From NCBI RefSeq assembly GCF_007095465.1, contig NZ_SDGL01000003.1, forward strand, positions 62,001 to 126,000: a DNA stretch of 64,000 nucleotides. Reading direction: 5' to 3'. The DNA is from Lactobacillus mulieris (GTDB lineage: Bacteria > Bacillota > Bacilli > Lactobacillales > Lactobacillaceae). The notes below the pieces were generated by a model. It was not told the DNA's origin, searched no databases, and saw only the letters and a program-made list of their open reading frames with translations. Within the stretch, counting starts at the first letter, position 1; each line of letters opens with the position of its first letter. Position numbers and translations under genes: made by a program. This document shows positions 1-64,000 of the stretch, piece after piece.

Positions 1-2338
1 ATTCACCAGCTTTTACTCGATTAGCACTAACAGAATTTAATAATGCAGTAAAGAATGCAGCTGGATAATGAACTTTTAAATAAGCAAGCCAAAAAGCAAT
101 TTTGGAATAAGCTACCGCATGTGAACGATTAAAACCATAGTTAGCAAACTGTTCAATATATGCATAAACTTTGCTAGCAGTAGCTTGTGGATGGCCATTT
201 TTAACTGCTCCAGCAATAAATTTTTCGCGTTCTTGATCAATTAAATCTTGCTTTTTCTTAGACATGGCTCTACGCAATAAATCCGCCTCACCCAAGCTAA
301 AACCAGCCATAATTTGTGCAGTCTGCATAACTTGTTCTTGATAAACCAAAATTCCATAAGTTGGTTGTAAAAGTTTCGCTAAAGATGAATCGGGATAAGT
401 GATTGGCTCTTTACCTTGTTTTCGATTAATAAAATGATCAATATTTTGAATTGGTCCTGGCCGATATAAGGCGTTAACGGCTACAACATCTTCAAAACTA
501 TCAGGATGCAATCGCCTTAGAACATTTTTAATTCCTTGTGATTCAAATTGAAACACAGCATCAGTCTTCCCCTTTTGAAACAATTGTAAGGTCTTAATAT
601 CATCAAGAGGGATCCTTTTAGGGTCTAATTTTATGCCATCTTTTGCTAGCAATTCTATCGTATCACCTAAAATAGTTAAATTTCTTAATCCCAAAAAATC
701 AATTTTTAATAAGCCTAGTTCCTCAACGTGGGCTTTTGTTTGTTGGGTCACAGGAATCCCCAATGTTCCTGCTTGCAATCCTGCTATTTGCGCAATAGAT
801 TTGTCACTAATTACTAGTCCTGCTGCGTGAATGGAGGCATGGCGTGGTATCCCTTCTAATCGCATAGCCGTTTTAAATAATAACTTATTAAGTTCTGATG
901 CATTAACAAGCAATTGCAATGCTTTTGATTCTTGATAAGCCTGTGCTAAGGTGATTTTTGATTTGGAAAACGGGATTGCATGGGTAAATTTACTAGCTTG
1001 AATTGTTGTTAAACCAAATACCCGGGCGCAATCACGCAAAGCCTGTTTTGCAGCCAAAGTCCCAAAAGTCAATATCTGGGCCGCATGATCCATTCCATAT
1101 TTTTCAAACATGTATTTAATGATTTCATCACGACGATTATCTGGGATATCAAGGTCGATATCTGGCATTTGAGCTCGAGCTGGATTTAAAAATCTTTCAA
1201 AAAGCAAATTATATTTTATAGGATCAACTTCTGTAATTGCCAAACTATACGCCACTAAAGAACCTGCTGCTGAGCCACGACCTGGTCCAGTAGTAATATC
1301 AACAGAATGGGCATAATTTATTACATCCCACACAATTAAGAAGTAGTCATCAAAGCCCATCTGATCAATAATTTTTAATTCATAATCTAGCCTTTTTTGA
1401 TAAATTTCTGGGATTGGTTGCCCATTAAAACGCTTAGCAAGCCCTTTTTGAACTAACTGACGTAAATATATTTTAGAATCAGGGGCAAAACTTTGCTTAT
1501 ATTTAGGTAATTCTGGTTGAGTAAAAGTTACTGACGCCTTACATTCATCAGCTATTTTAGCTGCATTATGCAAAGCTGATAAAATACTGCATTCATTATA
1601 CGCAGATACTAATTCACCACTGGTGCGTAAATAATGAGAACCCTTTTGCAAGGCCAAACTAGAAGTATCAACTAATTTTTGTCCTTGTTCAATCGCTCTT
1701 AATGTTTTTACCAAAAAATGATCACTAGCTTGCAAATATTGAACATCTTCAGTTGCAGCTAGAGGTAAATTAAACTGTTTAGCCATGCTTTTTGCATAAT
1801 CAATATATGGCTGATTTTTACCGGCATAGGCTCCTAAATATAAATCACTAGAGCTGGGAATTATTTTTTGTAATTCACGAATGAAATCACTTCCCAACTT
1901 TTCATTATTTTCAGCTAGATAGCGCAGTTCACTAGTTATATTAGCTGGCACAATAAAAACTTGATCACTTAAATATTTGGCTAACTGCTTTAGGGTTAAA
2001 ACTTTACGTTCATCGCCATTATCAGTTTTTAGATTGATTGCACTAGATAAACGTAATATATTTTTATAACCTTGGTTATTTTTAGCAATTGAAATTAAGT
2101 CATAACGATGCGCTTGGTCAACAATCCCATTAAGTCTGATTGTCATTCCAAGTAAAGGTTTTAAGTTAACTTTTTTGGCAGCTAAATAAAAATCAACTAA
2201 GCCATATGTAACATTTATATCAGTTAAGGCTAAACTACTATATCCTTTATCTACGGCATCTTTCACCAAATCATCAATTAAAATTGGACTTTTGAGCAGA
2301 GAAAAAGAACTCAGCGTTTGTAAACCAGAAACTTGCAT
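1..2338 (-). CDS. dnaE: DNA polymerase III alpha subunit DnaE, C-terminus beyond the window
   Basis: Replicative DNA polymerase of the DnaE type (C-family). About 779 codons of the N-terminal and central part are present and the gene runs off the left edge. The order visible is a PHP-like domain (about residues 1-200), then the palm with the catalytic aspartate motif PDIDLDIPD and the PGRGSAAGS motif, then the start of the fingers and helix-hairpin-helix region. The start ATG at 2338 follows an AAAGGGG ribosome site seven bases away. The PHP metal ligands are missing: the usual HxH is replaced by LQTLSS and the LTDH motif reads LTDI. A proofreading role of this domain is therefore unlikely. 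In Firmicutes DnaE works alongside PolC. It is divergent from the DUF2929 gene, as in other lactobacilli. Confidence 0.95.
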   Translation of the reverse strand, partial: MQVSGLQTLSSFSLLKSPILIDDLVKDAVDKGYSSLALTDINVTYGLVDFYLAAKKVNLKPLLGMTIRLNGIVDQAHRYDLISIAKNNQGYKNILRLSSAINLKTDNGDERKVLTLKQLAKYLSDQVFIVPANITSELRYLAENNEKLGSDFIRELQKIIPSSSDLYLGAYAGKNQPYIDYAKSMAKQFNLPLAATEDVQYLQASDHFLVKTLRAIEQGQKLVDTSSLALQKGSHYLRTSGELVSAYNECSILSALHNAAKIADECKASVTFTQPELPKYKQSFAPDSKIYLRQLVQKGLAKRFNGQPIPEIYQKRLDYELKIIDQMGFDDYFLIVWDVINYAHSVDITTGPGRGSAAGSLVAYSLAITEVDPIKYNLLFERFLNPARAQMPDIDLDIPDNRRDEIIKYMFEKYGMDHAAQILTFGTLAAKQALRDCARVFGLTTIQASKFTHAIPFSKSKITLAQAYQESKALQLLVNASELNKLLFKTAMRLEGIPRHASIHAAGLVISDKSIAQIAGLQAGTLGIPVTQQTKAHVEELGLLKIDFLGLRNLTILGDTIELLAKDGIKLDPKRIPLDDIKTLQLFQKGKTDAVFQFESQGIKNVLRRLHPDSFEDVVAVNALYRPGPIQNIDHFINRKQGKEPITYPDSSLAKLLQPTYGILVYQEQVMQTAQIMAGFSLGEADLLRRAMSKKKQDLIDQEREKFIAGAVKNGHPQATASKVYAYIEQFANYGFNRSHAVAYSKIAFWLAYLKVHYPAAFFTALLNSVSANRVKAGE

Positions 2339-2397
2339 CACGTGACCCCTTTCATTTATTCTAAGTATACCAAAAACTGGTATTATGTTTCATTTCC

Positions 2398-2426
2398 TTG
2401 TTTACAATTTCAAAATTTGATAAAAT
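2398..2426 (+). promoter_or_regulatory. Possible promoter of the DUF2929 gene
   Basis: TTGTTT and TAAAAT are separated by 17 bases and lie about 24 bases before the start codon of the small membrane-protein gene. The -35 box is a weak match. Confidence 0.4.
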
Positions 2427-2449
2427 GCAAAGCGAAAGAAGGAGAGATT

Positions 2450-2653
2450 ATGCGCTACATTATTTCAGTAATTTGGAGTACTATTTTTATGTCAATCATT
2501 GGTTTTATTGCTGCAGCATTAACTGAAACGCAATTTAACCCAATGCAAGCAATTCGTGTAGGAATTGTATTTGGTTTGTTATTTGCTGTTATTATTCCTT
2601 TCATCGCAGCTAAATCATACAAGGGTAAAACCAAGTACAGTAAGATGTTATAA
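2450..2653 (+). CDS. DUF2929 family small membrane protein (YjzD-like)
   Basis: A 67-residue protein with two hydrophobic segments (about residues 3-24 and 34-52) and a basic tail KSYKGKTKY. Length, topology and position beside dnaE match the YjzD/DUF2929 family of Firmicutes, whose function is not established. The reading frame is open further upstream, but the ATG at 2450 has a clear GAAGGAGAG ribosome site and is the likely start. It is followed by a strong hairpin terminator, so it is probably a single-gene unit. Confidence 0.8.
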   Translation: MRYIISVIWSTIFMSIIGFIAAALTETQFNPMQAIRVGIVFGLLFAVIIPFIAAKSYKGKTKYSKML

Positions 2654-2670
2654 TTATTGAATATAAAAAT

Positions 2671-2702
2671 AGGAGACGTAGAATGTTACGTCTCCTTTTA
2701 TT
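2671..2702. terminator. Rho-independent terminator between convergent genes
   Basis: A nine-base stem GGAGACGTA/TACGTCTCC is followed by a T-rich run on the plus strand. On the minus strand it is preceded by an A-rich run, so it can also stop the gene arriving from the right. Confidence 0.8.
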
Positions 2703-2703
2703 T

Positions 2704-3087
2704 TTATTGAAACTCTTTAACTTTTTCAATCTTTACTCTATATTCTGGTTTATAACGAATTGCCCAATCTTTCGTTATAATTTTATCAATAAGTTCTTCT
2801 TGATAAGTTGCTTCATATTTTTGACCTTTGAAAGTAAAGGCTAGTGTGTACCAGATAGTATTGGTAAAAGCCCTTTGATTCCTAACAAAAGGCTGGGCAA
2901 CTTTTATTTCATGAGTATTAATATTTTGTTTTTTCAAAGCTAATTCAATTTCTGAATAGGCAACCTTCGTATCATGCTCTTCTTGAAAAGACAAATAACT
3001 TAAATAAATACCAACTAAAATCAGCAAATTGAATAAAAGTGTTAAAATCCACACCATCAAAGGGTGCTTTTGTCCAAAGTTTTTCAT
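2704..3087 (-). CDS. Small single-pass membrane-anchored protein of unknown function
   Basis: A 127-residue protein not recognised as a known family. It has a short charged N-terminus, one transmembrane segment (about residues 11-31) and a soluble, presumably extracellular domain rich in charged and aromatic residues. The ribosome site AGTAGGT lies just after the stop of the upstream gene, eight bases away, so the two are probably translated from one transcript. The upstream protein starts in a similar way (MK, then F.Q.HP, then a membrane segment) and has a comparable length, suggesting distant paralogues by duplication. The role is unknown. Confidence 0.7.
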   Translation of the reverse strand: MKNFGQKHPLMVWILTLLFNLLILVGIYLSYLSFQEEHDTKVAYSEIELALKKQNINTHEIKVAQPFVRNQRAFTNTIWYTLAFTFKGQKYEATYQEELIDKIITKDWAIRYKPEYRVKIEKVKEFQ

Positions 3088-3095
3088 AGTTATAC

Positions 3096-3428
3096 CTACT
3101 TTAGATGTTCAATCTTTCCAGTTTTTAAACTGTACCAATCAAAGTGTCTTCTTCCAGATTTCTTGTAGCAAGCAAGGATATATTTCCTATCTTTATATTC
3201 ATATGTTTGATAATAAACCTTGCTTTCTGTATCTTCTTGCATCATATCCAGTGCTTTGGCTTGTGGTTTCTTTTCTGAAACCACTTGAGTAATTTGATAG
3301 TTAAAATATGCTGATTTAATCGAGGTTAAAATCTTGGGTCCGAAAAACATTAAGAAAACTATACTCCAAAATACAATTACTGGAGAAATAAATGGATGAT
3401 TCTGGCAAAATGATGTTACTTTCTTCAT
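3096..3428 (-). CDS. Small single-pass membrane-anchored protein of unknown function
   Basis: A 110-residue protein with an N-terminal transmembrane segment (about residues 13-33) and a soluble domain that ends GKIEHLK. The soluble part alternates tyrosines and lysines (YYQTYEYKDRKYI) as in small beta-sheet domains. The start ATG at 3428 has an AAGGAGAAAG ribosome site. It is the first gene of a two-gene minus-strand unit with the similar protein immediately downstream. No family is recognised. Confidence 0.7.
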   Translation of the reverse strand: MKKVTSFCQNHPFISPVIVFWSIVFLMFFGPKILTSIKSAYFNYQITQVVSEKKPQAKALDMMQEDTESKVYYQTYEYKDRKYILACYKKSGRRHFDWYSLKTGKIEHLK

Positions 3429-3497
3429 AAGCTTTCTCCTTAAAAAATCCCACTCATCATTTCAGTTTAATTATATCATGTAAGCAATTTCAAAATT

Positions 3498-3530
3498 AAA
3501 AAGACCACTTCCTTTTGAAGTGATCTTTTT
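3498..3530 (-). terminator. Terminator of the 5'-nucleotidase gene
   Basis: On the minus strand AAAGATCACTTC pairs with GAAGTGGTCTTT (one G-U or mismatch) and is followed by a T run. It begins directly after the stop codon at 3533. Confidence 0.75.
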
Positions 3531-3532
3531 AT

Positions 3533-5098
3533 CTAATAAAACTTGTAATATTGCTTAGTATCTACCTTAACTTCGCCACTAGTCAGATATTCAGTAAACA
3601 TTTGTACATAATCTTTATCAAGCATTAGTTCAATTTTATCCATTGAATATGCAGGGTAGAAACCTCCACCCATAGCCCGATAATTATTTACTGCCAAATG
3701 ATAAATATGTTCATCTTCGATTGGTTTTCCATATAAAGTCAATTCTACTACTCTTTGCCCATGTGGCTTAGATAAATCAACTTCATAATGTAATGGATAA
3801 AAGACATCAAAATGATACAACTGTGGCTTAGGCTTAATATAACGATCAATGAAATGAATATTTCCCTCGTTATCTTTTTCAAGGAAAGTAGCAGTATGTT
3901 CTAAAATCTCCCTTAATTCCTTGCCAGTTAGTTTTACCTTACAAAGCTGATTAGCATATGGATAATTCAAAATAACTTCTCTCAAAGTTACTGTTTGATT
4001 GGTAAACCCACGTGCCTTTTCGCTCATAACAGCAGTTGCAGAAATATCAGCACCAGTAAAGTAAATTTGCATTTGTTGAAGCAGATTTATAAATGGTGCT
4101 CCTTTAGTTCTACCTTCAAAAGCATTTTTAATTGGTGCTGGCTCAGATAAATGAGCAATTGGTTGATCAAGCCATGCTTGAGCTTTTTCGTCAACATCAG
4201 TTATATCTTTTACAATTTCTGAATCTGGTTCATAATCTTTAGTCTCAATTAAACTAGTTTCTAAATTGTTAATCTTAACACCATCACTAGTTTTATCCAA
4301 ATCAATTACTACTTGCGCAACACATTCGCCTCGATATCCTGGTTGGACGATGGCAGTATTATTAACCACTAAGTTCAAGCGACGATGTTGATGCCCAGTC
4401 AAAAACACATCAACTTCTGGAACTTCTGTTAAAATCTTGTAGCCTTCGTTTTCACCATTATGTGGTTCAGTAGCTACTCCAGTAACGGGATCACTTTCAA
4501 AGCCCCCATGATACATTACAGCTAAAATATCAACGTCTTTTTTCAATTTAGGTGCTAATTTCTTTATTTGCTCAAAAGCTGAGACAAACTTTAACCCCTG
4601 AATATGTTCTTCTGGTTCCCAATGGGGAACATACTGGGTTGTAATTCCTAATAAACCGATTTTAACCCCATGACGTTCAATAATTTTGTATTCTTGACCA
4701 AAAGCAGGATTATCTGTATTTTCATCAAGAATATTATCATTTACAAAACTAGCTGTATTTTTTTCAATATAGTGCTTTAAATAATCCAAGCCAAAGTTAA
4801 AATCATGATTTCCTAAGCAGCGACCATCATATCCAATTTCATTATAAGCAGCAGTAAATTGATCGAGCCGTTTGAAACTACTATCTTTATGACAAAAACT
4901 TGCCAATGGTGAACCTTGCAAACAGTCACCTGCATCAGTAACTACTACATTATCTGCACCCCATTTTTCTCTTTGCTTTTTAATAGCAGTTGAAACTCTA
5001 CTCAAACTAATTGGTGCTTCATAATCATTTTTATCTTGATAATCTGTTGGTAATAAAAATCCATGCGTATCGCTAGTATGTAAAAAAACTAGTTTCAT
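3533..5098 (-). CDS. Bifunctional metallophosphatase/5'-nucleotidase
   Basis: A 521-residue enzyme of the UshA/YfkN-type 5'-nucleotidase family, which removes phosphate from nucleotides and often from 2',3'-cyclic nucleotides. The N-terminal calcineurin-like domain shows the metal-binding motifs in order: TSDTHG, GDCLQGS, GNHDFN, YHGG and GHQHR. The C-terminal domain (about residues 310-500) is the substrate-binding 5'-nucleotidase domain, with YPYANQ and RAMGGGFYP. There is no signal peptide or cell-wall anchor, so the enzyme is probably cytoplasmic, unlike exported UshA. The start at 5098 follows an AAAGAGGAAAG site. It appears to be transcribed alone and has its own terminator. The exact substrate cannot be told from sequence. 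Confidence 0.88.
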   Translation of the reverse strand: MKLVFLHTSDTHGFLLPTDYQDKNDYEAPISLSRVSTAIKKQREKWGADNVVVTDAGDCLQGSPLASFCHKDSSFKRLDQFTAAYNEIGYDGRCLGNHDFNFGLDYLKHYIEKNTASFVNDNILDENTDNPAFGQEYKIIERHGVKIGLLGITTQYVPHWEPEEHIQGLKFVSAFEQIKKLAPKLKKDVDILAVMYHGGFESDPVTGVATEPHNGENEGYKILTEVPEVDVFLTGHQHRRLNLVVNNTAIVQPGYRGECVAQVVIDLDKTSDGVKINNLETSLIETKDYEPDSEIVKDITDVDEKAQAWLDQPIAHLSEPAPIKNAFEGRTKGAPFINLLQQMQIYFTGADISATAVMSEKARGFTNQTVTLREVILNYPYANQLCKVKLTGKELREILEHTATFLEKDNEGNIHFIDRYIKPKPQLYHFDVFYPLHYEVDLSKPHGQRVVELTLYGKPIEDEHIYHLAVNNYRAMGGGFYPAYSMDKIELMLDKDYVQMFTEYLTSGEVKVDTKQYYKFY

Positions 5099-5131
5099 TG
5101 TTCAATAATACTTTCCTCTTTGTTTTTTTGT

Positions 5132-5162
5132 AAAAAAAAAGACACCGCAAATCAGGTGTCTA
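5132..5162 (-). terminator. Terminator of rpmF
   Basis: On the minus strand GACACC and GGTGTC form a stem with an eight-base loop, followed by eight T. It lies right after the rpmF stop codon. Confidence 0.8.
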
Positions 5163-5166
5163 TTAA

Positions 5167-5352
5167 TTAGTCGTTGTTGTTAGCTTTTTTAACAACTTGA
5201 CGACCCTTGTAGTAGCCGTTTGGTGAAACACGGTGGCTTAAACGGTATTCACCTGTAGTTGCATCGTAATGCATTGCAGGTACAGTTAACTTAATGTGAC
5301 CACGACGTGAACGTTTCTTTTGTTTTGAAGTTTTTCTTGCAGGAACTGCCAT
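5167..5352 (-). CDS. rpmF: Ribosomal protein bL32
   Basis: A 61-residue basic protein beginning [10 protein letters not shown], the signature start of bL32. It has the family's length and the KKRSRRGH segment. It belongs to the large ribosomal subunit near the peptidyl-transferase region. The zinc-binding cysteines of C+ forms are absent, so this is the zinc-independent type. The ATG follows AAAGGAG. It stands apart from the yceD gene that often precedes rpmF; about 106 bases without a gene separate it from the lapA-like gene. Confidence 0.97.
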
Positions 5353-5458
5353 TCGTTAAATCTCCTTTTTTGTAGTTTGAGACTGAAAAAGTCCAATAAG
5401 AATTAGACTTCGTTACTCACGTATTTCCATAATACTATTAGATAATGGATAAATCAAG

Positions 5459-5719
5459 TTATTCATTAATCTTCTTGTCGTTTTTTTTCTTAAAAAATCC
5501 CCATGATCCTTTTTGGTCATTCTGACTCTTTTCTCCCATTAGCCATGATACTAATGCCCCTAAAAAAGCCATAATAACCAAGACTACAATTAACGGCAGT
5601 TTAGGTTTAACTACCAAAAAATTAATTGTAACTGGTTCCGTATTTAATAAAACAAAGATTATTAATAATAAACTTACTGCTAATCCAATAACTAAATTCT
5701 TTTGTTTATTCATATCCAT
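5459..5719 (-). CDS. LapA-domain (DUF1049) small membrane protein
   Basis: An 86-residue protein with two hydrophobic helices (about residues 7-26 and 40-62) and a lysine-rich cytoplasmic tail. The NTEPVTINF segment followed by a second helix is typical of the LapA/DUF1049 family, which is linked to envelope assembly in Proteobacteria but has no settled role in Firmicutes. The start codon overlaps the stop of the upstream SDR gene in a TAATG arrangement, indicating translational coupling. It is the last gene of the obg-acyltransferase-rnz-SDR run. Confidence 0.75.
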   Translation of the reverse strand: MDMNKQKNLVIGLAVSLLLIIFVLLNTEPVTINFLVVKPKLPLIVVLVIMAFLGALVSWLMGEKSQNDQKGSWGFFKKKNDKKINE

Positions 5720-6513
5720 TACTTTCTAGATCCAAAAATCATTGATAAATAATCACCAGCAGATGGGAATAAGTTATAAAGTTTAGCCATCGCTGCTAAT
5801 GATAATGGTAGATTGAGCTCACGCTTATCACTACCAAAATAATGTACAACTTGCCAAGCAACATCATCAGGATCTAACATGAAAGATTGAACGTTGTGGA
5901 CATAATCGCCAGTATGATCTGCTCTGTTAAAGAAATTAGTATAAACAGGACCTGGATTTACCGTCATTACTTTTACACCAAATGGTTTAAGTTCTAAGCG
6001 TAAAACATTTGAAAACTGAATAACTGCAGCTTTTGTAGCACTATACACTGCAGACTTAGTTGTTGGTATTTTTCCAGCCATCGAGCCCAAATTGATTACT
6101 TGACCTGATTTTTGATCAATCATCACTCTCGCAATTAATCTAGTGAAGTAAATTAAACCCAAGACATTAACCTGGAACATATTAGTTATAAGTTGCGGAT
6201 TTTGATCAAAGAAATCATCAAAATCACCAAAGCCTGCTGCATTAACTAAGAAATCAATCTGCTTAACGGCCACGATAATTTTTTTGAAAGTATCTTCAAT
6301 TTGATTGGCTTTTCCCATATCAGTTGGATAAACCCAAACTTCAGCTCCTGATAATTCTTTGGCTTCAGCCGCTACTTCCAATAATTTTTCTTCACGACGA
6401 GCAATTAAAATTAAATTGGCACCTCTTTCTGCAGATTGCAAAGCAATTGAACGTCCCAATCCGCTTGATGCACCAGTAATAACAACAACTTTATTGCGTA
6501 ATGAATTATTCAT
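5719..6513 (-). CDS. Short-chain dehydrogenase/reductase (classical SDR)
   Basis: A 264-residue NAD(P)-dependent oxidoreductase. The Rossmann cofactor motif TGASSGLG is at residues 14-21. It is followed by the NAAG structural motif, the catalytic serine in LGSMAG and the YSATK catalytic tyrosine-lysine pair, then NPGPVYT. The arginine pair after the second strand (ARREEK) suggests NADP preference. The substrate is unknown; similar genes in Bacillus (YqjQ type) sit beside rnz, as here. Only three bases separate it from rnz, and it overlaps the lapA-like gene by one base. Confidence 0.88.
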   Translation of the reverse strand: MNNSLRNKVVVITGASSGLGRSIALQSAERGANLILIARREEKLLEVAAEAKELSGAEVWVYPTDMGKANQIEDTFKKIIVAVKQIDFLVNAAGFGDFDDFFDQNPQLITNMFQVNVLGLIYFTRLIARVMIDQKSGQVINLGSMAGKIPTTKSAVYSATKAAVIQFSNVLRLELKPFGVKVMTVNPGPVYTNFFNRADHTGDYVHNVQSFMLDPDDVAWQVVHYFGSDKRELNLPLSLAAMAKLYNLFPSAGDYLSMIFGSRK

Positions 6514-6516
6514 GAT

Positions 6517-7446
6517 TTATCCTCTCATTGGAATATCAAAAACATCTAAATCATTTACTAATACTGTATTAGGGAATACTTTTTGCGCTTGTTTTTCCAA
6601 AATATGTGCTTTTGACCCTAAGTAACGAGCTGACACATGAGTTAAAAATAAGCGCTTTACATTTGCCTTCTTAGCAATTTCAGCTGCTTGAGTAGCTGTT
6701 GAATGATAATATGCTTTAGCCATTTTACCTTCAGGTCCAGCAAAAGTTGATTCATGAACTAAAACATCTGCATCTTGGGCTAATTCAGCAATTGAAGGCG
6801 TAATCCGAGTATCATAAATAATTGTAACAATTCTACCCTTTTTTTCAGGTCCCAAAAAGTCTTTACCATTTAGAACCCTTCCATCTTCTAACTCTACCAC
6901 TTTTCCAGCTTTTAATTGACCTAAAATTGGCCCATTAGGTAGATGATATGGAGCTAGTTTATCCATTAATAATACACCAGGATGCGATTTTTCTACTACA
7001 CGAAAGCCAAAACTTGCAACACGATGATCTAGTTTTTTGCAATATACGGAAAATTCTGCATTTTCAAAAATTTTTTGATCATCTTTCAATTCAACAAAAT
7101 GAATTGGATAGCTAACTTTAGTTTTAGATATACGTAATGCTGTTGTAACAAATTGTTCAAGCCCCGCTGGTCCATAAATAGTTAAAGGTCCTACATCTCC
7201 TTGAAAAGAACGAGTTGACAGCAAACCTGGTAAACCAAAAATATGGTCGCCATGATTGTGGGAAATAAAAATTTTAGTAATTTTTCTTGGACGGATATTG
7301 GTACGTAAAATTTGATGTTGAGTTGCTTCTCCGACATCAAACAGCCAAATCTCATTCAGCTCGTCAAGCAACTTTAAAGCTAGACTAGAAACATTTCGCT
7401 GCTTGGATGGCTGCCCAGCTCCAGTTCCTAAAAATTGAATTTCCAT
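6517..7446 (-). CDS. rnz: Ribonuclease Z (tRNA 3' processing endonuclease)
   Basis: A 309-residue metallo-beta-lactamase-fold nuclease that trims the 3' trailer of tRNA precursors lacking an encoded CCA. The zinc motif SHNHGDH is at about residues 62-68, preceded by the N-terminal [10 protein letters not shown] strand typical of the long-lived RNase Z family. Later metal ligands are in IYDTR, VHESTF and LTHVSARY. The length is normal for bacterial RNase Z. The ribosome site GGGGAAT precedes the ATG. It lies 15 bases downstream of the acyltransferase gene. Confidence 0.96.
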
Positions 7447-7461
7447 TAATCATTCCCCTAT

Positions 7462-9378
7462 CTAAAACTTTGCTTTTTTCAATATTTCTTTTGTAATATA
7501 GCTACTATAATACTTTGATCCTTCAATATTTGGATGTGTTTGATCACCATAAAACCAATCATTGTGGTTCTTGCTATAACTATACCAGTCAATTACTGAT
7601 AGATTCTTATACTTTGCACTAGCTTTTGCAATCAAATCATTTACTGGTCCTTGCCATTGCCTGCTTGGAACATGAATACTTATCCAAAAAGCTTGCCTTT
7701 TAGGGCCAATAATTTTCATCAAATGATCAACATCATTCATAGAAAAAGGTCCATTAGTTCCTAAACCTATTAAAACATTTTCAGCCAAAGCGCCTTGGCC
7801 TTTATATTGATCAAATAAGCCAATAGTTGGTACTAACTGCCTTGAAACAGCAGCATCAATTAAAGCATTCGGCATTAATTGCTTAAGCATATCACTAGAA
7901 CCAGCCATCACTGAATCCCCAATTGCCGTTACATGAACTTTTTGTGCTAATTGTAACTCAACCTGATTGATTCCATATTTTTCAAATTCCTTATTAACTG
8001 GTTTATCCTTAGCAGCCTGTTCTGCTTCTACGTAAACTTTAGATTTACTTTCTTTTTTCTTGGTACTTTTAAATTTGTCAATTAACTGTTTATTTGACTT
8101 TTCTTGATTAGCCTTGTTTCTCTCAATTCTTTCAGCAAGCTGTGATTTATTTGCATTTACCACTTTAACAGCTGGGGATTTTATTAAGGCAATTGTTCCT
8201 AACGCTAAAATTAAAGTTGATATTCCACTAGCAATTCTTAAATGAGCATTTTTTTCTGAGTCCTTTAAATGAGTAATAAATATCCGAATGCTCTTAAAAC
8301 TAATTTTAGAAAATGGCTTTTCAATAAAGCGATACGTCAATTCAGCCAAGCCTAAAATAATAGCAAGCTCAATTAGCCGATATAAAACGGCATGATTTGC
8401 CATATCGGTAAACTTAGCTTCAAAAAAGACCATAACTGGGAATTGGTACAAATATATTCCATAGCTTCTACTACCTATCCAATCAAAAATTCGATTTGTA
8501 AAAATTTGATTCCAATGACTGGCTGGGTGAGCTATTATTGCGACTAAAATTGTAGTAAACAAGCTAAATAAAAACATTCCACCACGATAGGCAAAAGTAG
8601 CCTGTGGATCCATAATTCTTGATAAAAATAACCAAAGCATTCCAAGCAAAGAAACTGCACCAGTAATATCAAGAAATATCCAATCACTTCTATTAATTTT
8701 GGGATTAAGATGTCTAATTGGCCAAACAAATGCTAAAGCAGCACCTAATCCTAACGCAAAGAATCTAGTATCTGTCCCATAATAAATTCTGCTAGTATCA
8801 ACATTTGGCTGATATAAAATCGCCATCTCTAAAGCAGACAAGATACTAAAACCTATAATAATCCAAAAAGCACGATATCTTGTCTTGCAAAACTTAATCA
8901 AGGCCATCATTATTAGTGGCCAAAATATATAAAATTGCCCTTCAATTGACATGGTCCAAAGATGAGTAAATGGTGATACATTCCCGGCAAAACGTTCAAA
9001 ATAGCTCTGTCCATTAACTATTTGCCAAAAATTATAAATATTAAGCAAATTGGTTATAACAATCTGATTAAACTTGGCAAGAGTTTGTTGTTGAAACATT
9101 AATATATAAGCACCACTTGCCCATAATAATGTAATCAGCTGCGGATAAAGCCTTTTTAATCTTGATAAATAAAAACGTTTATTATCGTAATAACCTGTTT
9201 TTTCATAACTAGCTAATATGTGGTCAGTTACTAAATATCCGGATAATACGAAAAAAATCGGCACACCAAGATACCCACCAATAAAAGTATTAGGATCAAA
9301 ATGATATAAAATAACTCCAATAACTGCTATTGCCCGAAGGCCTGAATACCCCTTTATAAAGCGATTTTTTCGCTGCAT
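7462..9378 (-). CDS. Acyltransferase-3 membrane protein with extracellular SGNH domain (OatA-like)
   Basis: A 638-residue envelope O-acyltransferase. The N-terminal half (about residues 8-370) is a multi-spanning acyltransferase-3 domain with the RAIAVIGVILYHF start, the GVPIFFVLSGYL motif and HLWTMSIEGQFY. The C-terminal part carries an extracellular SGNH esterase/transferase domain with AIGDSVM (catalytic serine), LGTNGP and DQTHPN (catalytic Asp-His). This architecture is that of OatA peptidoglycan O-acetyltransferases, which give lysozyme resistance; acetylation of another wall polymer cannot be excluded. The start is set at the ATG at 9378 because the GGGAG ribosome site is 10 bases upstream. 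An in-frame TTG three codons earlier is too close to it. Confidence 0.85.
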   Translation of the reverse strand: MQRKNRFIKGYSGLRAIAVIGVILYHFDPNTFIGGYLGVPIFFVLSGYLVTDHILASYEKTGYYDNKRFYLSRLKRLYPQLITLLWASGAYILMFQQQTLAKFNQIVITNLLNIYNFWQIVNGQSYFERFAGNVSPFTHLWTMSIEGQFYIFWPLIMMALIKFCKTRYRAFWIIIGFSILSALEMAILYQPNVDTSRIYYGTDTRFFALGLGAALAFVWPIRHLNPKINRSDWIFLDITGAVSLLGMLWLFLSRIMDPQATFAYRGGMFLFSLFTTILVAIIAHPASHWNQIFTNRIFDWIGSRSYGIYLYQFPVMVFFEAKFTDMANHAVLYRLIELAIILGLAELTYRFIEKPFSKISFKSIRIFITHLKDSEKNAHLRIASGISTLILALGTIALIKSPAVKVVNANKSQLAERIERNKANQEKSNKQLIDKFKSTKKKESKSKVYVEAEQAAKDKPVNKEFEKYGINQVELQLAQKVHVTAIGDSVMAGSSDMLKQLMPNALIDAAVSRQLVPTIGLFDQYKGQGALAENVLIGLGTNGPFSMNDVDHLMKIIGPKRQAFWISIHVPSRQWQGPVNDLIAKASAKYKNLSVIDWYSYSKNHNDWFYGDQTHPNIEGSKYYSSYITKEILKKAKF

Positions 9379-9396
9379 CCTTTCCAATCTCCCTTT

Positions 9397-10695
9397 TTAT
9401 TGGACAAATTCAAAGGAAATGTCGCCAATTGTTACATCATCTCCATCGACAGCTCCTTTGGCTCTAAGTGCATCATCAACACCCATATTTTTCAGTTTTC
9501 TTGCTAAAAGCATAATACCATCTTGGTGTTCAATATTAGTTCTTTGAACCAAACGTTCAATTTTTGCACCAGTAACAATAAATTCATGTTCACCAACACA
9601 TTCAACCTTAAAGCTTTCATCAACTTCAGGCTTAAATTTGTAGTTCTTTTCTTCAGTAGTTACTTCTTCCACTTCTTGACTAGCTTCAACTTCAGCCACT
9701 AAATCTGCGGCCTTATTCATTAAAAGTTCAAGTCCTTGATGAGTTACACTAGAGATTTTAAAAATTGGCTCTTCAATTCCTAGCTTTTCTAATCCTTGTT
9801 TAAACTCTGTAAATTTCTCTTCACTACCTGGAATATCCATCTGTGAAGCTACAATAATCTCACGTTTTTTAGTTAAATCAGCAGTATAATTACTTAGTTC
9901 TTTACGAATAATCTTATAATCTTCAACTGCATCTCGACCATTATTAGGGTCCATAGAAACTAAATGTAAAATAACCTTAGTTCTTTCAACATGACGCAAG
10001 AACTGAATTCCTAAGCCGACACCTTGACTGGCTCCTTCAATTAAACCTGGAAGATCGGCCATTGAAAAATCTCGACCATCATTTAAAACAACCATTCCTA
10101 AATTTGGTGTTAAAGTTGTAAATTCATAAGCCGCAATTTTTGGTTTTGCCTTGGTAACAACTGAAAGAAGTGTTGACTTACCAACAGATGGAAAGCCAAC
10201 TAAACCAACATCAGCTAAAACTTTAAGCTCAAGTTTTAGAGTTCTAAATTCGCCCGGTTCACCATTTTCTGCAATTTCAGGTGCAGTATTAACGCTAGTT
10301 GCAAAGTGAATATTTCCACGGCCACCTCGACCACCCTTAGCAACCACTAATTCCTGACCTTTTTTGGTCATATCGCCAATGATTTCACCAGTAAAGAAAT
10401 CACTCACAACCGTACCAACTGGAACTTTTAAGTATAAGTCTTTAGCTCCTCGACCATATTGTGACTTAATTCGACCATTTTCACCATTATCAGCTTTAAA
10501 CTTTCTACGATAACGAAAATCCATTAAGGTTCTAAGTCCACTATCAGCAACAAAAATTATGCTACCGCCTCGGCCACCATCACCACCAGCTGGTCCACCA
10601 TTAGGAACATATTTTTCATGACGAAAAGCGACCATACCATCGCCACCTTTACCAGCTTGGACTTCAATTTTAGTTTGATCAACAAAAGTTGGCAT
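9397..10695 (-). CDS. obg: GTPase Obg (ObgE/CgtA)
   Basis: A 432-residue ribosome-assembly and stress GTPase. The glycine-rich Obg fold (residues 1-155) has the repeated [15 protein letters not shown] and GEPGE patterns. The G domain shows GFPSVGKST (G1), FTTLTPNLG (G2), DLPGLIEGA (G3) and a degenerate NKxD position. The C-terminal OCT domain follows. The ATG at 10695 follows AAGGGAAATT; the open frame extends ten codons upstream but without a ribosome site. It heads a likely operon with the acyltransferase, rnz, SDR and lapA-like genes. Confidence 0.97.
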
Positions 10696-10778
10696 AATTT
10701 CCCTTCTTTCTAAAATGAATTTCAACTAATTAAACATACCATATTGACAAAGTAAATTAAATAAAATCTTCAAAAAAA

Positions 10779-12581
10779 CTATAAAGTTAACTTTACAGAT
10801 TGAGCCTGTGGCAAAGTTAAGCCTGCATCTTGTAACTCCTCAACAGACGCATCCTTAATTTTTTTCAATGAGCCAAATTTCTTAAGTAGTTTATTACGAC
10901 TTTTAGGTCCTATTCCTTTAATTCCATCTAATTTACTTGCAAGTGAATTCTTGGCATGTGTTTGTCTATGAAAAGTAATTGCAAACCTATGAACTTCATC
11001 TTGGATTCTTGTCATTAGATAAAACCCTTCTGATTTAGGATCCATCGGGATAAGTTCTAAAGGTTTACCATTAATTGGATCACCAAAAATCAAATGATTG
11101 GTATGGTGATGATTATCCTTAACCATACCAGCAACAGGAATATCACAATTCAGTTCATTGCGCAAAACGTCTAGACAAGCATCTACCTGTATCTGACCAC
11201 CATCCATTAAAATTAAATCTGGCAGGCGAGAATGTTCTTTTAACATTCTACTATATCGACGTCTTACGACTTCACGTGTATTTCCAACTTCATCTGCACC
11301 ATTTTGATGCTCGACTTCACCTTTTAATTTATATTTACGATAAGCAGTCTTGAAAGGTTCTCCATCTTTAAAAACTACACAAGCTGAAACTGGATCTGTC
11401 CCTTGAATATGGGAATGGTCAAAACTCTCTATGATATGACCATATGGCAGACCCAAAGCTTTAAAAATTTCTGCTTGAGCTCCTTTGGTTTTACGATTTC
11501 CCAACTCAAGAAGCCGGAACTTTTCATCTAATTTAAGTTTAGCATTATCTTTAGCCATTTTAAGTAAATCACGTTTTGTTCCGCGCTGTGGAGTCCGAAC
11601 CTTTACACCAAGGACTTCACTTAAATTACCATTATCTAAATCTTCAGGAACAAGAACTTCTCTAGGTAAAATTCGATTCTTTTGATTATAAAATTGAACA
11701 ATAAAAGACATAAATTCATCTTTAGGATCTGATAAGTCCATCAAAGGGAACATTTTAGTTTCTCGCCGCAAAAGCTTAGCTTGTCTCAAAAAGAATATTT
11801 GAACAGAAATCCAACTTTTATCTACATAAAAATTGAAGATATCACGTTGAGTATGATCGTTAGAAATAATCTTTTGTTTTTCAACAGTTTGTTCAATATA
11901 TCTTAATTGATCTCTTATTTCAGCAGCTCGTTCAAATTCTAAATTACCACTTGCAATTTGCATCTTTTCTGTTAACTCTTGCTTCACCTGAGTGATATCA
12001 CCATTTAAAAAGCGCTTTATTTTTGCTATTTGTGCTTCATATTTACTACGCGGGACCTCTTGAAAACATGCACCTAAACACTGTCCCATATGATAATACA
12101 AGCAAGGTCTGCCTTGATGACCATTGCAACGTCTTAATGGCCAAACCTTTTGAATAAAACGCAATGTTGCTTGGGCGGCATAAACATTTGGATAAGGTCC
12201 AAAATAATAACCATTATCTTTATGAACAATTGAAGTTAAGCGTGTTTGAGGATCTTTTTCATTAGTTATTTCAATGTAAGGATAGCCAGTACCTTGCTTT
12301 AATTGAACATTATAATAAGGTTGATATTTTTTTATCAGCGTTATTTCAAGCAAAAAAGATTCTTTATCAGATGTCACTGTAATAATATCAAAATCAGCAA
12401 TTTCTTTAACTAACTCAGCTCTTCGGCCAACTTGCTTACTTTTAAAATATGAACGAACCCGATTTTTTAAATTTTTAGACTTACCAACATAAATAACAGT
12501 ACCATTGATATTTTTCATTAAGTAACAGCCTGGTTGTTCAGGTAATAACTTCAATTTATTTTCAATAAGTTGATTAGCCAA
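10779..12581 (-). CDS. uvrC: Excinuclease ABC subunit C
   Basis: A 600-residue nuclease that makes both incisions in UvrABC nucleotide excision repair. The GIY-YIG domain is at residues 10-90 (CYLMKN, VIYVGKSKNL, YYNVQL). A cysteine cluster RPCLYYHMGQC follows at about 170, then the UVR domain binding UvrB (FERAAEIRDQL). Next come the RNase H-like endonuclease domain (FDHSHIQG, MDGG) and a C-terminal helix-hairpin-helix DNA-binding pair (GIKGIGPKSRN). The chosen start is TTG at 12581, eight bases after AAGGGAG; a GTG three codons earlier overlaps that ribosome site. The length is normal. No LexA box was noticed upstream. Confidence 0.96.
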   Translation of the reverse strand: MANQLIENKLKLLPEQPGCYLMKNINGTVIYVGKSKNLKNRVRSYFKSKQVGRRAELVKEIADFDIITVTSDKESFLLEITLIKKYQPYYNVQLKQGTGYPYIEITNEKDPQTRLTSIVHKDNGYYFGPYPNVYAAQATLRFIQKVWPLRRCNGHQGRPCLYYHMGQCLGACFQEVPRSKYEAQIAKIKRFLNGDITQVKQELTEKMQIASGNLEFERAAEIRDQLRYIEQTVEKQKIISNDHTQRDIFNFYVDKSWISVQIFFLRQAKLLRRETKMFPLMDLSDPKDEFMSFIVQFYNQKNRILPREVLVPEDLDNGNLSEVLGVKVRTPQRGTKRDLLKMAKDNAKLKLDEKFRLLELGNRKTKGAQAEIFKALGLPYGHIIESFDHSHIQGTDPVSACVVFKDGEPFKTAYRKYKLKGEVEHQNGADEVGNTREVVRRRYSRMLKEHSRLPDLILMDGGQIQVDACLDVLRNELNCDIPVAGMVKDNHHHTNHLIFGDPINGKPLELIPMDPKSEGFYLMTRIQDEVHRFAITFHRQTHAKNSLASKLDGIKGIGPKSRNKLLKKFGSLKKIKDASVEELQDAGLTLPQAQSVKLTL

Positions 12582-12698
12582 AAAATTCACTCCCTTTATA
12601 TTCTACTTTTCTAGTCTAGCATGAAACTGCTTTTAAATGGCTTTTTATGTTTTACTTCCCTATAATTAAAAGTAAGATACAGGAAAAGGAGAATATTT

Positions 12699-13310
12699 AT
12701 GACTGAATGGATGATCAGCTTAATCAATCAGTTTGGTTTTTGGGCAATATTATTTCTAATTGCACTTGAAAACGTCTTTCCCCCAATCCCTTCTGAAGTA
12801 ATTCTTTCCTTTGGGGGATTTTTGACATTACATACGAAGATGTCATTATGGGAAGTAGTTCTTGCTTCAACAATTGGAAGCGTTCTTGGCGCATTAATAT
12901 TATATTATGCAGGCTCGCTTTTTACTGAAGTAAGACTAAAGAAATTAGTAAATAATAAATTTATCAAAATGCTTGGTTTTAAAGAAGATGATGTCAGTAA
13001 AACAATAGCTTGGTTTAACAAGCATGGAAAAGGGGCTATTTTCTATGGACGATTTGTACCGATAATTAGAAGTTTAATTTCAATTCCAGCTGGAACTGCA
13101 CAAGTTAAATTGCCGTTGTTCGTTGGACTTACCTTTTTAGGATCATTAATTTGGAACACAGTCTTATCCTCTCTTGGTTTTTACTTTGGTTCCAAGTGGG
13201 ACATAGTTGTTCAAATAATTGATGATTATGCAATTTTATGTGCTGGCTTATTAATCATTGGCTTTGGAATTGGTTGTGTATATTGGTATAAAAAGAGAAT
13301 AAAGAAGTAA
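12699..13310 (+). CDS. DedA/TVP38 family membrane protein
   Basis: A 203-residue integral membrane protein of the DedA (SNARE-associated) family, several members of which are now linked to lipid-carrier or phospholipid translocation. It has the family's re-entrant motif NVFPPIPSEVIL near the N-terminus, the conserved FYGRFVPIIRSLISIPAG segment in the middle, and four to five hydrophobic helices ending in a basic tail YKKRIKK. The ribosome site AAAGGAG precedes the ATG, and a TATAAT at 12661 may be its -10 box. It is monocistronic, ending in a strong terminator. Confidence 0.9.
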   Translation: MTEWMISLINQFGFWAILFLIALENVFPPIPSEVILSFGGFLTLHTKMSLWEVVLASTIGSVLGALILYYAGSLFTEVRLKKLVNNKFIKMLGFKEDDVSKTIAWFNKHGKGAIFYGRFVPIIRSLISIPAGTAQVKLPLFVGLTFLGSLIWNTVLSSLGFYFGSKWDIVVQIIDDYAILCAGLLIIGFGIGCVYWYKKRIKK

Positions 13311-13318
13311 TTATAAAA

Positions 13319-13360
13319 AAGTGTCTGCCACTTAATCATTCAGGTGTCAGACACTTTTTG
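13319..13360. terminator. Bidirectional terminator after the DedA gene
   Basis: Stem AGTGTCTG.CAC with GTG.CAGACACT around a 12-base loop, with T runs on both strands. The stop codon of the minus-strand pseudogene lies inside this stem. Confidence 0.8.
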
Positions 13361-14077
13361 TTTTATTTTTCTTTTTTAACTCTTTTTTATGTTTAGGTGC
13401 CTTATTCATAACAGAATTTGCATCAGTTTTGTTCTCTCGCTTTTCAATCTTTTGATTATCAGAAGATGATGAATTTATTGTGTTAGATTTTAGACTTTCA
13501 GTGGTTAATTGTGGTTTTGAATTATTAACTAAAGAAGTAACTGGCTTTTTATTAACAGGTCTATCTGCGAAATTATTCTCTATACTTTTTACAGTTGGGT
13601 TAAGACTTGTCCTAACATTCGAGCTACTATCTATTAGTTCACTACTTGAACTGGAATTACTTTCACTTGTACTTGCTTTACCACTACTTGCACTAGTACT
13701 TGATTTGTGCTTGTAAATTTTATTGATGAGATTAATCTAGTTGGTTCTGCGTGGTAAATTGCAATTTTATCACCTTTTTTTAAAGTAAAATTTTCATTGA
13801 ACTTAATACCTTTATTACCAATATACGTGTGGTGCTACACCAGTTGCAACCACATTTAAATTACTTCCATTAATTTCAATTGTAGCAAATTTAGTATCAC
13901 CTAAGCCCTTAAAAGTCCAGCTATAACCTTGTGACCGCTGATCAGTTTGTGAAGGAGAGGTGCTTTCTGCTTTAACTGCTTGTACAGTATTTCCAACACT
14001 TAATAAACTTGCAGCAATTGCAGAACTTATTAAAATATTTTTCTTAAAATCACCTTTTTTAAAAACTCTTTTTTCAT
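13347..14077 (-). pseudogene. Decayed secreted serine-rich protein gene (three frameshifts)
   Basis: No complete reading frame spans this segment, but three successive minus-strand frames join into one plausible exported protein. From the ATG at 14077 only 15 codons are open. One extra A in the poly-A run near 14068-14074 would give MKKRVFKKGDFKKN and a signal peptide ISSAIAASLLSVGNTVQA. The second part has a YSWTFKGLGDTKFATIEI domain that stops near 13829; the next frame continues IGNKGIKFNENFTLKKGDKIAIYH. The last frame, from about 13720, is a Ser/Thr/Asn-rich, then lysine-rich tail ending KHKKELKKKNKTKSV. The family is not recognised and no wall anchor is seen. Three independent shifts argue for real decay rather than a single sequencing error. 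Confidence 0.75.
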
Positions 14078-14218
14078 TTTGTAACCTCTTTTACCCTAAT
14101 ACAATCAAAATTATAGCAAATAGCTTGAGCTTTTACCCTTTCAAACTAGCTTAAAAAGATATTAAACGTTATAATATATAAATAAATTTTTTCAATTTTA
14201 ACGAGGTGAGGTTTATCA

Positions 14219-15601
14219 ATGAATATTTTTAGAAAAGAAAGCATTAATAAATACCTAGCCCAAGATCATAAATTTAGTAAAACGCTAACTGCTAAAGATT
14301 TAATTTCTTTAGGTGTTGGTGCAGTTATCGGGACTGGAATTTTTATTCTACCTGGAACTGTAGCTGCTAATTATGCTGGGCCAGGTGTGACCCTGTCATT
14401 TTTACTTGCTGCATTAGTATGTGTTCTTAGTGCTATGTCATATGCTGAATTTAGTTCAACTATGCCTGTTGCTGGGAGTGCATATTCATATGGAAATATT
14501 ATTTATGGTGAAATTATTGGCTGGATATTAGGTTGGGCCTTAATTTTGGAATATATGTTAGCCGTTGCTGCGGTTGCAGCCGGTTGGTCAAGCTATTTTC
14601 AATCATTCTTAGCACCATTTAATATTAAATTACCAGCTGCATTTGTAAGTTCTTTTAATCCAAGCAAGGGAACTTATATTGACATAATTGCTATTGGGAT
14701 TGTTTTATTAATTACACTCTTATTGTCTCGTGGAATGCGGGATTCTGTAAAAATTAATAATTTTGCTGTTATTCTAAAAATTGCAATTATAGTTTTATTT
14801 ATAATAGTTGGTGCAAACTTTATTAAGCCAGCTAATTATCAACCATTTCTTCCATATCATTTTTCTGGAGTAATAAAAGGAGCAACTACTGTATTCTTTG
14901 CCTTTCTAGGTTTTGATTGTGTATCAAGTTCTGCTGCGGAAGTTAAAAATCCTCAAAAGAATATGCCCCTTGGCATTATTGGTACTTTATTAATTGCAAC
15001 CCTATTTTATATGGGAGTTTCAATTGTACTTACAGGAATGGTTAACTATAAAGCTCTTGATGTAGCAAATCCCGTGGCTTTCGCTTTACAATTCGCACAT
15101 CAAGACTGGATTGCCCAACTCCTCTCATTTGGAGCGCTAGTAGGTATGGCAACTATGATGTTAACTATGATTTATGCGAGTTCTAGATTGGTATATGCAA
15201 TGGCACGTGATGGTCTTTTACCACAATCACTTGCTAAATTATCAACAAAAAATAAAACTCCACAAATAAGTTTATGGGTAGTAGCTATTATTATTAGCTT
15301 AGGGGCTGGAGTATTTTCTGTAGATCAATTAACTAGTCTAGTAAACTTTGGAACCTTATTGGCATTTACATTTGTTTCATTTGGAATCTTACCACTTAGA
15401 AAAAGAAAAGATTTACCAAATAATGGATACCAAATGCCAGGATACCCTGTTTTACCAATTCTTTCTGGATTAATTTGTTTATATTTATTAACCCAACTTA
15501 ATATTGATGTTTATATTATGGCAACAATCTGGTTTAGTTTGGGAATAATTATCTATTTCTTATATGGTTATAAACACAGTCTTTTAAACAAAAATCAGTA
15601 A
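14219..15601 (+). CDS. APC-family amino-acid permease
   Basis: A 460-residue integral membrane transporter of the amino acid-polyamine-organocation family, nearest in style to YfnA/cationic amino-acid transporters. The first helix carries the family's unwound substrate-site motif GVGAVIGTGIFILPG. The conserved AFLGFDCVSSSAAEVKNP region lies in the middle. About twelve hydrophobic helices can be counted. The ribosome site CGAGGTGAGG precedes the ATG. The substrate cannot be named from sequence. It has its own terminator and appears to be transcribed alone. Confidence 0.88.
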   Translation: MNIFRKESINKYLAQDHKFSKTLTAKDLISLGVGAVIGTGIFILPGTVAANYAGPGVTLSFLLAALVCVLSAMSYAEFSSTMPVAGSAYSYGNIIYGEIIGWILGWALILEYMLAVAAVAAGWSSYFQSFLAPFNIKLPAAFVSSFNPSKGTYIDIIAIGIVLLITLLLSRGMRDSVKINNFAVILKIAIIVLFIIVGANFIKPANYQPFLPYHFSGVIKGATTVFFAFLGFDCVSSSAAEVKNPQKNMPLGIIGTLLIATLFYMGVSIVLTGMVNYKALDVANPVAFALQFAHQDWIAQLLSFGALVGMATMMLTMIYASSRLVYAMARDGLLPQSLAKLSTKNKTPQISLWVVAIIISLGAGVFSVDQLTSLVNFGTLLAFTFVSFGILPLRKRKDLPNNGYQMPGYPVLPILSGLICLYLLTQLNIDVYIMATIWFSLGIIIYFLYGYKHSLLNKNQ

Positions 15602-15615
15602 AATTGTTCTTATTT

Positions 15616-15650
15616 AAACTACTATCATGTATAATGATAGTAGTTTTTTT
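15616..15650 (+). terminator. Terminator of the permease gene
   Basis: Stem AAACTACTATCA / TGATAGTAGTTT followed by T7. The loop contains TATAAT at 15630-15635, which could also be the -10 box of the next gene, with TTCTTA 17 bases upstream. That overlap is only suggestive. Confidence 0.8.
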
Positions 15651-15666
15651 ATGAAAGGTTACCAAA

Positions 15667-16605
15667 ATGAAGAACATTTACTTTAATCACGATGGAAATA
15701 CAGACGATTTAGTTTCTTTACTTTTACTTTTACAAGCTCCAGATATCAACTTAATTGGAGTCAGCGCGATTGATGGCGATGGTGATGTGGTTGCATCATG
15801 CGAAGCTAGCAGAAAAATAATTGATCGTTTCAATACTTTCAACCATCAATTAGAAGTAGCTATGTCTAATTCACGTGCCCATCACCAATTCCCAGAAGAA
15901 TGGCGTCAAAGCACCTTTACATTTAACAGCTTTCCGATTTTGAATGAACATGGCACAATTAATACACCAGCCGCTAAAAATCCTGCTCATATCGATATGG
16001 CAGAAAAAATTATGGCTCAAACTGAAAAAACGACTTTAATTATGACTGGTCCGATAACCGATTTAGCTCGGGCTCTTGATTATGAACCAAGCCTTGAAAA
16101 CAAAATTGATAAATTATATTGGATGGGTGGTTCATTAGACGGTCATGGAAATGTATTTGTTCCTTATTATGACACAACTCAAGAATGGAACGCTTTTTGG
16201 GATCCAGAAGCAGTTGAACGAGTTTGGAATTCAAATATTGACATTCAGATGGTTGGCCTCGAAAGCACGGAAGAAATCCCATTAAATGAGGATCTTAAAC
16301 AACATTTTGCCAGTTTACGACGTTATCCTGCAATGGATTTAATTGGGTTAGGCTATAGTTTAATCATTTCTTCTCAACCTGGTAATCAATATTATTTATG
16401 GGATGTCTTAACTACGTTATCAGCCCTTTATCCTAATTTAGTCGAAACTCGCAAAGCCAAATCATATGTTCTGACCCAAGGTGCAGCTGCTGGGCGCTTA
16501 GTTGAATCAAAGCAAGGACGTCCAATGACTCTAGTTACCAAGGCAGATAAGAAAAAGTTTTTCGAAAAATTTGATGAGTTAGCATTAAGTGCTAAATTTA
16601 AGTAA
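15667..16605 (+). CDS. Inosine-uridine-preferring nucleoside hydrolase family protein
   Basis: A 312-residue enzyme expected to split the N-glycosidic bond of ribonucleosides to base plus ribose, for nucleoside salvage. The N-terminal calcium-binding motif reads NHDGNTDDLVSL, a variant of the canonical DxDxGxDD. TGPITDLARAL and MGGSLDGHGNV are the middle conserved stretches, and ExNxxxDP is represented by EWNAFWDPEA. A C-terminal EST/histidine region follows. The variant first motif places it in the subgroup common in lactic acid bacteria. The gene starts with GAAAGGTTACC ahead of the ATG. It is monocistronic. Confidence 0.87.
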   Translation: MKNIYFNHDGNTDDLVSLLLLLQAPDINLIGVSAIDGDGDVVASCEASRKIIDRFNTFNHQLEVAMSNSRAHHQFPEEWRQSTFTFNSFPILNEHGTINTPAAKNPAHIDMAEKIMAQTEKTTLIMTGPITDLARALDYEPSLENKIDKLYWMGGSLDGHGNVFVPYYDTTQEWNAFWDPEAVERVWNSNIDIQMVGLESTEEIPLNEDLKQHFASLRRYPAMDLIGLGYSLIISSQPGNQYYLWDVLTTLSALYPNLVETRKAKSYVLTQGAAAGRLVESKQGRPMTLVTKADKKKFFEKFDELALSAKFK

Positions 16606-16637
16606 AAAATAGGATTGGTTAAACCCAATCCTATTTT
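16606..16637. terminator. Bidirectional terminator shared by the nucleoside hydrolase and the membrane-peptide gene
   Basis: Stem AATAGGATTGG / CCAATCCTATT with about six T on each side, placed between the two convergent stop codons. Confidence 0.85.
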
Positions 16638-16730
16638 TTATTCATTATCTTGAATAATAATATGATGTGAAAAGATATATGCACAAACCAAAACGAAAAC
16701 GACAAAGACAGAAGTTAAAATAATTGCCAT
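16638..16730 (-). CDS. 30-residue single-span membrane peptide, function unknown
   Basis: A short reading frame found by eye. It encodes 30 residues: an N-terminal hydrophobic helix MAIILTSVFVVFVLVCAYIF, then SHHIIIQDNE with an acidic end. A good ribosome site AAAGGGTGG lies seven bases before the ATG, an AT-rich promoter-like stretch precedes it, and it ends exactly at a strong terminator. All three support real expression. The size and single-helix form resemble subunit-type microproteins (KdpF/CydX-like) and type I toxins of the Fst/Ldr kind. No antisense RNA gene or partner operon is visible, so no function is assigned. Confidence 0.6.
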   Translation of the reverse strand: MAIILTSVFVVFVLVCAYIFSHHIIIQDNE

Positions 16731-16809
16731 AAACAGCCCACCCTTTTTATATATCTATAATTATCCTATCATGTTTTCGCTTTCAATGTCCAAAGATACG
16801 CTTCTTATA

Positions 16810-17619
16810 CTAAATTTCTGGCCCTTTCCAACCAGCATTAAGCAAATGAACTCGATCTTTTTTTTGATACCAATCACAAGCAAAATTAACAAAGTCCTGT
16901 AAATTAAAAATCAAAATCTGACCTGCAGGTAAATTTGCAATCTTAACAGGATATTTTTGTAAAAAATGAGTTCCTAAATCTTCATAATCATGATATTTAT
17001 TTAATTCCACATTATTAAAGCTTACCCAAACTTTTTCACCTGCAATTAATACAGGGGCTTTTTCTTGAATTAGAGGTCGTGATATTTCTGATTCTGCCAA
17101 GTAAGGTGCTAAACATGTTTCAAAATTTGTACCTAAACACACCACTTTGGCATTCAATCTCAGTAAACGTCCTAAAACCCCTTGTTTTCCAAATGGCAAA
17201 TCAAAAGTATGGGCCTTTACAATTGTTTCTTTGTCTTTTCCCCATGCTGAAAAAGAATAAATTGGATGATTGTCACGCAAAACTTCCTTTTGCATTCGAA
17301 AGTATTCCATAAAAGAATCTAACCCCGTCACAGGAGTAGCTTCAGAATCAAATGCTGGCATTTTTTTCATAATTTTTTCTTTTAACTCTGCCCTAACTTG
17401 TGGTTCTTTCAAATGTAAGCTAAAACTTGGCAAAATAATATTGCCATCTTTAACTAATAACTTCAGAGCGGAAAAAAGAGACTGTTGTTTCCCTGGAAAA
17501 ATTCCCAGTGCAGACATCCGTAAATTTACTAACAAAGTGTCAGTAGAACTTATTCCCATTTCTCTTAACGACTGGGCTAAATCTGTATCAGAATAAATTA
17601 ATTCTCTATCTTCTTCCAT
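16810..17619 (-). CDS. AAC(3)-family N-acetyltransferase
   Basis: A 269-residue protein of the AAC(3)/YokD fold, which transfers acetyl from acetyl-CoA to an amine. Family features visible are the DTLLVNLRMSALG start region, LPSFSLH, the RDNHPIYSFSAWG motif corresponding to the conserved HP....SfaA, and the GRLLRLNAKVVCLG CoA-site segment. Some chromosomal members give aminoglycoside resistance and many do not. This one has a short, divergent C-terminus (HLLNAGWKGPEI), so resistance should not be assumed. The ribosome site GAGGAAAAAT precedes the ATG. It is divergent from the PTS operon, sharing a 365-base intergenic region. Confidence 0.78.
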   Translation of the reverse strand: MEEDRELIYSDTDLAQSLREMGISSTDTLLVNLRMSALGIFPGKQQSLFSALKLLVKDGNIILPSFSLHLKEPQVRAELKEKIMKKMPAFDSEATPVTGLDSFMEYFRMQKEVLRDNHPIYSFSAWGKDKETIVKAHTFDLPFGKQGVLGRLLRLNAKVVCLGTNFETCLAPYLAESEISRPLIQEKAPVLIAGEKVWVSFNNVELNKYHDYEDLGTHFLQKYPVKIANLPAGQILIFNLQDFVNFACDWYQKKDRVHLLNAGWKGPEI

Positions 17620-17816
17620 AATTTTTCCTCTGCTGTTAGAAAATATTTACTTTTTAAGAATACTTTGGCAAAAAGTACGGTTTTCTTGTAAAAATCCAAT
17701 ATAAATAAAAATGTATACCTTCTTGTAAAATTTATCTGATTTTATTTTACCAGTCTGCACCCTAAAACACTAAAAAGTGGTTTATACCAAAGTGCTTTTT
17801 TCTCAATTATATATCT

Positions 17817-17843
17817 TTAGTTTGTAAAGCGATTACAAACTAA
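17817..17843. promoter_or_regulatory. Perfect 11-bp inverted repeat, likely operator
   Basis: Arms TTAGTTTGTAA and TTACAAACTAA flank the five bases AGCGA. It lies 142 bases upstream of the PTS start codon and 198 bases upstream of the divergent acetyltransferase start. The minus strand contains TTGTAATCG, resembling half of a catabolite-response element, but the odd five-base centre does not fit the 14-bp cre spacing. Another LacI-type or GntR-type regulator is therefore equally plausible. The remaining 17635-17984 intergenic DNA is AT-rich and shows no gene. Confidence 0.6.
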
Positions 17844-17925
17844 TAACTTCAAGGTTTCAAAAATTGGTCTAGTCATAATTTATGCTAATTTATCATACGG
17901 TTTATGTCAATAATTGAAAAATTGG

Positions 17926-17954
17926 TTAGCTTTTTCTAGCTATTAGTATATAAT
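17926..17954 (+). promoter_or_regulatory. Possible promoter of the PTS operon
   Basis: TATAAT at 17949-17954 with a weak -35 candidate TTAGCT 17 bases upstream. The start codon follows 31 bases after the -10 box, with a GGAGG ribosome site between. No convincing sigma-54 -24/-12 element was seen, although many mannose-family PTS operons use one. Confidence 0.5.
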
Positions 17955-17984
17955 CAGTAACAGATTGATTTTGGAGGCGAAAAT

Positions 17985-18899
17985 ATGCCTAATTTATTAT
18001 TAATTAGTCATGGAAGCTACGCCAAGGCAACTTTAAGCAGTTGTGAAATGATTCTTGGCCAGTTAAAAAATATAAAAGCAATTGAATTTAAGCAAACCAT
18101 GAATCAGGATGATTTACTTAAAGAAATCGAAGTTGCAGCACAAACATTTACAAAATTAGATGCAATTATTGTAGATTTTACTGGAGGAACTCCGGCAAAT
18201 ACTGCAATTAGGTTTCAAGCCCAACATCCAGAAGTAAAGATATATACAGGTTTATCTTTTTCCTTACTTTTGGCAGTTGCAAGTGGAACGCCATTCTCTG
18301 ATGCATATAAACAAGTAGCACAAACAAGTGGCTTATTAGGAGAAAAAAAGCCGGAAGAAAAAAACAAGGTTAGCACTATAACTAAAAGTACAACTCAAAA
18401 AACTGCTATGTTTGTCCGAATTGATGAACGTTTAATTCATGGACAAGTTGCGACTATGTGGACTAATGCTTTAAAACTAACAAGGTTAATGGTAATTGAT
18501 GATCAAATTGTTAAAAGTCCCATTCAAAAAACTGCTCTTAAAACAGCTTGCCCTAATGGTATTCATTTAAGTATCCTAACAGCTGCAGGTGCAGCTAAAA
18601 GAATCAAGCAAGGACAATATCAGGGGCAAACAGTTTTAATTTTAGTAAAAAGACCTGCGATTTTAAAGCAACTAGTTGATTTGGGACTTAAGTTACCAGA
18701 AATCAATGTTGGTAATATGTCAACCAAAGAAGGATCTCAGCAAGTCGCAAAAAGTGTTGCCGTAACAGTCAGTGATATTGCTGATTTTAAATACTTAGCA
18801 GACAAAGGACTAACTATATATCATCAAATGATACCTAGTGAAGCACGAGAAGATTTTATGAACTTACTTAAAAGTAACGAAACTGGAGGACAAAATTAA
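17985..18899 (+). CDS. PTS mannose-family fused EIIA-EIIB component
   Basis: A 304-residue cytoplasmic phosphocarrier of a mannose/fructose/sorbose-type phosphotransferase system. The EIIA domain (about 1-125) has the phosphorylated histidine in LLLISHGSYA (His9) and DFTGGTPAN. A linker rich in Lys, Thr and Ser (about 125-143) joins the EIIB domain, whose active histidine is in RIDERLIHGQV. Phosphate passes HPr to EIIA to EIIB to the incoming sugar. The stop codon abuts the EIIC start (TAATG overlap), indicating coupled translation. The ribosome site TTGGAGGCG is strong. The sugar is not predictable. Confidence 0.93.
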   Translation: MPNLLLISHGSYAKATLSSCEMILGQLKNIKAIEFKQTMNQDDLLKEIEVAAQTFTKLDAIIVDFTGGTPANTAIRFQAQHPEVKIYTGLSFSLLLAVASGTPFSDAYKQVAQTSGLLGEKKPEEKNKVSTITKSTTQKTAMFVRIDERLIHGQVATMWTNALKLTRLMVIDDQIVKSPIQKTALKTACPNGIHLSILTAAGAAKRIKQGQYQGQTVLILVKRPAILKQLVDLGLKLPEINVGNMSTKEGSQQVAKSVAVTVSDIADFKYLADKGLTIYHQMIPSEAREDFMNLLKSNETGGQN

Positions 18900-19681
18900 T
18901 GATTGCATGGTGGCAAATTATTCTATTAACAGCCTTAGCTTTTTGGATGATATTAGATCAGCTTACTTTAGTAACAATTAACTCCCCTCTTTTAATTGGA
19001 ATGATTTCCGGAATTATAATGGGAGACATAAAAACAGGTCTAGTTGTTGGCTCAACACTACAATTAATGGTTCTCGGTGTTTCAACATATGGTGGAGCAA
19101 GTATGCCTGATTTTATGACAGGTGCAATAGTAGGAACAGTTTATGCTGTTTTAACAAACAAAGGTACTCAATTTGCCATTGGACTAGCAGTTCCAGTTGG
19201 CTTATTAATGGTACAACTTGATGTTTTAGCACGTTTTTTTAATACAATTTTTCAACATAAAATGGAGCAAGCCATCAAAAATAACAATACAAAAGTAGCA
19301 AGTCGCAATGCATACTTAGGCTTTCTAGCTTGGGGATTATCTAGAGCTATTCCTGTCTTTATTTTATTAGTAATCGGCAATGACGTTGTCAAAACTATTT
19401 TACGTGTTGTTCCAGTTTGGTTAACAAATGGACTCAAAGTTTCTGGTGGAATTTTGCCAGTTGTAGGGATTGCCATTTTATTACGCTACTTACCAACAAA
19501 AAAATTTATTTCATATTTGATAATTGGTTTCTTAGCTGCAGCCTATCTAAAAATGCCAATGCTAGGTGTAGCTTTACTTGGTGCTGCACTAGCAATTTTG
19601 AATTACAAACGAGAAAATACCCCTACAATGCAAACAAACACTACAAGTTATGAAAATGCGGAGGGTGAATATGAAGACTAA
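18899..19681 (+). CDS. PTS mannose-family EIIC component
   Basis: A 260-residue membrane permease subunit forming the sugar channel with EIID. Six or more hydrophobic segments are visible, with the family motif GDIKTGLVVGSTLQLMVLG and the YGGASMPD segment typical of the EII-Sor/mannose EIIC family. The start overlaps the EIIAB stop by one base. The C-terminal tail is hydrophilic and its last codons overlap the EIID start. Confidence 0.93.
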   Translation: MIAWWQIILLTALAFWMILDQLTLVTINSPLLIGMISGIIMGDIKTGLVVGSTLQLMVLGVSTYGGASMPDFMTGAIVGTVYAVLTNKGTQFAIGLAVPVGLLMVQLDVLARFFNTIFQHKMEQAIKNNNTKVASRNAYLGFLAWGLSRAIPVFILLVIGNDVVKTILRVVPVWLTNGLKVSGGILPVVGIAILLRYLPTKKFISYLIIGFLAAAYLKMPMLGVALLGAALAILNYKRENTPTMQTNTTSYENAEGEYED

Positions 19682-20471
19682 TACTAAATTAACAAAAAAA
19701 GATTTATTTCAAGCAAATTGGCGCTGGCTTTGGGCAAGTCAATTATCTTGGAACTATGAAAAAATGATGGCACCAGGATATTTCTATACTGTATTACCAT
19801 TTTTAAAAAGATTCTATCAAGATGACGAACTTGTAGACATGATGAAAATGCATTCTCAATTTTTTAATACGAATGCTTTTACTGGCCCATTTATTATCGG
19901 AATGGATTTAGCAATTGAAGAACATCAAGGTTACAAAGCAAAAGAAACTGTTGCTGGTATTAAAACTGGACTAATGGGTCCACTTGCAGGTGTTGGGGAT
20001 ACAATATTTGGAGTAATCATCCCAACTATTTGTGGTTCAATTGGAGCATACATGGGCTTAAAGGGAAATGCTTTAGGAGCTATTATCTGGTTATTGGTAA
20101 ATATTTTTATTTTATTTGCAAGATTTGCAATTTTACCAATGGGTTACTACCAAGGAGAAAAATTAATTAATTCAGCCGAAGGGAAGTTAAATGCCGTTAC
20201 AGACTCCGCAATTTTGCTTGGTGTAACAGTTGTTGGCGCATTAATTCCAACGGTAATTAAAGCAGATGTTCCGTTTGTCTTTTCAGCGGGAAAAGTAACC
20301 TTAAAATTACAAACTGTTTTAAATCAAATTATGCCTTCTCTAATTCCTGTATTATTAGTGGCATTTGTTTACTGGCTTTTAGGTAGAAAAAAGATGACTT
20401 CTACAAAAGTAATTTTATTTGTATTAGTTTTAGGAATTGTTTTAAGTTATTTTCACATCTTAGGAGCATAG
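19671..20471 (+). CDS. PTS mannose-family EIID component
   Basis: A 266-residue protein of the EIID family, found only in mannose-type PTS. It begins LTKKDLFQANWRWLWASQLSWNYEKM, a signature (shown here in two halves: LTKKDLFQANWRW and LWASQLSWNYEKM) of EIID. It also has the GLMGPLAGVGDTIF motif and C-terminal membrane helices. The start chosen is the ATG at 19671, six bases after GGAGGGTG and overlapping the EIIC end by 11 bases. An in-frame ATG seven codons earlier lacks a ribosome site. It is the last gene of the three-gene operon. Confidence 0.93.
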   Translation: MKTNTKLTKKDLFQANWRWLWASQLSWNYEKMMAPGYFYTVLPFLKRFYQDDELVDMMKMHSQFFNTNAFTGPFIIGMDLAIEEHQGYKAKETVAGIKTGLMGPLAGVGDTIFGVIIPTICGSIGAYMGLKGNALGAIIWLLVNIFILFARFAILPMGYYQGEKLINSAEGKLNAVTDSAILLGVTVVGALIPTVIKADVPFVFSAGKVTLKLQTVLNQIMPSLIPVLLVAFVYWLLGRKKMTSTKVILFVLVLGIVLSYFHILGA

Positions 20472-20510
20472 TTTTTGATAAAAGAGCTGCGAAAAAGCTT
20501 CTATAACGCA

Positions 20511-20562
20511 AAAAAGTTGATAATCTTGGTTATATAAAACCTTGATATATCAACTTTTTTTA
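20511..20562. terminator. Terminator after the PTS operon
   Basis: Stem AAAAGTTGATA...TATCAACTTTT with an imperfect inner stem (CTTGGTT/AAACCTTG) and a T7 run on the plus strand. The A run on the other side lets it serve the convergent ATPase gene too. Confidence 0.75.
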
Positions 20563-20618
20563 TTTTCAACTTTTATTAAAAGTTAGTTTTTCTAGACACT
20601 TTCCAACAAAATATTCTA

Positions 20619-23018
20619 TTAATTATTTTTCCCTCGCTTATAAGCTGCCTTTACCTGTGCAAAAGTTGTTTCTCGCCCATTTTGTACTAAAGTTGCTCCT
20701 ACTTCAGCCATGCCATCAGCTATTGCCGATAGCCATCTAAAGATTGAAACTTCTGCAAAGAACAAAACAACTAATAAGAATATAGATCTACCTGAAATCA
20801 TGGTTAGTGCGAAGAAATGATGGAAGAATACAATCGATACAACAATTGTAAAGAAAGCTATAACCATTACCCCTAACCTGAATTGTTCAGAAATGTGATA
20901 TAAAACCATCATCCCCACAGCAACTAATACCATAGTTGCAGTAGTCGATAAGTCTTTATGTCCTAAATCTAGTGCCATATTAGCTGCAATCAAAACCCAA
21001 ACGGCCAACATATCTGTTAAGCCCCCTGGAATTGATTTAGATAAAACATTGGCAATAAAATTACCACGAATAATATTATGATTACTCTCTAAAGCCAATA
21101 AAAATGACGGCAGGCCAATTGTAAAGGCACTAATCAACGTTATCTGTGATGGACGCAAAGGATAATTTACGGTCAACATTAATGAAATTATTGACATTAA
21201 AAATGAAAAGATATTTTTAACAAGAAATAGGCTCGCACTTCGTTCAATATTATTAACAACTCGTCTACCTTCATTAACAACATCTGGCATTTTTGCAAAA
21301 TTAGAATCAAGCAACACTACTTGGGAAGCTTGCACAGCTGCAGAATTACCTGAAGCCATGGCAATAGAACAATCTGCTTCTTTCATTGCTAAAATATCAT
21401 TGACTCCATCACCTGTCATAGCAACAGTTTTGCCAACTTCTTTAAGTGCTAAAATCAACTTCTTTTTTTGGTCAGGCTTAACTCTCCCAAATACAGTGTA
21501 TTCTTTTACTGCATCTTTATATTCACCATTAAATTTTGATAAATCTATATATTTCTCAGAATTTCTAATTCCTGCTTCTCTAGCTACTCGAGAAACTGTA
21601 ACAGGATTATCACCTGAAATCACTTTAATATCAACGCCTTGTTTTGCAAAATATTTAAAAGTTGCTGGCGCCTCTTTGCGGATAGGATTATTAATTAAAA
21701 TATAACCCAATACAGATACAGATTCTGTTAAAGGAGAGTTTTCAGAAATTTCTTTGGGATATTTAGCAAAAACTACTACTCGATATCCAGATTCAACATA
21801 TGATTGAAATTCTGGAAGATACTTTTCAAAATCAGCTCGCAACACCATTTCTGGAGCGCCCAATACTAAACTATATTCTTCAAAAACTGCTGCGGAATAT
21901 TTATTCACAGAAGTAAACGGAACAATCAGCTTAGCTTTTTGAAACAAGCGTGTCTTAAATTTTTCACTTACTGCCTTCATTGTTTCATTATCAACTGGCA
22001 TATTACCAGAAAAGTCAGCTAAGTATTTATTTAAATCACTATTTGTTACATTATTACTGGTAATTGCTTTTTGTACTGTCATGACCGGTTCAGTAATTGT
22101 CCCAGTTTTATCTACACAAAGAACATTTACTCGGGCTAAAGTTTCCACACTTTTCATATTATGTAGCATTACCCGTCTTCGTGCTAACCTTGTTGCAGCC
22201 ATAGCCAATGCAATGGTAGTCAATAAGTATAACCCCTCTGGAATCATTCCAATAATTGCAGCTTCCATAGAAGTAATACTTTCTGCTAAACCAGCATGAT
22301 TGAGGAAATAACTTTGAGAAAATAGTGCTATCCCCAAAGGAATAATAATGATACCAACCCACTTGATAATTTTATTAATGGAACGAACCATTTCACTTTG
22401 CTCAACTGATTTCATAGCCTTAGCTTCGAGAGTTAATTTAGCTATATAAGATTCATTACCAACTTTTTCTAGTTGCATATAAATCTCCCCAGAAACTAGG
22501 AAGCTTCCAGACATCAACTCTGAACCAATAGTTTTCTTAATTTCATCAGCTTCACCTGTAAGCAATGCTTCATTAACTCTTGCTTCACAAGCTAAAACTC
22601 TACCATCAGCAGGAATTTGATCACCTGTTGTCAAAATAACAACATCATCTTGCACTAATTTTTCAATTGGTTGTCGTATTTTTTTCCCATCGCGAATAAC
22701 AAGAACTTCAGCTTCATTCATTACTGTCAATTTGGATAAAACATGCTTTGCACGGATTTCCTGAACTATCCCAATGATAGTATTAGCAATGATTACTGGC
22801 AAAAAAGATAAATCACGATAAGAGCCAACTACTATTAACAATCCAGCCAAAATCGCAAAAATCAAATTAAAGTAAGTAAAAGTATTTTCGGCAATAATTT
22901 GCCAATTAGACTTAAACTGATTATCAGTTGCCTCATTAACTAATCCTTGCTTTATTCTCTTACTAACTTCAGGAGTAGTTAACCCAATATCCAAATCTAT
23001 ATGTTGCTTCGCTGCCAT
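20619..23018 (-). CDS. Cation-translocating P-type ATPase
   Basis: A 799-residue membrane pump that couples ATP hydrolysis to cation movement. The actuator loop has LLTGEAD, the phosphorylation site is DKTGTITEP, and the hinge is TGDGVNDILAMKEADCSIAM. The membrane segment before the phosphorylation domain carries GMIPEGLYLL, the PEGL ion-site motif of the P2-like/CtpE group rather than the CPC of heavy-metal pumps. About ten membrane helices are expected. The ion (calcium, manganese or other) cannot be told. The start is the ATG at 23018 with AAGGAG seven bases upstream; the open frame's earlier ATG overlaps that ribosome site. Confidence 0.88.
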   Translation of the reverse strand: MAAKQHIDLDIGLTTPEVSKRIKQGLVNEATDNQFKSNWQIIAENTFTYFNLIFAILAGLLIVVGSYRDLSFLPVIIANTIIGIVQEIRAKHVLSKLTVMNEAEVLVIRDGKKIRQPIEKLVQDDVVILTTGDQIPADGRVLACEARVNEALLTGEADEIKKTIGSELMSGSFLVSGEIYMQLEKVGNESYIAKLTLEAKAMKSVEQSEMVRSINKIIKWVGIIIIPLGIALFSQSYFLNHAGLAESITSMEAAIIGMIPEGLYLLTTIALAMAATRLARRRVMLHNMKSVETLARVNVLCVDKTGTITEPVMTVQKAITSNNVTNSDLNKYLADFSGNMPVDNETMKAVSEKFKTRLFQKAKLIVPFTSVNKYSAAVFEEYSLVLGAPEMVLRADFEKYLPEFQSYVESGYRVVVFAKYPKEISENSPLTESVSVLGYILINNPIRKEAPATFKYFAKQGVDIKVISGDNPVTVSRVAREAGIRNSEKYIDLSKFNGEYKDAVKEYTVFGRVKPDQKKKLILALKEVGKTVAMTGDGVNDILAMKEADCSIAMASGNSAAVQASQVVLLDSNFAKMPDVVNEGRRVVNNIERSASLFLVKNIFSFLMSIISLMLTVNYPLRPSQITLISAFTIGLPSFLLALESNHNIIRGNFIANVLSKSIPGGLTDMLAVWVLIAANMALDLGHKDLSTTATMVLVAVGMMVLYHISEQFRLGVMVIAFFTIVVSIVFFHHFFALTMISGRSIFLLVVLFFAEVSIFRWLSAIADGMAEVGATLVQNGRETTFAQVKAAYKRGKNN

Positions 23019-23066
23019 CTTGTTCTCCTTAAACATGATTTTAGATAATTATATCATGTTCTAGGA

Positions 23067-24074
23067 TTAAAGTAGGTGTATGCCACCTGCCTCACATTCT
23101 TTTATTGTTTCTTCAGGCCATACACTAACTTGTACTTCACCAATATGAGCTTTTTTCAAAAGCAACATACAAAATCTGGATTGACCAATTCCTCCACCAA
23201 TTGTGTAAGGTAATTCGCCATCCATTAGCATTTTATGGAATGGCAATTCTAATCTATCTAAAGTATCAGTTAGAGTAAGCTGGCGTTTCAAAACTTCTTC
23301 ATCAACTCTAATTCCCATTGAAGAAACTTCAAATGCACATTTTAGAACTGGGTTCCAAAATAACAAATCACCATTTAATTTCCAATCATCATAATCTGGT
23401 GCTCGAAGGTCATGTGGTTCACCAGACAATGGTAACTTACCACCAATATGCATAACAAACACAGCTTTATATTCTTCACAAATTCTATCTTCACGTTCTT
23501 TAGCAGTAAGTTCTGGCCAACGAGCTTCTAATTCTTCACTAGTTACAAAATAAATATCTTCTGGAAATTCAAAAACATCTCCATATTTTTTAGCAACCTT
23601 CTTACCAGTTATTTTCATTGCCGAATAAATATCTTTAACAGTCTTCTTCAAGAACTCAGTTGTCCGATCTTCTTTAGCAATAATTTTTTCCCAATCCCAT
23701 TGATCAACATAAATTGAATGTAGATTATCTGTATCCTCATCTCGACGAATTGCATTCATGTTAGTGAAAAGACCTTCACCCATTTTAAAGCCATATCGCT
23801 TTAAAGCGAATCTTTTCCATTTAGCAAGTGAATGAACAATTTGCAAATCTTCATCAGGTTCTTCTTTAGTTTCAAACGCAACTGGACGTTCAACACCATT
23901 CAAATTATCGTTGAAACCAGATGATTTTTTAACAAACAAAGGAGCTGTAACTCGAAGTAAATTCAACTTTTCAGCTAATTCAATCTGAAAGATATCTCTA
24001 ATATCACGAATTGCTTCTTCTGTTTCTCTTAAACTACGTGTTGCCTTGTAATCAGTGGGAATAAATGTCTTCAT
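23067..24074 (-). CDS. asnA: Aspartate-ammonia ligase (asparagine synthetase A)
   Basis: A 335-residue enzyme making asparagine from aspartate, ammonia and ATP. It is related in fold to the class II aspartyl-tRNA synthetase core. Recognisable segments are DYKATRSLRETEEAI near the start, VHSLAKWKRFAL, SIYVDQWDWEK and the C-terminal GGGIGQSRFCMLLL motif. The start ATG at 24074 follows GGAGAAATAATT; upstream in-frame codons belong to the leader. A T-box leader upstream controls it by tRNA charging. The length is normal for AsnA. Confidence 0.97.
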   Translation of the reverse strand: MKTFIPTDYKATRSLRETEEAIRDIRDIFQIELAEKLNLLRVTAPLFVKKSSGFNDNLNGVERPVAFETKEEPDEDLQIVHSLAKWKRFALKRYGFKMGEGLFTNMNAIRRDEDTDNLHSIYVDQWDWEKIIAKEDRTTEFLKKTVKDIYSAMKITGKKVAKKYGDVFEFPEDIYFVTSEELEARWPELTAKEREDRICEEYKAVFVMHIGGKLPLSGEPHDLRAPDYDDWKLNGDLLFWNPVLKCAFEVSSMGIRVDEEVLKRQLTLTDTLDRLELPFHKMLMDGELPYTIGGGIGQSRFCMLLLKKAHIGEVQVSVWPEETIKECEAGGIHLL

Positions 24075-24106
24075 AATTATTTCTCCTAAAATATAAATTT
24101 GGAATG

Positions 24107-24370
24107 AAAAAGAGCCTTCCATCCCCAATTGTATAAGGGACGAAAGGCTCTTTCCGCGGTACCACCCAACTTGTCAAACAATGACCACTCTAAATCAGAT
24201 GCAATCACATCTGTCCCGAGATAACGTTGGGGATTACGTCTTGGCCTACTGAATTCGACCTCGCAGCATGAAAAAGTGTTTTTCAAAAAATTCAGGGTCT
24301 GCTAACTTTCCACTAGCTGTCAGCTCACTGTAAGAATGAATTAATCTACTCGTCTTTTAGCTTTTAATTA
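24107..24370 (-). ncRNA. T-box leader (tRNA-sensing riboswitch) of asnA
   Basis: The minus strand contains the T-box consensus GGTGGTACCGCGG (24154-24166). It is followed by a terminator, AAAGAGCCTT pairing with AAGGCTCTTT and ending in a T run (24107-24153). A CAGATG/CATCTG helix lies before it, and a long stem I region extends upstream to about 24370. Uncharged tRNA is expected to stabilise the antiterminator and raise asnA expression. The specifier codon was not resolved: a GAC (Asp) lies at 24238-24240 and an AAC (Asn) at 24226-24228, and structure modelling is needed to choose. The 5' end is approximate. Confidence 0.9.
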
Positions 24371-24423
24371 TTGTTCATTTATTTATCAAATATTTAATCA
24401 CGCATTAATTTAAAATGCAAGTA

Positions 24424-24879
24424 TTATGCTGTAACTTTTTTTCTCTGTACTCGTTTTAATAAAATATCTGCATACCTCGCATTTAATCCATCATGATAAT
24501 TAGCAAGAAAGACAAGTAAATCGTGATAGTTTTGTAAGGCAAGTTGCGCTGTATATTCATCAATGTTCATACTTGAGTGAACAGCTATACTCCCATAAGT
24601 TCTCAATCGATCAAATAACCGCATAATTGTTGCTGGATAAATAGCATTTTGACGCAAAGTTTTAATTTTTTCACTTAAACCAAAACCTCGATTCTCATCT
24701 GATACTAAATGTGCCTGTTCAACTAATAAAGTGGCTAACTTTTCAACATCACGTCTAATATTAAAAACCATCTCATTATATTGCTTATTCTTATAAAAAT
24801 TAAAAATTTTAGATATTTGTGGATTTACTTTTTCTAATAAGTGCGATTTTTTTACAAAATCAAAATTAAATTCTTTCAT
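24424..24879 (-). CDS. DUF4145-like protein of unknown function
   Basis: A 151-residue soluble, mostly helical protein. The pattern NIRRDVEKLATLLVEQAHL, then a short loop, LSEKIKTLRQ, and a YGSIAVHSS segment resembles the DUF4145 fold, which is found in prokaryotes next to varied systems including defence genes. The function is unknown. The start is the ATG at 24879 behind AAAAGGAGAAG; seven further codons upstream are open but overlap the ribosome site. A cre-like operator lies on its promoter. No partner gene is evident apart from the small gene upstream. Confidence 0.6.
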   Translation of the reverse strand: MKEFNFDFVKKSHLLEKVNPQISKIFNFYKNKQYNEMVFNIRRDVEKLATLLVEQAHLVSDENRGFGLSEKIKTLRQNAIYPATIMRLFDRLRTYGSIAVHSSMNIDEYTAQLALQNYHDLLVFLANYHDGLNARYADILLKRVQRKKVTA

Positions 24880-24909
24880 ATTTCTTCTCCTTTTTAGCAT
24901 CTCAGATAT

Positions 24910-24937
24910 ATTATACCAAAATATGTAACCGCTTACT
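24910..24937 (-). promoter_or_regulatory. Promoter -10 box with overlapping cre (CcpA) site
   Basis: TATAAT (minus strand, 24910-24915) is followed upstream by a sequence whose plus strand reads ATGTAACCGCTTACT (24923-24937). It matches every fixed position of the cre consensus WTGNAANCGNWNNCW. It covers the expected -35 region, so CcpA binding should repress the DUF4145-like gene when preferred sugars are present. Confidence 0.6.
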
Positions 24938-24962
24938 AAAATGGAGAAAATAAAAGTTAGGC

Positions 24963-25151
24963 TTACCCTAACTTCTCCAATTCACTACGTCGCTCTTTTA
25001 TCATTTCATCTAAAACATCTAAGTCATGTGAATTTGCATATAATTTAACAAATCGTTTTGCAGTAGACCGATGATTATAAATTTGTTGCTTGTCCTTATG
25101 ATGTGAGCGCCACTTCTGGTTTGCACGCTTTTGTGCTTCAGATGTTGCCAT
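24963..25151 (-). CDS. Small basic helical protein, unknown function
   Basis: A 62-residue protein starting MATSEAQKRANQKWR, highly charged, with a C-terminal helix MIKERRSELEKLG. The start style (TSEAQKRANQKW) and size recall small ribbon-helix-helix-like proteins that recur in lactobacilli and their plasmids or phages. No DNA-binding role is proven. The ATG at 25151 lies six bases after GGAGGA; the ATG two codons earlier touches that site. It is upstream of the DUF4145-like gene but has 83 bases and a separate promoter between them. Confidence 0.65.
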   Translation of the reverse strand: MATSEAQKRANQKWRSHHKDKQQIYNHRSTAKRFVKLYANSHDLDVLDEMIKERRSELEKLG

Positions 25152-25157
25152 TTTCAT

Positions 25158-25563
25158 TCCTCCAAAATAATGAATAGTAATTCTTCCCCCAATTATTAAC
25201 TAGTCCAAATACTGAACCAGCTATTCATATATTAATTATATATCAGAAATCGCTTTCAGAAAGATAAATTTAAAATAAATCTATATCTTTATAAATTCTT
25301 AACTATGTAGTAAACAAAAAAGATATATTCAAATTAGAATATATCTTTTTATAATTATTATGAACAAACACATGAAAAAAGAGTTTTAACTTTTAAAATA
25401 AAAAGTTTCAGGAGTGATTATAATCAAAATAGGAATCTTTGATATAATCCGGCCCTAAGGCCGTATATAATAATACGCTTTTATATAATATAGTGCAATA
25501 TAAAAGTGCTTTAATATGCAATAATTTTCTATATTATTTTGTATTTAAGATTTATTAAACTTG
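25158..25563. other. AT-rich intergenic region with three hairpins
   Basis: No gene is recognised in about 400 bases. It holds a terminator-like hairpin (25317-25350). It also has a compact GC hairpin CGGCC-CTAA-GGCCG (25450-25463) and a hairpin CTTTTATAT/ATATAAAAG (25478-25506). A ribosome-site-like CAGGAGTG near 25410 precedes only a 14-codon frame. It may be a remnant of lost genes next to the decayed nitroreductase. Confidence 0.5.
25317..25350. terminator. Terminator-like hairpin
   Basis: AAAAAGATATATTC and GAATATATCTTTTT form a 14-base perfect stem around AAATTA, usable on both strands. On the minus strand it lies downstream of the nitroreductase pseudogene. Confidence 0.6.
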
Positions 25564-26217
25564 CTAATCAAAAATTTGTAAAACCTTATCTAAAGATAGT
25601 CGCTCTGATTTAAAGTTATTGATATGGTTTTTCGCTTCATAACCCACTGCAATTCCGACTGCAATTGCTTCTTTTTCCGGAATTGGTAATACTTGTCTTA
25701 TTTCATCAGGATATTTAACAAATTCATATGCTACCATGCTCCCTAACCCCATATCTGTTGCAGCAAGCAGTAAAGTCTGAGAAAAAGATCCTAAATCATA
25801 AATTGACCAATTGCTACTATTTTTGGGAATAGTTAAATAAAAGACAGCTGGAGCATAATATAAATTTTGCTGTACTTTTGTCCAACCTGAGTCTAGCTCA
25901 TCCTTAGTTAAAAAAGCTGTACGACTTAAATTGAGTTTTGCCATATTATCTCTTGGAAATTCATCCCAATTTATCCGATGCATTGGTGGCCATTCAGAAG
26001 CAGTAATTTTACCAGCCATACTATTTTCTAAGTGCAAAGTCTTTAATTTCTCTAAAGTTTTGCCTTTTGCAAGATAAATCTTCCATGGCTGACTATCAAC
26101 CCAAGATGGAGCCATTTGAGCTAATTCTACTAATTTTTTTTATTTGTTAATTTCAATATCTTTATTGGTAAAAACTCGAACACTATGTCTATTTTCAATT
26201 GCCTGTTTAGTTTCCAT
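25564..26217 (-). pseudogene. Nitroreductase-family gene broken by an in-frame stop codon
   Basis: The minus frame from the ATG at 26217 encodes METKQAIENRHSVRVFTNKD, the typical FMN-binding start of NAD(P)H-dependent nitroreductases. It meets TAA at 26140-26142 (codon 26) and then continues in the same frame as KKLVELAQMAPSWVDSQPW to the normal end. Downstream features are intact: the PSWVDSQPW motif, SIYDLGSFSQTLLLAATDMGLGS and GIAVGYE. The rest of the frame from an internal ATG at 26115 (183 residues) lacks the phosphate-binding arginines, and no ribosome site precedes it. A one-base change (AAA or CAA to TAA) explains the break. Confidence 0.8.
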
Positions 26218-26238
26218 AACATACTCTTTTCTTTTTAC

Positions 26239-26266
26239 TTTACAAACTACAGTTTCATTTTATACT
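26239..26266 (+). promoter_or_regulatory. Promoter of the 46-residue protein gene
   Basis: TTTACA and TATACT are separated by 16 bases, 33 bases before the start codon. Confidence 0.5.
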
Positions 26267-26298
26267 ATAAAGACAATTAGAACAAAGGAGCGATATAA

Positions 26299-26439
26299 AT
26301 GGGTTTAACATTCAAGCGAGAAGATGAATTAGAAAAAATGCTTAATCAATTTGCTATTTTCCCTGACGATCCAAAAAAGACTGCCAAACAAAAAGGAAAA
26401 AAGGGATCAGAACAAAAACCAAATGAAAAAAATGAGTAG
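26299..26439 (+). CDS. Small charged hypothetical protein (46 residues)
   Basis: A short gene found by eye: MGLTFKREDELEKMLNQF followed by AIFPDDPKK and a lysine-rich disordered tail ending PNEKNE. Support comes from a promoter-like sequence, a good AAAGGAG ribosome site and a terminator that begins within the last codons. The N-terminal amphipathic part could be a small interaction helix. No family is recognised. Confidence 0.6.
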   Translation: MGLTFKREDELEKMLNQFAIFPDDPKKTAKQKGKKGSEQKPNEKNE

Positions 26440-26458
26440 CTCAGCTACTCATTTTTTT
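26434..26458. terminator. Bidirectional terminator between the small gene and engB
   Basis: Perfect stem GAGTAGC/GCTACTC with loop TCA and T runs on both strands. It overlaps the stop codon of the plus-strand gene and touches the engB stop. Confidence 0.85.
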
Positions 26459-27047
26459 ATAGGCGAATCTTATCTTCTATCCACTTGTTTAATTCAGCAA
26501 GATGTAATTTAGATTCTGAACTGTAGGTTAAGACTGAAACATTATCATGATCCAAATCTAAATGTTTACGTAAATTACTAAAGACTTTGTTATATTGTGA
26601 CTTCTTTATTTTATCCATTTTAGTTGCGACAACTAAAATAGGTAAATCCAACAACAAAGCATAATTATACATTGCTATATCATCTACAGTTGGTTCATGT
26701 CGCGCATCAATTATTATAATCAAGCCTTCAAGATTTCCTCTTGTTTCGAGATAATCTTGAATCATTTCACCAAATTGTTCACGCTGTGCTTTTGAAACTC
26801 TCGCATACCCATATCCAGGAACATCAACTAAATAAAAGCTATTATTTACCTTATAGAAGTTAAGTGTCTGGGTTTTACCAGGTTGAGAAGATGTTCTGGC
26901 TAAATTTTTTCTGTTAAGAAAGCTATTAATTAAACTAGACTTTCCAACATTAGAACGACCAGCAAGAGCTATTTCAGGAAGTATATCGCGAGGATACTGA
27001 TCTTCACGAACAGCACTTACACTGTATTCACTACTTATTATCTTCAT
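26457..27047 (-). CDS. engB: Ribosome-biogenesis GTPase EngB (YsxC/YihA)
   Basis: A 196-residue GTPase needed for late assembly of the 50S subunit. G motifs visible are [10 protein letters not shown] (G1), [12 protein letters not shown] (G2), DVPGYG (G3) and ATKMDK (G4). It follows clpX, as in Bacillus and other Firmicutes, and its start lies inside the clpX end (17-base overlap). The frame allows ATG at 27056 or 27047; neither has a strong ribosome site. MKIISSEY at 27047 best fits the family's start. Expression probably depends on coupling to clpX. Confidence 0.95.
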
Positions 27048-28314
27048 CCGTGCCATCCATTTCTACATCATTATTAACTTCTTTACGGGTAATACGTGGT
27101 GAAGCATGTTTAGTAATTACATCACGAGTTATTTCAACTTTCGCAACATCTTTTTCGCTCGGAATTGTGTACATCGTATCCATCATTGCATTTTCAATAA
27201 TAGTTCTAAGTCCACGAGCACCCATGTTCCGTTCAAGTGCCTGTTCACTAATTGCCTCCAAAGCTCCATCACTAAAATGCAAATTGACTTTATCAATCTC
27301 AAATAATTTCTGATACTGCTTAACTAAAGCATTTTTAGGTTCAGTTAAAATTCTAATCAAATCAGCTTTTTGTAATTTATCCAAAGTTGAAATAACGGGA
27401 ATTCGTCCAATAAATTCAGGAATTAAACCAAATTTAACTAAATCACCTGTTGTCAAATACTTATTCCAGCTATCAGCATCATGATCAAATTCATCAAATT
27501 TACTTTCTGCACCAAAGCCAATAGTCTTTTTACCTAATCGGGATTTTACAATGCCTTCTATGCCATCAAAAGCCCCACCAACGATGAATAAAATATTCTT
27601 GGTATCAATCTTAATCAATTCTTGTTGTGGGTGCTTACGGCCGCCCTGAGGCGGCACAGAGGCGATGGTCCCTTCGAGAATCTTTAATAAAGCTTGTTGA
27701 ACGCCTTCACCTGATACATCACGAGTTATTGAAACATTTTCAGCCTTTTTAGAGATTTTATCAATTTCATCAATATAGATAATTCCCCTTTGTGCTCTTT
27801 CAATATCATAATCGGCATTTTGAATCAGCTTTAATAAAATATTTTCTACATCTTCACCAACATAACCAGCTTCAGTTAAAGTAGTTGCATCAGCAATTGC
27901 AAAAGGAACATTTAAAATTTTTGCCAAAGTTTGAGCCAAATAAGTTTTACCTGAGCCAGTTGGGCCAATCAATGCGATATTGGATTTTTGTAATTCTGTA
28001 CTGTCATCAATATCCATTTGATTAATCCGCTTATAGTGGTTATAAACAGCAACACTCAAAACTTTTTTAGCTCGATCTTGCCCTACAACATATTCATCTA
28101 ATTGCTTCTTAATTTCGACAGGCTTGGGCAAGTCTTTAGTTTCTTTTAATGAATCGGCCTTCAATTCATCATCAATAATCTCTTTTGATAGAGCCACACA
28201 TTCATTACAAATATAAACTCCATTACCTGCTATCATTTTCTTTACTTGAGCTTGGGTCTTACCACAAAAAGAACAGGTTATTTCGTCAACTCCATCAGGA
28301 TATTTTGTAGCCAT
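27031..28314 (-). CDS. clpX: ATP-dependent Clp protease ATP-binding subunit ClpX
   Basis: A 427-residue AAA+ unfoldase that delivers substrates to ClpP. The N-terminal zinc-binding domain has CSFCGKTQ and CNECV. Walker A is [15 protein letters not shown], Walker B is IIYIDEID, the pore loop is GYVGED, and sensor and RKH-type loops follow. The acidic tail ends [14 protein letters not shown]. The start is the ATG at 28314 after AGGAGGAAAAAG; the open frame extends 16 codons upstream without support. It forms the clpX-engB unit. Confidence 0.98.
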
Positions 28315-28386
28315 CTTTTTCCTCCTCTTATAGTTAACACTAAGATTAGCATAAAAGTTCAATTAAAGGCTAGAATTTGCTCTCAA

Positions 28387-28416
28387 GAAAAAAAGCGGCT
28401 AAAAGCCGCTCTTTTT
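28387..28416 (-). terminator. Terminator of tig
   Basis: AGCGGC/GCCGCT stem with a TTTTA loop, followed on the minus strand by seven T. It separates tig from clpX. Confidence 0.85.
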
Positions 28417-28427
28417 AAGAAATAAGA

Positions 28428-29741
28428 TTACTTGTCAGAGTCTTTTTCAAGTTGTGCTTTACCAACTTGTTTTGCACTGTCAGTAATAAGATCCATTGCC
28501 TTACGTACAGCAATATCATGTGAAAGCATGTCATCAGTTAAAGTGTTGCGAACAGTCTTTTCATCCATGTTGTATTCAGCTGCAAGATCTTTAATTTCTT
28601 GTTCAATTTCCTTCTTGTCAGCCTTCAAGTCTTCCTTAGCAACAATTGCTTCAAGAACTAAGTTAGTTTTAACTCTTTCAGCAGCATCAGTAGAAAGTTG
28701 AGCACGTAATTGTTGTTCAGTAGTGTTAGTCAACTTGAAGTAAGTTTGTGGGTCAATACCTTGACGTTGCATGTTACCCAAGTATTGGTTAAGTTGAGTA
28801 TCAACATCTTCTTGAATCATAGCATCAGGAATTTCGTCAATCTTAGCATTCTTAACTGCAGTAGTAATTGCTGCTTCTTGGATTGCATCTTGTGCTGCAG
28901 CTTCTTTATCTTCCTTCAATTGCTTCTTGATCTTTTCCTTTAATTCATCAAGAGTTTCAACTGAATCATCAACGTCTTTAGCAAACTCGTCATCTAACTT
29001 AGGAAGTTCTTTTGACTTAACTTCATGTAACTTAGTTGCAAAGTGTGCTTCTTTACCAGCTAAGTCCTTTGCACCGTAATCTTCTGGGAAGGTTACAACA
29101 ACGTCAACTTCATCTCCAGCTTTGTGGCCTTCAAGTTGGTCTTCAAAACCTGGAATAAAGGTATTTGAGCCAAGTTCAAGTGAATAGTTTTCTGCACTAC
29201 CACCATCAAAAGCCTTACCATCAATAGTACCCTTGTAATCGATAGTAACAGTGTCACCCTTAGCTGCCTTGTCATCCTTTAAAACAAGTTCAGCATTTTG
29301 TTCACGCTTCTTTTCTAATTCAGCGTCAATGTCCTTTTGGTAAACACGAGTGTTTTGCTTAGGAACTTCGATACCCTTGTAATCGCCAAGTTCTACTTCA
29401 GGCTTAACAGATACAGTAGCCTTCATAGTCCAAGCCTTATCCTTGTCCATTGAAACTGGTTCAATCTTTGGTTGACCAACAGCTTCAATCTTAGCTTCCT
29501 TAACAGCTGCAGTATAAGCGTTAGGCAATACTAAGTTTAAAGCATCTTCATAAAGTGCTTCTTCACCGTAGTATTGGTTAAAAATAACACGGCTTACGTG
29601 TCCCTTTCTAAAACCAGGTACACGTAAGTTCTTCTTTACACGGTTAAAAGCTTGATCTAAACCTAATTTAATTTCTTCTTGTGAAATTTCAAAAGTTAAT
29701 TCACCAGTAGTTTTACCGGTTTTTTCCCATTTTGCAGACAT
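28428..29741 (-). CDS. tig: Trigger factor
   Basis: A 437-residue ribosome-associated chaperone and peptidyl-prolyl isomerase. The N-terminal ribosome-binding domain has the GFRKGHVSR signature (from VPGFRKG). The FKBP-type PPIase domain (about 160-250) starts [11 protein letters not shown] and includes the [13 protein letters not shown] motif. The C-terminal helical domain forms the substrate cradle. The strong ribosome site CGGAGGTATTG and a good promoter fit high expression. Monocistronic. Confidence 0.98.
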
Positions 29742-29793
29742 TTAATTCAATACCTCCGATGTCAAATTTGGGTTTGCTATTGCACACTCAACT

Positions 29794-29822
29794 ATCTTAC
29801 CCTAAATGGCGCTAAAACTCAA
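29794..29822 (-). promoter_or_regulatory. Promoter of tig
   Basis: On the minus strand TTGAGT and TAAGAT are separated by 17 bases, about 53 bases upstream of the tig start codon. Confidence 0.6.
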
Positions 29823-29896
29823 ATTTAAGCGAAATTTTCTTAAAAAACTTGTTGAAATGTAGAATAAACTTATAAATATCTCAAATTTTAGATAAA

Positions 29897-29935
29897 AAAA
29901 ATGTACTTGCAAACGCAAGTACATTTCTTTAAAAG
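29897..29935 (-). terminator. Terminator of tuf
   Basis: AAATGTACTTGC pairs with GCAAGTACATTT around a GTTT loop, followed by eight T on the minus strand. Confidence 0.9.
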
Positions 29936-29942
29936 CGTTGGA

Positions 29943-31133
29943 TTAGTCAAGAATTTCAGTAACTTGGCCGGCACCAACAGTACGTCCACCTTCACGAATA
30001 GTGAACTTAGTACCCTTTTCTACGGCAACTGGCTTGATTAATTCAACAGTAAATTCAGTGTTGTCACCAGGCATAACCATTTCAGTACCTTCTGGTAATT
30101 CAATAGCACCAGTTACGTCAGTAGTGTGGAAGTAGAATTGAGGACGGTAGTCTGAGAAGAATGGAGTGTGACGACCACCTTCGTCCTTCTTCAAAACATA
30201 AACTTGACCCTTAAACTTCTTGTGGGTTTGAATTGAACCTGGTTGTGCTAAAACTTGACCACGAACAACTTCATCACGGTCAACACCACGAAGCAATACA
30301 CCAACGTTATCGCCGGCTTCACCTAAGTCCAAAGTCTTGTGGAACATTTCCAAACCAGTAACAACTGACTTCTTAACATCATCAGTTAAACCAACGATTT
30401 CAACTTCATCGCCGACCTTAACTTGACCACGGTCGATACGGCCTGAAGCAACAGTACCACGACCAGTGATAGTAAATACGTCTTCAACTGGCATCAAGAA
30501 TGGCTTGTCAGTTTGACGTTCTGGAGTTGGGATGTATTCGTCAACAGTCTTCATAAGTTCCAAGATAACCTTTTCTTGTTCTGGGTCACCTTGTAAAGCC
30601 TTCAATGCTGAACCACGAATAACTGGAACATCGTCACCAGGGTAATCGTATTCTGATAGCAAGTCACGAACTTCCATTTCAACTAAGTCGATCAATTCTG
30701 GATCGTCAACTAAGTCACACTTGTTCAAGAATACAACGATGTATTCAACACCAACTTGGCGAGCAAGCAAAATGTGTTCACGAGTTTGTGGCATAGGACC
30801 ATCAGTTGCAGCAACAACTAAGATAGCACCATCCATTTGTGCAGCACCGGTAATCATGTTCTTGATGTAGTCGGCGTGACCTGGGGCATCCATGTGTGCG
30901 TAGTGACGGTTTTCAGTTTCGTATTCAACGTGGGCAGTGTTGATAGTGATACCACGTTCTTTTTCTTCTGGCGCAGCATCGATTTGTGAGTAATCAGAAG
31001 CTTGTGCTAAGCCTTGCTTTGCCAAAACAGTAGTAATAGCTGCAGTTAAAGTGGTCTTACCGTGGTCAACGTGTCCGATAGTACCAATGTTAACGTGCGG
31101 CTTGGTTCTTTCGTAATGTTCTTTTTCTGCCAT
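29943..31133 (-). CDS. tuf: Elongation factor Tu
   Basis: A 396-residue GTPase that brings aminoacyl-tRNA to the ribosome. [10 protein letters not shown] (G1), [12 protein letters not shown] (G2), DAPGHADY (G3) and NKCDLVDD (G4) are all present, as are domains 2 and 3. It ends [10 protein letters not shown]. The ATG at 31133 follows AGGAGGGTC; an earlier in-frame codon gives a spurious ten-residue-longer frame. Codon use is visibly more biased than in the neighbours, fitting very high expression. Confidence 0.99.
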
Positions 31134-31261
31134 TAAAATGACCCTCCTGTAAATTTGCAAGAAGTCCGTTGAGATAAGTTAACGGATAATTCTCTGTTGA
31201 ATATTGTACTACTTTCATTCGCAATCGACTAGTCTCTTGCTCATGAAAATATCCTTATATG

Positions 31262-31289
31262 ATTATACCTGATTACACGAAAATGTAAA
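31262..31289 (-). promoter_or_regulatory. Promoter of tuf
   Basis: On the minus strand TTTACA and TATAAT are separated by 16 bases. The leader to the start codon is about 120 bases and contains a CCGTT/AACGG hairpin before the ribosome site. Confidence 0.7.
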
Positions 31290-31307
31290 CCATTTTATTT
31301 AAAATCT

Positions 31308-32141
31308 TTAATGACTTATATTTTGATATATTTTTGTAAGAATTTCTTGGTGTTCTCCACCATTTCTGTCTAGGACAAAATTCACCAAATCTTTACTAAA
31401 AGAATCGGGCTCATCTACAAAATCTTCAATTTTAGGATAAATTGTTCCCAATAATAAATTAGTTTCGCTTAGAACTGTTGGCAACATCGATGGATTTTTA
31501 CTTAATCGATCACCAATAGAACTAATAATTTCTTGATATACAGTATTTTTGGCTAATAATTGTGTTAATGATGGATTGAAATCTGTCATTTTATTTAAAA
31601 CAATTATTGGTATATCCTCGTCTATTCTAAGTTTTACTAAGTCCTCACAAATTGCTAAACGTAAGGCAAACGATTGACTAGGATCTAATAAAATACTCTT
31701 ACTAAAGTTAACAAAATTATTCAAATCCAACTTAAATAAGCTTTGATAATCTTGCTGTCTAATTACTTTTCTTTTTTTAAAAGCTCGCATAATTTTTATC
31801 TGCTTTTCAGGAGTTTCAGGCGAAACTTCTTTCAACTTGGGATTATCAAGTAACATTTTTAGTTGCAAGAATTCAATATAAAATTTATTTTTCACTAACG
31901 TTTCTAAATATAAAGTGAATATCTCTAAATCAGAAAAAAGATCAGGCTCTTCTTTCACTAAATCATAAGCCTGACCTTCTTTATTATCTGACAAATAGAC
32001 CTTAATTAAACTTTTAGCGATTTTTTCATCATAAACCAAATTTAGAGCTTCTTCTAAATATTCTTCAGCTTGAGCTAAATCTTTTTTCTCAATACTTTCA
32101 TTAGCTAAATTAATTAAGTTTTTTTGACTTAAATTAGTCAT
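31308..32141 (-). CDS. TPR-like protein of unknown function
   Basis: A 277-residue soluble helical protein with one recognisable tetratricopeptide-like pair at the N-terminus (LINLANESIEKKDLAQAEEYLEEAL) and further degenerate helical repeats. It is probably a protein-interaction scaffold. The start ATG overlaps the end of the RNase J2 gene by eight bases (TAATG-type coupling), so both are made from one message. No terminator is seen before the tuf promoter, so read-through into tuf is possible. No specific partner is known to me. Confidence 0.7.
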   Translation of the reverse strand: MTNLSQKNLINLANESIEKKDLAQAEEYLEEALNLVYDEKIAKSLIKVYLSDNKEGQAYDLVKEEPDLFSDLEIFTLYLETLVKNKFYIEFLQLKMLLDNPKLKEVSPETPEKQIKIMRAFKKRKVIRQQDYQSLFKLDLNNFVNFSKSILLDPSQSFALRLAICEDLVKLRIDEDIPIIVLNKMTDFNPSLTQLLAKNTVYQEIISSIGDRLSKNPSMLPTVLSETNLLLGTIYPKIEDFVDEPDSFSKDLVNFVLDRNGGEHQEILTKIYQNISH

Positions 32142-33873
32142 TATTCTCTGCCTTTTTACTTCTAGGTTCGTGTTCGGTTTTCTTACGAGCCATTGCTCTA
32201 TGTCTATTTTGGTTAACTTCCATAATCACTGGCAAAACAACTGGACGACGATTAGTTTGTTTATATAAAAACTTTTCAAGACTATTGCGAACATCCGTTT
32301 TTAGTTCAGACCAGTCAAATTTTTTATGTTCAAAATTAGTTGTAATTGCTTTTTTAATAACTTCACGTGATTCGTTCATTAATTCTTTATTAGCCTTGAT
32401 ATAAACAAAACCACGACTGCTTACTTTTGGTTCGGCAATTATCTTTTTCTTCTTACGATCAATAGTAGCAACTGCAATAAAAATTCCATCATCAGATAAA
32501 ATTTCACGATCTCGTAAAACAATATTACCTACATCCCCAATACCGCTACCATCAATCATTGTATCTTCACCAGGTACTGGATCAGTTAAGTAAAACCGTC
32601 CTTTTTGTAAGCTTAAACAATCACCGTTTTTAGTTATATAAATATCTTTTGGCTTCATACCTGTTGCGATAGCTAAATTGCGATGTATTTCAAGCAATCT
32701 ATATTCACCAATTACTGGAATTAAGAATTTGGGTTTCAAAGTAGAAATGAGCAATTGCAAATCTCTACCAGTTGCATGTCCACTAGTATGTTTTGCGTAG
32801 GCTAACTGTGTTACAGTCCCACCGGCACGATAAACCATATCACTTGTTTGGGCAACCATTGTTTCAACTGCATGTGAAGGTGTTGTTGCAATAAATACCA
32901 AATCACCTTGATGAATAGAAACCATTCTATGACGATTAGTTGCCATCTTTTGAAGCGATTGAAGTGGCTCTCCCATTCGCCCTGTTTCTAATACTACCAA
33001 TTGATTATCTTTATACTTTTTTAATTCCTTAGAATGAACAAACAGTTTTGAATCAGCCTGTAAGTATCCAAGTTTTAACGCAATTTGAACAATCTTATTT
33101 ACTCCACGTCCGGTCAACAAGACTTTTCTATTATTTTTCTTTGCTGCATCAAAAACTTGTTGCAATCTCGTAAAGTTAGAAGCTTTAGCTGCCACAATAA
33201 TTCTGCCGGTAGCATTAGAAAAGACTTCGCTAACATAATCGCCAATTTCTTTTTCTGAGGCATTAGGGAAATCTGCTTCAGCATTTGATGAATCACTTAG
33301 AAGGGCTAAAACACCTTTAGTAGCAATTTCTGCTAAACGATCCATATCAGTACGGTATTGTGCACTAGCAGATGGATCGAACTTAAAATCACCAGTATAA
33401 ACAACCCCACCAGCTGGCGTGTGAACTACAATACCCAGTGAACCTGGAATTGAATGAGTTGTATGGAAAAATGAAACACTAGCATTTCTAAAGTCAATCT
33501 CAGTTTCAGCATCTATCACATGGAAAAGGTGATTTTTTCGACGATGATTTTCGCGTTGAACTTCTAACTTAGCTAGTTCAATTGTTAATTCTGAGCCAAA
33601 AATGTTAATGTCATGTCCTCTTAAAATATATGGTAAAGCACCAATTGAATCTGCATGACCATGAGTCAAAAAGATTCCTGCGATTTTATCACCATATTTA
33701 TCAAAAAATTCCATGTCTGGAATTACAACATCAATTCCAAATAATGAACTATCTGGATATTTTAAACCTGCATCAAGAACAAAAATTTCATCATTAACCT
33801 GAACAGCGAACATGTCCTTTCCTTGTTCACGGACACCGCTGACAATCATAATTTTTATATTAAAATCTGCCAT
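32134..33873 (-). CDS. rnjB: Ribonuclease J2 (metallo-beta-lactamase/beta-CASP)
   Basis: A 579-residue RNase J paralogue for mRNA decay and processing. It has the metallo-beta-lactamase domain, the beta-CASP insertion and a C-terminal dimer domain ending in a basic tail (RKKTEHEPRSKKAE). The first metal motif reads THGHADSIGALPY instead of HGHEDHIGG, so the last histidine of HxHxDH is a serine. This loss is characteristic of RNase J2, which acts mainly as partner of RNase J1. The complete J1 is encoded at 45482-47164. The start follows AAGGAAATATT. Confidence 0.93.
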   Translation of the reverse strand: MADFNIKIMIVSGVREQGKDMFAVQVNDEIFVLDAGLKYPDSSLFGIDVVIPDMEFFDKYGDKIAGIFLTHGHADSIGALPYILRGHDINIFGSELTIELAKLEVQRENHRRKNHLFHVIDAETEIDFRNASVSFFHTTHSIPGSLGIVVHTPAGGVVYTGDFKFDPSASAQYRTDMDRLAEIATKGVLALLSDSSNAEADFPNASEKEIGDYVSEVFSNATGRIIVAAKASNFTRLQQVFDAAKKNNRKVLLTGRGVNKIVQIALKLGYLQADSKLFVHSKELKKYKDNQLVVLETGRMGEPLQSLQKMATNRHRMVSIHQGDLVFIATTPSHAVETMVAQTSDMVYRAGGTVTQLAYAKHTSGHATGRDLQLLISTLKPKFLIPVIGEYRLLEIHRNLAIATGMKPKDIYITKNGDCLSLQKGRFYLTDPVPGEDTMIDGSGIGDVGNIVLRDREILSDDGIFIAVATIDRKKKKIIAEPKVSSRGFVYIKANKELMNESREVIKKAITTNFEHKKFDWSELKTDVRNSLEKFLYKQTNRRPVVLPVIMEVNQNRHRAMARKKTEHEPRSKKAENND

Positions 33874-33969
33874 TAATATTTCCTTCTCTATAAATATTTT
33901 ATTTTAGGATCATTTGATCAAAACGTGCTAGTCTTTTTTAATTTTAGCATAGAACGGTAATTTTGACAG

Positions 33970-34003
33970 CAGAAAAAAAGAGTCAGCATAAGCTGACTCT
34001 CAT
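33970..34003 (-). terminator. Terminator of rpsO
   Basis: GAGTCAGC and GCTGACTC form a perfect stem with a TTAT loop, followed by seven T on the minus strand. Confidence 0.85.
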
Positions 34004-34014
34004 TAAAGAATATA

Positions 34015-34284
34015 TTAACGACGTAAACCTAACTTTTTAATTAAAGTACGGTAACGTTCAATATCGTTTTCTGCTAAGTAACGAAGCAAGTTACGACGGT
34101 GACCAATCTTCTTAAGCAAACCAACGTATGAGTGGTGGTCTTGCTTGTGGGCCTTCAAGTGAGCGTTCAAGTTGTTAATGTCTTCAGTTAAAACTGCAAC
34201 TTGTACTTCAACTGAACCAGTATCACCTTCGTGAGTTGCGTATTCTTTAATTAATTCGTTTTTTCTTGCTTTTGAAATTGACAT
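34015..34284 (-). CDS. rpsO: Ribosomal protein uS15
   Basis: An 89-residue small-subunit protein that binds the 16S rRNA central domain early in assembly. Its signatures are [39 protein letters not shown] and the end IKKLGLRR. The length is normal for the family. The ribosome site AGAAAGGTG precedes the ATG. It has a structured leader (see 34316-34371) and its own terminator. Confidence 0.98.
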
Positions 34285-34315
34285 TTCAATAACACCTTTC
34301 TATAAATAAAATAAT

Positions 34316-34371
34316 CGCCACTAACAACGTAAGCCGCTGGTGAAACGAGCAAACAGCGTTAATGGTTCACA
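34316..34371 (-). promoter_or_regulatory. Structured rpsO leader, likely S15 autoregulation site
   Basis: In the transcript CCATTAACG can pair with CGTTGTTAGTGG (one bulged region) and CGCTG with CAGCG, giving a branched fold about 30 bases before the start codon. Firmicutes rpsO leaders are known to bind S15 through three-way-junction-like RNA. The assignment here rests on pairing by eye. Confidence 0.5.
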
Positions 34372-34421
34372 ACAAAATTAATAATAACTATATTTTTTTC
34401 AAAAAGCAAGCATAATTTACC

Positions 34422-34450
34422 TTGCAAGGATAGTTTTTCTTAAGTATAAT
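34422..34450 (+). promoter_or_regulatory. Promoter of rpsT
   Basis: TTGCAA and TATAAT are separated by 17 bases, 40 bases before the start codon. Confidence 0.7.
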
Positions 34451-34490
34451 CAATTTATGTGATTTTAGATAAATATTGGAGGTGAATTTC

Positions 34491-34742
34491 ATGCCACAAA
34501 TCAAATCAGCTATCAAGCGTGTTAAGACTCAAGCTAACGCTAACAAGCGTCGTGCTGCACAATTGAGCGAATTAAGAACTGCTGTTAAGAAGTTTAAGGT
34601 TGCTCAAGCTGCTGGTGCAGAAAACGCCTCCGACTTACACAAGGCAGCTGCTCGTGCTTTGGATAAGGCCGCATCTAAAGGCTTAATCCACAAGAACAAG
34701 GCTAACCGTGATAAGAGTCGTTTAGCTAAGCTTGCTAAGTAA
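34491..34742 (+). CDS. rpsT: Ribosomal protein bS20
   Basis: An 83-residue, very basic helical protein starting [14 protein letters not shown], typical of bS20, which binds the 16S rRNA 5' domain. The start at 34491 follows GGAGGTGAATTTC. It is transcribed alone from its own promoter and ends at a strong terminator; holA is convergent, and downstream holA commonly neighbours rpsT in Firmicutes. Confidence 0.98.
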
Positions 34743-34756
34743 TTTCTAGCAAACAA

Positions 34757-34790
34757 TAAAGACCAGGATTAATTTCCTGGTCTTTTTTTA
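34757..34790. terminator. Terminator between rpsT and holA
   Basis: AAAGACCAGGA/TCCTGGTCTTT stem with T7 on the plus strand and an A run on the other side. Confidence 0.85.
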
Positions 34791-34793
34791 TTT

Positions 34794-35780
34794 CTAAATA
34801 GCTAGCAAAAACATCTTAATAAACTCATCACCCTGATAAGTTCCATTTTTATAACCTTGATCTAATTTTATCGCTTCTAGCAATAATTTTTTTATTTTAG
34901 GAATACTTGCTTGCGTCTGCCTAGCCAACTTAACGCGATATGGATGGATACCTAATTCTTTTCCAACATCCATTTCACTACGTCTCCTTGCTAGCAAAAT
35001 TTTCGCTGACAATATTACTTCTAACTGATTTTCAAAAACTGCTAAAATACGAACAGGATTCTGCCCTTCTCTTAACTGATCTTCAAGCCTCTCTATGGCT
35101 TCTTGATAATTTTTCTTAAAAGCAGACGACAATATTTCAAAAATATTTTGAGCCAATGATAAATCAACATTATTTTGCACAGCTTCTAAAGTGATTTTTT
35201 TATTATCATCAGATATTAGTTTGAGTTTCAAATAATTGGATAATGCCGTATCCATTACTTGATCACTTCTTTCAAGAAGCAAATGTAATGTGCTTTGTGA
35301 AATAGAATATCCTTCGTCTTTAATAATTGATTTTATTATCCCACTAACTTCGTATGGCTTAAATTGTACTGCAACAGAATTAAACGCTGACAAACTCAAC
35401 TTAGTTATCTTTTTTCGCTTATCCAAATTGGCATAATTTGCTTGAATAATGACAACATCATCAGATAAATTCAAATTAGCAAAAACTTTTTCTAATTTTT
35501 CAACATCGGCTTGAATCTTTTTAGGTGATTTACCTGTTAAAAAAATAGGGTTTTTAATCCAAATTATTTTTTGTTGTGAAAATAAACTAGCTTCCGTCAA
35601 TGATGCTAGTAACTCGCCAAGCCCATCATTTTCACAATCAACTCTTTGCAAATCTAATCCTGCAAAATCAGAACTCGCCAAATAATCTCTAATCAAATAA
35701 TCATTCAAAAATGCATCTTCACCATAAATCAGCAAGTTTTTATTTTGAACATTTGAATTTTTAAATAATGAAATTAACAT
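34794..35780 (-). CDS. holA: DNA polymerase III delta subunit
   Basis: A 328-residue clamp-loader subunit that opens the sliding clamp. It has the NLLIYGEDAFLNDYLIRDYL start, a middle lid domain and the C-terminal collar domain with GIHPYRVKLARQ and the YKNGTYQGDEFIKMFLL end typical of HolA. It follows comEC by 13 bases on the same strand, the classic Firmicutes comEA-comEC-holA order, so it is likely in their transcript. Confidence 0.93.
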   Translation of the reverse strand: MLISLFKNSNVQNKNLLIYGEDAFLNDYLIRDYLASSDFAGLDLQRVDCENDGLGELLASLTEASLFSQQKIIWIKNPIFLTGKSPKKIQADVEKLEKVFANLNLSDDVVIIQANYANLDKRKKITKLSLSAFNSVAVQFKPYEVSGIIKSIIKDEGYSISQSTLHLLLERSDQVMDTALSNYLKLKLISDDNKKITLEAVQNNVDLSLAQNIFEILSSAFKKNYQEAIERLEDQLREGQNPVRILAVFENQLEVILSAKILLARRRSEMDVGKELGIHPYRVKLARQTQASIPKIKKLLLEAIKLDQGYKNGTYQGDEFIKMFLLAI

Positions 35781-35793
35781 TCTTACCTCAAAT

Positions 35794-38046
35794 TCATCTC
35801 AAAAAAGTTTCAAAGTGGCCTTTTCCAAAACCATATCGATAACTAATACTACCATATCTTTGCGTGCTAAGATATGGTATTGCCATTTTATCTAACTTAG
35901 CTAAAGTTTCTTGATTTGGATGATGATATCGATTATTTCGGCCAGCAGAAATAAAAACTAAATCAGGATGTATAATTTGCAAGAAATGTTCAGAAGTCGA
36001 TGTTTTACTTCCATGATGCCCTAATTTAAAATAATTAACCTTCATCGGAGTTTTTTGCGCAATTATTTCTTCACCAGCTTGATCTAAATCACCAGTAAAA
36101 AGCCAACGCTTATTATTTACCTCAAAAGTTAAAGACAGTGAATCTTCATTTTTCCCTAAACCTGCTTGATATGGATAAACAATATCAAACTTTATCGCCC
36201 CATTTATCCTATCTCCAGCGAGTAATTCTTTAATCTGGGACTTACGAACTTTTCCAGCAATCCGCTTTAAAAAAGCAGGGTTATTCATCAAGCCTTGAAC
36301 CATATATAATTTATCAATTTTAATTTTATCTAATAAAGGCCCCAAGTCACCAACATGATCTGCATCTTGATGTGAAAGGAACACTCCATCTAAATGATCA
36401 ATTCCTTGTGCTTTTAAAAATGGCAATGTTATTTGTTCTACTTGCGGTCTTTTTTTCTGTTTTGAACTTCCAAATACCACCTTACCACCGGTATCAATTA
36501 AATAACTTTTTCTAAAAATTGGTGTGGTTATTAATATGCTATCGCCTTGTCCTACATCAATAAAGGTTACCTGCCCTTGTAAAGGAAAATGGATACTAAT
36601 AAAAATTAACAAATATGCAATTATCAATGTTATTGCCGGTAATTTCAACTTAAATTTCTCTAACCTAAAAATTAAGTAACCAAAACTTATTACCAGTAAA
36701 AATAAACACTGCCACCAGGAAATTTTCCCAAATATTACCATCCCAATATTAGTTTTTGCAAAGCTATTGATAATGGTTTCTCCAATTTCTAAAATCTTTT
36801 CAAATAATTCAGAAACAACCAGGAAATTATTAAATAAAAAAATATTAATAAAAGTTAATGGCATTACAACAAAGTTAAAATACGGGACAATCAAGATATT
36901 AAAAACCACTGTAAGTACATTTACCTGATAAAAATTAAACAAAAGAAGAGGTGTTAATATTAAATTTAATAACACACCTTGTTTAAAACTATTATCACTT
37001 TTAACAATTTTAAGCCCTAATACCAATACATAACTTAGAATAGCTCCAATGTTCATAAATAATCTTGGAGTAATTACCAAATGAACAATTGCCGTTAATC
37101 CTAATAAATCAGAATTACTGATATGAAAAGCCTTTTTTTTCAGTAAGCCACCTAAAAAATAAGTCAAACAGCTTCTTACAAAACCCGCTTGTCCCGCACA
37201 AAGTAAAATTCCTAATAACAAACAAAAGCAAATAATAGTAAAACTTTCATCTTCTGTTACTTTTAAGTAATAACAAACAGTAGAAATAAGAAAAGTATAA
37301 ATTCCAACATGTAGCCCGGAAATACTTAAAAGATGGATTACTCCTAAATTTCGATAATTATCTAGTATGCGCTGGTTATCATCGCTATTATTTTCTCCTA
37401 AAACCAATTCACTTACGAAAAAGCCAAGTAATCTTGGAAAGCTAGCAAAATACTTTTCCAGTTTAAATCGTAAGTAATGATAAAAATCCATAAAATTATA
37501 GTTTGTGTTCCTGATTTGATAGTTTTGAATATGGATTTTCTCTTTAATTCCTTGACTAACATAATAATGACGATAATTTATTTCTCCAAAATTGTGAGCT
37601 TGCTCAATTTCCCCAATCTCATATTTTATATCAATCAATTGAACTTTATGACCTTGCCTTAATGCAGCTTCGATAAAAGATGATGACTTAAAGCTAAGTA
37701 AAATTCTACCAGATTTAAAATGACCAATTCCTGAGATGTAATCTTTATTGACTTTCATCTGATCTGGATAAATTGTAATAACTTGCCCCTGATATGAATA
37801 AAGCTGCAGACTTTGATATAAACGTAGCCCAAATAAAAACATGCCAATTGCTAAAATAAGTTTAGCCTTTTTAAATTTCTTTATTAATAACAGAGCAAAA
37901 AATAGGCAAAAAGCAATCGCAACACCAACTTGCCAATAATTTTTTGCCTCCAAAAATAGAAAACTAAAACTAATTAAAAGAAAAGCAACTAGTAAATAAA
38001 AACCTGGTCTTTTACTATAACTCAAGTTGATCTTTAAAGCCTGCAA
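35794..38046 (-). CDS. comEC: DNA uptake channel protein ComEC/Rec2
   Basis: A 750-residue membrane protein that passes single-stranded DNA into the cell. An N-terminal DUF4131/OB-like region is followed by the competence domain of many membrane helices (about 200-480, with LLSISGLHVGIY). The C-terminal metallo-beta-lactamase domain has FIDVGQGDSIL and LSHQDADHVGD. The frame is complete, with no frameshift. The start is TTG at 38046, eight bases after GGAG and overlapping the comEA end by 32 bases. Confidence 0.93.
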   Translation of the reverse strand: MQALKINLSYSKRPGFYLLVAFLLISFSFLFLEAKNYWQVGVAIAFCLFFALLLIKKFKKAKLILAIGMFLFGLRLYQSLQLYSYQGQVITIYPDQMKVNKDYISGIGHFKSGRILLSFKSSSFIEAALRQGHKVQLIDIKYEIGEIEQAHNFGEINYRHYYVSQGIKEKIHIQNYQIRNTNYNFMDFYHYLRFKLEKYFASFPRLLGFFVSELVLGENNSDDNQRILDNYRNLGVIHLLSISGLHVGIYTFLISTVCYYLKVTEDESFTIICFCLLLGILLCAGQAGFVRSCLTYFLGGLLKKKAFHISNSDLLGLTAIVHLVITPRLFMNIGAILSYVLVLGLKIVKSDNSFKQGVLLNLILTPLLLFNFYQVNVLTVVFNILIVPYFNFVVMPLTFINIFLFNNFLVVSELFEKILEIGETIINSFAKTNIGMVIFGKISWWQCLFLLVISFGYLIFRLEKFKLKLPAITLIIAYLLIFISIHFPLQGQVTFIDVGQGDSILITTPIFRKSYLIDTGGKVVFGSSKQKKRPQVEQITLPFLKAQGIDHLDGVFLSHQDADHVGDLGPLLDKIKIDKLYMVQGLMNNPAFLKRIAGKVRKSQIKELLAGDRINGAIKFDIVYPYQAGLGKNEDSLSLTFEVNNKRWLFTGDLDQAGEEIIAQKTPMKVNYFKLGHHGSKTSTSEHFLQIIHPDLVFISAGRNNRYHHPNQETLAKLDKMAIPYLSTQRYGSISYRYGFGKGHFETFLR

Positions 38047-38665
38047 GTGTTTTTTCTCCTATTCCCGAAACTTTTGTTAAGTCATCAACACTCTTAAAGG
38101 GCCCATTTTGTTCACGATACGCAATGATTTGTTCTGCTTTTTTCTGCCCAACTCCATTTAATTTTTGCAAATCTGCTATAGTTGCTGAATTTAAATGAAT
38201 TTTCTCTCCACCATTATTACTTGTTGTTGACGAAGGCTGACTTGCAGTTGTATCAAGAGGTGAATTTTCTCCTTTAACAGGTATATAAACCTTATCTTGA
38301 TCTTTTAAAAGTATTGCCCTATTAACAGAACTCAAATCTGCTTCAGCAGTTTCTCCACCAGCTGCTCGGATCAAATCTGCGACTCTAGCCCCTGCTTTCA
38401 AGGCATAAATACCACTATTTTTAACTGCTCCAGAAATATCACATGTAACTTTATCATTTTTAGAAGCTGAAACATTTGAAACAGCTGAAGACGATAGTGA
38501 ATTACTTTGGCTAGCTGAAGTGGCAGATGTTGAATTTATTGAAACTAGTTCATCTTGTGAATTGCTGTTAAATTTCCAAAATATTAATATACCAATTCCT
38601 AGTAAGCTTACTATTACCCACACCTTATACTTAATTATCCAATCTTTAAATTCTTCAAAAATCAT
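38015..38665 (-). CDS. comEA: DNA receptor ComEA
   Basis: A 216-residue membrane-anchored DNA-binding protein. One transmembrane helix (about residues 14-30) precedes a Ser/Asn-rich spacer. A SLBB-like domain (GAVKNSGIYALKAGARVADLI) and a C-terminal tandem helix-hairpin-helix (LNSATIADLQKLNGVGQKKAEQII, here summarised; then KVSGIGEKTL) follow. It is complete. It is first in the comEA-comEC-holA set. Confidence 0.93.
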   Translation of the reverse strand: MIFEEFKDWIIKYKVWVIVSLLGIGILIFWKFNSNSQDELVSINSTSATSASQSNSLSSSAVSNVSASKNDKVTCDISGAVKNSGIYALKAGARVADLIRAAGGETAEADLSSVNRAILLKDQDKVYIPVKGENSPLDTTASQPSSTTSNNGGEKIHLNSATIADLQKLNGVGQKKAEQIIAYREQNGPFKSVDDLTKVSGIGEKTLAGFKDQLEL

Positions 38666-38711
38666 TATTTAACCTCAAAATCATTAAAATTTCTTTTCTG
38701 AAATTAAATAC

Positions 38712-38747
38712 AAAAAAAGGTCTAGGTTTTTTCCTAGACTTTTTTTA
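38712..38747 (-). terminator. Terminator of the ftsW-sepM run
   Basis: GTCTAGG/CCTAGAC stem followed by seven T on the minus strand, overlapping the sepM stop codon region. Confidence 0.85.
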
Positions 38748-39776
38748 TTTTTGAATCTTTTTCAAATAATTAAGCGCATCATTAAAAGTTGTAACTGGAA
38801 CAATTTTCATTTTTGAATGAATTTGTTTGGCAGTTTTTACTGCAACGGCATAATTAGTTTCATCTTTCTTATATCCTGGTAATTGTTGACTAGGAGCAAA
38901 AAACACTTTAGCCCCAGCTTTATCAGCAGCCACTACTTTCTTATCAACTCCACCTATCATCCCTACATTACCATCATCATCAATCGTGCCTGTCCCAGCA
39001 ATCTTAACCCCATGTGTTAAATCATGACCTGTAAATAACTGATAGGAAGCCAATGAAAACATTAACCCAGCAGAAGGGCCACCGATAGATCCAGCATTAA
39101 TTTTAATTTGAGGTTCAGTAATAACTTGACTTCGCTCAACCAATTGAATTCCAATAGCCGCTTTCGATTTATCTGTAGCTAAAGGAATAGTTTTGCCTGT
39201 ATAATTGATTGACTTATTATTCCTTTGAACTGTAATAGTGATTTTCTGACTTATTTTTTGTTTTTGAATATAATCCATCAATGATTTGGTCGATTTAAAA
39301 TGTTGACCATCTACTGCAGTAATAATATCACCAATTTCCAATTTACCTTTAAATTTTGAATTGGTTGCTAATCCCATTACATAAACACCTAAAAATTCCT
39401 TCTTTGGTGTTTTCCCAGCAACTTTAGCAGCATAATAAATTGCATTATTTTGACTAGTTTCCATATACCACTCTTGTAGTTGCATATATTGATTAGTATT
39501 TTGATTACCTAATAAGTCTTTTTGAGAAATTCGTGTTTCAAAAGGATTGGTATAACTCCATAAATAATCACCAAGGCTCGCTTGCCGCTCGCTAACTGTT
39601 ACCATAAGTAAATTTTTGCTAGCAGTTTTGCCCTTTGAAGATACAAATTGACTTACACTGTTTGCATCCCCTGGTGCTTCAATATAATAATTAGTTGGCC
39701 AAGAAAGGCCCAAATAAACTAAAACGAGAAGCAATAAAGTTGCAACAACAATATTTAATTTCTTTTTATTTTTCAT
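38745..39776 (-). CDS. SepM/YlbL-family membrane serine protease with PDZ domain
   Basis: A 343-residue protein with an N-terminal membrane anchor (about residues 7-25), a PDZ domain (KGKLEIGDIITAVDG) and a Lon-like protease domain. The catalytic serine is in GSIGGPSAGLMF and the lysine in GGVDKKVVAA. Streptococcal SepM trims the competence peptide CSP, but most homologues have unknown targets. The start overlaps the coaD end by 11 bases. It is the last gene of the ftsW-ylbG-rsmD-coaD-sepM run. Confidence 0.9.
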   Translation of the reverse strand: MKNKKKLNIVVATLLLLVLVYLGLSWPTNYYIEAPGDANSVSQFVSSKGKTASKNLLMVTVSERQASLGDYLWSYTNPFETRISQKDLLGNQNTNQYMQLQEWYMETSQNNAIYYAAKVAGKTPKKEFLGVYVMGLATNSKFKGKLEIGDIITAVDGQHFKSTKSLMDYIQKQKISQKITITVQRNNKSINYTGKTIPLATDKSKAAIGIQLVERSQVITEPQIKINAGSIGGPSAGLMFSLASYQLFTGHDLTHGVKIAGTGTIDDDGNVGMIGGVDKKVVAADKAGAKVFFAPSQQLPGYKKDETNYAVAVKTAKQIHSKMKIVPVTTFNDALNYLKKIQK

Positions 39777-40263
39777 GTGATGCTAATACCCTCTTTAAAG
39801 CTAGTGCTGCTTTTACTGGCAAAAACTGTGAAACATCTCCACCAAATTTAGCTATTTCCTTAATCATACTTGAAGCAACAAAACTATTGTCACTACTAGT
39901 CATGAAATAAACTGTTTCAATAGCTGGATTAAGTTTTTTGTTCATTGCATTAATTTGTTGCTCATAAAGGAAATCTGCACTATTTCTCAATCCACGAATA
40001 ATAATATTAGTTTGTAATTCTTTAGCCACATCAACTGTTAAAGCAGCAGGTCTAGTAAGAACAGAAACATTAGCTAATTTCAAATCAGCAATTGCTTCTT
40101 CAACTAATTCTGCTCGCTCTTTCGCAGAAAACAAATATTTTTTACTCGTATTGGTCATTATTACTACAACAACTTCATCAAAAGACTGACTTGCTTTTTT
40201 AATAGTTTCTAAATGGCCATTAGTTATCGGATCAAAACTTCCTGGAAAAATTGCTTTTACCAT
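39766..40263 (-). CDS. coaD: Phosphopantetheine adenylyltransferase
   Basis: A 165-residue nucleotidyltransferase for the fourth step of coenzyme A synthesis. It shows FPGSFDPITNGHL (the T/HxGH motif), RGLRNSADFLYEQQ and VASSMIKE. The length fits the family. The ATG at 40263 has AAAGGGATAATT ahead of it; ten further open codons upstream are within rsmD. One base separates it from the rsmD stop. Confidence 0.96.
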   Translation of the reverse strand: MVKAIFPGSFDPITNGHLETIKKASQSFDEVVVVIMTNTSKKYLFSAKERAELVEEAIADLKLANVSVLTRPAALTVDVAKELQTNIIIRGLRNSADFLYEQQINAMNKKLNPAIETVYFMTSSDNSFVASSMIKEIAKFGGDVSQFLPVKAALALKRVLASHEK

Positions 40264-40264
40264 C

Positions 40265-40816
40265 TTAATTATCCCTTTGATATATTCTAACAATCGTTTT
40301 ACCTAGATGATGTTCCTTAACTAAAGTAAAGCCGTTTACGTCTTCTAATTGAGTATCATCATCAGTTTCACAGACCAAAATTGCTTTAGAATTCAGTAAA
40401 TTCAGCTTATCTATTTCCGCCATAATTTTAGTAATTTTTTGTTTGGCATATGGTGGATCTAAAAAAACTATATCAAAATGATAATCATGTTCATTCAAGA
40501 ATCTTAAGGCTACTTTATCACTCATTTTAAATACTTCAAATTTTCCTTCTTCATGAGTTAAAGCCACATTCTTTTTTATTATTTGAACCGCCGCGTAATT
40601 TATATCGGTAATTACTGCATGATCAAAGCCTCTAGATACCGCTTCAATAGCTAAGGCCCCACTGCCACCGTATAAATCTAAGACAGCTCCACCATTAAAG
40701 AATTGACCTAAGCTATTAAAAAGTGATTCTTTAACCTTATCACTAGTTGGTCTTGTTTTATTACTTTTTAATGTAAACAAATTTCTTTTAGCATATTTAC
40801 CAGCAATTATTCTCAC
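40265..40816 (-). CDS. rsmD: 16S rRNA (guanine-966-N2)-methyltransferase RsmD
   Basis: A 183-residue SAM-dependent methyltransferase. It begins MRIIAGKYAKRNL, typical of RsmD. The SAM loop LDLYGGSGALAIEAVSRG and the catalytic DPPY motif (FLDPPYAK) are present. It overlaps the ylbG end by four bases and lies just before coaD, the usual ylbG-rsmD-coaD order. Confidence 0.95.
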   Translation of the reverse strand: MRIIAGKYAKRNLFTLKSNKTRPTSDKVKESLFNSLGQFFNGGAVLDLYGGSGALAIEAVSRGFDHAVITDINYAAVQIIKKNVALTHEEGKFEVFKMSDKVALRFLNEHDYHFDIVFLDPPYAKQKITKIMAEIDKLNLLNSKAILVCETDDDTQLEDVNGFTLVKEHHLGKTIVRIYQRDN

Positions 40817-41145
40817 TGCTTATATTCCTCATTTTCTTCTAAAATTTGTTCTGCTTCCGTTGCTAGTTTATTAATTTGCCCTTCTTCATGTTCCCGACTG
40901 AAATTCAATTCACTTGTTGGTGAAATTTCAGCTTTTTTGACAAAGTGCAATTTATTTAATTTTATTGTTAATTCTCTCGCTCCAGTTTGATTTACATAAA
41001 TCAAACAATATTTTTTTCTTTTTGAAAAATAAACTATGTCACCAAATTGTCTTAATTTAAACTGATCTTGAGCTTGATTTAAAAAAACGATTATCGCAAC
41101 TCGTGCCGGTATATTGGTATTTTTTAAATCCTGATTATAACTCAT
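40813..41145 (-). CDS. YlbG-family (DUF2129) protein
   Basis: A 110-residue soluble protein with the conserved RQFGDIVYFSKRKKYCLIYV core and the VKKAEISP segment of YlbG. The function is not established. The C-terminus is glutamate-rich. It overlaps ftsW by four bases and rsmD by four bases, so all are probably co-translated. Confidence 0.88.
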   Translation of the reverse strand: MSYNQDLKNTNIPARVAIIVFLNQAQDQFKLRQFGDIVYFSKRKKYCLIYVNQTGARELTIKLNKLHFVKKAEISPTSELNFSREHEEGQINKLATEAEQILEENEEYKQ

Positions 41146-42335
41146 TGTACGCTCCGTTCCATCATAATAGTCCTCTTTTCTTCAGCGGAAATATTCAAAA
41201 CTAATCCGACTCCAGCCGTTAAAACAAACATTGAGGAACCACCATAACTAATAAAAGGTAAGGTTACTCCAGTAATCGGTAATAAACCAATGACTGCACC
41301 AATATTAAATAAAGTTTCTGTAAAGATAATAGTTGTCACTCCAAAACAAACCAAAGCATTAAATTGACTTTGAGCATGAACTCCAACTTCCATAATCCGC
41401 CACATTAAATAAAATAGTAATCCTAAAATTAGACAGGCACCAATTGAACCTAATTCTTCACTAATAATGGACATAATAAAGTCAGTATATGGTTCTGGTA
41501 AGTAGCCACGCTTTTGCATACTATTACCTAATCCAACTCCAAATAAACCACCGTTATGAATTGCATAATATGAATTTACCAATTGCGCTCCACTTGTTTT
41601 TTCTAGTTGGAATGGGTGAGCAAATGCTAATAAACGCTGGAATTGATAAGAGTTTTGTAAGAACTTAGGATTCCAAATAATGATTAAAGATACAAAGCCA
41701 ATAACTAACCCTAATAAGATAAACATCCATGTTAAAACAAGACCTGCTCTAATTCCAGAAACCGCATATAAAACCATTACAATCATAAACAAGATTGCGG
41801 TTCCACCGAAGTCTGGTTCAACAATAACTAAAGCCATAATAGCAAATGCAATAATTGTTGGATTAGATAATGAATGCCAAATATTACCCGCTACTAAGCG
41901 ATTAGCCCTTTTATCTAAAATTTTTGCCAAATATAAAATAAGAGCTAACTTAGCAATTTCTAATGGCTGAATACTTACAAATCCCAAATTTATCCAACCA
42001 ACAGCACCATTAACAGCGAATCTAGCTCCACCAATTATTTTCATTGCTAACAAAATAAGTAACAAGAATACGGAGAAACCTAAATAGGTCATAATAAATC
42101 CCCAACTTCGAATCTTTTTCATTTTAGTATTAAAAGCTGGGTAGCCTAAAAATATTACGGCAACTATAAAGTAAATAAATTGTTTAACCCCATAAACTGT
42201 CGGACTAAATCCATTAACTAGTAAAATATCTGAACTAGCTGAATAAACCATTACAATCCCTACTACACATAAAAATAAATAAGGAAGTAGTATTTTATAA
42301 TCTAAATATAAAAATTTTTGCTTATCTGGACGCAC
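41142..42335 (-). CDS. ftsW: Cell-division SEDS glycosyltransferase FtsW
   Basis: A 397-residue polytopic protein of the SEDS family, which polymerises peptidoglycan strands with a partner PBP at the division site. About ten helices can be seen. Conserved segments include the IQPLEIAKLALILYLA start of the family core, VEPDFGGTAIL, the GVGLGNSMQKRGYLPEPYTDFI loop (in parts) and LPFISYGGSSM. The genome position before ylbG-rsmD-coaD favours FtsW over RodA. Confidence 0.92.
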   Translation of the reverse strand: MRPDKQKFLYLDYKILLPYLFLCVVGIVMVYSASSDILLVNGFSPTVYGVKQFIYFIVAVIFLGYPAFNTKMKKIRSWGFIMTYLGFSVFLLLILLAMKIIGGARFAVNGAVGWINLGFVSIQPLEIAKLALILYLAKILDKRANRLVAGNIWHSLSNPTIIAFAIMALVIVEPDFGGTAILFMIVMVLYAVSGIRAGLVLTWMFILLGLVIGFVSLIIIWNPKFLQNSYQFQRLLAFAHPFQLEKTSGAQLVNSYYAIHNGGLFGVGLGNSMQKRGYLPEPYTDFIMSIISEELGSIGACLILGLLFYLMWRIMEVGVHAQSQFNALVCFGVTTIIFTETLFNIGAVIGLLPITGVTLPFISYGGSSMFVLTAGVGLVLNISAEEKRTIMMERSVQ

Positions 42336-42388
42336 CTTCGCCGTCCTCCTCTTAATAAAGTAATTTAATCTTATTATTCATTATAAAC

Positions 42389-42425
42389 CAAAAAAAGCTG
42401 CTACTTCTATTGAAGTAACAGCTTT
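42389..42425 (-). terminator. Terminator of typA
   Basis: On the minus strand AAAGCTGTTACTTC pairs with GAAGTAGCAGCTTT (one mismatch) and is followed by a T run. Confidence 0.85.
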
Positions 42426-42442
42426 TTATGATTAATTAGCAA

Positions 42443-44287
42443 TTAATTTTGACGATTTTTCTTCTTGTCAAATTTTTGACGTTCGTTAGTATTCAAAATC
42501 TTCTTACGTAAACGAATACTTTGTGGAGTTACTTCACAATATTCGTCATCATTCAAGAATTCAATTGCTTCTTCTAAAGTCAAAGTCTTAGGAGTTTTAA
42601 TAGAAGCTGAGTGGTCTTTACCTGCTGCACGAGTGTTAGTTAAGTTCTTACCCTTTGTAACATTAACTGCAATATCACGTTCACGAGAAGATTGACCAAC
42701 AATCATACCTTCATAAACTTCAACACCAGCACCAATGAACAAAATACCACGTTGTTCTACTGATTGAAGTGAATAAGTAGTTGATTGGCCTTGGTTAATT
42801 GATACCAAAGCACCATTTCTTCTACCAGGTTCCCAATTCTTAACAACTGGCTTATATGCCTCAAAAGTATGGTTCAAAATACCATAACCAGCAGTTTGTG
42901 ACATAAATTCATTGTTGTAACCAATCAAACCACGTGATGGAACTAAGAATTCAAGTCTAGTTTGACCATTTCCAGTTGATTCCATATTCTTCATTTCACC
43001 TTTTCTTTGTGAAAGAGAATCAATAACTGAACCAACATATTCATCTGGTGTATCCACTTGAACTGCTTCAAATGGTTCACACATTTGGCCATCAATTTCA
43101 CGGTAAATAACCTTAGGACGAGAAAGTTGCATTTCAAATCCTTCACGGCGCAATTCTTCAACTAAGATTGAAAGGTGTAATTCACCACGACCAGAAACAG
43201 TCCATGAATTAATTTGGTCAGTAGGTTCAACTTTTAATGAAACATCAGTACGAGTTTGCTTCATTAAGCGATCTTCCAACTTCTTTGGAGTTACTTGATC
43301 ACCTTCACGACCTGCAAATGGTGAGTCATTAGCAACAAAATCCATTTGAAGTGTTGGTGGATCAATGTGAAGTGGTGGCAATGCTTCTGGCTTTTCAGCT
43401 GAAGCAATAGTTTCACCAACAAAGATGTCATTAATACCTGAAATAGCAATGATATCTCCTGCTTTTGCTTCTTTAATTTCATTACGCTTCAAACCAAAGA
43501 AACCAAATAATTTAGTAACACGGAAGTTTTGAGTTGTACCGTCAATTTTCATAACAGTAACTTGGTCACCGACTTTAATCTTACCACGGTATACACGACC
43601 TACTCCAATACGACCTACATAGTCATCCCAATCAAGCATGGTAATTTGGAATTGAAGTGGTTGATCACTGTTTTCAACAGGAGCAGGAATATTTTTGATA
43701 ATAGTTTCAAAAATAGGATCCATGGTTTCTTTTTGAGTACTCAAGTCTTCATCATAACTTGAAGTACCATTTAATGCACTTGCGTAGACAACTGGGAAAT
43801 CAAGTTGTTCATCATTTGCACCAAGTTCAATAAATAATTCAAGAACTTCATCTAAAACTTCAGCTGGTCGAGCACCTGGACGGTCAATTTTGTTAATAAC
43901 AACAATTGGCTTAACTCCAGCTTCTAAAGCCTTTTTAAGCACAAAACGAGTTTGTGGCATAGTACCTTCATATGCATCAACCAATAAAAGTGCACCATCA
44001 ACCATGTGCATAATACGTTCTACTTCACCACCGAAGTCAGCGTGACCTGGCGTATCTAAGATATTAATAGTAGTATCATGGTATTTAACTGCTGTATTCT
44101 TTGAAAGAATAGTAATACCACGTTCACGTTCAATATCGTTTGAGTCCATTGCACGATCTTCAAGGTTAATGTGTTCTGGCAAAGTATCTGATTGCTTCAA
44201 TAATTGGTTAACCAAAGTGGTTTTACCGTGGTCAACGTGAGCGATAATCGCAATATTTCTAATATCTTCTCTTCTTTGTTCTGACAA
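42443..44287 (-). CDS. typA: Ribosome-associated GTPase TypA/BipA
   Basis: A 614-residue translational GTPase related to EF-G, involved in ribosome assembly at low temperature and in stress. It shows [11 protein letters not shown] (G1), RERGITIL (G2), [11 protein letters not shown] (G3) and NKIDRPGA (G4), then domains 2, 3 and 5 and the specific C-terminal domain, with a lysine-rich end. The start is TTG at 44287, six bases after GGGAGG, giving [11 protein letters not shown] as in other TypA. A longer frame reading through the ribosome site is less likely. The leader carries a terminator-like hairpin. Confidence 0.96.
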
Positions 44288-44309
44288 AGGTATTCCTCCC
44301 AGCTTCAAT

Positions 44310-44334
44310 AAAAAAACTGTGACGCGGTCACAGT
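44310..44334 (-). promoter_or_regulatory. Terminator-like hairpin in the typA leader (possible attenuator)
   Basis: On the minus strand ACTGTGAC-CGC-GTCACAGT forms a perfect eight-base stem followed by seven T. It lies about 60 bases after the predicted start of transcription and about 23 bases before the typA start codon. No gene arrives from upstream on this strand, since def is divergent, so the hairpin would act on typA's own message. A seven-codon frame (44351-44328, MICVFIL) ends inside its first arm. Confidence 0.6.
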
Positions 44335-44399
44335 ATGAACACGCAAATCATAATTCACGCTCTTTTCGAAGTGTCTACATATTTTAGTTACGTTGCTAG

Positions 44400-44428
44400 A
44401 TTTTACCACTTAAATGCGAAGGGGTCAA
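44400..44428 (-). promoter_or_regulatory. Promoter of typA
   Basis: On the minus strand TTGACC and TAAAAT are separated by 17 bases. Transcription should begin near 44393, giving a leader of about 105 bases. Confidence 0.7.
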
Positions 44429-44520
44429 TGTTTAGCAATACTTTTAAAAGTATTACGAGCAGAATTTGAATAAATGTGGTACAAATATATAAGTAAATAA
44501 TGATTTAAGGAGCAATATAT

Positions 44521-45075
44521 ATGATTCTTATGAAAGATATCGTCAGAGATGGCGACCCCGTTTTAAGAAGAGTTGCAGACCAACTTACTTTCCCACTTTC
44601 AGACCACTATCAAAAATTAGCGGATGACATGATGGAATACTTAATCAACTCACAAGATCCCAAAATTGCAGAAAAACATCAATTAAGAGCTGGCGTAGGA
44701 TTGGCTGCACCTCAAGTTGGTGAAGGAGTACAAATGGCTTCTCTACTAGTACCAAATGATAAAGGTGAAATAATTTTTAAAGAAACTTTTGTAAATCCAA
44801 AAATTATTTCTGAATCAGTTCGTCAAGTTTGCTTGAGCGAAGGTGAAGGCTGTTTAAGCGTTGATAAGGTAATTGATGGCTATGTTCCACGTCCTAATAA
44901 ATTAACAATTAAATACTTTACAGTAGATGGAGAAGAGAAGACAATTCGGTTGACTGGATATCCTGCAATTGTTGCATCACACGAAATTGATCACTTAAAC
45001 GGACACCTTTTCTATGACAGAATTAACAAAAAAGATCCATTTGCTTTAAAGGATGATACATTAGTAATTTCTTAA
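44521..45075 (+). CDS. def: Peptide deformylase
   Basis: A 184-residue metalloenzyme that removes the formyl group from new proteins. The three motifs are [16 protein letters not shown] (with the metal cysteine) and HEIDHLNG (metal histidines). The long insertion between motifs and the C-terminal length place it in the type 2 deformylases of Gram-positives. The start at 44521 follows AAGGAG. It is monocistronic with its own terminator. Confidence 0.97.
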
Positions 45076-45111
45076 ATTACTATTTTTTATTAAGACAAGA
45101 GATGATACAAG

Positions 45112-45138
45112 GAGACTAGTTGGACTAGTCTCTTTTTC
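45112..45138 (+). terminator. Terminator of def
   Basis: Perfect nine-base stem GAGACTAGT/ACTAGTCTC with loop TGG, followed by T5. Confidence 0.85.
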
Positions 45139-45253
45139 TATGTCATAGCTACACTTAAAGCAAAACTTATGGTAAAATTTTATTAACTATTGAATATTTT
45201 TGAAGAATATTCATCTTGAGATCGTTTTAACAACTAAATAAGGAGATAGATTT

Positions 45254-45478
45254 ATGATCTATAAAGTTTTATACCAAGACAACAAGATTGTTAACCCAAG
45301 AAGAGAAACTACTAAAACTCTCTTTCTTGAAGCTGACAGTATTGGCCAAGCTCGGATGATGGTTGAAGATAATACCCCCTACAATGTCGAACTCATCCAA
45401 GAATTAACTGGCAACTCATTAGCATACGAAAAAGAACATGCTGATTTTAAGTTGACCACTTTTGATACTGATAAGTAA
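45254..45478 (+). CDS. rpoY: RNA polymerase epsilon subunit RpoY
   Basis: A 74-residue protein of the DUF1447/RpoY family, a small accessory subunit of Firmicutes RNA polymerase. It starts [18 protein letters not shown], and has [13 protein letters not shown] and the YNVELIQEL segment. It sits three bases upstream of rnjA, the family's normal partner gene, with which it is certainly co-transcribed. The ribosome site AAGGAGATAG is strong. Confidence 0.94.
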
Positions 45479-45481
45479 TCA

Positions 45482-47164
45482 ATGGTTAGAATTAAAAAAA
45501 ATGAAGTAGCTGTTTTTGCCATTGGGGGTTTAGGCGAAATCGGTAAAAATATGTACTGCGTTCAGTATCAAGATGAAATTATCATCATGGATTGTGGTAT
45601 TAAGTTCCCCGAAGATGATTTATTAGGTATTAACTATGTAATTAGTGATTATTCATACCTAATTAAGAATCGTAAAAAAATCAAGGCCTTGGTTGTCAGC
45701 CATGGTCACGAAGATCATATTGGTGGGATTCCATTCCTACTTGAAAAGATTCCAGAAGTTCCAGTCTATGCAACACCTTTTGCATTAGCTTTAATCAAAG
45801 GTAAATTAGATGAACATGGAATATTAAAAACCACTGAACTTCATGAAGAACATGAAGATACAGTTTTAACTTTTGATAAGTTATCCGTTACATTCTTCAG
45901 AACTACCCACTCAATTCCTGACACATTGGGAATCGCAGTTCACACGCCACTTGGTGCTGTGATTTTTACAGGTGACTTCAAATTTGATTTGACACCTGTA
46001 ATGAATCAACCCGCACCAGATTTCCAAAGAATGGCAAAATTGGGTGATGAAGGTGTACTAGCACTACTATCTGATTCAACAAATGCTGAAGTGTCAGCAT
46101 TTACTAAATCAGAACGATTTGTCGCAAAATCACTAAATAATATCATAAAAGGTATCGATGGTCGTATTATTTTTGCGACATTTGCATCTAACCTTTATCG
46201 GGTTTCAACTGCCGTTGAAGCTGCAATCGAAACCGGACGAAAAATCGCAATTTTTGGTCGAAGTATGGAAAATGGTATTCAAAACGGTATTGACTTAGGT
46301 TACTTAAATGTTCCTAAAGATTTGATTGTTGATGCTAATGAAATTAACCGCTTGAAACCTAATGAAGCTATGATTTTATGTACTGGATCACAGGGGGAAC
46401 CATTAGCTGCCCTTTCAAGAATTGCTGATGGTACTCACCGTCAAATTAGCATTCAACCTGGTGATACGGTTATTTTTTCATCAAATCCAATTCCTGGTAA
46501 TACTTTGTCTGTTAACCATTTAATTAATAAATTAATGGAAGCAGGTGCAAATGTTATTCACGGTAAAGTAAATAATGTTCATACTTCTGGCCATGGTGGA
46601 CAAGAAGAATTAAAAATGATGGTCCGTCTGGCTAAACCTAAATATATGATTCCAGTTCATGGTGAATATAGAATGCAGGTTATTCATACACATCTTGCTC
46701 AAGATGCTGGAGTTCCAAAAGAAAATACTTTTGTTCTAAGTAATGGTGAAGTTGTAGCATTTAGCCCTGAAGGTTCAAGAATTGCTGGTCACATTCCCGC
46801 AGGTGATGTTTTTGTAGATACCTCAGGTACTGCAGATGTTGGAAATGTAGTTGTACGTGATCGGCAAATTTTATCTGAAGAAGGTTTAGTGGTCGCAGTT
46901 GCAACTGTTGACTATAAACATCAACGCGTCCTCGCAGGACCTGATATTTTGAGTCGCGGTTTTGTTTATATGCGTGAATCACAAGACTTAATTTCTCAAG
47001 CTCAGAAAAATGTCTATCATGTATTACGCACCCAAATGGCCAAAAAGCCACGCCCTTCTGAAAATGATATTCGAAAGGCAATAATCGCCAACTTGCAAGA
47101 TTTCTTGTACGCACGGACTGAGCGTAGACCGCTCATTTTACCAATGATTATCGAGAAAAAATAA
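45482..47164 (+). CDS. rnjA: Ribonuclease J1
   Basis: A 560-residue 5'-3' exonuclease and endonuclease central to mRNA turnover. The intact metal motif SHGHEDHIGGIPF is at about residues 76-88. Other ligands are in FTGDFKFD, the beta-CASP core with SDSTNAE, and VHTSGHGGQEEL. It ends at a C-terminal domain without the basic tail of J2. It follows rpoY directly. RNase J2 at 32134-33873 is the expected partner. Confidence 0.96.
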   Translation: MVRIKKNEVAVFAIGGLGEIGKNMYCVQYQDEIIIMDCGIKFPEDDLLGINYVISDYSYLIKNRKKIKALVVSHGHEDHIGGIPFLLEKIPEVPVYATPFALALIKGKLDEHGILKTTELHEEHEDTVLTFDKLSVTFFRTTHSIPDTLGIAVHTPLGAVIFTGDFKFDLTPVMNQPAPDFQRMAKLGDEGVLALLSDSTNAEVSAFTKSERFVAKSLNNIIKGIDGRIIFATFASNLYRVSTAVEAAIETGRKIAIFGRSMENGIQNGIDLGYLNVPKDLIVDANEINRLKPNEAMILCTGSQGEPLAALSRIADGTHRQISIQPGDTVIFSSNPIPGNTLSVNHLINKLMEAGANVIHGKVNNVHTSGHGGQEELKMMVRLAKPKYMIPVHGEYRMQVIHTHLAQDAGVPKENTFVLSNGEVVAFSPEGSRIAGHIPAGDVFVDTSGTADVGNVVVRDRQILSEEGLVVAVATVDYKHQRVLAGPDILSRGFVYMRESQDLISQAQKNVYHVLRTQMAKKPRPSENDIRKAIIANLQDFLYARTERRPLILPMIIEKK

Positions 47165-47188
47165 TTTAGCTCAAAAATTATCAATAGT

Positions 47189-47230
47189 AAATTAAAAAAT
47201 CAACCAGTTTAAAAACTAGTTGATTTTTTG
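47189..47230. terminator. Bidirectional terminator between rnjA and recD2
   Basis: AAAATCAACCAGTTT/AAACTAGTTGATTTT stem with one mismatch and T or A runs at both ends. Confidence 0.85.
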
Positions 47231-47271
47231 TTTTATTCAATAATTTTAAATTTAGTAAAAATAAAGATACG

Positions 47272-49626
47272 TTAATTCAACTTTTCTAACTTAATTCCTT
47301 GCATTCCAATCATTGGATCAATTTTACCTGAATAAATTGCCTCTTTAGTTAAAATCTTTGGTCCTTCATCTTCTGCCTTTTCAATATTACTTGCATTATC
47401 TTCTTGTTGGTCTTCTTCTTGCTCAAGCTGTGGCATTAAACTAACAATCTTCTTCGCAAGACCAGTTTTTCGATTATTGCCTGGTGTATTAGTTGCCATT
47501 AAAAAAGCCTTTTGCTCACCTACTAAAACCAAGTTTTTAGCTGCTCTAGTAACTGCAGTATACAAAAGATTCCGTCTTAACATCACAAAATTTTGCATGG
47601 TTAAAACTAAAATAACAAGTGGAAATTCTGAACCTTGCGATTTATGAATAGTAATTGCATATGCTCTTGTTAAATCAAGTAAATCTTTACGTGAAAACTT
47701 TACTTCCCGGTCATCAAAATTACATACCAACAACTCATCGCTCTTGTTCTCATTAATTCCAATGACTTTACCAATTTGTCCATTATAAATATCTTTTTCA
47801 GGATTATTTTGTAATTGTAAAACCCGGTCACCTATCATGAACTTTTCATCATGACTTTCAACAAATTTACTATTTTCCTCTTTAGGATTTAAGATTTTTT
47901 GCAATAAGTTATTTAAATTGGTAATACCACTAGTACCATGATACATAGCACTAAGGACTTGAATATCATCCCTAGCAAATCCTTTCTTAACAGCATAATT
48001 TACAATTTGCTCAATTGCCTGACCTACTTGAGCAGGTGGACAAGGGATAAATGAATAGTTTTTGGTTTTCTGAAAAAGCAAGTTTGTATTTTGGTCTTCA
48101 TTAATACTATGAGCCAGAGTAATAATTGATGAATCATCCCCTTGACGGTGAATCGTGGTTAGTTTGGTAACAGGAAAGGCAGCTGCCGTTATCATATCTC
48201 CAAAAACATTCCCCGGTCCAACTGAAGGTAGTTGATCTTTATCTCCAACAAAGACTACTCGTTTAGTTCCCACAATACTTGAAAGCAGTTGCTTAAACAA
48301 AAACATATCAACCATTGACATTTCATCAATAATTAATATTTCTCCATTAATTTGATTTAACTCAATTTCATCATCATTATTACTATTGTTAATGCCTAGT
48401 CCTAATAATCGATGAATTGTCTTGGCTTCAACACCGGTTGTTTCACTCATTCTTTTAGCTGCTCTTCCTGTTGGTGCTGCCAAAATAAATGGTGGGTCTT
48501 CACTATACAAACTAGCTGCTGGAATTTCTTCCAATCGTCTCAAGCAATATAAAATTCCATTAATAATGGTCGTCTTTCCAGTACCTGGTCCACCTGTTAG
48601 TAAAGATAAAGGATGATTAAGAGCATTCTTTATAGCAGACTTTTGCGTATCATCATACTTGATTTTCAAATGCTTTTCACATTCATCAATAACCTGAGCA
48701 ATTTTTTCATCTGCGAAGTTTTCACACTTATTTTCATTAAGTCGTGCCAAATTTTGAGCAATAACTTGCTCTGTTTCAAAAATATTTTGCAAACTAATTA
48801 CATCATCTTTAACAACAACTTTTCCAGCTCTTTGTAAATCATTTACTGCTTCTGCAATTGAATCAAATTGGGGAATATCAGTTAATTCACTAACTTCAGT
48901 TAACAAAAACTTTAGTTCAACAAAAGTATTCCCCTGTTCCTGCAACTTATTAAGCAACACTTGATATATTCCCCCACTAATTCTTCGAGAATCATTAAAA
49001 GGAATGCCTAGTTGCTCTCCTATATAATCTGCTTGCTTAAAACCATATCCTGAAACCTCGTTAATTATTGCGTATGGATCCTTTTCTAGCCTTTTAATAC
49101 TGTCCCCATGATATAAATTATAAATTCTATTAATTACATTCTTTCTAAGACCATATTGGCTCAATTTCAAACTAATTTCTGCATAAGAATCCATTGAATT
49201 AAGTCCAGATAACAAACTATCTTTTTGTTTCTGGGTTAACGAAAGTTGGTCTAATTTATTAGGATTTTCTTTTAAAACTTGCAATGCATTAAGACCTAAT
49301 TGATCAATAATTGACTGAGCTGTTTTTCGTCCTATTCCTGGGAATTTATCTCCACTCAAGTATTTAGTTAGACTGCCTTCTTCATGAGGCATAACTTGAT
49401 GATAACTTTCAGCCTTAAATTGTAAGCCAAACTTTTTATGTACAACTAATTCCCCTGAAAACTGATATTCAGAATTAATCGTAACATCTCCAAAACTCCC
49501 AGTTACTCGAATATCATCCTGATCATAACCCGCAAGTTCACCGACAATTTCAACGTCGAGAATTTTGAACATATCTTCATTATTTTCAAAAATTATGCCT
49601 GACAAGCGTCCAGTAAATTCTACCAT
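47272..49626 (-). CDS. recD2: RecD-like DNA helicase RecD2
   Basis: A 784-residue superfamily 1B helicase not tied to RecBC. An N-terminal OB-like and helix-hairpin-helix region (KFPGIGRKTAQSI) comes first. The helicase core has LLTGGPGTGKTT (Walker A), IIDEMSMVD (Walker B), GDKDQLPSVGPG, AITIHKSQGSEF and YTAVTRA. The C-terminal tail is glutamate-rich and variable. RecD2 acts in replication fork and mismatch repair in Bacillus. The stop-start overlap with the TPR gene upstream is one base. Confidence 0.95.
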   Translation of the reverse strand: MVEFTGRLSGIIFENNEDMFKILDVEIVGELAGYDQDDIRVTGSFGDVTINSEYQFSGELVVHKKFGLQFKAESYHQVMPHEEGSLTKYLSGDKFPGIGRKTAQSIIDQLGLNALQVLKENPNKLDQLSLTQKQKDSLLSGLNSMDSYAEISLKLSQYGLRKNVINRIYNLYHGDSIKRLEKDPYAIINEVSGYGFKQADYIGEQLGIPFNDSRRISGGIYQVLLNKLQEQGNTFVELKFLLTEVSELTDIPQFDSIAEAVNDLQRAGKVVVKDDVISLQNIFETEQVIAQNLARLNENKCENFADEKIAQVIDECEKHLKIKYDDTQKSAIKNALNHPLSLLTGGPGTGKTTIINGILYCLRRLEEIPAASLYSEDPPFILAAPTGRAAKRMSETTGVEAKTIHRLLGLGINNSNNDDEIELNQINGEILIIDEMSMVDMFLFKQLLSSIVGTKRVVFVGDKDQLPSVGPGNVFGDMITAAAFPVTKLTTIHRQGDDSSIITLAHSINEDQNTNLLFQKTKNYSFIPCPPAQVGQAIEQIVNYAVKKGFARDDIQVLSAMYHGTSGITNLNNLLQKILNPKEENSKFVESHDEKFMIGDRVLQLQNNPEKDIYNGQIGKVIGINENKSDELLVCNFDDREVKFSRKDLLDLTRAYAITIHKSQGSEFPLVILVLTMQNFVMLRRNLLYTAVTRAAKNLVLVGEQKAFLMATNTPGNNRKTGLAKKIVSLMPQLEQEEDQQEDNASNIEKAEDEGPKILTKEAIYSGKIDPMIGMQGIKLEKLN

Positions 49627-50267
49627 TACTTTTCTTTTCCTTGTTTAATCACCTTTAAAAGGCTATCATATTGTTTTTTTGCACTTTGATAATAATCTGG
49701 ATCAAGTTGCTTAGCTAAATTAAAATATTGCTCTGCTTCTTGGCGACTACTTCCAAATAAAGTTACACCAATTAAAAAGTTTAATTTTCCAGATCTAGCA
49801 TCTTTAGAAATTTTCAAATAATTTTCCCTAGCTTTAGCAAAATCACCCAAAGACAGCCAAATATCACCTAACAATTCCAATAAATCATTGTCAACCTTAG
49901 ATACGCTCATTGCAAAAGCCAAGGCTTTTTGTGGATTGCCTAATTTATGAAAAACTAAGGCCTTTTGATAATAGGTTTCATCATTATTAGGAATTGTATC
50001 AAGCAAGGCTAAAGCACGGTCAAAGTCGCCTTCCATGTAATAACAAATAGCCAAATTGTAATCCATTGTTTGCGGTTCAGCTACTAGTCCTTTAGCTTGA
50101 ACTAATAACTTTTTGGCTTGATCAATTGCCCCTTGCTCTAATAAATAAGTTGAAAGTTCCAAATAATTATTTGCATTCTTAGGATCAGAATCAATATCTT
50201 TGATTAATTCTTGAATTGCAGTTTGAATTTTACCTTGTTGATAGAGTTGGACTGTTTTTTTACTCAT
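49626..50267 (-). CDS. Tetratricopeptide repeat protein
   Basis: A 213-residue all-helical protein with about five TPR motifs (for example AIQELIKDIDSDPKNANNYL, AKKLLVQAKGL, NYNLAICYYMEGDFDRALALL and LELLGDIWLSLGDFAKARENYL in part). There is no signal peptide or membrane span. It overlaps both neighbours by single bases, linking phosphatase, TPR and recD2 in one transcript. Such TPR genes beside recD2 are common in Bacilli (YrrB type), but the role is unknown. Confidence 0.85.
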   Translation of the reverse strand: MSKKTVQLYQQGKIQTAIQELIKDIDSDPKNANNYLELSTYLLEQGAIDQAKKLLVQAKGLVAEPQTMDYNLAICYYMEGDFDRALALLDTIPNNDETYYQKALVFHKLGNPQKALAFAMSVSKVDNDLLELLGDIWLSLGDFAKARENYLKISKDARSGKLNFLIGVTLFGSSRQEAEQYFNLAKQLDPDYYQSAKKQYDSLLKVIKQGKEK

Positions 50268-50926
50268 TATAGTGAATCTGTTGCTCCTAATTTTCTTCCT
50301 AGATAATCAGTTTCATTCCAAACGACTTTTTTAAAGGTTTTACCTTCATCATCTGTTTCCAAAATTGTCAAACTGGTATTACTCAAACCACCATGCTTTC
50401 TAATTTCAGACAATGGGTATCCGAGTAATCCACCCATTATTGCACAGAGAGCTCCCCCGTGACTTACAGCAAGAATTTTGTCATTTTTATTTGGATATAA
50501 CTTAGCCATTTCTTGAGCAAAATCTTTTCCACGTGCAATTACTTCTGGATAAGTTTCGCCATGAATTGCTGAAGGATCATATAAATCGGCATGATTCCAG
50601 AAATTATCAATTTCTTTGGGATATTTCTTTTCCGCTTCTTCAAACTTCATCCCTTCTAGATTGCCCAAATTAAACTCACGTAAACGTTCTTCTACGCGAA
50701 CAGGTAAACTTATCCCCATTGATTGTTGAACGCCTTGAGCAGTATCAAATGCTCTTTTCAAAGGACTAGCATAAATACCTCTAAACTTAGTACCCTTTAA
50801 ATAGTTACCTAACTTTTTTATATCTTCATAGCTTTCAGGCAAAAGTGGTGAATCTCCATGTCCACCTTGAAACTTGGAAGCCAAATTCCATTCTGTCTTT
50901 CCATGTCTTACGAAATAAATTTGCAT
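50267..50926 (-). CDS. Histidine phosphatase family protein (phosphoglycerate-mutase-like)
   Basis: A 219-residue protein of the branch 1 histidine phosphatases. The catalytic motif FVRHGKTEWN is at residues 5-14, the second arginine is in ASPLKRAFDTA, and the second histidine is in AVSHGGALCAI. It is probably a broad-specificity phosphatase rather than a glycolytic mutase, judging from the short insertion and lack of mutase-specific segments. It is first in the phosphatase-TPR-recD2 run, overlapping the TPR gene by one base. Confidence 0.9.
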   Translation of the reverse strand: MQIYFVRHGKTEWNLASKFQGGHGDSPLLPESYEDIKKLGNYLKGTKFRGIYASPLKRAFDTAQGVQQSMGISLPVRVEERLREFNLGNLEGMKFEEAEKKYPKEIDNFWNHADLYDPSAIHGETYPEVIARGKDFAQEMAKLYPNKNDKILAVSHGGALCAIMGGLLGYPLSEIRKHGGLSNTSLTILETDDEGKTFKKVVWNETDYLGRKLGATDSL

Positions 50927-50944
50927 TTTATCACCTAAATTGTA

Positions 50945-51835
50945 TTAAATTTGTTTTATCTTTTCTTCTAGCATATCAAAAAAAGCTTGCATTGCAGCAG
51001 AAGTCTGACTATTTTTTCGCCATACTAATACATGTCCACTATTTTTTTCAATATTAAGTGGAACAAACACCAAATTGGGATTTGGTCTAACTGATAAAAC
51101 ACCATCAATTCCTAGTGTAGCATATTCCCCCGTTTCCAAAAGCCAGCTAATGTTGGAAGATAAATTAACAAAGCCTTTGATATTTTCTAAATTCATTTTT
51201 ATTCCCAAACTTGCCTCTAAATCTTGATTTATAATTGAACGCTTAGGAATAATCAAATTGGTGTCTTTTAATTCAGAAACAGAGATTAGTCTTTTCTTAG
51301 ACCAAGGATGTTTTTTTCCAACAATAAGTCCCCATTGCTCATAAATGGGTAACTGCTTTTGAAAATATTTAGTGCTTTCAACCGGTTCAAGTAAAATAGC
51401 ACAATCTATTTGCATCATATCAAGCGCATTTTTTAAATCATCGCTATATGCACTATATAATTCAAATTGCAGTTTGGGATACAAAATTTGTAGCTGTTTA
51501 AGGGCCCTCTCAACTATAATCGAACACTGACTTTCAACTAAACCAATCTTTAATTTACCAGAGATGTCCGGCCCACTATTTTTAACTTCTTCAGAAATAT
51601 CATCCCAAATCTGAAGTAAATTTTCTGATTTTCTAGCTAAGATTATCCCAGCATTAGTTAGACCAAAATGTCCTTTTTGAGTACGATCTAATAACTCCTG
51701 ACCCAAATCTTCTTCTAATTTTTGTAATTGCCGACTAAGAGTTGGTTGCGTGATATGCAACTTTTTAGCCGCTTCTGTAATATTACCAGTTTGTGCAACT
51801 GTTAAAAAATATCTTAATACTCTTGTGTCCATCAT
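50945..51835 (-). CDS. LysR-family transcriptional regulator
   Basis: A 296-residue regulator. The N-terminal winged helix-turn-helix reads GNITEAAKKLHITQPTLSRQLQKLE (described in part: AAKKLHITQPTLSRQ). The C-terminal co-inducer domain starts at about residue 92 (KLKIGLVESQ). It is divergent from the cupin and decarboxylase genes with a 100-base shared region, the usual arrangement for a LysR protein that controls its neighbours. ATG codons at 51835 and 51832 both follow AAAAGGT, and the second has better spacing. Confidence 0.9.
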   Translation of the reverse strand: MMDTRVLRYFLTVAQTGNITEAAKKLHITQPTLSRQLQKLEEDLGQELLDRTQKGHFGLTNAGIILARKSENLLQIWDDISEEVKNSGPDISGKLKIGLVESQCSIIVERALKQLQILYPKLQFELYSAYSDDLKNALDMMQIDCAILLEPVESTKYFQKQLPIYEQWGLIVGKKHPWSKKRLISVSELKDTNLIIPKRSIINQDLEASLGIKMNLENIKGFVNLSSNISWLLETGEYATLGIDGVLSVRPNPNLVFVPLNIEKNSGHVLVWRKNSQTSAAMQAFFDMLEEKIKQI

Positions 51836-51935
51836 TATACCTTTTAAGCATTAATATTCATTTACTATAAGTATTTTACATTAAAAAAAGCCGTAATTAA
51901 AATATGAATAAATAGATGCAAGAAGGGAGATTATC

Positions 51936-52334
51936 ATGAAAAACGATAAAAATATTTTTGGAATTGGACAAGAAAATGTCGATTATGCGCAATACTTTGA
52001 TGGTAAAAGCTTTTTAAATGGCCTTATTAGTCCCCAAGATAATATTCCATTTTCTGTAGCCAATGTAACCTTTGAACCTGGATGTCGCAACCATTGGCAT
52101 GCACATACTGATGGTTTCCAAATTTTATTAGCTACAAGTGGTGAAGGTTGGTATCAAGAATGGGGTAAAAAGCCACAGAAGTTATTGCCTGGAGATGTAG
52201 TTGTTGTAAAACAAGGGATTAAACATTGGCACGGTGCGGCTAAGAATTCAAGCTTTAGTCATTTAGCAATTACACAAGGACCTACTGAATGGTATGAACC
52301 CTTATCTAAAAATGAATATGATAATTTAGACTAG
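51936..52334 (+). CDS. Cupin-domain protein
   Basis: A 132-residue single cupin barrel. Metal-binding motif 1 is NHWHAHTDGFQILLATSGEG and motif 2 is PGDVVVVKQGIKHWHGA. It belongs to the group of small cupins found beside carboxymuconolactone decarboxylase-like genes. Its reaction is unknown. The ribosome site AGAAGGGAG is good. Eleven bases separate it from the next gene; both are likely under the divergent LysR regulator. Confidence 0.9.
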   Translation: MKNDKNIFGIGQENVDYAQYFDGKSFLNGLISPQDNIPFSVANVTFEPGCRNHWHAHTDGFQILLATSGEGWYQEWGKKPQKLLPGDVVVVKQGIKHWHGAAKNSSFSHLAITQGPTEWYEPLSKNEYDNLD

Positions 52335-52345
52335 GAGGTAAACAA

Positions 52346-52654
52346 ATGGTTAAACAAACTGCTGGAAGAGATCAATTAGGAGATTTCGCTCCTGAATTTG
52401 CACATTTGAATGATGATGTTTTATTTGGTGAGGTTTGGTCTGATGAAAAATTAAGCCAACGTGATCGAAGCTTTGCCACAGTGACTGCTTTAATTAGCAT
52501 GGGAGCTTTTGAACAGTTACCATATCATATGCAAAAAGCAAAAGAAAATGGTATTAGCCAAGCTGAAATAAGTACCTTAATTACCCATCTTGCCTTTTAT
52601 GTTGGCTGGCCAAAAGCATGGTCCGCATTCAATATCGCTAAGAAAATCTATTAA
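52346..52654 (+). CDS. Carboxymuconolactone decarboxylase family protein
   Basis: A 102-residue helical protein of the CMD/AhpD-like fold. The DRSFATVTALISMGAFEQL core and the FYVGWPKAWSAFNIAK end are characteristic. It lacks the CxxC of AhpD peroxidase-like members, so it is not a thiol peroxidase. A true muconolactone substrate is unlikely in a lactobacillus. It forms an operon with the cupin gene. The ribosome site TAGGAGG is strong. Confidence 0.9.
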   Translation: MVKQTAGRDQLGDFAPEFAHLNDDVLFGEVWSDEKLSQRDRSFATVTALISMGAFEQLPYHMQKAKENGISQAEISTLITHLAFYVGWPKAWSAFNIAKKIY

Positions 52655-52659
52655 TAAAG

Positions 52660-52727
52660 AAAAAAATCTCGCTAAGTGAGAAATTCAAATTTGAAATTTG
52701 AGTTTAAATACTTAAACGAGATTTTTT
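52660..52727. terminator. Large terminator hairpin between the cmd gene and the adhesin gene
   Basis: AAAAAATCTCG pairs with CGAGATTTTTT across a loop that itself contains AAATTCAAATTTGAATTT-type and TTTAAATACTTAAA inverted repeats. It can serve both convergent genes. Confidence 0.75.
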
Positions 52728-52750
52728 ATTTTAAACTTTAAAGATAAATT

Positions 52751-55700
52751 TTACTTATCTTCTTTTTTCTTACGGCTAACTAATCCTAAAGCCATACTCA
52801 TACCTAAACCAAGTAATCCAAGTAAGCTTGCATTTGTCTTGCTTTCACCTGTTTGAGGTAATTTTTCTGCCTTAGTAGCTGAATTTAACTTGTTAATTCT
52901 TCTTGCTGCAGACTTAGCAGATTTGAAGTTTCCTTTAACCACATTAGTTTTAGTTAGACTTGGGTGAATTTCAGGCTTAACATTTTCAGGATGTGTGTTT
53001 GCTGCAGGCTTTGGATTTGATGTAGGAGTTGGTTCTGGTGTTGGGGCTGGACTTGGTTCTGGAGCAGGAGTTGCAATCTTTTCATAAGTTACGGTGAAGT
53101 GCTCGTCCTTTGCAGTTGCTGGGTTTAAGTTTTCATCGTCAATTGATTGAACAACCTTGCCGTCAGAATTCTTGATCACAGCCTTGTAGCCGTCGACTGA
53201 GTCAACTGATATAGCGTTGAACTTATTTTCAACTTTAGGATCGTTATCCCAAGTGATGGTGCCGTCAGGGTTTTGACTGCCGCTGAATGTAACAGTTTGA
53301 GTCTTAGTGCTTGGCTTTTCACCAGGCTTAGTGATAGTAACGGTTCTAGTTACTTCTCTTGAAACGAGTGGTTCTAGAGACTTACCTGTTGGAAGGTAAA
53401 TTATGTCAAAAATTTCATCTTGGCTGTTTTCAGTTACTTCTTCAGCAGGGATGCTTGTTACATCGTGAGTTTGACCATCGACTGTTTCAGTAATCTTAAG
53501 CTTGAAGCCGTCAAGTAGTTCAACATTTGTTGCATCAAAGCCCTTCTTATCAGAAGTCCAAGTACCTTCCTTAACTGTCTTGCCAGTAACAAGGTCGATT
53601 GAATCTGTCTTATTAAAGGTTACTTTCTCTGTTGTACTTACAGTCTTTTCACCAGGCTTTGTAATATTAACAGTTCTTGTTACTGTCTTAGTTTCTGTAT
53701 CACCAGCTTTGGTACCGTGTTGAACATTAATGGTATAAGTTGCATCGCTTGTTCCATAAGTGGTTGGGATTGTTTGATCATTTACAATCTTATAACCCTT
53801 ATTTTGTAAGTTTTTCTTTACTTTGTTCCAATCATATCCAGTATCAGTGTTTGGATCACCTTTGCCACTAAAGCCATAGTAAGTCAAATCAGTGTCGGTA
53901 TCGTTGTCGTGAACTGTAACTGTCAAGCTATGTTGAACAACTGTGTAGACTAAATCATCTTCACTATTTGCTTGTTCATTTGCGGCTGCAGTTACTTTGT
54001 CATTTTCAACTTTGAGCCCCTTCTTGGTAGTTGAATTTGCTACATAGCCATCAATTTGTGGAATATCGATTGCATCATAGTTTTCTGATGAAGCTTTCCA
54101 GTCAGTGGTTCTTGGATCCTTAACGATTTGACCATTAGTCTTATCTACATAAACGGTTCTTGTCCAGTCGACACTCTTGGTAATTGAAGCATGTAAGACT
54201 TTTCCATCTTTATCTAAGAAGTGAAGCGTGAAGGTGTAGGCCTTCTTGTATTGGTCTTCGCTTGGCCACTTTGGTCCTTCTGGATCATTTGGATTAATTG
54301 TAGTGCCAGGCTTTTCAGGATTATCTGGTCCAACCGGTACTACTTCATGTTCTACATGGATGGTGTAAGTTGCATCGCTTGTTCCATAAGTGGTTGGAAT
54401 TGTTTGATCATCTACAATCTTGTAACCCTTATTTTGCAAGATTTGCTTTACTTTGTTCCAATCGTATCCAGTATCGGTGTTTGGATCACCCTCGCCTTTG
54501 AAGCCATAGTCATCCAAATCAGTGTCGATATCGTTGTCGTGAACTGTAACTGTCAAGCTATGAGCATTTACAGTGTAAGTTACGTAGTAGACTTCATTTG
54601 CTGAATTAATTGTTATGTCATCATTTTCTGGGATACTCTCAACAACTTGACCAGTAGCGGTATCCTTATGAATTACAGCAGTGTAGTTAGGCTGATCATC
54701 TGGGGTATATCCAGCTAAAGTACCCTTTTCAGGAGTCCAAGTACCATCTGAAAGCTTATCACCATTTACTGCATCAAGCGTTGGAGTTCTACTGAATTCA
54801 ACTGACTTTTCAAAGACTTTTGTTGGTTCAGTTTCTCCTGGATTAATTGCGTATACAGTTCTTTTTACTGTCTTAGTTTCCTTTTCTCCATCCTTTGTAC
54901 CATGCTTCATCTTGATAATGACATCGTTGCCATCAAGAACTACCGTTGTTGGCACTTCTCCAACTGGAATATAGCCATCTTCAGGCGTCTTACTCTTAAT
55001 TGTGTAAGTTGAACCTTCTTGACCACCAGCATTTTCACTTTGAATAACCTTGTATCCGCCGTACCCCTTATCACTTGTATCAGGAGTTTGAGTATCTACC
55101 CAGTAGATGGTTTCTGAACTTTCAATTGGATTGTAAGTTACGTAGTAGGTTTCGTTTGGAGTATCTGCATTGACATTGGTCTTAGCTATAATGCTATTAA
55201 CTTCTTGACCATCTGCGCTGTCTTTGTGAATTACAGGGGTGTAATGATCAACCTTATCTGGAGTAAATGCATCCCAACTACCTGATTCTAGAGTCCAAGT
55301 ACCTGAATCAATAACTTTAGTATGATCAACAGCATCTACAGTTGGCGTTCTGGTAAAGGTGATGGTTTTGTCATATTTCTTAGTTGGCTCATTTTCACCA
55401 GGCTTAGTTACATAGACGATTCTAGTTAAAGTCTTTGTTTCTTTAGTCCCCTGCGTAGTACCATGCTTCAACATGATGTAGACGTTATTGCCATCGACTG
55501 TGACGCTCTTAATGTCTACTTGATCATCAGCTAAGACATAGTTAGTTGGAGTTTTCTTAGTCAAAGTGTAAGATGAATCTTCAATTTGACTTGGAGTGTC
55601 TTCACTTTGAACTACCTTCAATCCCTTTTGACCTGCTGGGTCTTGAGTTTCTGTATCAAGCCAGTAGACGACCTCACTCTTATTAATTGGATCATATGTT

Positions 55701-58700
55701 ACGTAGTAGGTTTCATTTGGAGTATCTGCATCAACATCGGTCTTAGCAGCGATACTGTCAACGACGTTACCGTCAGCGGAACCTTCGTGAATCACTGCTT
55801 TGTAGTGAGGAACTTCATCTGGGGTAACTGCCGTCCAACTAGTATCGTTATCTTTTGCTACCCAGGTGCCTTCGTTAACAACTTTTGTTGGAGTGACCGC
55901 ATCAACAGTTGGAGTTCTAGTGAAGGTGAGAGTCTTGTTATATTTTACAGTTGGCTCAGTTTCATCAGGCTTAATTTCATAAATAGTTCTATTTACTGTC
56001 TTTGTTTCTTCAGTCCCCTGCGTAGTACCATGCTTCAACATGATGTAGACGTTGTTGCCATCAACTGTAACACTAGTAACTGGGGCTTGACCATCAGCTA
56101 AGACATAGTTATCGGGAGTTTTCTTAGTCAAAGTGTAAGATGAATCTTCAATTTGACTTGGAGTGTCTTCACTTTGAACTACCTTCAATCCCTTTTGACC
56201 TGCTGGGTCTTGAGTTTCAGTATCAAGCCAGTAAACTGTCTCACTCTTATTAATTGGATTATATGTTACATAGTAGATGTCACTTGGAGTATCACCAGTT
56301 GCATTATTAATTTGATCAATACTTTGAACAGTTTCGCCATCTGGAGTGCCCTTGTGAATCACAACTTTATAATGATCTTGTGGTGTTGGAGTATAACCAT
56401 TAATTACCGCAGAATCTGGATCCCAGTCACCATGTTCAATTTGACCATTTACTGCATCAACCACATTATCACGGGTAAATTCAATTGCAGTATTTACTAC
56501 CCTACTTGCCTTAGTTGCATTTGGTTTAGTTACATAAACAACTCTAGTAACAGTTCTAGTTTCTGGCACTTTATTTGTGCGGTGCTTCAACTTGATAATG
56601 ACGTTATTACCATCGACAGTAACGCTCTTAATATCTGCTTGACCATCAGCTAAAACATAGTTTTCTGGTGTTGATTTAGTTAACTGGTAAATACTTCCTT
56701 CAAGTTGTTCTGAGACTAGTTCACTAGCAACAACCTTGTATCCTTCTTGTCCTGCTGAGTCTTTAGTTTCAGTATCTACCCAGTAGACAGTTTCACTCTT
56801 CTTAATTGGAGCGTATGTTACGTCAAATGTTTCATCTGAAGAACCAGCTGTTACAGTTTCAGTTGGAATTGCAGTTGCAGAGTCATCGGCCTGCCCATTT
56901 TTACTAATCTTAGTGGTGTAATGGTCAACTTTAAGATCATCTTCAGTTAAACCAGTGAACTGATCACTATCACTAGTTCTGGTCCATTTTCCTTCAGTAG
57001 GTTGATTAGTTACTAAATCAGTAGAATCGGTCTTTGAGAAGGTTACAGATTGCTTAGTAGTTTTAGTTTCTTCACCAGGCTTAGTGATGTTGATAGTTCT
57101 AGTAATAGTCTTAGTCTCAGTGTTAGTACTAATCTTGTGCTTCAATCTAATAACAACATCTTGACCGTTATTAGTGATCTCAGTTACTTGGTCTTGTCCG
57201 TCAGCATAGTCATAATTTTCAGGTAATTTATCCAATGTGGCTTTTGTGCCTGGATAATCAGTTACATCTTGCTTTTGAACTAACTTAAAACCATCTTTAC
57301 TATCACTACTAGTATCTGGAGTTTGAGTATCTACCCAGTAGACATGTAAAGTAACTTGAGCTGGACCAACACTCACATTAACAATTTCATTCACGGTGAT
57401 ATCGGCAGTATCACCAGCAGTTTGCTTTTGGTTGATAGTATTAATTAAGTCATCAACACTAACTTCCTTCACGCCATAAACGCTATTGCCCTCAGAATCA
57501 GTTTGCTTAATGATTGGACTTTGAATATTATCAGCTGACATTTCAGTTGCTGGAATTGTTTCCCCGCTGACTGGATCAGTGGTAAGCTTACGACCGTCTT
57601 CATCAGTGACTTCAACTTTAATTAAATCGCCACTTTGCACTTGACCAAAGAGGTACTTGTCCCAACCACTAGTTGTTGGGGTTACCATTTGCCATTTGCT
57701 ATATTCTTCAACCTTGCCTGTTGCTTCGTTAACAGTTGCAGTTCTATATAACTTAAGTGTTTCAGTTTTACTGCCAACTAATTGCTTGTCTTTGTTATAA
57801 ACATTAATTGTCCGAGTAACCTCTTTATAAAGTGCTTGTTTATCAACGTGTTCTGGATAATTCATATTTGGATTATCTGGAAGCGGTGTGTCAGGAGTCT
57901 TGGGACCATCTGGAGTTTTACCAGAAACAGTAATCTTCTTTGATTCAACATAAAAGTCAATTTCTTGTCCACCAGTAGTTGAAACAGTAACTCCCCAACT
58001 TAAGTTAGAGCCACTACCATTAGTAAAGACTGGACCGTTAATGCTGTAGCCTGGTTGAACATTAGCTGTGATTAAGTCAGCCGGAATATTTGCTTGAGGG
58101 TAGTCTTGGCTAATAATCAAGGAGCTGTCATTTGGATTGTATTCTTTTTCCATTGAAGGAATTTCAATCTTAGTTCCATCAGCCTTAACTAACTTAACTG
58201 GGACTTTTACCAATCTGTTAATCCGAATAGTAGCCGCAATTTGTTCATTTGGATTTGCTTTACTATTGATTTGAGTTACTATTTGCGGAGCCATACTATC
58301 TGAATATAGCCCGTTTGCCAAAAAGCCTATTCCGTTGAAGTCACCTTCAGCTGTTGTGTCTTGCCCATTTAAGATAATGCGGCCACTTTGACTATTAGCA
58401 GCAATTGTTGGTAAATAAATCTCAATGGTCTTAATGATGTTCCAGTCAGTTACTTGAGCTGCACTAACAAAACTACTCAAATCACTGATATCAGACATAT
58501 TACCATTAAAGTTAAAGTCTTGAGTTGAATATTTAACTTCAGCATTCTTTAAATCATCTGGCAATTGAATTGGACCTGTCAATCTAAAGGTCATAGTTCT
58601 ACCATATTTATCAGGGTGCTGTGAACCCACATAACCGCCTTGACCACTTGGCAAAGACAAGATGATGTGATTATTGCTTAATTCTTTTGAACTAGTATTA

Positions 58701-60880
58701 ATGACAGAGTAAGCAAATTGGAGGTTTTCACCCTTCTTATTTGTAGCTTGAACTCTTTGACGCCAAATACCGTCGGGACCGGCGGAAAGCGTTACTCCAG
58801 TTTCTGAATCACCTAAACCAACCTTGGCGGTAAAACTACCTAAATCATAAAGTTGATTATCGTTTGTAAGACCAAGTAATTTCTTAACATCATCTGAACT
58901 TGCTGGGTTAGTCGTCTTGTCCATTGGCGTGGTAGTGTCAATGTAGGCTTTAATGTCGTAGGAACCCTTTGCAGCATCAGGTAAAGCTTGAATCCAAAAG
59001 CCTAAAAGTTTTGGTTGACCTTCATCGTCTTTTTCTTGATTTGCAAAGTCATAAGTAAAGCCTGTGCCTTTGTAGTCAACTTTAACAGTGTATGAACCAT
59101 CGCTATTCTTAAATTCCGAAATCTTTGGCACAACACCTTGGAAGTTCTGGACATAAAGCCCGCTCAGTTTTTGAGCAGAAATTCCCTTTGGCATTACGTA
59201 GTAAATAGTTGGTTCATAAACAGTCCCTAACTTAGTGACACTAGAATTACCTAAAGTAGTGTATAAGTAACCAATTTGACCGCCAGGAGCTACTGTCATG
59301 GTACCAGTTGATTGCAACTGCAAGGTTGAAGTTTGCTGACCAACAGTTTGATGCAATTCACTAGATGATGTGTAATTATGATTGTCAACTGTTCCGTTTA
59401 AACTAAAGCTTGAATCAAGCTTGTCACCTGCTTGACTACCACTGGCTGTAGTAATCTTGCCGTAGAACTTGAAGACTTGATCACCGGTGACATTTGCACC
59501 AGTCAATAATTGATCTGGAGTAAAAGTCAAGCTAACAATTGGTGAAGAATCAGTGTTGACGATATCTTCATTAGCGTTAACTTGACCAGTTTGAACGGTA
59601 TTATCAGCTCTAACAATCCGGTATTGATAAGTCTTAACGCCTGACAAGAACATACCAGCTGATTCAGGTGTAGTTACCTTATAGACGTGCTGATTGCTTG
59701 AAAAAGTGAAGCTGAATTGGGCACTACCATTAGTAAAGGAATCAGAACTATTGACGCTATAGCCAAAGCTGCCGATTAAATCATCGTTTTCGTGATCAAG
59801 CATCAGAACTTGACTATCACGCTTAGGAGTACTGGTGGTAGTGACATCCCCATAAATACTCTTAATCTGTTCTTTTTCTTGAGTTGATTGTTGCTCAGCT
59901 GGTTTTGAAGCAGCCTTCTTAACTTCGTCTTCAGTTGTTTTACCAAGTAAAATATCGACAAAAGTACCATTTGAAGCTGTTTTTGAATAAGTATCTGAGT
60001 AATTTACCGTTGCACTAATTACAGCTCCAGTTGGTGTGTAAGCCTTTGTATCTTGATCAGGTTGATCCCCATTAAAGTGACCTACAAAGTAGTATGGAGC
60101 AACTGAAGTTTGATTAAGGTCAACACCTTTCCCCTCAGGAATGGTGATGATAATATCCTTACCTACGCCATCTTGGGTAATTTCGGTTCCGTCATTTAAA
60201 GTATTTAAGGCATCAGTTGCTGCTTTATTTAATTCAAAGTTCGAGGCAACTGGAATAGTGATGACAGATCCAGCATTAAAGTCCTTTGGCACACGGTTGT
60301 AGTTATTAATTCCAATTTGATTGGATAAATCTACTGAATAAGTGTGGTCAGTGCCCATTTTAACTGCATTAGTTCCGCCGACACGCTTGACAGGATTTAT
60401 GGAAAGTGATGGTTCAACATCGTAGACAAAATCAGCCGGCGTTTGTTCTTTGCCATTTACTTCCCAGGTTACTTGATAAGTGTGTGGACCGACATCTGCT
60501 TGAGTAATGTTATAAAGACTCGGATCTATGCCAGTAACATTAGTAGTCTGCAAATCATATAGGTGAAAACTAACATGAAAAGTAGATGTCGCATTCATGG
60601 TTATTTTGATAGTCGCACCTTGATTATTACTGTCAACATTGACACTAGCAACAGTTGGTGGTAATTGAGTATCACCATCTTGTTGACCCCATATCCCCTT
60701 AAATGGAATATGGACAGAAATTACATCCCCAGCTTGTGCCGAATAGGAAATATTTAGTGTATGTTTTGAAGTTTTGCCATCAAAAGTGTTGTTGTCAAAG
60801 TAAACGCCATTTTGTTCTTGCGTGTCATTTGAAGATACACCATTTGTAGTGGCAACTGAGTTTAACTTTGTTTGTTCCAA
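52751..60880 (-). CDS. Giant mucus-binding-type LPXTG adhesin, main part (out of frame with its signal peptide)
   Basis: About 2709 codons encoding a surface protein. The N-terminal 1000 residues are non-repetitive beta-rich domains. Five repeats of about 185 residues follow (YWVDT...VTKPGE...VTYxPI), then two HSLTVTVHDND repeats and Mub-type KTVTRTVNITKPGEK modules. The end is a proline-rich wall spanner and LPQTGE, a hydrophobic helix and RKKKEDK, for sortase attachment. The frame's first listed codon is a TTG without a ribosome site. The frame is really open up to 61021, where it would join the signal-peptide fragment if the G run had one more base (2861 residues in all). As read here it has no proper start. 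Confidence 0.85.
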   Translation of the reverse strand: MEQTKLNSVATTNGVSSNDTQEQNGVYFDNNTFDGKTSKHTLNISYSAQAGDVISVHIPFKGIWGQQDGDTQLPPTVASVNVDSNNQGATIKITMNATSTFHVSFHLYDLQTTNVTGIDPSLYNITQADVGPHTYQVTWEVNGKEQTPADFVYDVEPSLSINPVKRVGGTNAVKMGTDHTYSVDLSNQIGINNYNRVPKDFNAGSVITIPVASNFELNKAATDALNTLNDGTEITQDGVGKDIIITIPEGKGVDLNQTSVAPYYFVGHFNGDQPDQDTKAYTPTGAVISATVNYSDTYSKTASNGTFVDILLGKTTEDEVKKAASKPAEQQSTQEKEQIKSIYGDVTTTSTPKRDSQVLMLDHENDDLIGSFGYSVNSSDSFTNGSAQFSFTFSSNQHVYKVTTPESAGMFLSGVKTYQYRIVRADNTVQTGQVNANEDIVNTDSSPIVSLTFTPDQLLTGANVTGDQVFKFYGKITTASGSQAGDKLDSSFSLNGTVDNHNYTSSSELHQTVGQQTSTLQLQSTGTMTVAPGGQIGYLYTTLGNSSVTKLGTVYEPTIYYVMPKGISAQKLSGLYVQNFQGVVPKISEFKNSDGSYTVKVDYKGTGFTYDFANQEKDDEGQPKLLGFWIQALPDAAKGSYDIKAYIDTTTPMDKTTNPASSDDVKKLLGLTNDNQLYDLGSFTAKVGLGDSETGVTLSAGPDGIWRQRVQATNKKGENLQFAYSVINTSSKELSNNHIILSLPSGQGGYVGSQHPDKYGRTMTFRLTGPIQLPDDLKNAEVKYSTQDFNFNGNMSDISDLSSFVSAAQVTDWNIIKTIEIYLPTIAANSQSGRIILNGQDTTAEGDFNGIGFLANGLYSDSMAPQIVTQINSKANPNEQIAATIRINRLVKVPVKLVKADGTKIEIPSMEKEYNPNDSSLIISQDYPQANIPADLITANVQPGYSINGPVFTNGSGSNLSWGVTVSTTGGQEIDFYVESKKITVSGKTPDGPKTPDTPLPDNPNMNYPEHVDKQALYKEVTRTINVYNKDKQLVGSKTETLKLYRTATVNEATGKVEEYSKWQMVTPTTSGWDKYLFGQVQSGDLIKVEVTDEDGRKLTTDPVSGETIPATEMSADNIQSPIIKQTDSEGNSVYGVKEVSVDDLINTINQKQTAGDTADITVNEIVNVSVGPAQVTLHVYWVDTQTPDTSSDSKDGFKLVQKQDVTDYPGTKATLDKLPENYDYADGQDQVTEITNNGQDVVIRLKHKISTNTETKTITRTINITKPGEETKTTKQSVTFSKTDSTDLVTNQPTEGKWTRTSDSDQFTGLTEDDLKVDHYTTKISKNGQADDSATAIPTETVTAGSSDETFDVTYAPIKKSETVYWVDTETKDSAGQEGYKVVASELVSEQLEGSIYQLTKSTPENYVLADGQADIKSVTVDGNNVIIKLKHRTNKVPETRTVTRVVYVTKPNATKASRVVNTAIEFTRDNVVDAVNGQIEHGDWDPDSAVINGYTPTPQDHYKVVIHKGTPDGETVQSIDQINNATGDTPSDIYYVTYNPINKSETVYWLDTETQDPAGQKGLKVVQSEDTPSQIEDSSYTLTKKTPDNYVLADGQAPVTSVTVDGNNVYIMLKHGTTQGTEETKTVNRTIYEIKPDETEPTVKYNKTLTFTRTPTVDAVTPTKVVNEGTWVAKDNDTSWTAVTPDEVPHYKAVIHEGSADGNVVDSIAAKTDVDADTPNETYYVTYDPINKSEVVYWLDTETQDPAGQKGLKVVQSEDTPSQIEDSSYTLTKKTPTNYVLADDQVDIKSVTVDGNNVYIMLKHGTTQGTKETKTLTRIVYVTKPGENEPTKKYDKTITFTRTPTVDAVDHTKVIDSGTWTLESGSWDAFTPDKVDHYTPVIHKDSADGQEVNSIIAKTNVNADTPNETYYVTYNPIESSETIYWVDTQTPDTSDKGYGGYKVIQSENAGGQEGSTYTIKSKTPEDGYIPVGEVPTTVVLDGNDVIIKMKHGTKDGEKETKTVKRTVYAINPGETEPTKVFEKSVEFSRTPTLDAVNGDKLSDGTWTPEKGTLAGYTPDDQPNYTAVIHKDTATGQVVESIPENDDITINSANEVYYVTYTVNAHSLTVTVHDNDIDTDLDDYGFKGEGDPNTDTGYDWNKVKQILQNKGYKIVDDQTIPTTYGTSDATYTIHVEHEVVPVGPDNPEKPGTTINPNDPEGPKWPSEDQYKKAYTFTLHFLDKDGKVLHASITKSVDWTRTVYVDKTNGQIVKDPRTTDWKASSENYDAIDIPQIDGYVANSTTKKGLKVENDKVTAAANEQANSEDDLVYTVVQHSLTVTVHDNDTDTDLTYYGFSGKGDPNTDTGYDWNKVKKNLQNKGYKIVNDQTIPTTYGTSDATYTINVQHGTKAGDTETKTVTRTVNITKPGEKTVSTTEKVTFNKTDSIDLVTGKTVKEGTWTSDKKGFDATNVELLDGFKLKITETVDGQTHDVTSIPAEEVTENSQDEIFDIIYLPTGKSLEPLVSREVTRTVTITKPGEKPSTKTQTVTFSGSQNPDGTITWDNDPKVENKFNAISVDSVDGYKAVIKNSDGKVVQSIDDENLNPATAKDEHFTVTYEKIATPAPEPSPAPTPEPTPTSNPKPAANTHPENVKPEIHPSLTKTNVVKGNFKSAKSAARRINKLNSATKAEKLPQTGESKTNASLLGLLGLGMSMALGLVSRKKKEDK
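53731..54562 (-). repeat. Two HSLTVTVHDND repeats in the adhesin
   Basis: Two copies (53731-53932 and 54361-54562, 630 bases apart) encode nearly the same block, with GDPNTDTGYDWNKV and QTIPTTYGTSDATYT in both. A KKAYTFTLHFLDKDGKVLH module lies between them. Confidence 0.8.
55090..57355 (-). repeat. Five tandem ~185-residue adhesin repeats
   Basis: The YWVDT/YWLDT motif recurs near 57340, 56785, 56235, 55660 and 55105, a period of about 553-575 bases. Copies at 55548-55651 and 56115-56218 are identical over 104 bases, 567 bases apart. That leaves room for recombination to remove or add whole repeats. Confidence 0.85.
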
Positions 60881-61017
60881 TTTCTTAGCAGCCGTAGTTT
60901 GATCAGTTGTTGAAATCGATTTAGCATCCTTTGCTTCACCTTTAGTTTTATCAGCACTAACTGCTTCTTGCTTTACACTACTTTCATCCCTATTTGTAGT
61001 TGAACTAGCAGCTTGAT

Positions 61018-61335
61018 CTACCCCCCATTTTCATTTTGGGTAGTAGTTGTAGCATGCATAGATGCTACTTGTTGATTTGACATATTAGCAGTTTTACTAC
61101 TATTTTGATTATTTGTTTTTTTATTCTGTTGATCAATCTGGCTTACGGTTTTAGTATCAGTTTCTGTCTCTGCTTGTACATCAGCCTTAACTGAACTTGG
61201 CATTGCACCAAAGTAAAAGACTGTTGCAATCAAAGCTGAAGCTAAGCCTACAGAAAACTTACGAAATCCAAAACGTGGCTTTTGCTCAGCCATTTGCTTC
61301 ATTTTATTTTTAAAGTTATTTCTAGATACTCCCAT
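61018..61335 (-). CDS. Adhesin N-terminal fragment with YSIRK-type signal peptide, truncated by frameshift
   Basis: A 105-residue fragment from the ATG at 61335, which follows TGGAGG. It has a basic N-region, the YSIRK-like RFGFRKFSVGLASALIAT, a hydrophobic core, likely cleavage after SSVKA, and a Gln/Thr/Asn-rich stretch. It ends in TAG immediately after the six-G run at 61021-61026. The downstream reading frame continues the same low-complexity style (VDQAASSTTNRDES). The short product would be exported and released without a wall anchor. Confidence 0.85.
   Translation of the reverse strand: MGVSRNNFKNKMKQMAEQKPRFGFRKFSVGLASALIATVFYFGAMPSSVKADVQAETETDTKTVSQIDQQNKKTNNQNSSKTANMSNQQVASMHATTTTQNENGG
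61021..61026 (-). other. G6 homopolymer at the adhesin frameshift (candidate phase switch)
   Basis: On the minus strand AAT-GGG-GGG-TAG ends the signal-peptide frame. With seven G it would read AAT-GGG-GGG-GTA-GAT and join the 8-kb body. Six G is short for a slippage tract but sits exactly at the break. Confidence 0.7.
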
Positions 61336-61374
61336 ATAAAACCTCCACAAATTATAGATATCTTTTGTATTCGG

Positions 61375-61421
61375 TTACAATGCTATTGTAATACTTTTTT
61401 ATAAACAATAGTAAATATTGT
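61375..61421. promoter_or_regulatory. Two inverted repeats in the adhesin promoter region
   Basis: TTACAAT-GCT-ATTGTAA (61375-61391) and ACAATA-GTAAA-TATTGT (61405-61421), with ATTGTAAT recurring 32 bases apart. The first overlaps a -35 candidate TTGTAA that is 18 bases from TATAAT (minus strand, 61354-61359). This could be an operator pair; the regulator is unknown. Confidence 0.5.
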
Positions 61422-61431
61422 AATTTTTGCA

Positions 61432-61477
61432 AAATAAAAAACAGTATATCAGCTATCTTTCATAACTAATATACTGT
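61432..61477 (-). terminator. Terminator of mnmA
   Basis: ACAGTATAT/ATATACTGT stem with a 19-base loop, followed on the minus strand by a T-rich run. Confidence 0.7.
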
Positions 61478-61484
61478 TCAGAAT

Positions 61485-62961
<1,477 letters not shown>

Positions 62962-63012
62962 CGTTAAAACCTCACTTACAAATTATAAGTTACTTACTCA
63001 AATAAAGCAAGT

Positions 63013-64000
63013 TTATACTTTTTGTAGACGCAGAGCCATCTTAACTAAAGCTTGGGCAAATGCTTCTACTTCTGCTTTTTTTGTTAATCTACCAAAACTT
63101 ATTCTAATCGATTCTTCGATTCTTGGCGAATCTGCTCCATACATTGCAGTTAAAACATGAGAAGGTGTGAGTGAGCCGGCAGTACATGCTGATCCACCTG
63201 AAACAGCAAAGCCTGCCAAATCTAGGTTTGTCAGCATAACATAAGTTCCAATGCCAATTAGGTGCAAGTTCAAAGTATGATGCGAAACCAAACCAGTTAA
63301 ACTGCCATTGATTTCATATTTAATATGGTTTGCATCTAATGCATCGAGCACAATTTGTTGGAACTCTTGATAACGTGTCTGTTCTGCTACCCGATCAACA
63401 GCTTGTAAAAGCTTAATCGCTTCACCAAAACCAGCAATGCTTGGTGCATCAGTAGTTCCAGCTCGTCGCTTTTTTTCTTGTTCTCCACCGGTAATCAAAC
63501 TTGGTAAACTTAATCCTGTTCTTTCATACAAGAAGCCAATATACTTTGGTCCATTAATCTTATGAGCACTAGTTGACATAAAATCAATTTGCATTGCTTG
63601 TACATCAAGCTCAATATTACCCAAACCTTGAACTGCATCAACATGGAAACAGATTTTAGGATTATATTCATGAACGATTTGCCCGATTTGGGCTAAATCA
63701 TTAATCGTTCCAACTTCATTATTAACTGCCATCGTCGATACTAAGGCAGTTTTGGCACTTAAGGCAGCTTTCAAATCAGCTAGACTAATATGTCCACTTT
63801 CATCAACTGGAAGATAAATCACCTCAACTCCTTCAGCCTGTAATTCTTTAGCTGTATTTAAAATTGAAGGGTGTTCAATTGCTGTAGTTATTATTTGACA
63901 ATCATAGTTATGTTCTTTAGCAATTCCGCGTAAAACTGTATTGTTTGATTCGCTACCACCTGAAGTAAAAATAATTTCATCGTCATTTCTTGCATTAATG
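63013..64000 (-). CDS. Cysteine desulfurase (IscS/NifS), N-terminus beyond the window
   Basis: About 329 residues of a PLP-dependent enzyme that takes sulfur from cysteine; the gene continues past the right edge. It has FTSGGSESNN, the conserved IEHPSIL histidine motif, FHVDAVQG and the PLP lysine in STSAHKINGPKYIG. The reactive cysteine is in GSACTAGS, and the C-terminus is SIRISFGRL. The context with mnmA points to a role in tRNA thiolation rather than general Fe-S assembly. Confidence 0.95.
   Translation of the reverse strand, partial: INARNDDEIIFTSGGSESNNTVLRGIAKEHNYDCQIITTAIEHPSILNTAKELQAEGVEVIYLPVDESGHISLADLKAALSAKTALVSTMAVNNEVGTINDLAQIGQIVHEYNPKICFHVDAVQGLGNIELDVQAMQIDFMSTSAHKINGPKYIGFLYERTGLSLPSLITGGEQEKKRRAGTTDAPSIAGFGEAIKLLQAVDRVAEQTRYQEFQQIVLDALDANHIKYEINGSLTGLVSHHTLNLHLIGIGTYVMLTNLDLAGFAVSGGSACTAGSLTPSHVLTAMYGADSPRIEESIRISFGRLTKKAEVEAFAQALVKMALRLQKV

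What the first reader, a model, noticed from the sequence alone, without database searches (positions are those of the whole stretch)
61018..61335. One-base frameshift at a G6 run separates the signal peptide from a 2.7-kilo-residue adhesin
The sequence shows a YSIRK signal peptide with its own ribosome site ending at TAG right after six G. The next frame is open from that same G run for more than 8 kb to an LPQTG anchor. Exactly one inserted G gives a single 2861-codon protein. Homopolymer slippage is a known way to switch surface proteins on and off. A clean break only at the homopolymer, with the remaining 8 kb undamaged, argues for a recent or reversible event.
Basis: partly seen in the sequence, partly recalled or inferred. 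Interest (0 to 1): 0.8.

Follow-up and report, generated by a model that had tools for sequence, protein, structure and literature searches.

The report
Poly-G on/off switch in Lactobacillus adhesin
A Lactobacillus carries a giant surface adhesin whose export signal is cut off from the rest of the protein at a short run of G bases; related strains and species differ in the length of that run, which points to a random on/off switch like those known in pathogens and bifidobacteria.

Summary
A 105-codon YSIRK signal ORF (61018-61335, minus) ends at TAG directly after a G6 run; another frame, open across that run, continues to an LPQTG anchor. It is the only G/C run of six or more in the window. 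Named public matches are Lactobacillus mulieris. A relative differing by one residue in 2,757, and a second lineage (95% identical in the head), show the same split with an inferred tract of eight. In L. psittaci the gene at the same place has a tract of seven and one open frame, but a different head. Between the two lineages the aligned body shows 213 amino-acid changes and no stop (10-12 expected if unconstrained). In L. psittaci 6 of 14 G>=7 runs lie within 300 bases of a YSIRK motif (0.03 expected); two others lie in neighbouring methyltransferase-like genes, one confirmed as type III. In 100 sampled YSIRK genes of the genus, G>=6 runs cluster just after the signal (6 genes). Best reading: a slipped-strand phase-variation switch, now OFF, of the kind shown for Bifidobacterium breve pilins. 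Switching was not observed and no in-frame L. mulieris allele was found. Ten literature searches listed no such report for Lactobacillus adhesins.

The parts
61342..61346 (-). Shine-Dalgarno-like GGAGG, 6 bases before the ATG
   Evidence: sequence; conserved in the L. psittaci alignment
61018..61335 (-). signal ORF: YSIRK signal peptide plus linker, 105 codons, ends at TAG
   Evidence: Pfam PF04650 E 5.6e-10
61021..61026 (-). G6 tract, the proposed switch
   Evidence: only G/C run >=6 in the window; length differs in relatives
52751..61030 (-). adhesin body, open frame of 2,759 codons overlapping the tract
   Evidence: Muc_B2 (8 stretches) and Gram_pos_anchor
57752..60880 (-). head region without Pfam match; distant relatives (24-30% identity over the aligned pieces) in other Lactobacillus adhesins
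   Evidence: (23 of 75 genomes match); no PDB relative
53996..54259 (-). best-scoring Muc_B2 repeat of the stalk
52847..52861 (-). LPQTG sortase motif
   Evidence: PF00746 and TIGR01167
61351..61380 (-). promoter-like pair TTGTAA-18-TATAAT upstream of the signal ORF
   Evidence: weak: 3 sites found in the region against 2.8 in shuffles
61439..61479 (-). terminator-like stem between mnmA and the adhesin
   Evidence: 18 pairs, then T-rich tail; 3 terminator-like sites found against 0.3 in shuffles

Best explanation
A simple-sequence contingency locus. Slipped-strand mispairing at the G tract between signal and body changes the tract by whole bases, so that the YSIRK-targeted, sortase-anchored mucin-binding-type adhesin is either made as one exported protein (ON) or ends just after the signal (OFF). 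The window records an OFF state. Shown: the split at the tract, length variation among relatives (by inference from proteins in L. mulieris, from DNA in L. psittaci), an in-frame ortholog in L. psittaci, an open body over much divergence, and localisation of such tracts at YSIRK genes. Inferred: switching within a clone, the ON state in L. mulieris, and adhesion as the function.
For:: P0001 has the same body (2,756 of 2,759 aligned residues equal; two of the three differences are the frame-dependent first residues) but begins with residues that imply a tract of 8. P0002 and P0004 also imply 8; both clusters report a longest contig of 186,034 bases. L. psittaci, same place beside mnmA, tract 7, one open frame of 2,357 codons; signal 72% identical and tract conserved, head mostly without similarity, stalk stretches 62-70% identical; 213 missense and 0 nonsense differences in 2,560 aligned residues, 10.0-12.5 nonsense expected, P 4e-6 to 5e-5; in L. 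psittaci 6 of 14 G>=7 runs lie within 300 bases of one of 12 YSIRK motifs, all sense strand (expected 0.034, P 6e-13). Same call: among 100 YSIRK genes, 6 G>=6 runs in the 30,000 bases from the YSIRK start against 1 in the next 272,530 (P 6e-6); YSIRK frames under 125 codons carry such a tract in 3 of 8, longer ones in 3 of 92 (Fisher P 0.006).
Against: No L. mulieris protein that joins this signal to this body was found; both lengths seen there, 6 and 8, are out of frame. A tract of six is short and would slip less often than longer ones (recalled). The lengths in public L. mulieris strains are inferred from protein starts and ends. No within-clone mixture could be looked for. 94 of 100 YSIRK genes sampled have no G>=6 tract in the first 300 bases, and 5 of the 8 short frames have none. 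Three G>=6 runs lie 500-1000 bases upstream of the sampled YSIRK starts and two lie 0-500 upstream, so clustering is not confined to the signal end. The no-stop test rests on one pair of sequences, and database proteins are open frames by nature of the collection; copies with a stop would be listed as pieces. P0003 starts inside the head and could be such a piece or a contig edge (7,096-base contig).
Confidence: 0.78

Rival explanations
1. Fixed loss in L. mulieris: the frame broke once in the ancestor and the gene is now a pseudogene; later tract changes are neutral.
For: Both L. mulieris lineages seen here are out of frame and no joined protein was found. P0003 may be a shortened copy.
Against: No stop in the aligned body of window and P0002 despite 213 amino-acid differences, where 10-12 stops are expected. 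Signal, ribosome site and anchor are intact.
Confidence: 0.12
2. Recoding rather than switching: ribosomal or transcriptional slippage at the G run makes a fraction of full-length protein from any tract length.
For: A run of G followed at once by a stop codon is a plausible slip site (inference). Recoding at contingency loci is named in a title in the reference list of PMC9187656 (that paper not read).
Against: Tract length varies between strains, and related genes show both open and broken frames at different lengths; a fixed recoding signal should keep one length.
Confidence: 0.05
3. Homopolymer sequencing or assembly error in this record.
For: G runs are error-prone in some technologies (recalled); among the sequences I could read, a length of 6 at this gene is seen only in the window.
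Against: The split exists in other public records: clusters P0004 (13 members, 6 contigs), P0001 (57 members, 3 contigs) and P0002 (14 members, 1 contig). An error would have to be of two bases relative to P0001.
Confidence: 0.05

Closest known systems
Bifidobacterium breve UCC2003 sortase-dependent pilins Bbr_0113a/b and Bbr_1889a/b (PMC9187656; abstract, section 15 and passages read)
   Same: Secretion signal and LPXTG body in two ORFs separated by a G tract; the paper names a 65-residue upstream ORF and a 2,674-residue body. Replication slippage decides whether they are one frame; commensal host.
   Different: Pilin operon with its own sortase in an actinobacterium, G11 and G12 populations at one locus; here a mucin-binding-type YSIRK adhesin in Lactobacillus, tract 6-8, no sortase among the five neighbours scanned. 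Slippage was measured there, not here.
Homopolymer contingency loci of Neisseria, Campylobacter and Helicobacter (recalled; some titles)
   Same: Poly-G length sets the reading frame of surface structures and of methyltransferases.
   Different: Gram-negative targets; tracts usually longer (recalled).
Gardnerella homopolymer tracts (PMC11287997; passages read)
   Same: Vaginal Gram-positive with many tracts of >=8, some in genes that appear to be surface proteins, proposed to act by slipped-strand mispairing.
   Different: Actinobacterium; about 70% of its G/C tracts lie upstream of genes.
Lactobacillus mucin-binding YSIRK/LPXTG adhesins (Muc_B2, MucBP domains)
   Same: Domain make-up of signal, stalk repeats and anchor.
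   Different: 94 of 100 sampled YSIRK genes (of any body type) have no G>=6 tract in the first 300 bases from the YSIRK start.

Membership tests
simple-sequence (homopolymer) phase-variable gene | homopolymer at a place where a length change breaks or joins the reading frame | tested here: met
simple-sequence (homopolymer) phase-variable gene | tract length varies among close relatives with little other change | tested here: met
   inferred from protein sequences in L. mulieris, read from DNA in L. psittaci
simple-sequence (homopolymer) phase-variable gene | both ON and OFF alleles occur | tested here: inconclusive
   out of frame in the window, P0001 and P0002/P0004; in frame only in L. psittaci
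simple-sequence (homopolymer) phase-variable gene | body kept open by selection | tested here: met
   one pair of sequences; database proteins are open frames by nature, which weakens the test
simple-sequence (homopolymer) phase-variable gene | reversible switching at high rate within a clone | not testable with these tools
   no reads or colonies available
YSIRK/LPXTG sortase-anchored mucin-binding adhesin | YSIRK signal, Muc_B2 repeats, LPXTG anchor | tested here: met
   the signal lies in a separate frame in this allele
YSIRK/LPXTG sortase-anchored mucin-binding adhesin | binds mucin or epithelium | not testable with these tools
   no assay; head has no PDB relative by profile search
B. breve type G-tract pilin cluster | dedicated sortase gene in the same cluster | tested here: not met
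   the five neighbours scanned are mnmA, a DUF1831 gene, a CMD gene, a cupin gene and a LysR regulator; the rest of the window was not scanned for sortases

The most novel reading that the evidence does not exclude
Lactobacillus sensu stricto has a hitherto undescribed poly-G phasome. A recurrent G-tract module sits just behind YSIRK signals, in promoter spacers of surface-protein genes and in type III methyltransferase genes, and it stays in place while the adhesin head behind it is exchanged between species.
Probability: 0.55. Interest if true: 0.75.

Novelty: new member of a known kind. Interest (0 to 1): 0.62.

Why it matters
Strain-to-strain differences in adhesion of lactobacilli are usually read from gene content (recalled). 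If adhesins flip at G tracts, a genome sequence reports one cell's state, some 'pseudogenes' are OFF alleles, and probiotic stocks may be mixtures. The locus gives a direct test by counting tract lengths in colonies and in host samples.

Tried and rejected
The genome-contig scan with the body and the viral-contig scan gave no relative. Phages (near mode) and plasmids (distant mode) gave no match. No genome is held for the window. Among 75 genomes of the genus search the best body match was 34% identical and only L. psittaci had the junction pattern, so tract lengths in L. mulieris rest on proteins. A fold of the head was not run: the alignment with useful depth (A1; 17 of the 25 loci hit, one of them only in part) comes from genome-search loci, which the folding tool's stated list does not include; A2 was judged too shallow. 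A profile search of solved structures found nothing. PHROGs gave nothing for the body and one weak unknown family for the signal piece. That the G6 run is rare by itself was rejected: about 4 such runs are expected under a first-order model. That the GGG GGG codon pair is rare in the window's genes was checked and is uninformative: 0 of 63 Gly-Gly pairs in 33 ORFs, 0.7 expected. An independent start for the body was considered: the listed TTG start at 60880 would give a product without the YSIRK signal, so it would not be exported (inference).

Full report
What is there. On the minus strand a 105-codon ORF (61018-61335) begins behind a GGAGG ribosome site, carries a YSIRK signal peptide (Pfam PF04650, E 5.6e-10) and stops at TAG directly after six G (61021-61026). 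Another frame has its own upstream stop at 61031-61033, overlaps the G run, and stays open for 2,759 codons to 52751, through eight Muc_B2 stretches and an LPQTG anchor. The run is the only G or C run of six or more in the window. A first-order model expects about four, so the run is not remarkable in itself; its place is.

Which organism. Public proteins matching the two pieces are named Lactobacillus mulieris where a name is given (P0003, P0004). P0001 differs from the window body at one residue (T/P at body residue 2244) besides the two frame-dependent first residues.

Tract length in relatives. The public body proteins P0001 and P0002 begin with residues that imply a tract of eight if the flanks are as in the window. 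P0004, the signal piece, ends with residues that imply eight on the same condition; P0002 and P0004 report the same longest contig length, 186,034. These lengths are inferences from protein sequence. So the split is not peculiar to this record, and two L. mulieris lineages (P0002 is 95% identical to the window over the first 1,000 residues) carry it at tract lengths of six and eight. No protein joining this signal to this body was found in L. mulieris. A search with the L. psittaci N-terminus returned one L. psittaci protein among 245 candidates, and the body search three proteins among the 7,981 candidates scored. The collection shows cluster representatives at 90% identity, so a joined member could be hidden behind one.

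The same place in L. psittaci. The locus beside mnmA (L001) holds one open frame (11320-18393) with a tract of seven at 11620. Its signal is 72% identical to the window's and two stalk stretches 62% and 70%, but in the head region only a stretch from the linker on matches (29% over 169 residues). The upstream region, signal and tract are thus conserved while the head differs.

Selection on the body. In ungapped blocks of at least 60 residues and 85% identity (2,560 residues), window and P0002 differ at 213 residues. The codons at risk predict 10.0-12.5 nonsense changes per 213 missense ones; none is present (P 4e-6 to 5e-5). Blocks outside those limits, mostly in the repeat region, were dropped (334 differences over the whole alignment). 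The test has a weakness: database proteins are open frames, and a copy with a stop would be listed as pieces. P0003, which starts inside the head, may be such a piece or a contig edge. Still, P0002 spans the whole body to the anchor.

The setting in the genus. In L. psittaci there are 14 distinct G>=7 runs (20 overlapping hits). Six lie within 300 bases of one of its 12 YSIRK motifs, all on the sense strand (expected 0.034 for random places in 1.5 Mb on two strands, P 6e-13). Two more lie in N-termini of neighbouring genes: the first, read in frame with tract 8, matches type III methyltransferase models (DNA methylase in Pfam); the second has a similar sequence, tract 9, and the upstream peptide in another frame (not searched against libraries itself). 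The remaining six lie elsewhere, one of them between TTGACA and TAGAAT hexamers ahead of a protein with a signal-like start.

A sample not chosen by tract. G>=6 runs number 6 in the first 300 bases from the YSIRK start (30,000 bases) and 1 in the following 272,530 (P 6e-6). Upstream there are 2 in the first 500 bases, 3 in the next 500 and 0 in the 500 beyond. C runs of >=6 in the first 300 bases number 1. A and T runs are far commoner and peak upstream. Of 8 YSIRK frames shorter than 125 codons 3 have a G tract, of 92 longer ones 3 (Fisher P 0.006). The other five short frames have no G tract, though one (L304) has a C7 run just before its stop; so G tracts explain only part of the broken genes. 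For G>=7 within -500 to +600 the count is 6 of 100 genes, from 5 of 32 genomes, against 1 of 100 for C.

YSIRK genes with a tract among all loci held plus the window (17 distinct with G>=6 within 360 bases of a YSIRK pattern; many of these loci were fetched because of a tract, so proportions mean little). Tract lengths run from 6 to 11. In 11 the YSIRK frame is open across the tract, for at least 400 codons in all; in 6 it is broken. In four of the six, the window included, the stop follows the tract at once; in one (L169) it comes 22 bases later, in one (L165) it lies before the tract. In all six another frame is open for at least 473 codons behind the tract. In 10 of 17 the bases after the tract are TAG or TAA.

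How it most likely works. Slipped-strand mispairing changes the tract by whole bases and so decides whether the ribosome that starts at the signal goes on into the body. The window is an OFF state. This is the arrangement shown in Bifidobacterium breve UCC2003, where pilin signal and LPXTG body lie in two ORFs separated by a G tract and strains with both in one frame showed pili (PMC9187656; abstract, section 15 and passages read). Shown here: the split, length variation, conservation, an open body and localisation. Not shown: switching in a clone, an ON allele in L. mulieris, adhesion.

Literature. Ten searches listed no title or abstract start on poly-G phase variation of Lactobacillus adhesins; one search listed 20 of 72 papers, and most listed papers were seen as listings only. 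The library holds only openly licensed PMC papers. A survey of type III systems by Atack and others, seen only in a reference list, may already cover Lactobacillus methyltransferases. For PMC11287997, PMC5536039 and PMC2831843 I read passages only.

Verdict. Observation confirmed. The switch reading is well supported by comparison (0.78, lowered from 0.8 for the weakness of the no-stop test; fixed loss raised to 0.12) but not proven. The kind is known; this member, and its recurrence in Lactobacillus, appears unreported within the searches made.

Noticed in passing
L123 (G001:C3:151207) and L125 (G001:C3:153215): Two neighbouring methyltransferase-like genes of L. psittaci carry G8 (frame open; type III models match) and G9 (upstream peptide in another frame; not searched itself) at the same N-terminal place; a possible phasevarion.
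   Followed up: partly
L138, L153, L154, L158, L159, L162, L164, L121, L128: G7-G9 tracts lie behind a TTGAC-type hexamer and run into TAAACT, TAAAAT or TAGAAT; in 7 of these 9 an ORF with a signal-like or YSIRK start follows. Looks like promoter-spacer phase variation.
   Followed up: partly
L135, L139, L145, L150, L151, L155, L160, L181: G tracts recur near the junction of two small ORFs that may be prophage tail genes; families not checked.
   Followed up: no
L304 (G048:C1:1087499): A YSIRK frame of 77 codons stops just after a C7 run; possibly a C-tract version of the same break.
   Followed up: no
G001:C1 around 245133 (L233, L081): L. psittaci holds an open frame of 12,445 codons with a YSIRK signal and a head related to the window adhesin.
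   Followed up: no
window 54000-57000 against P0003: P0003 lacks a stretch between two near-identical stalk repeats, so stalk length may vary by recombination; its contig is only 7 kb, so assembly collapse is possible (compared by eye).
   Followed up: no
window 24133-24367, minus: T-box leader (Rfam RF00230, 93.8 bits).
   Followed up: no
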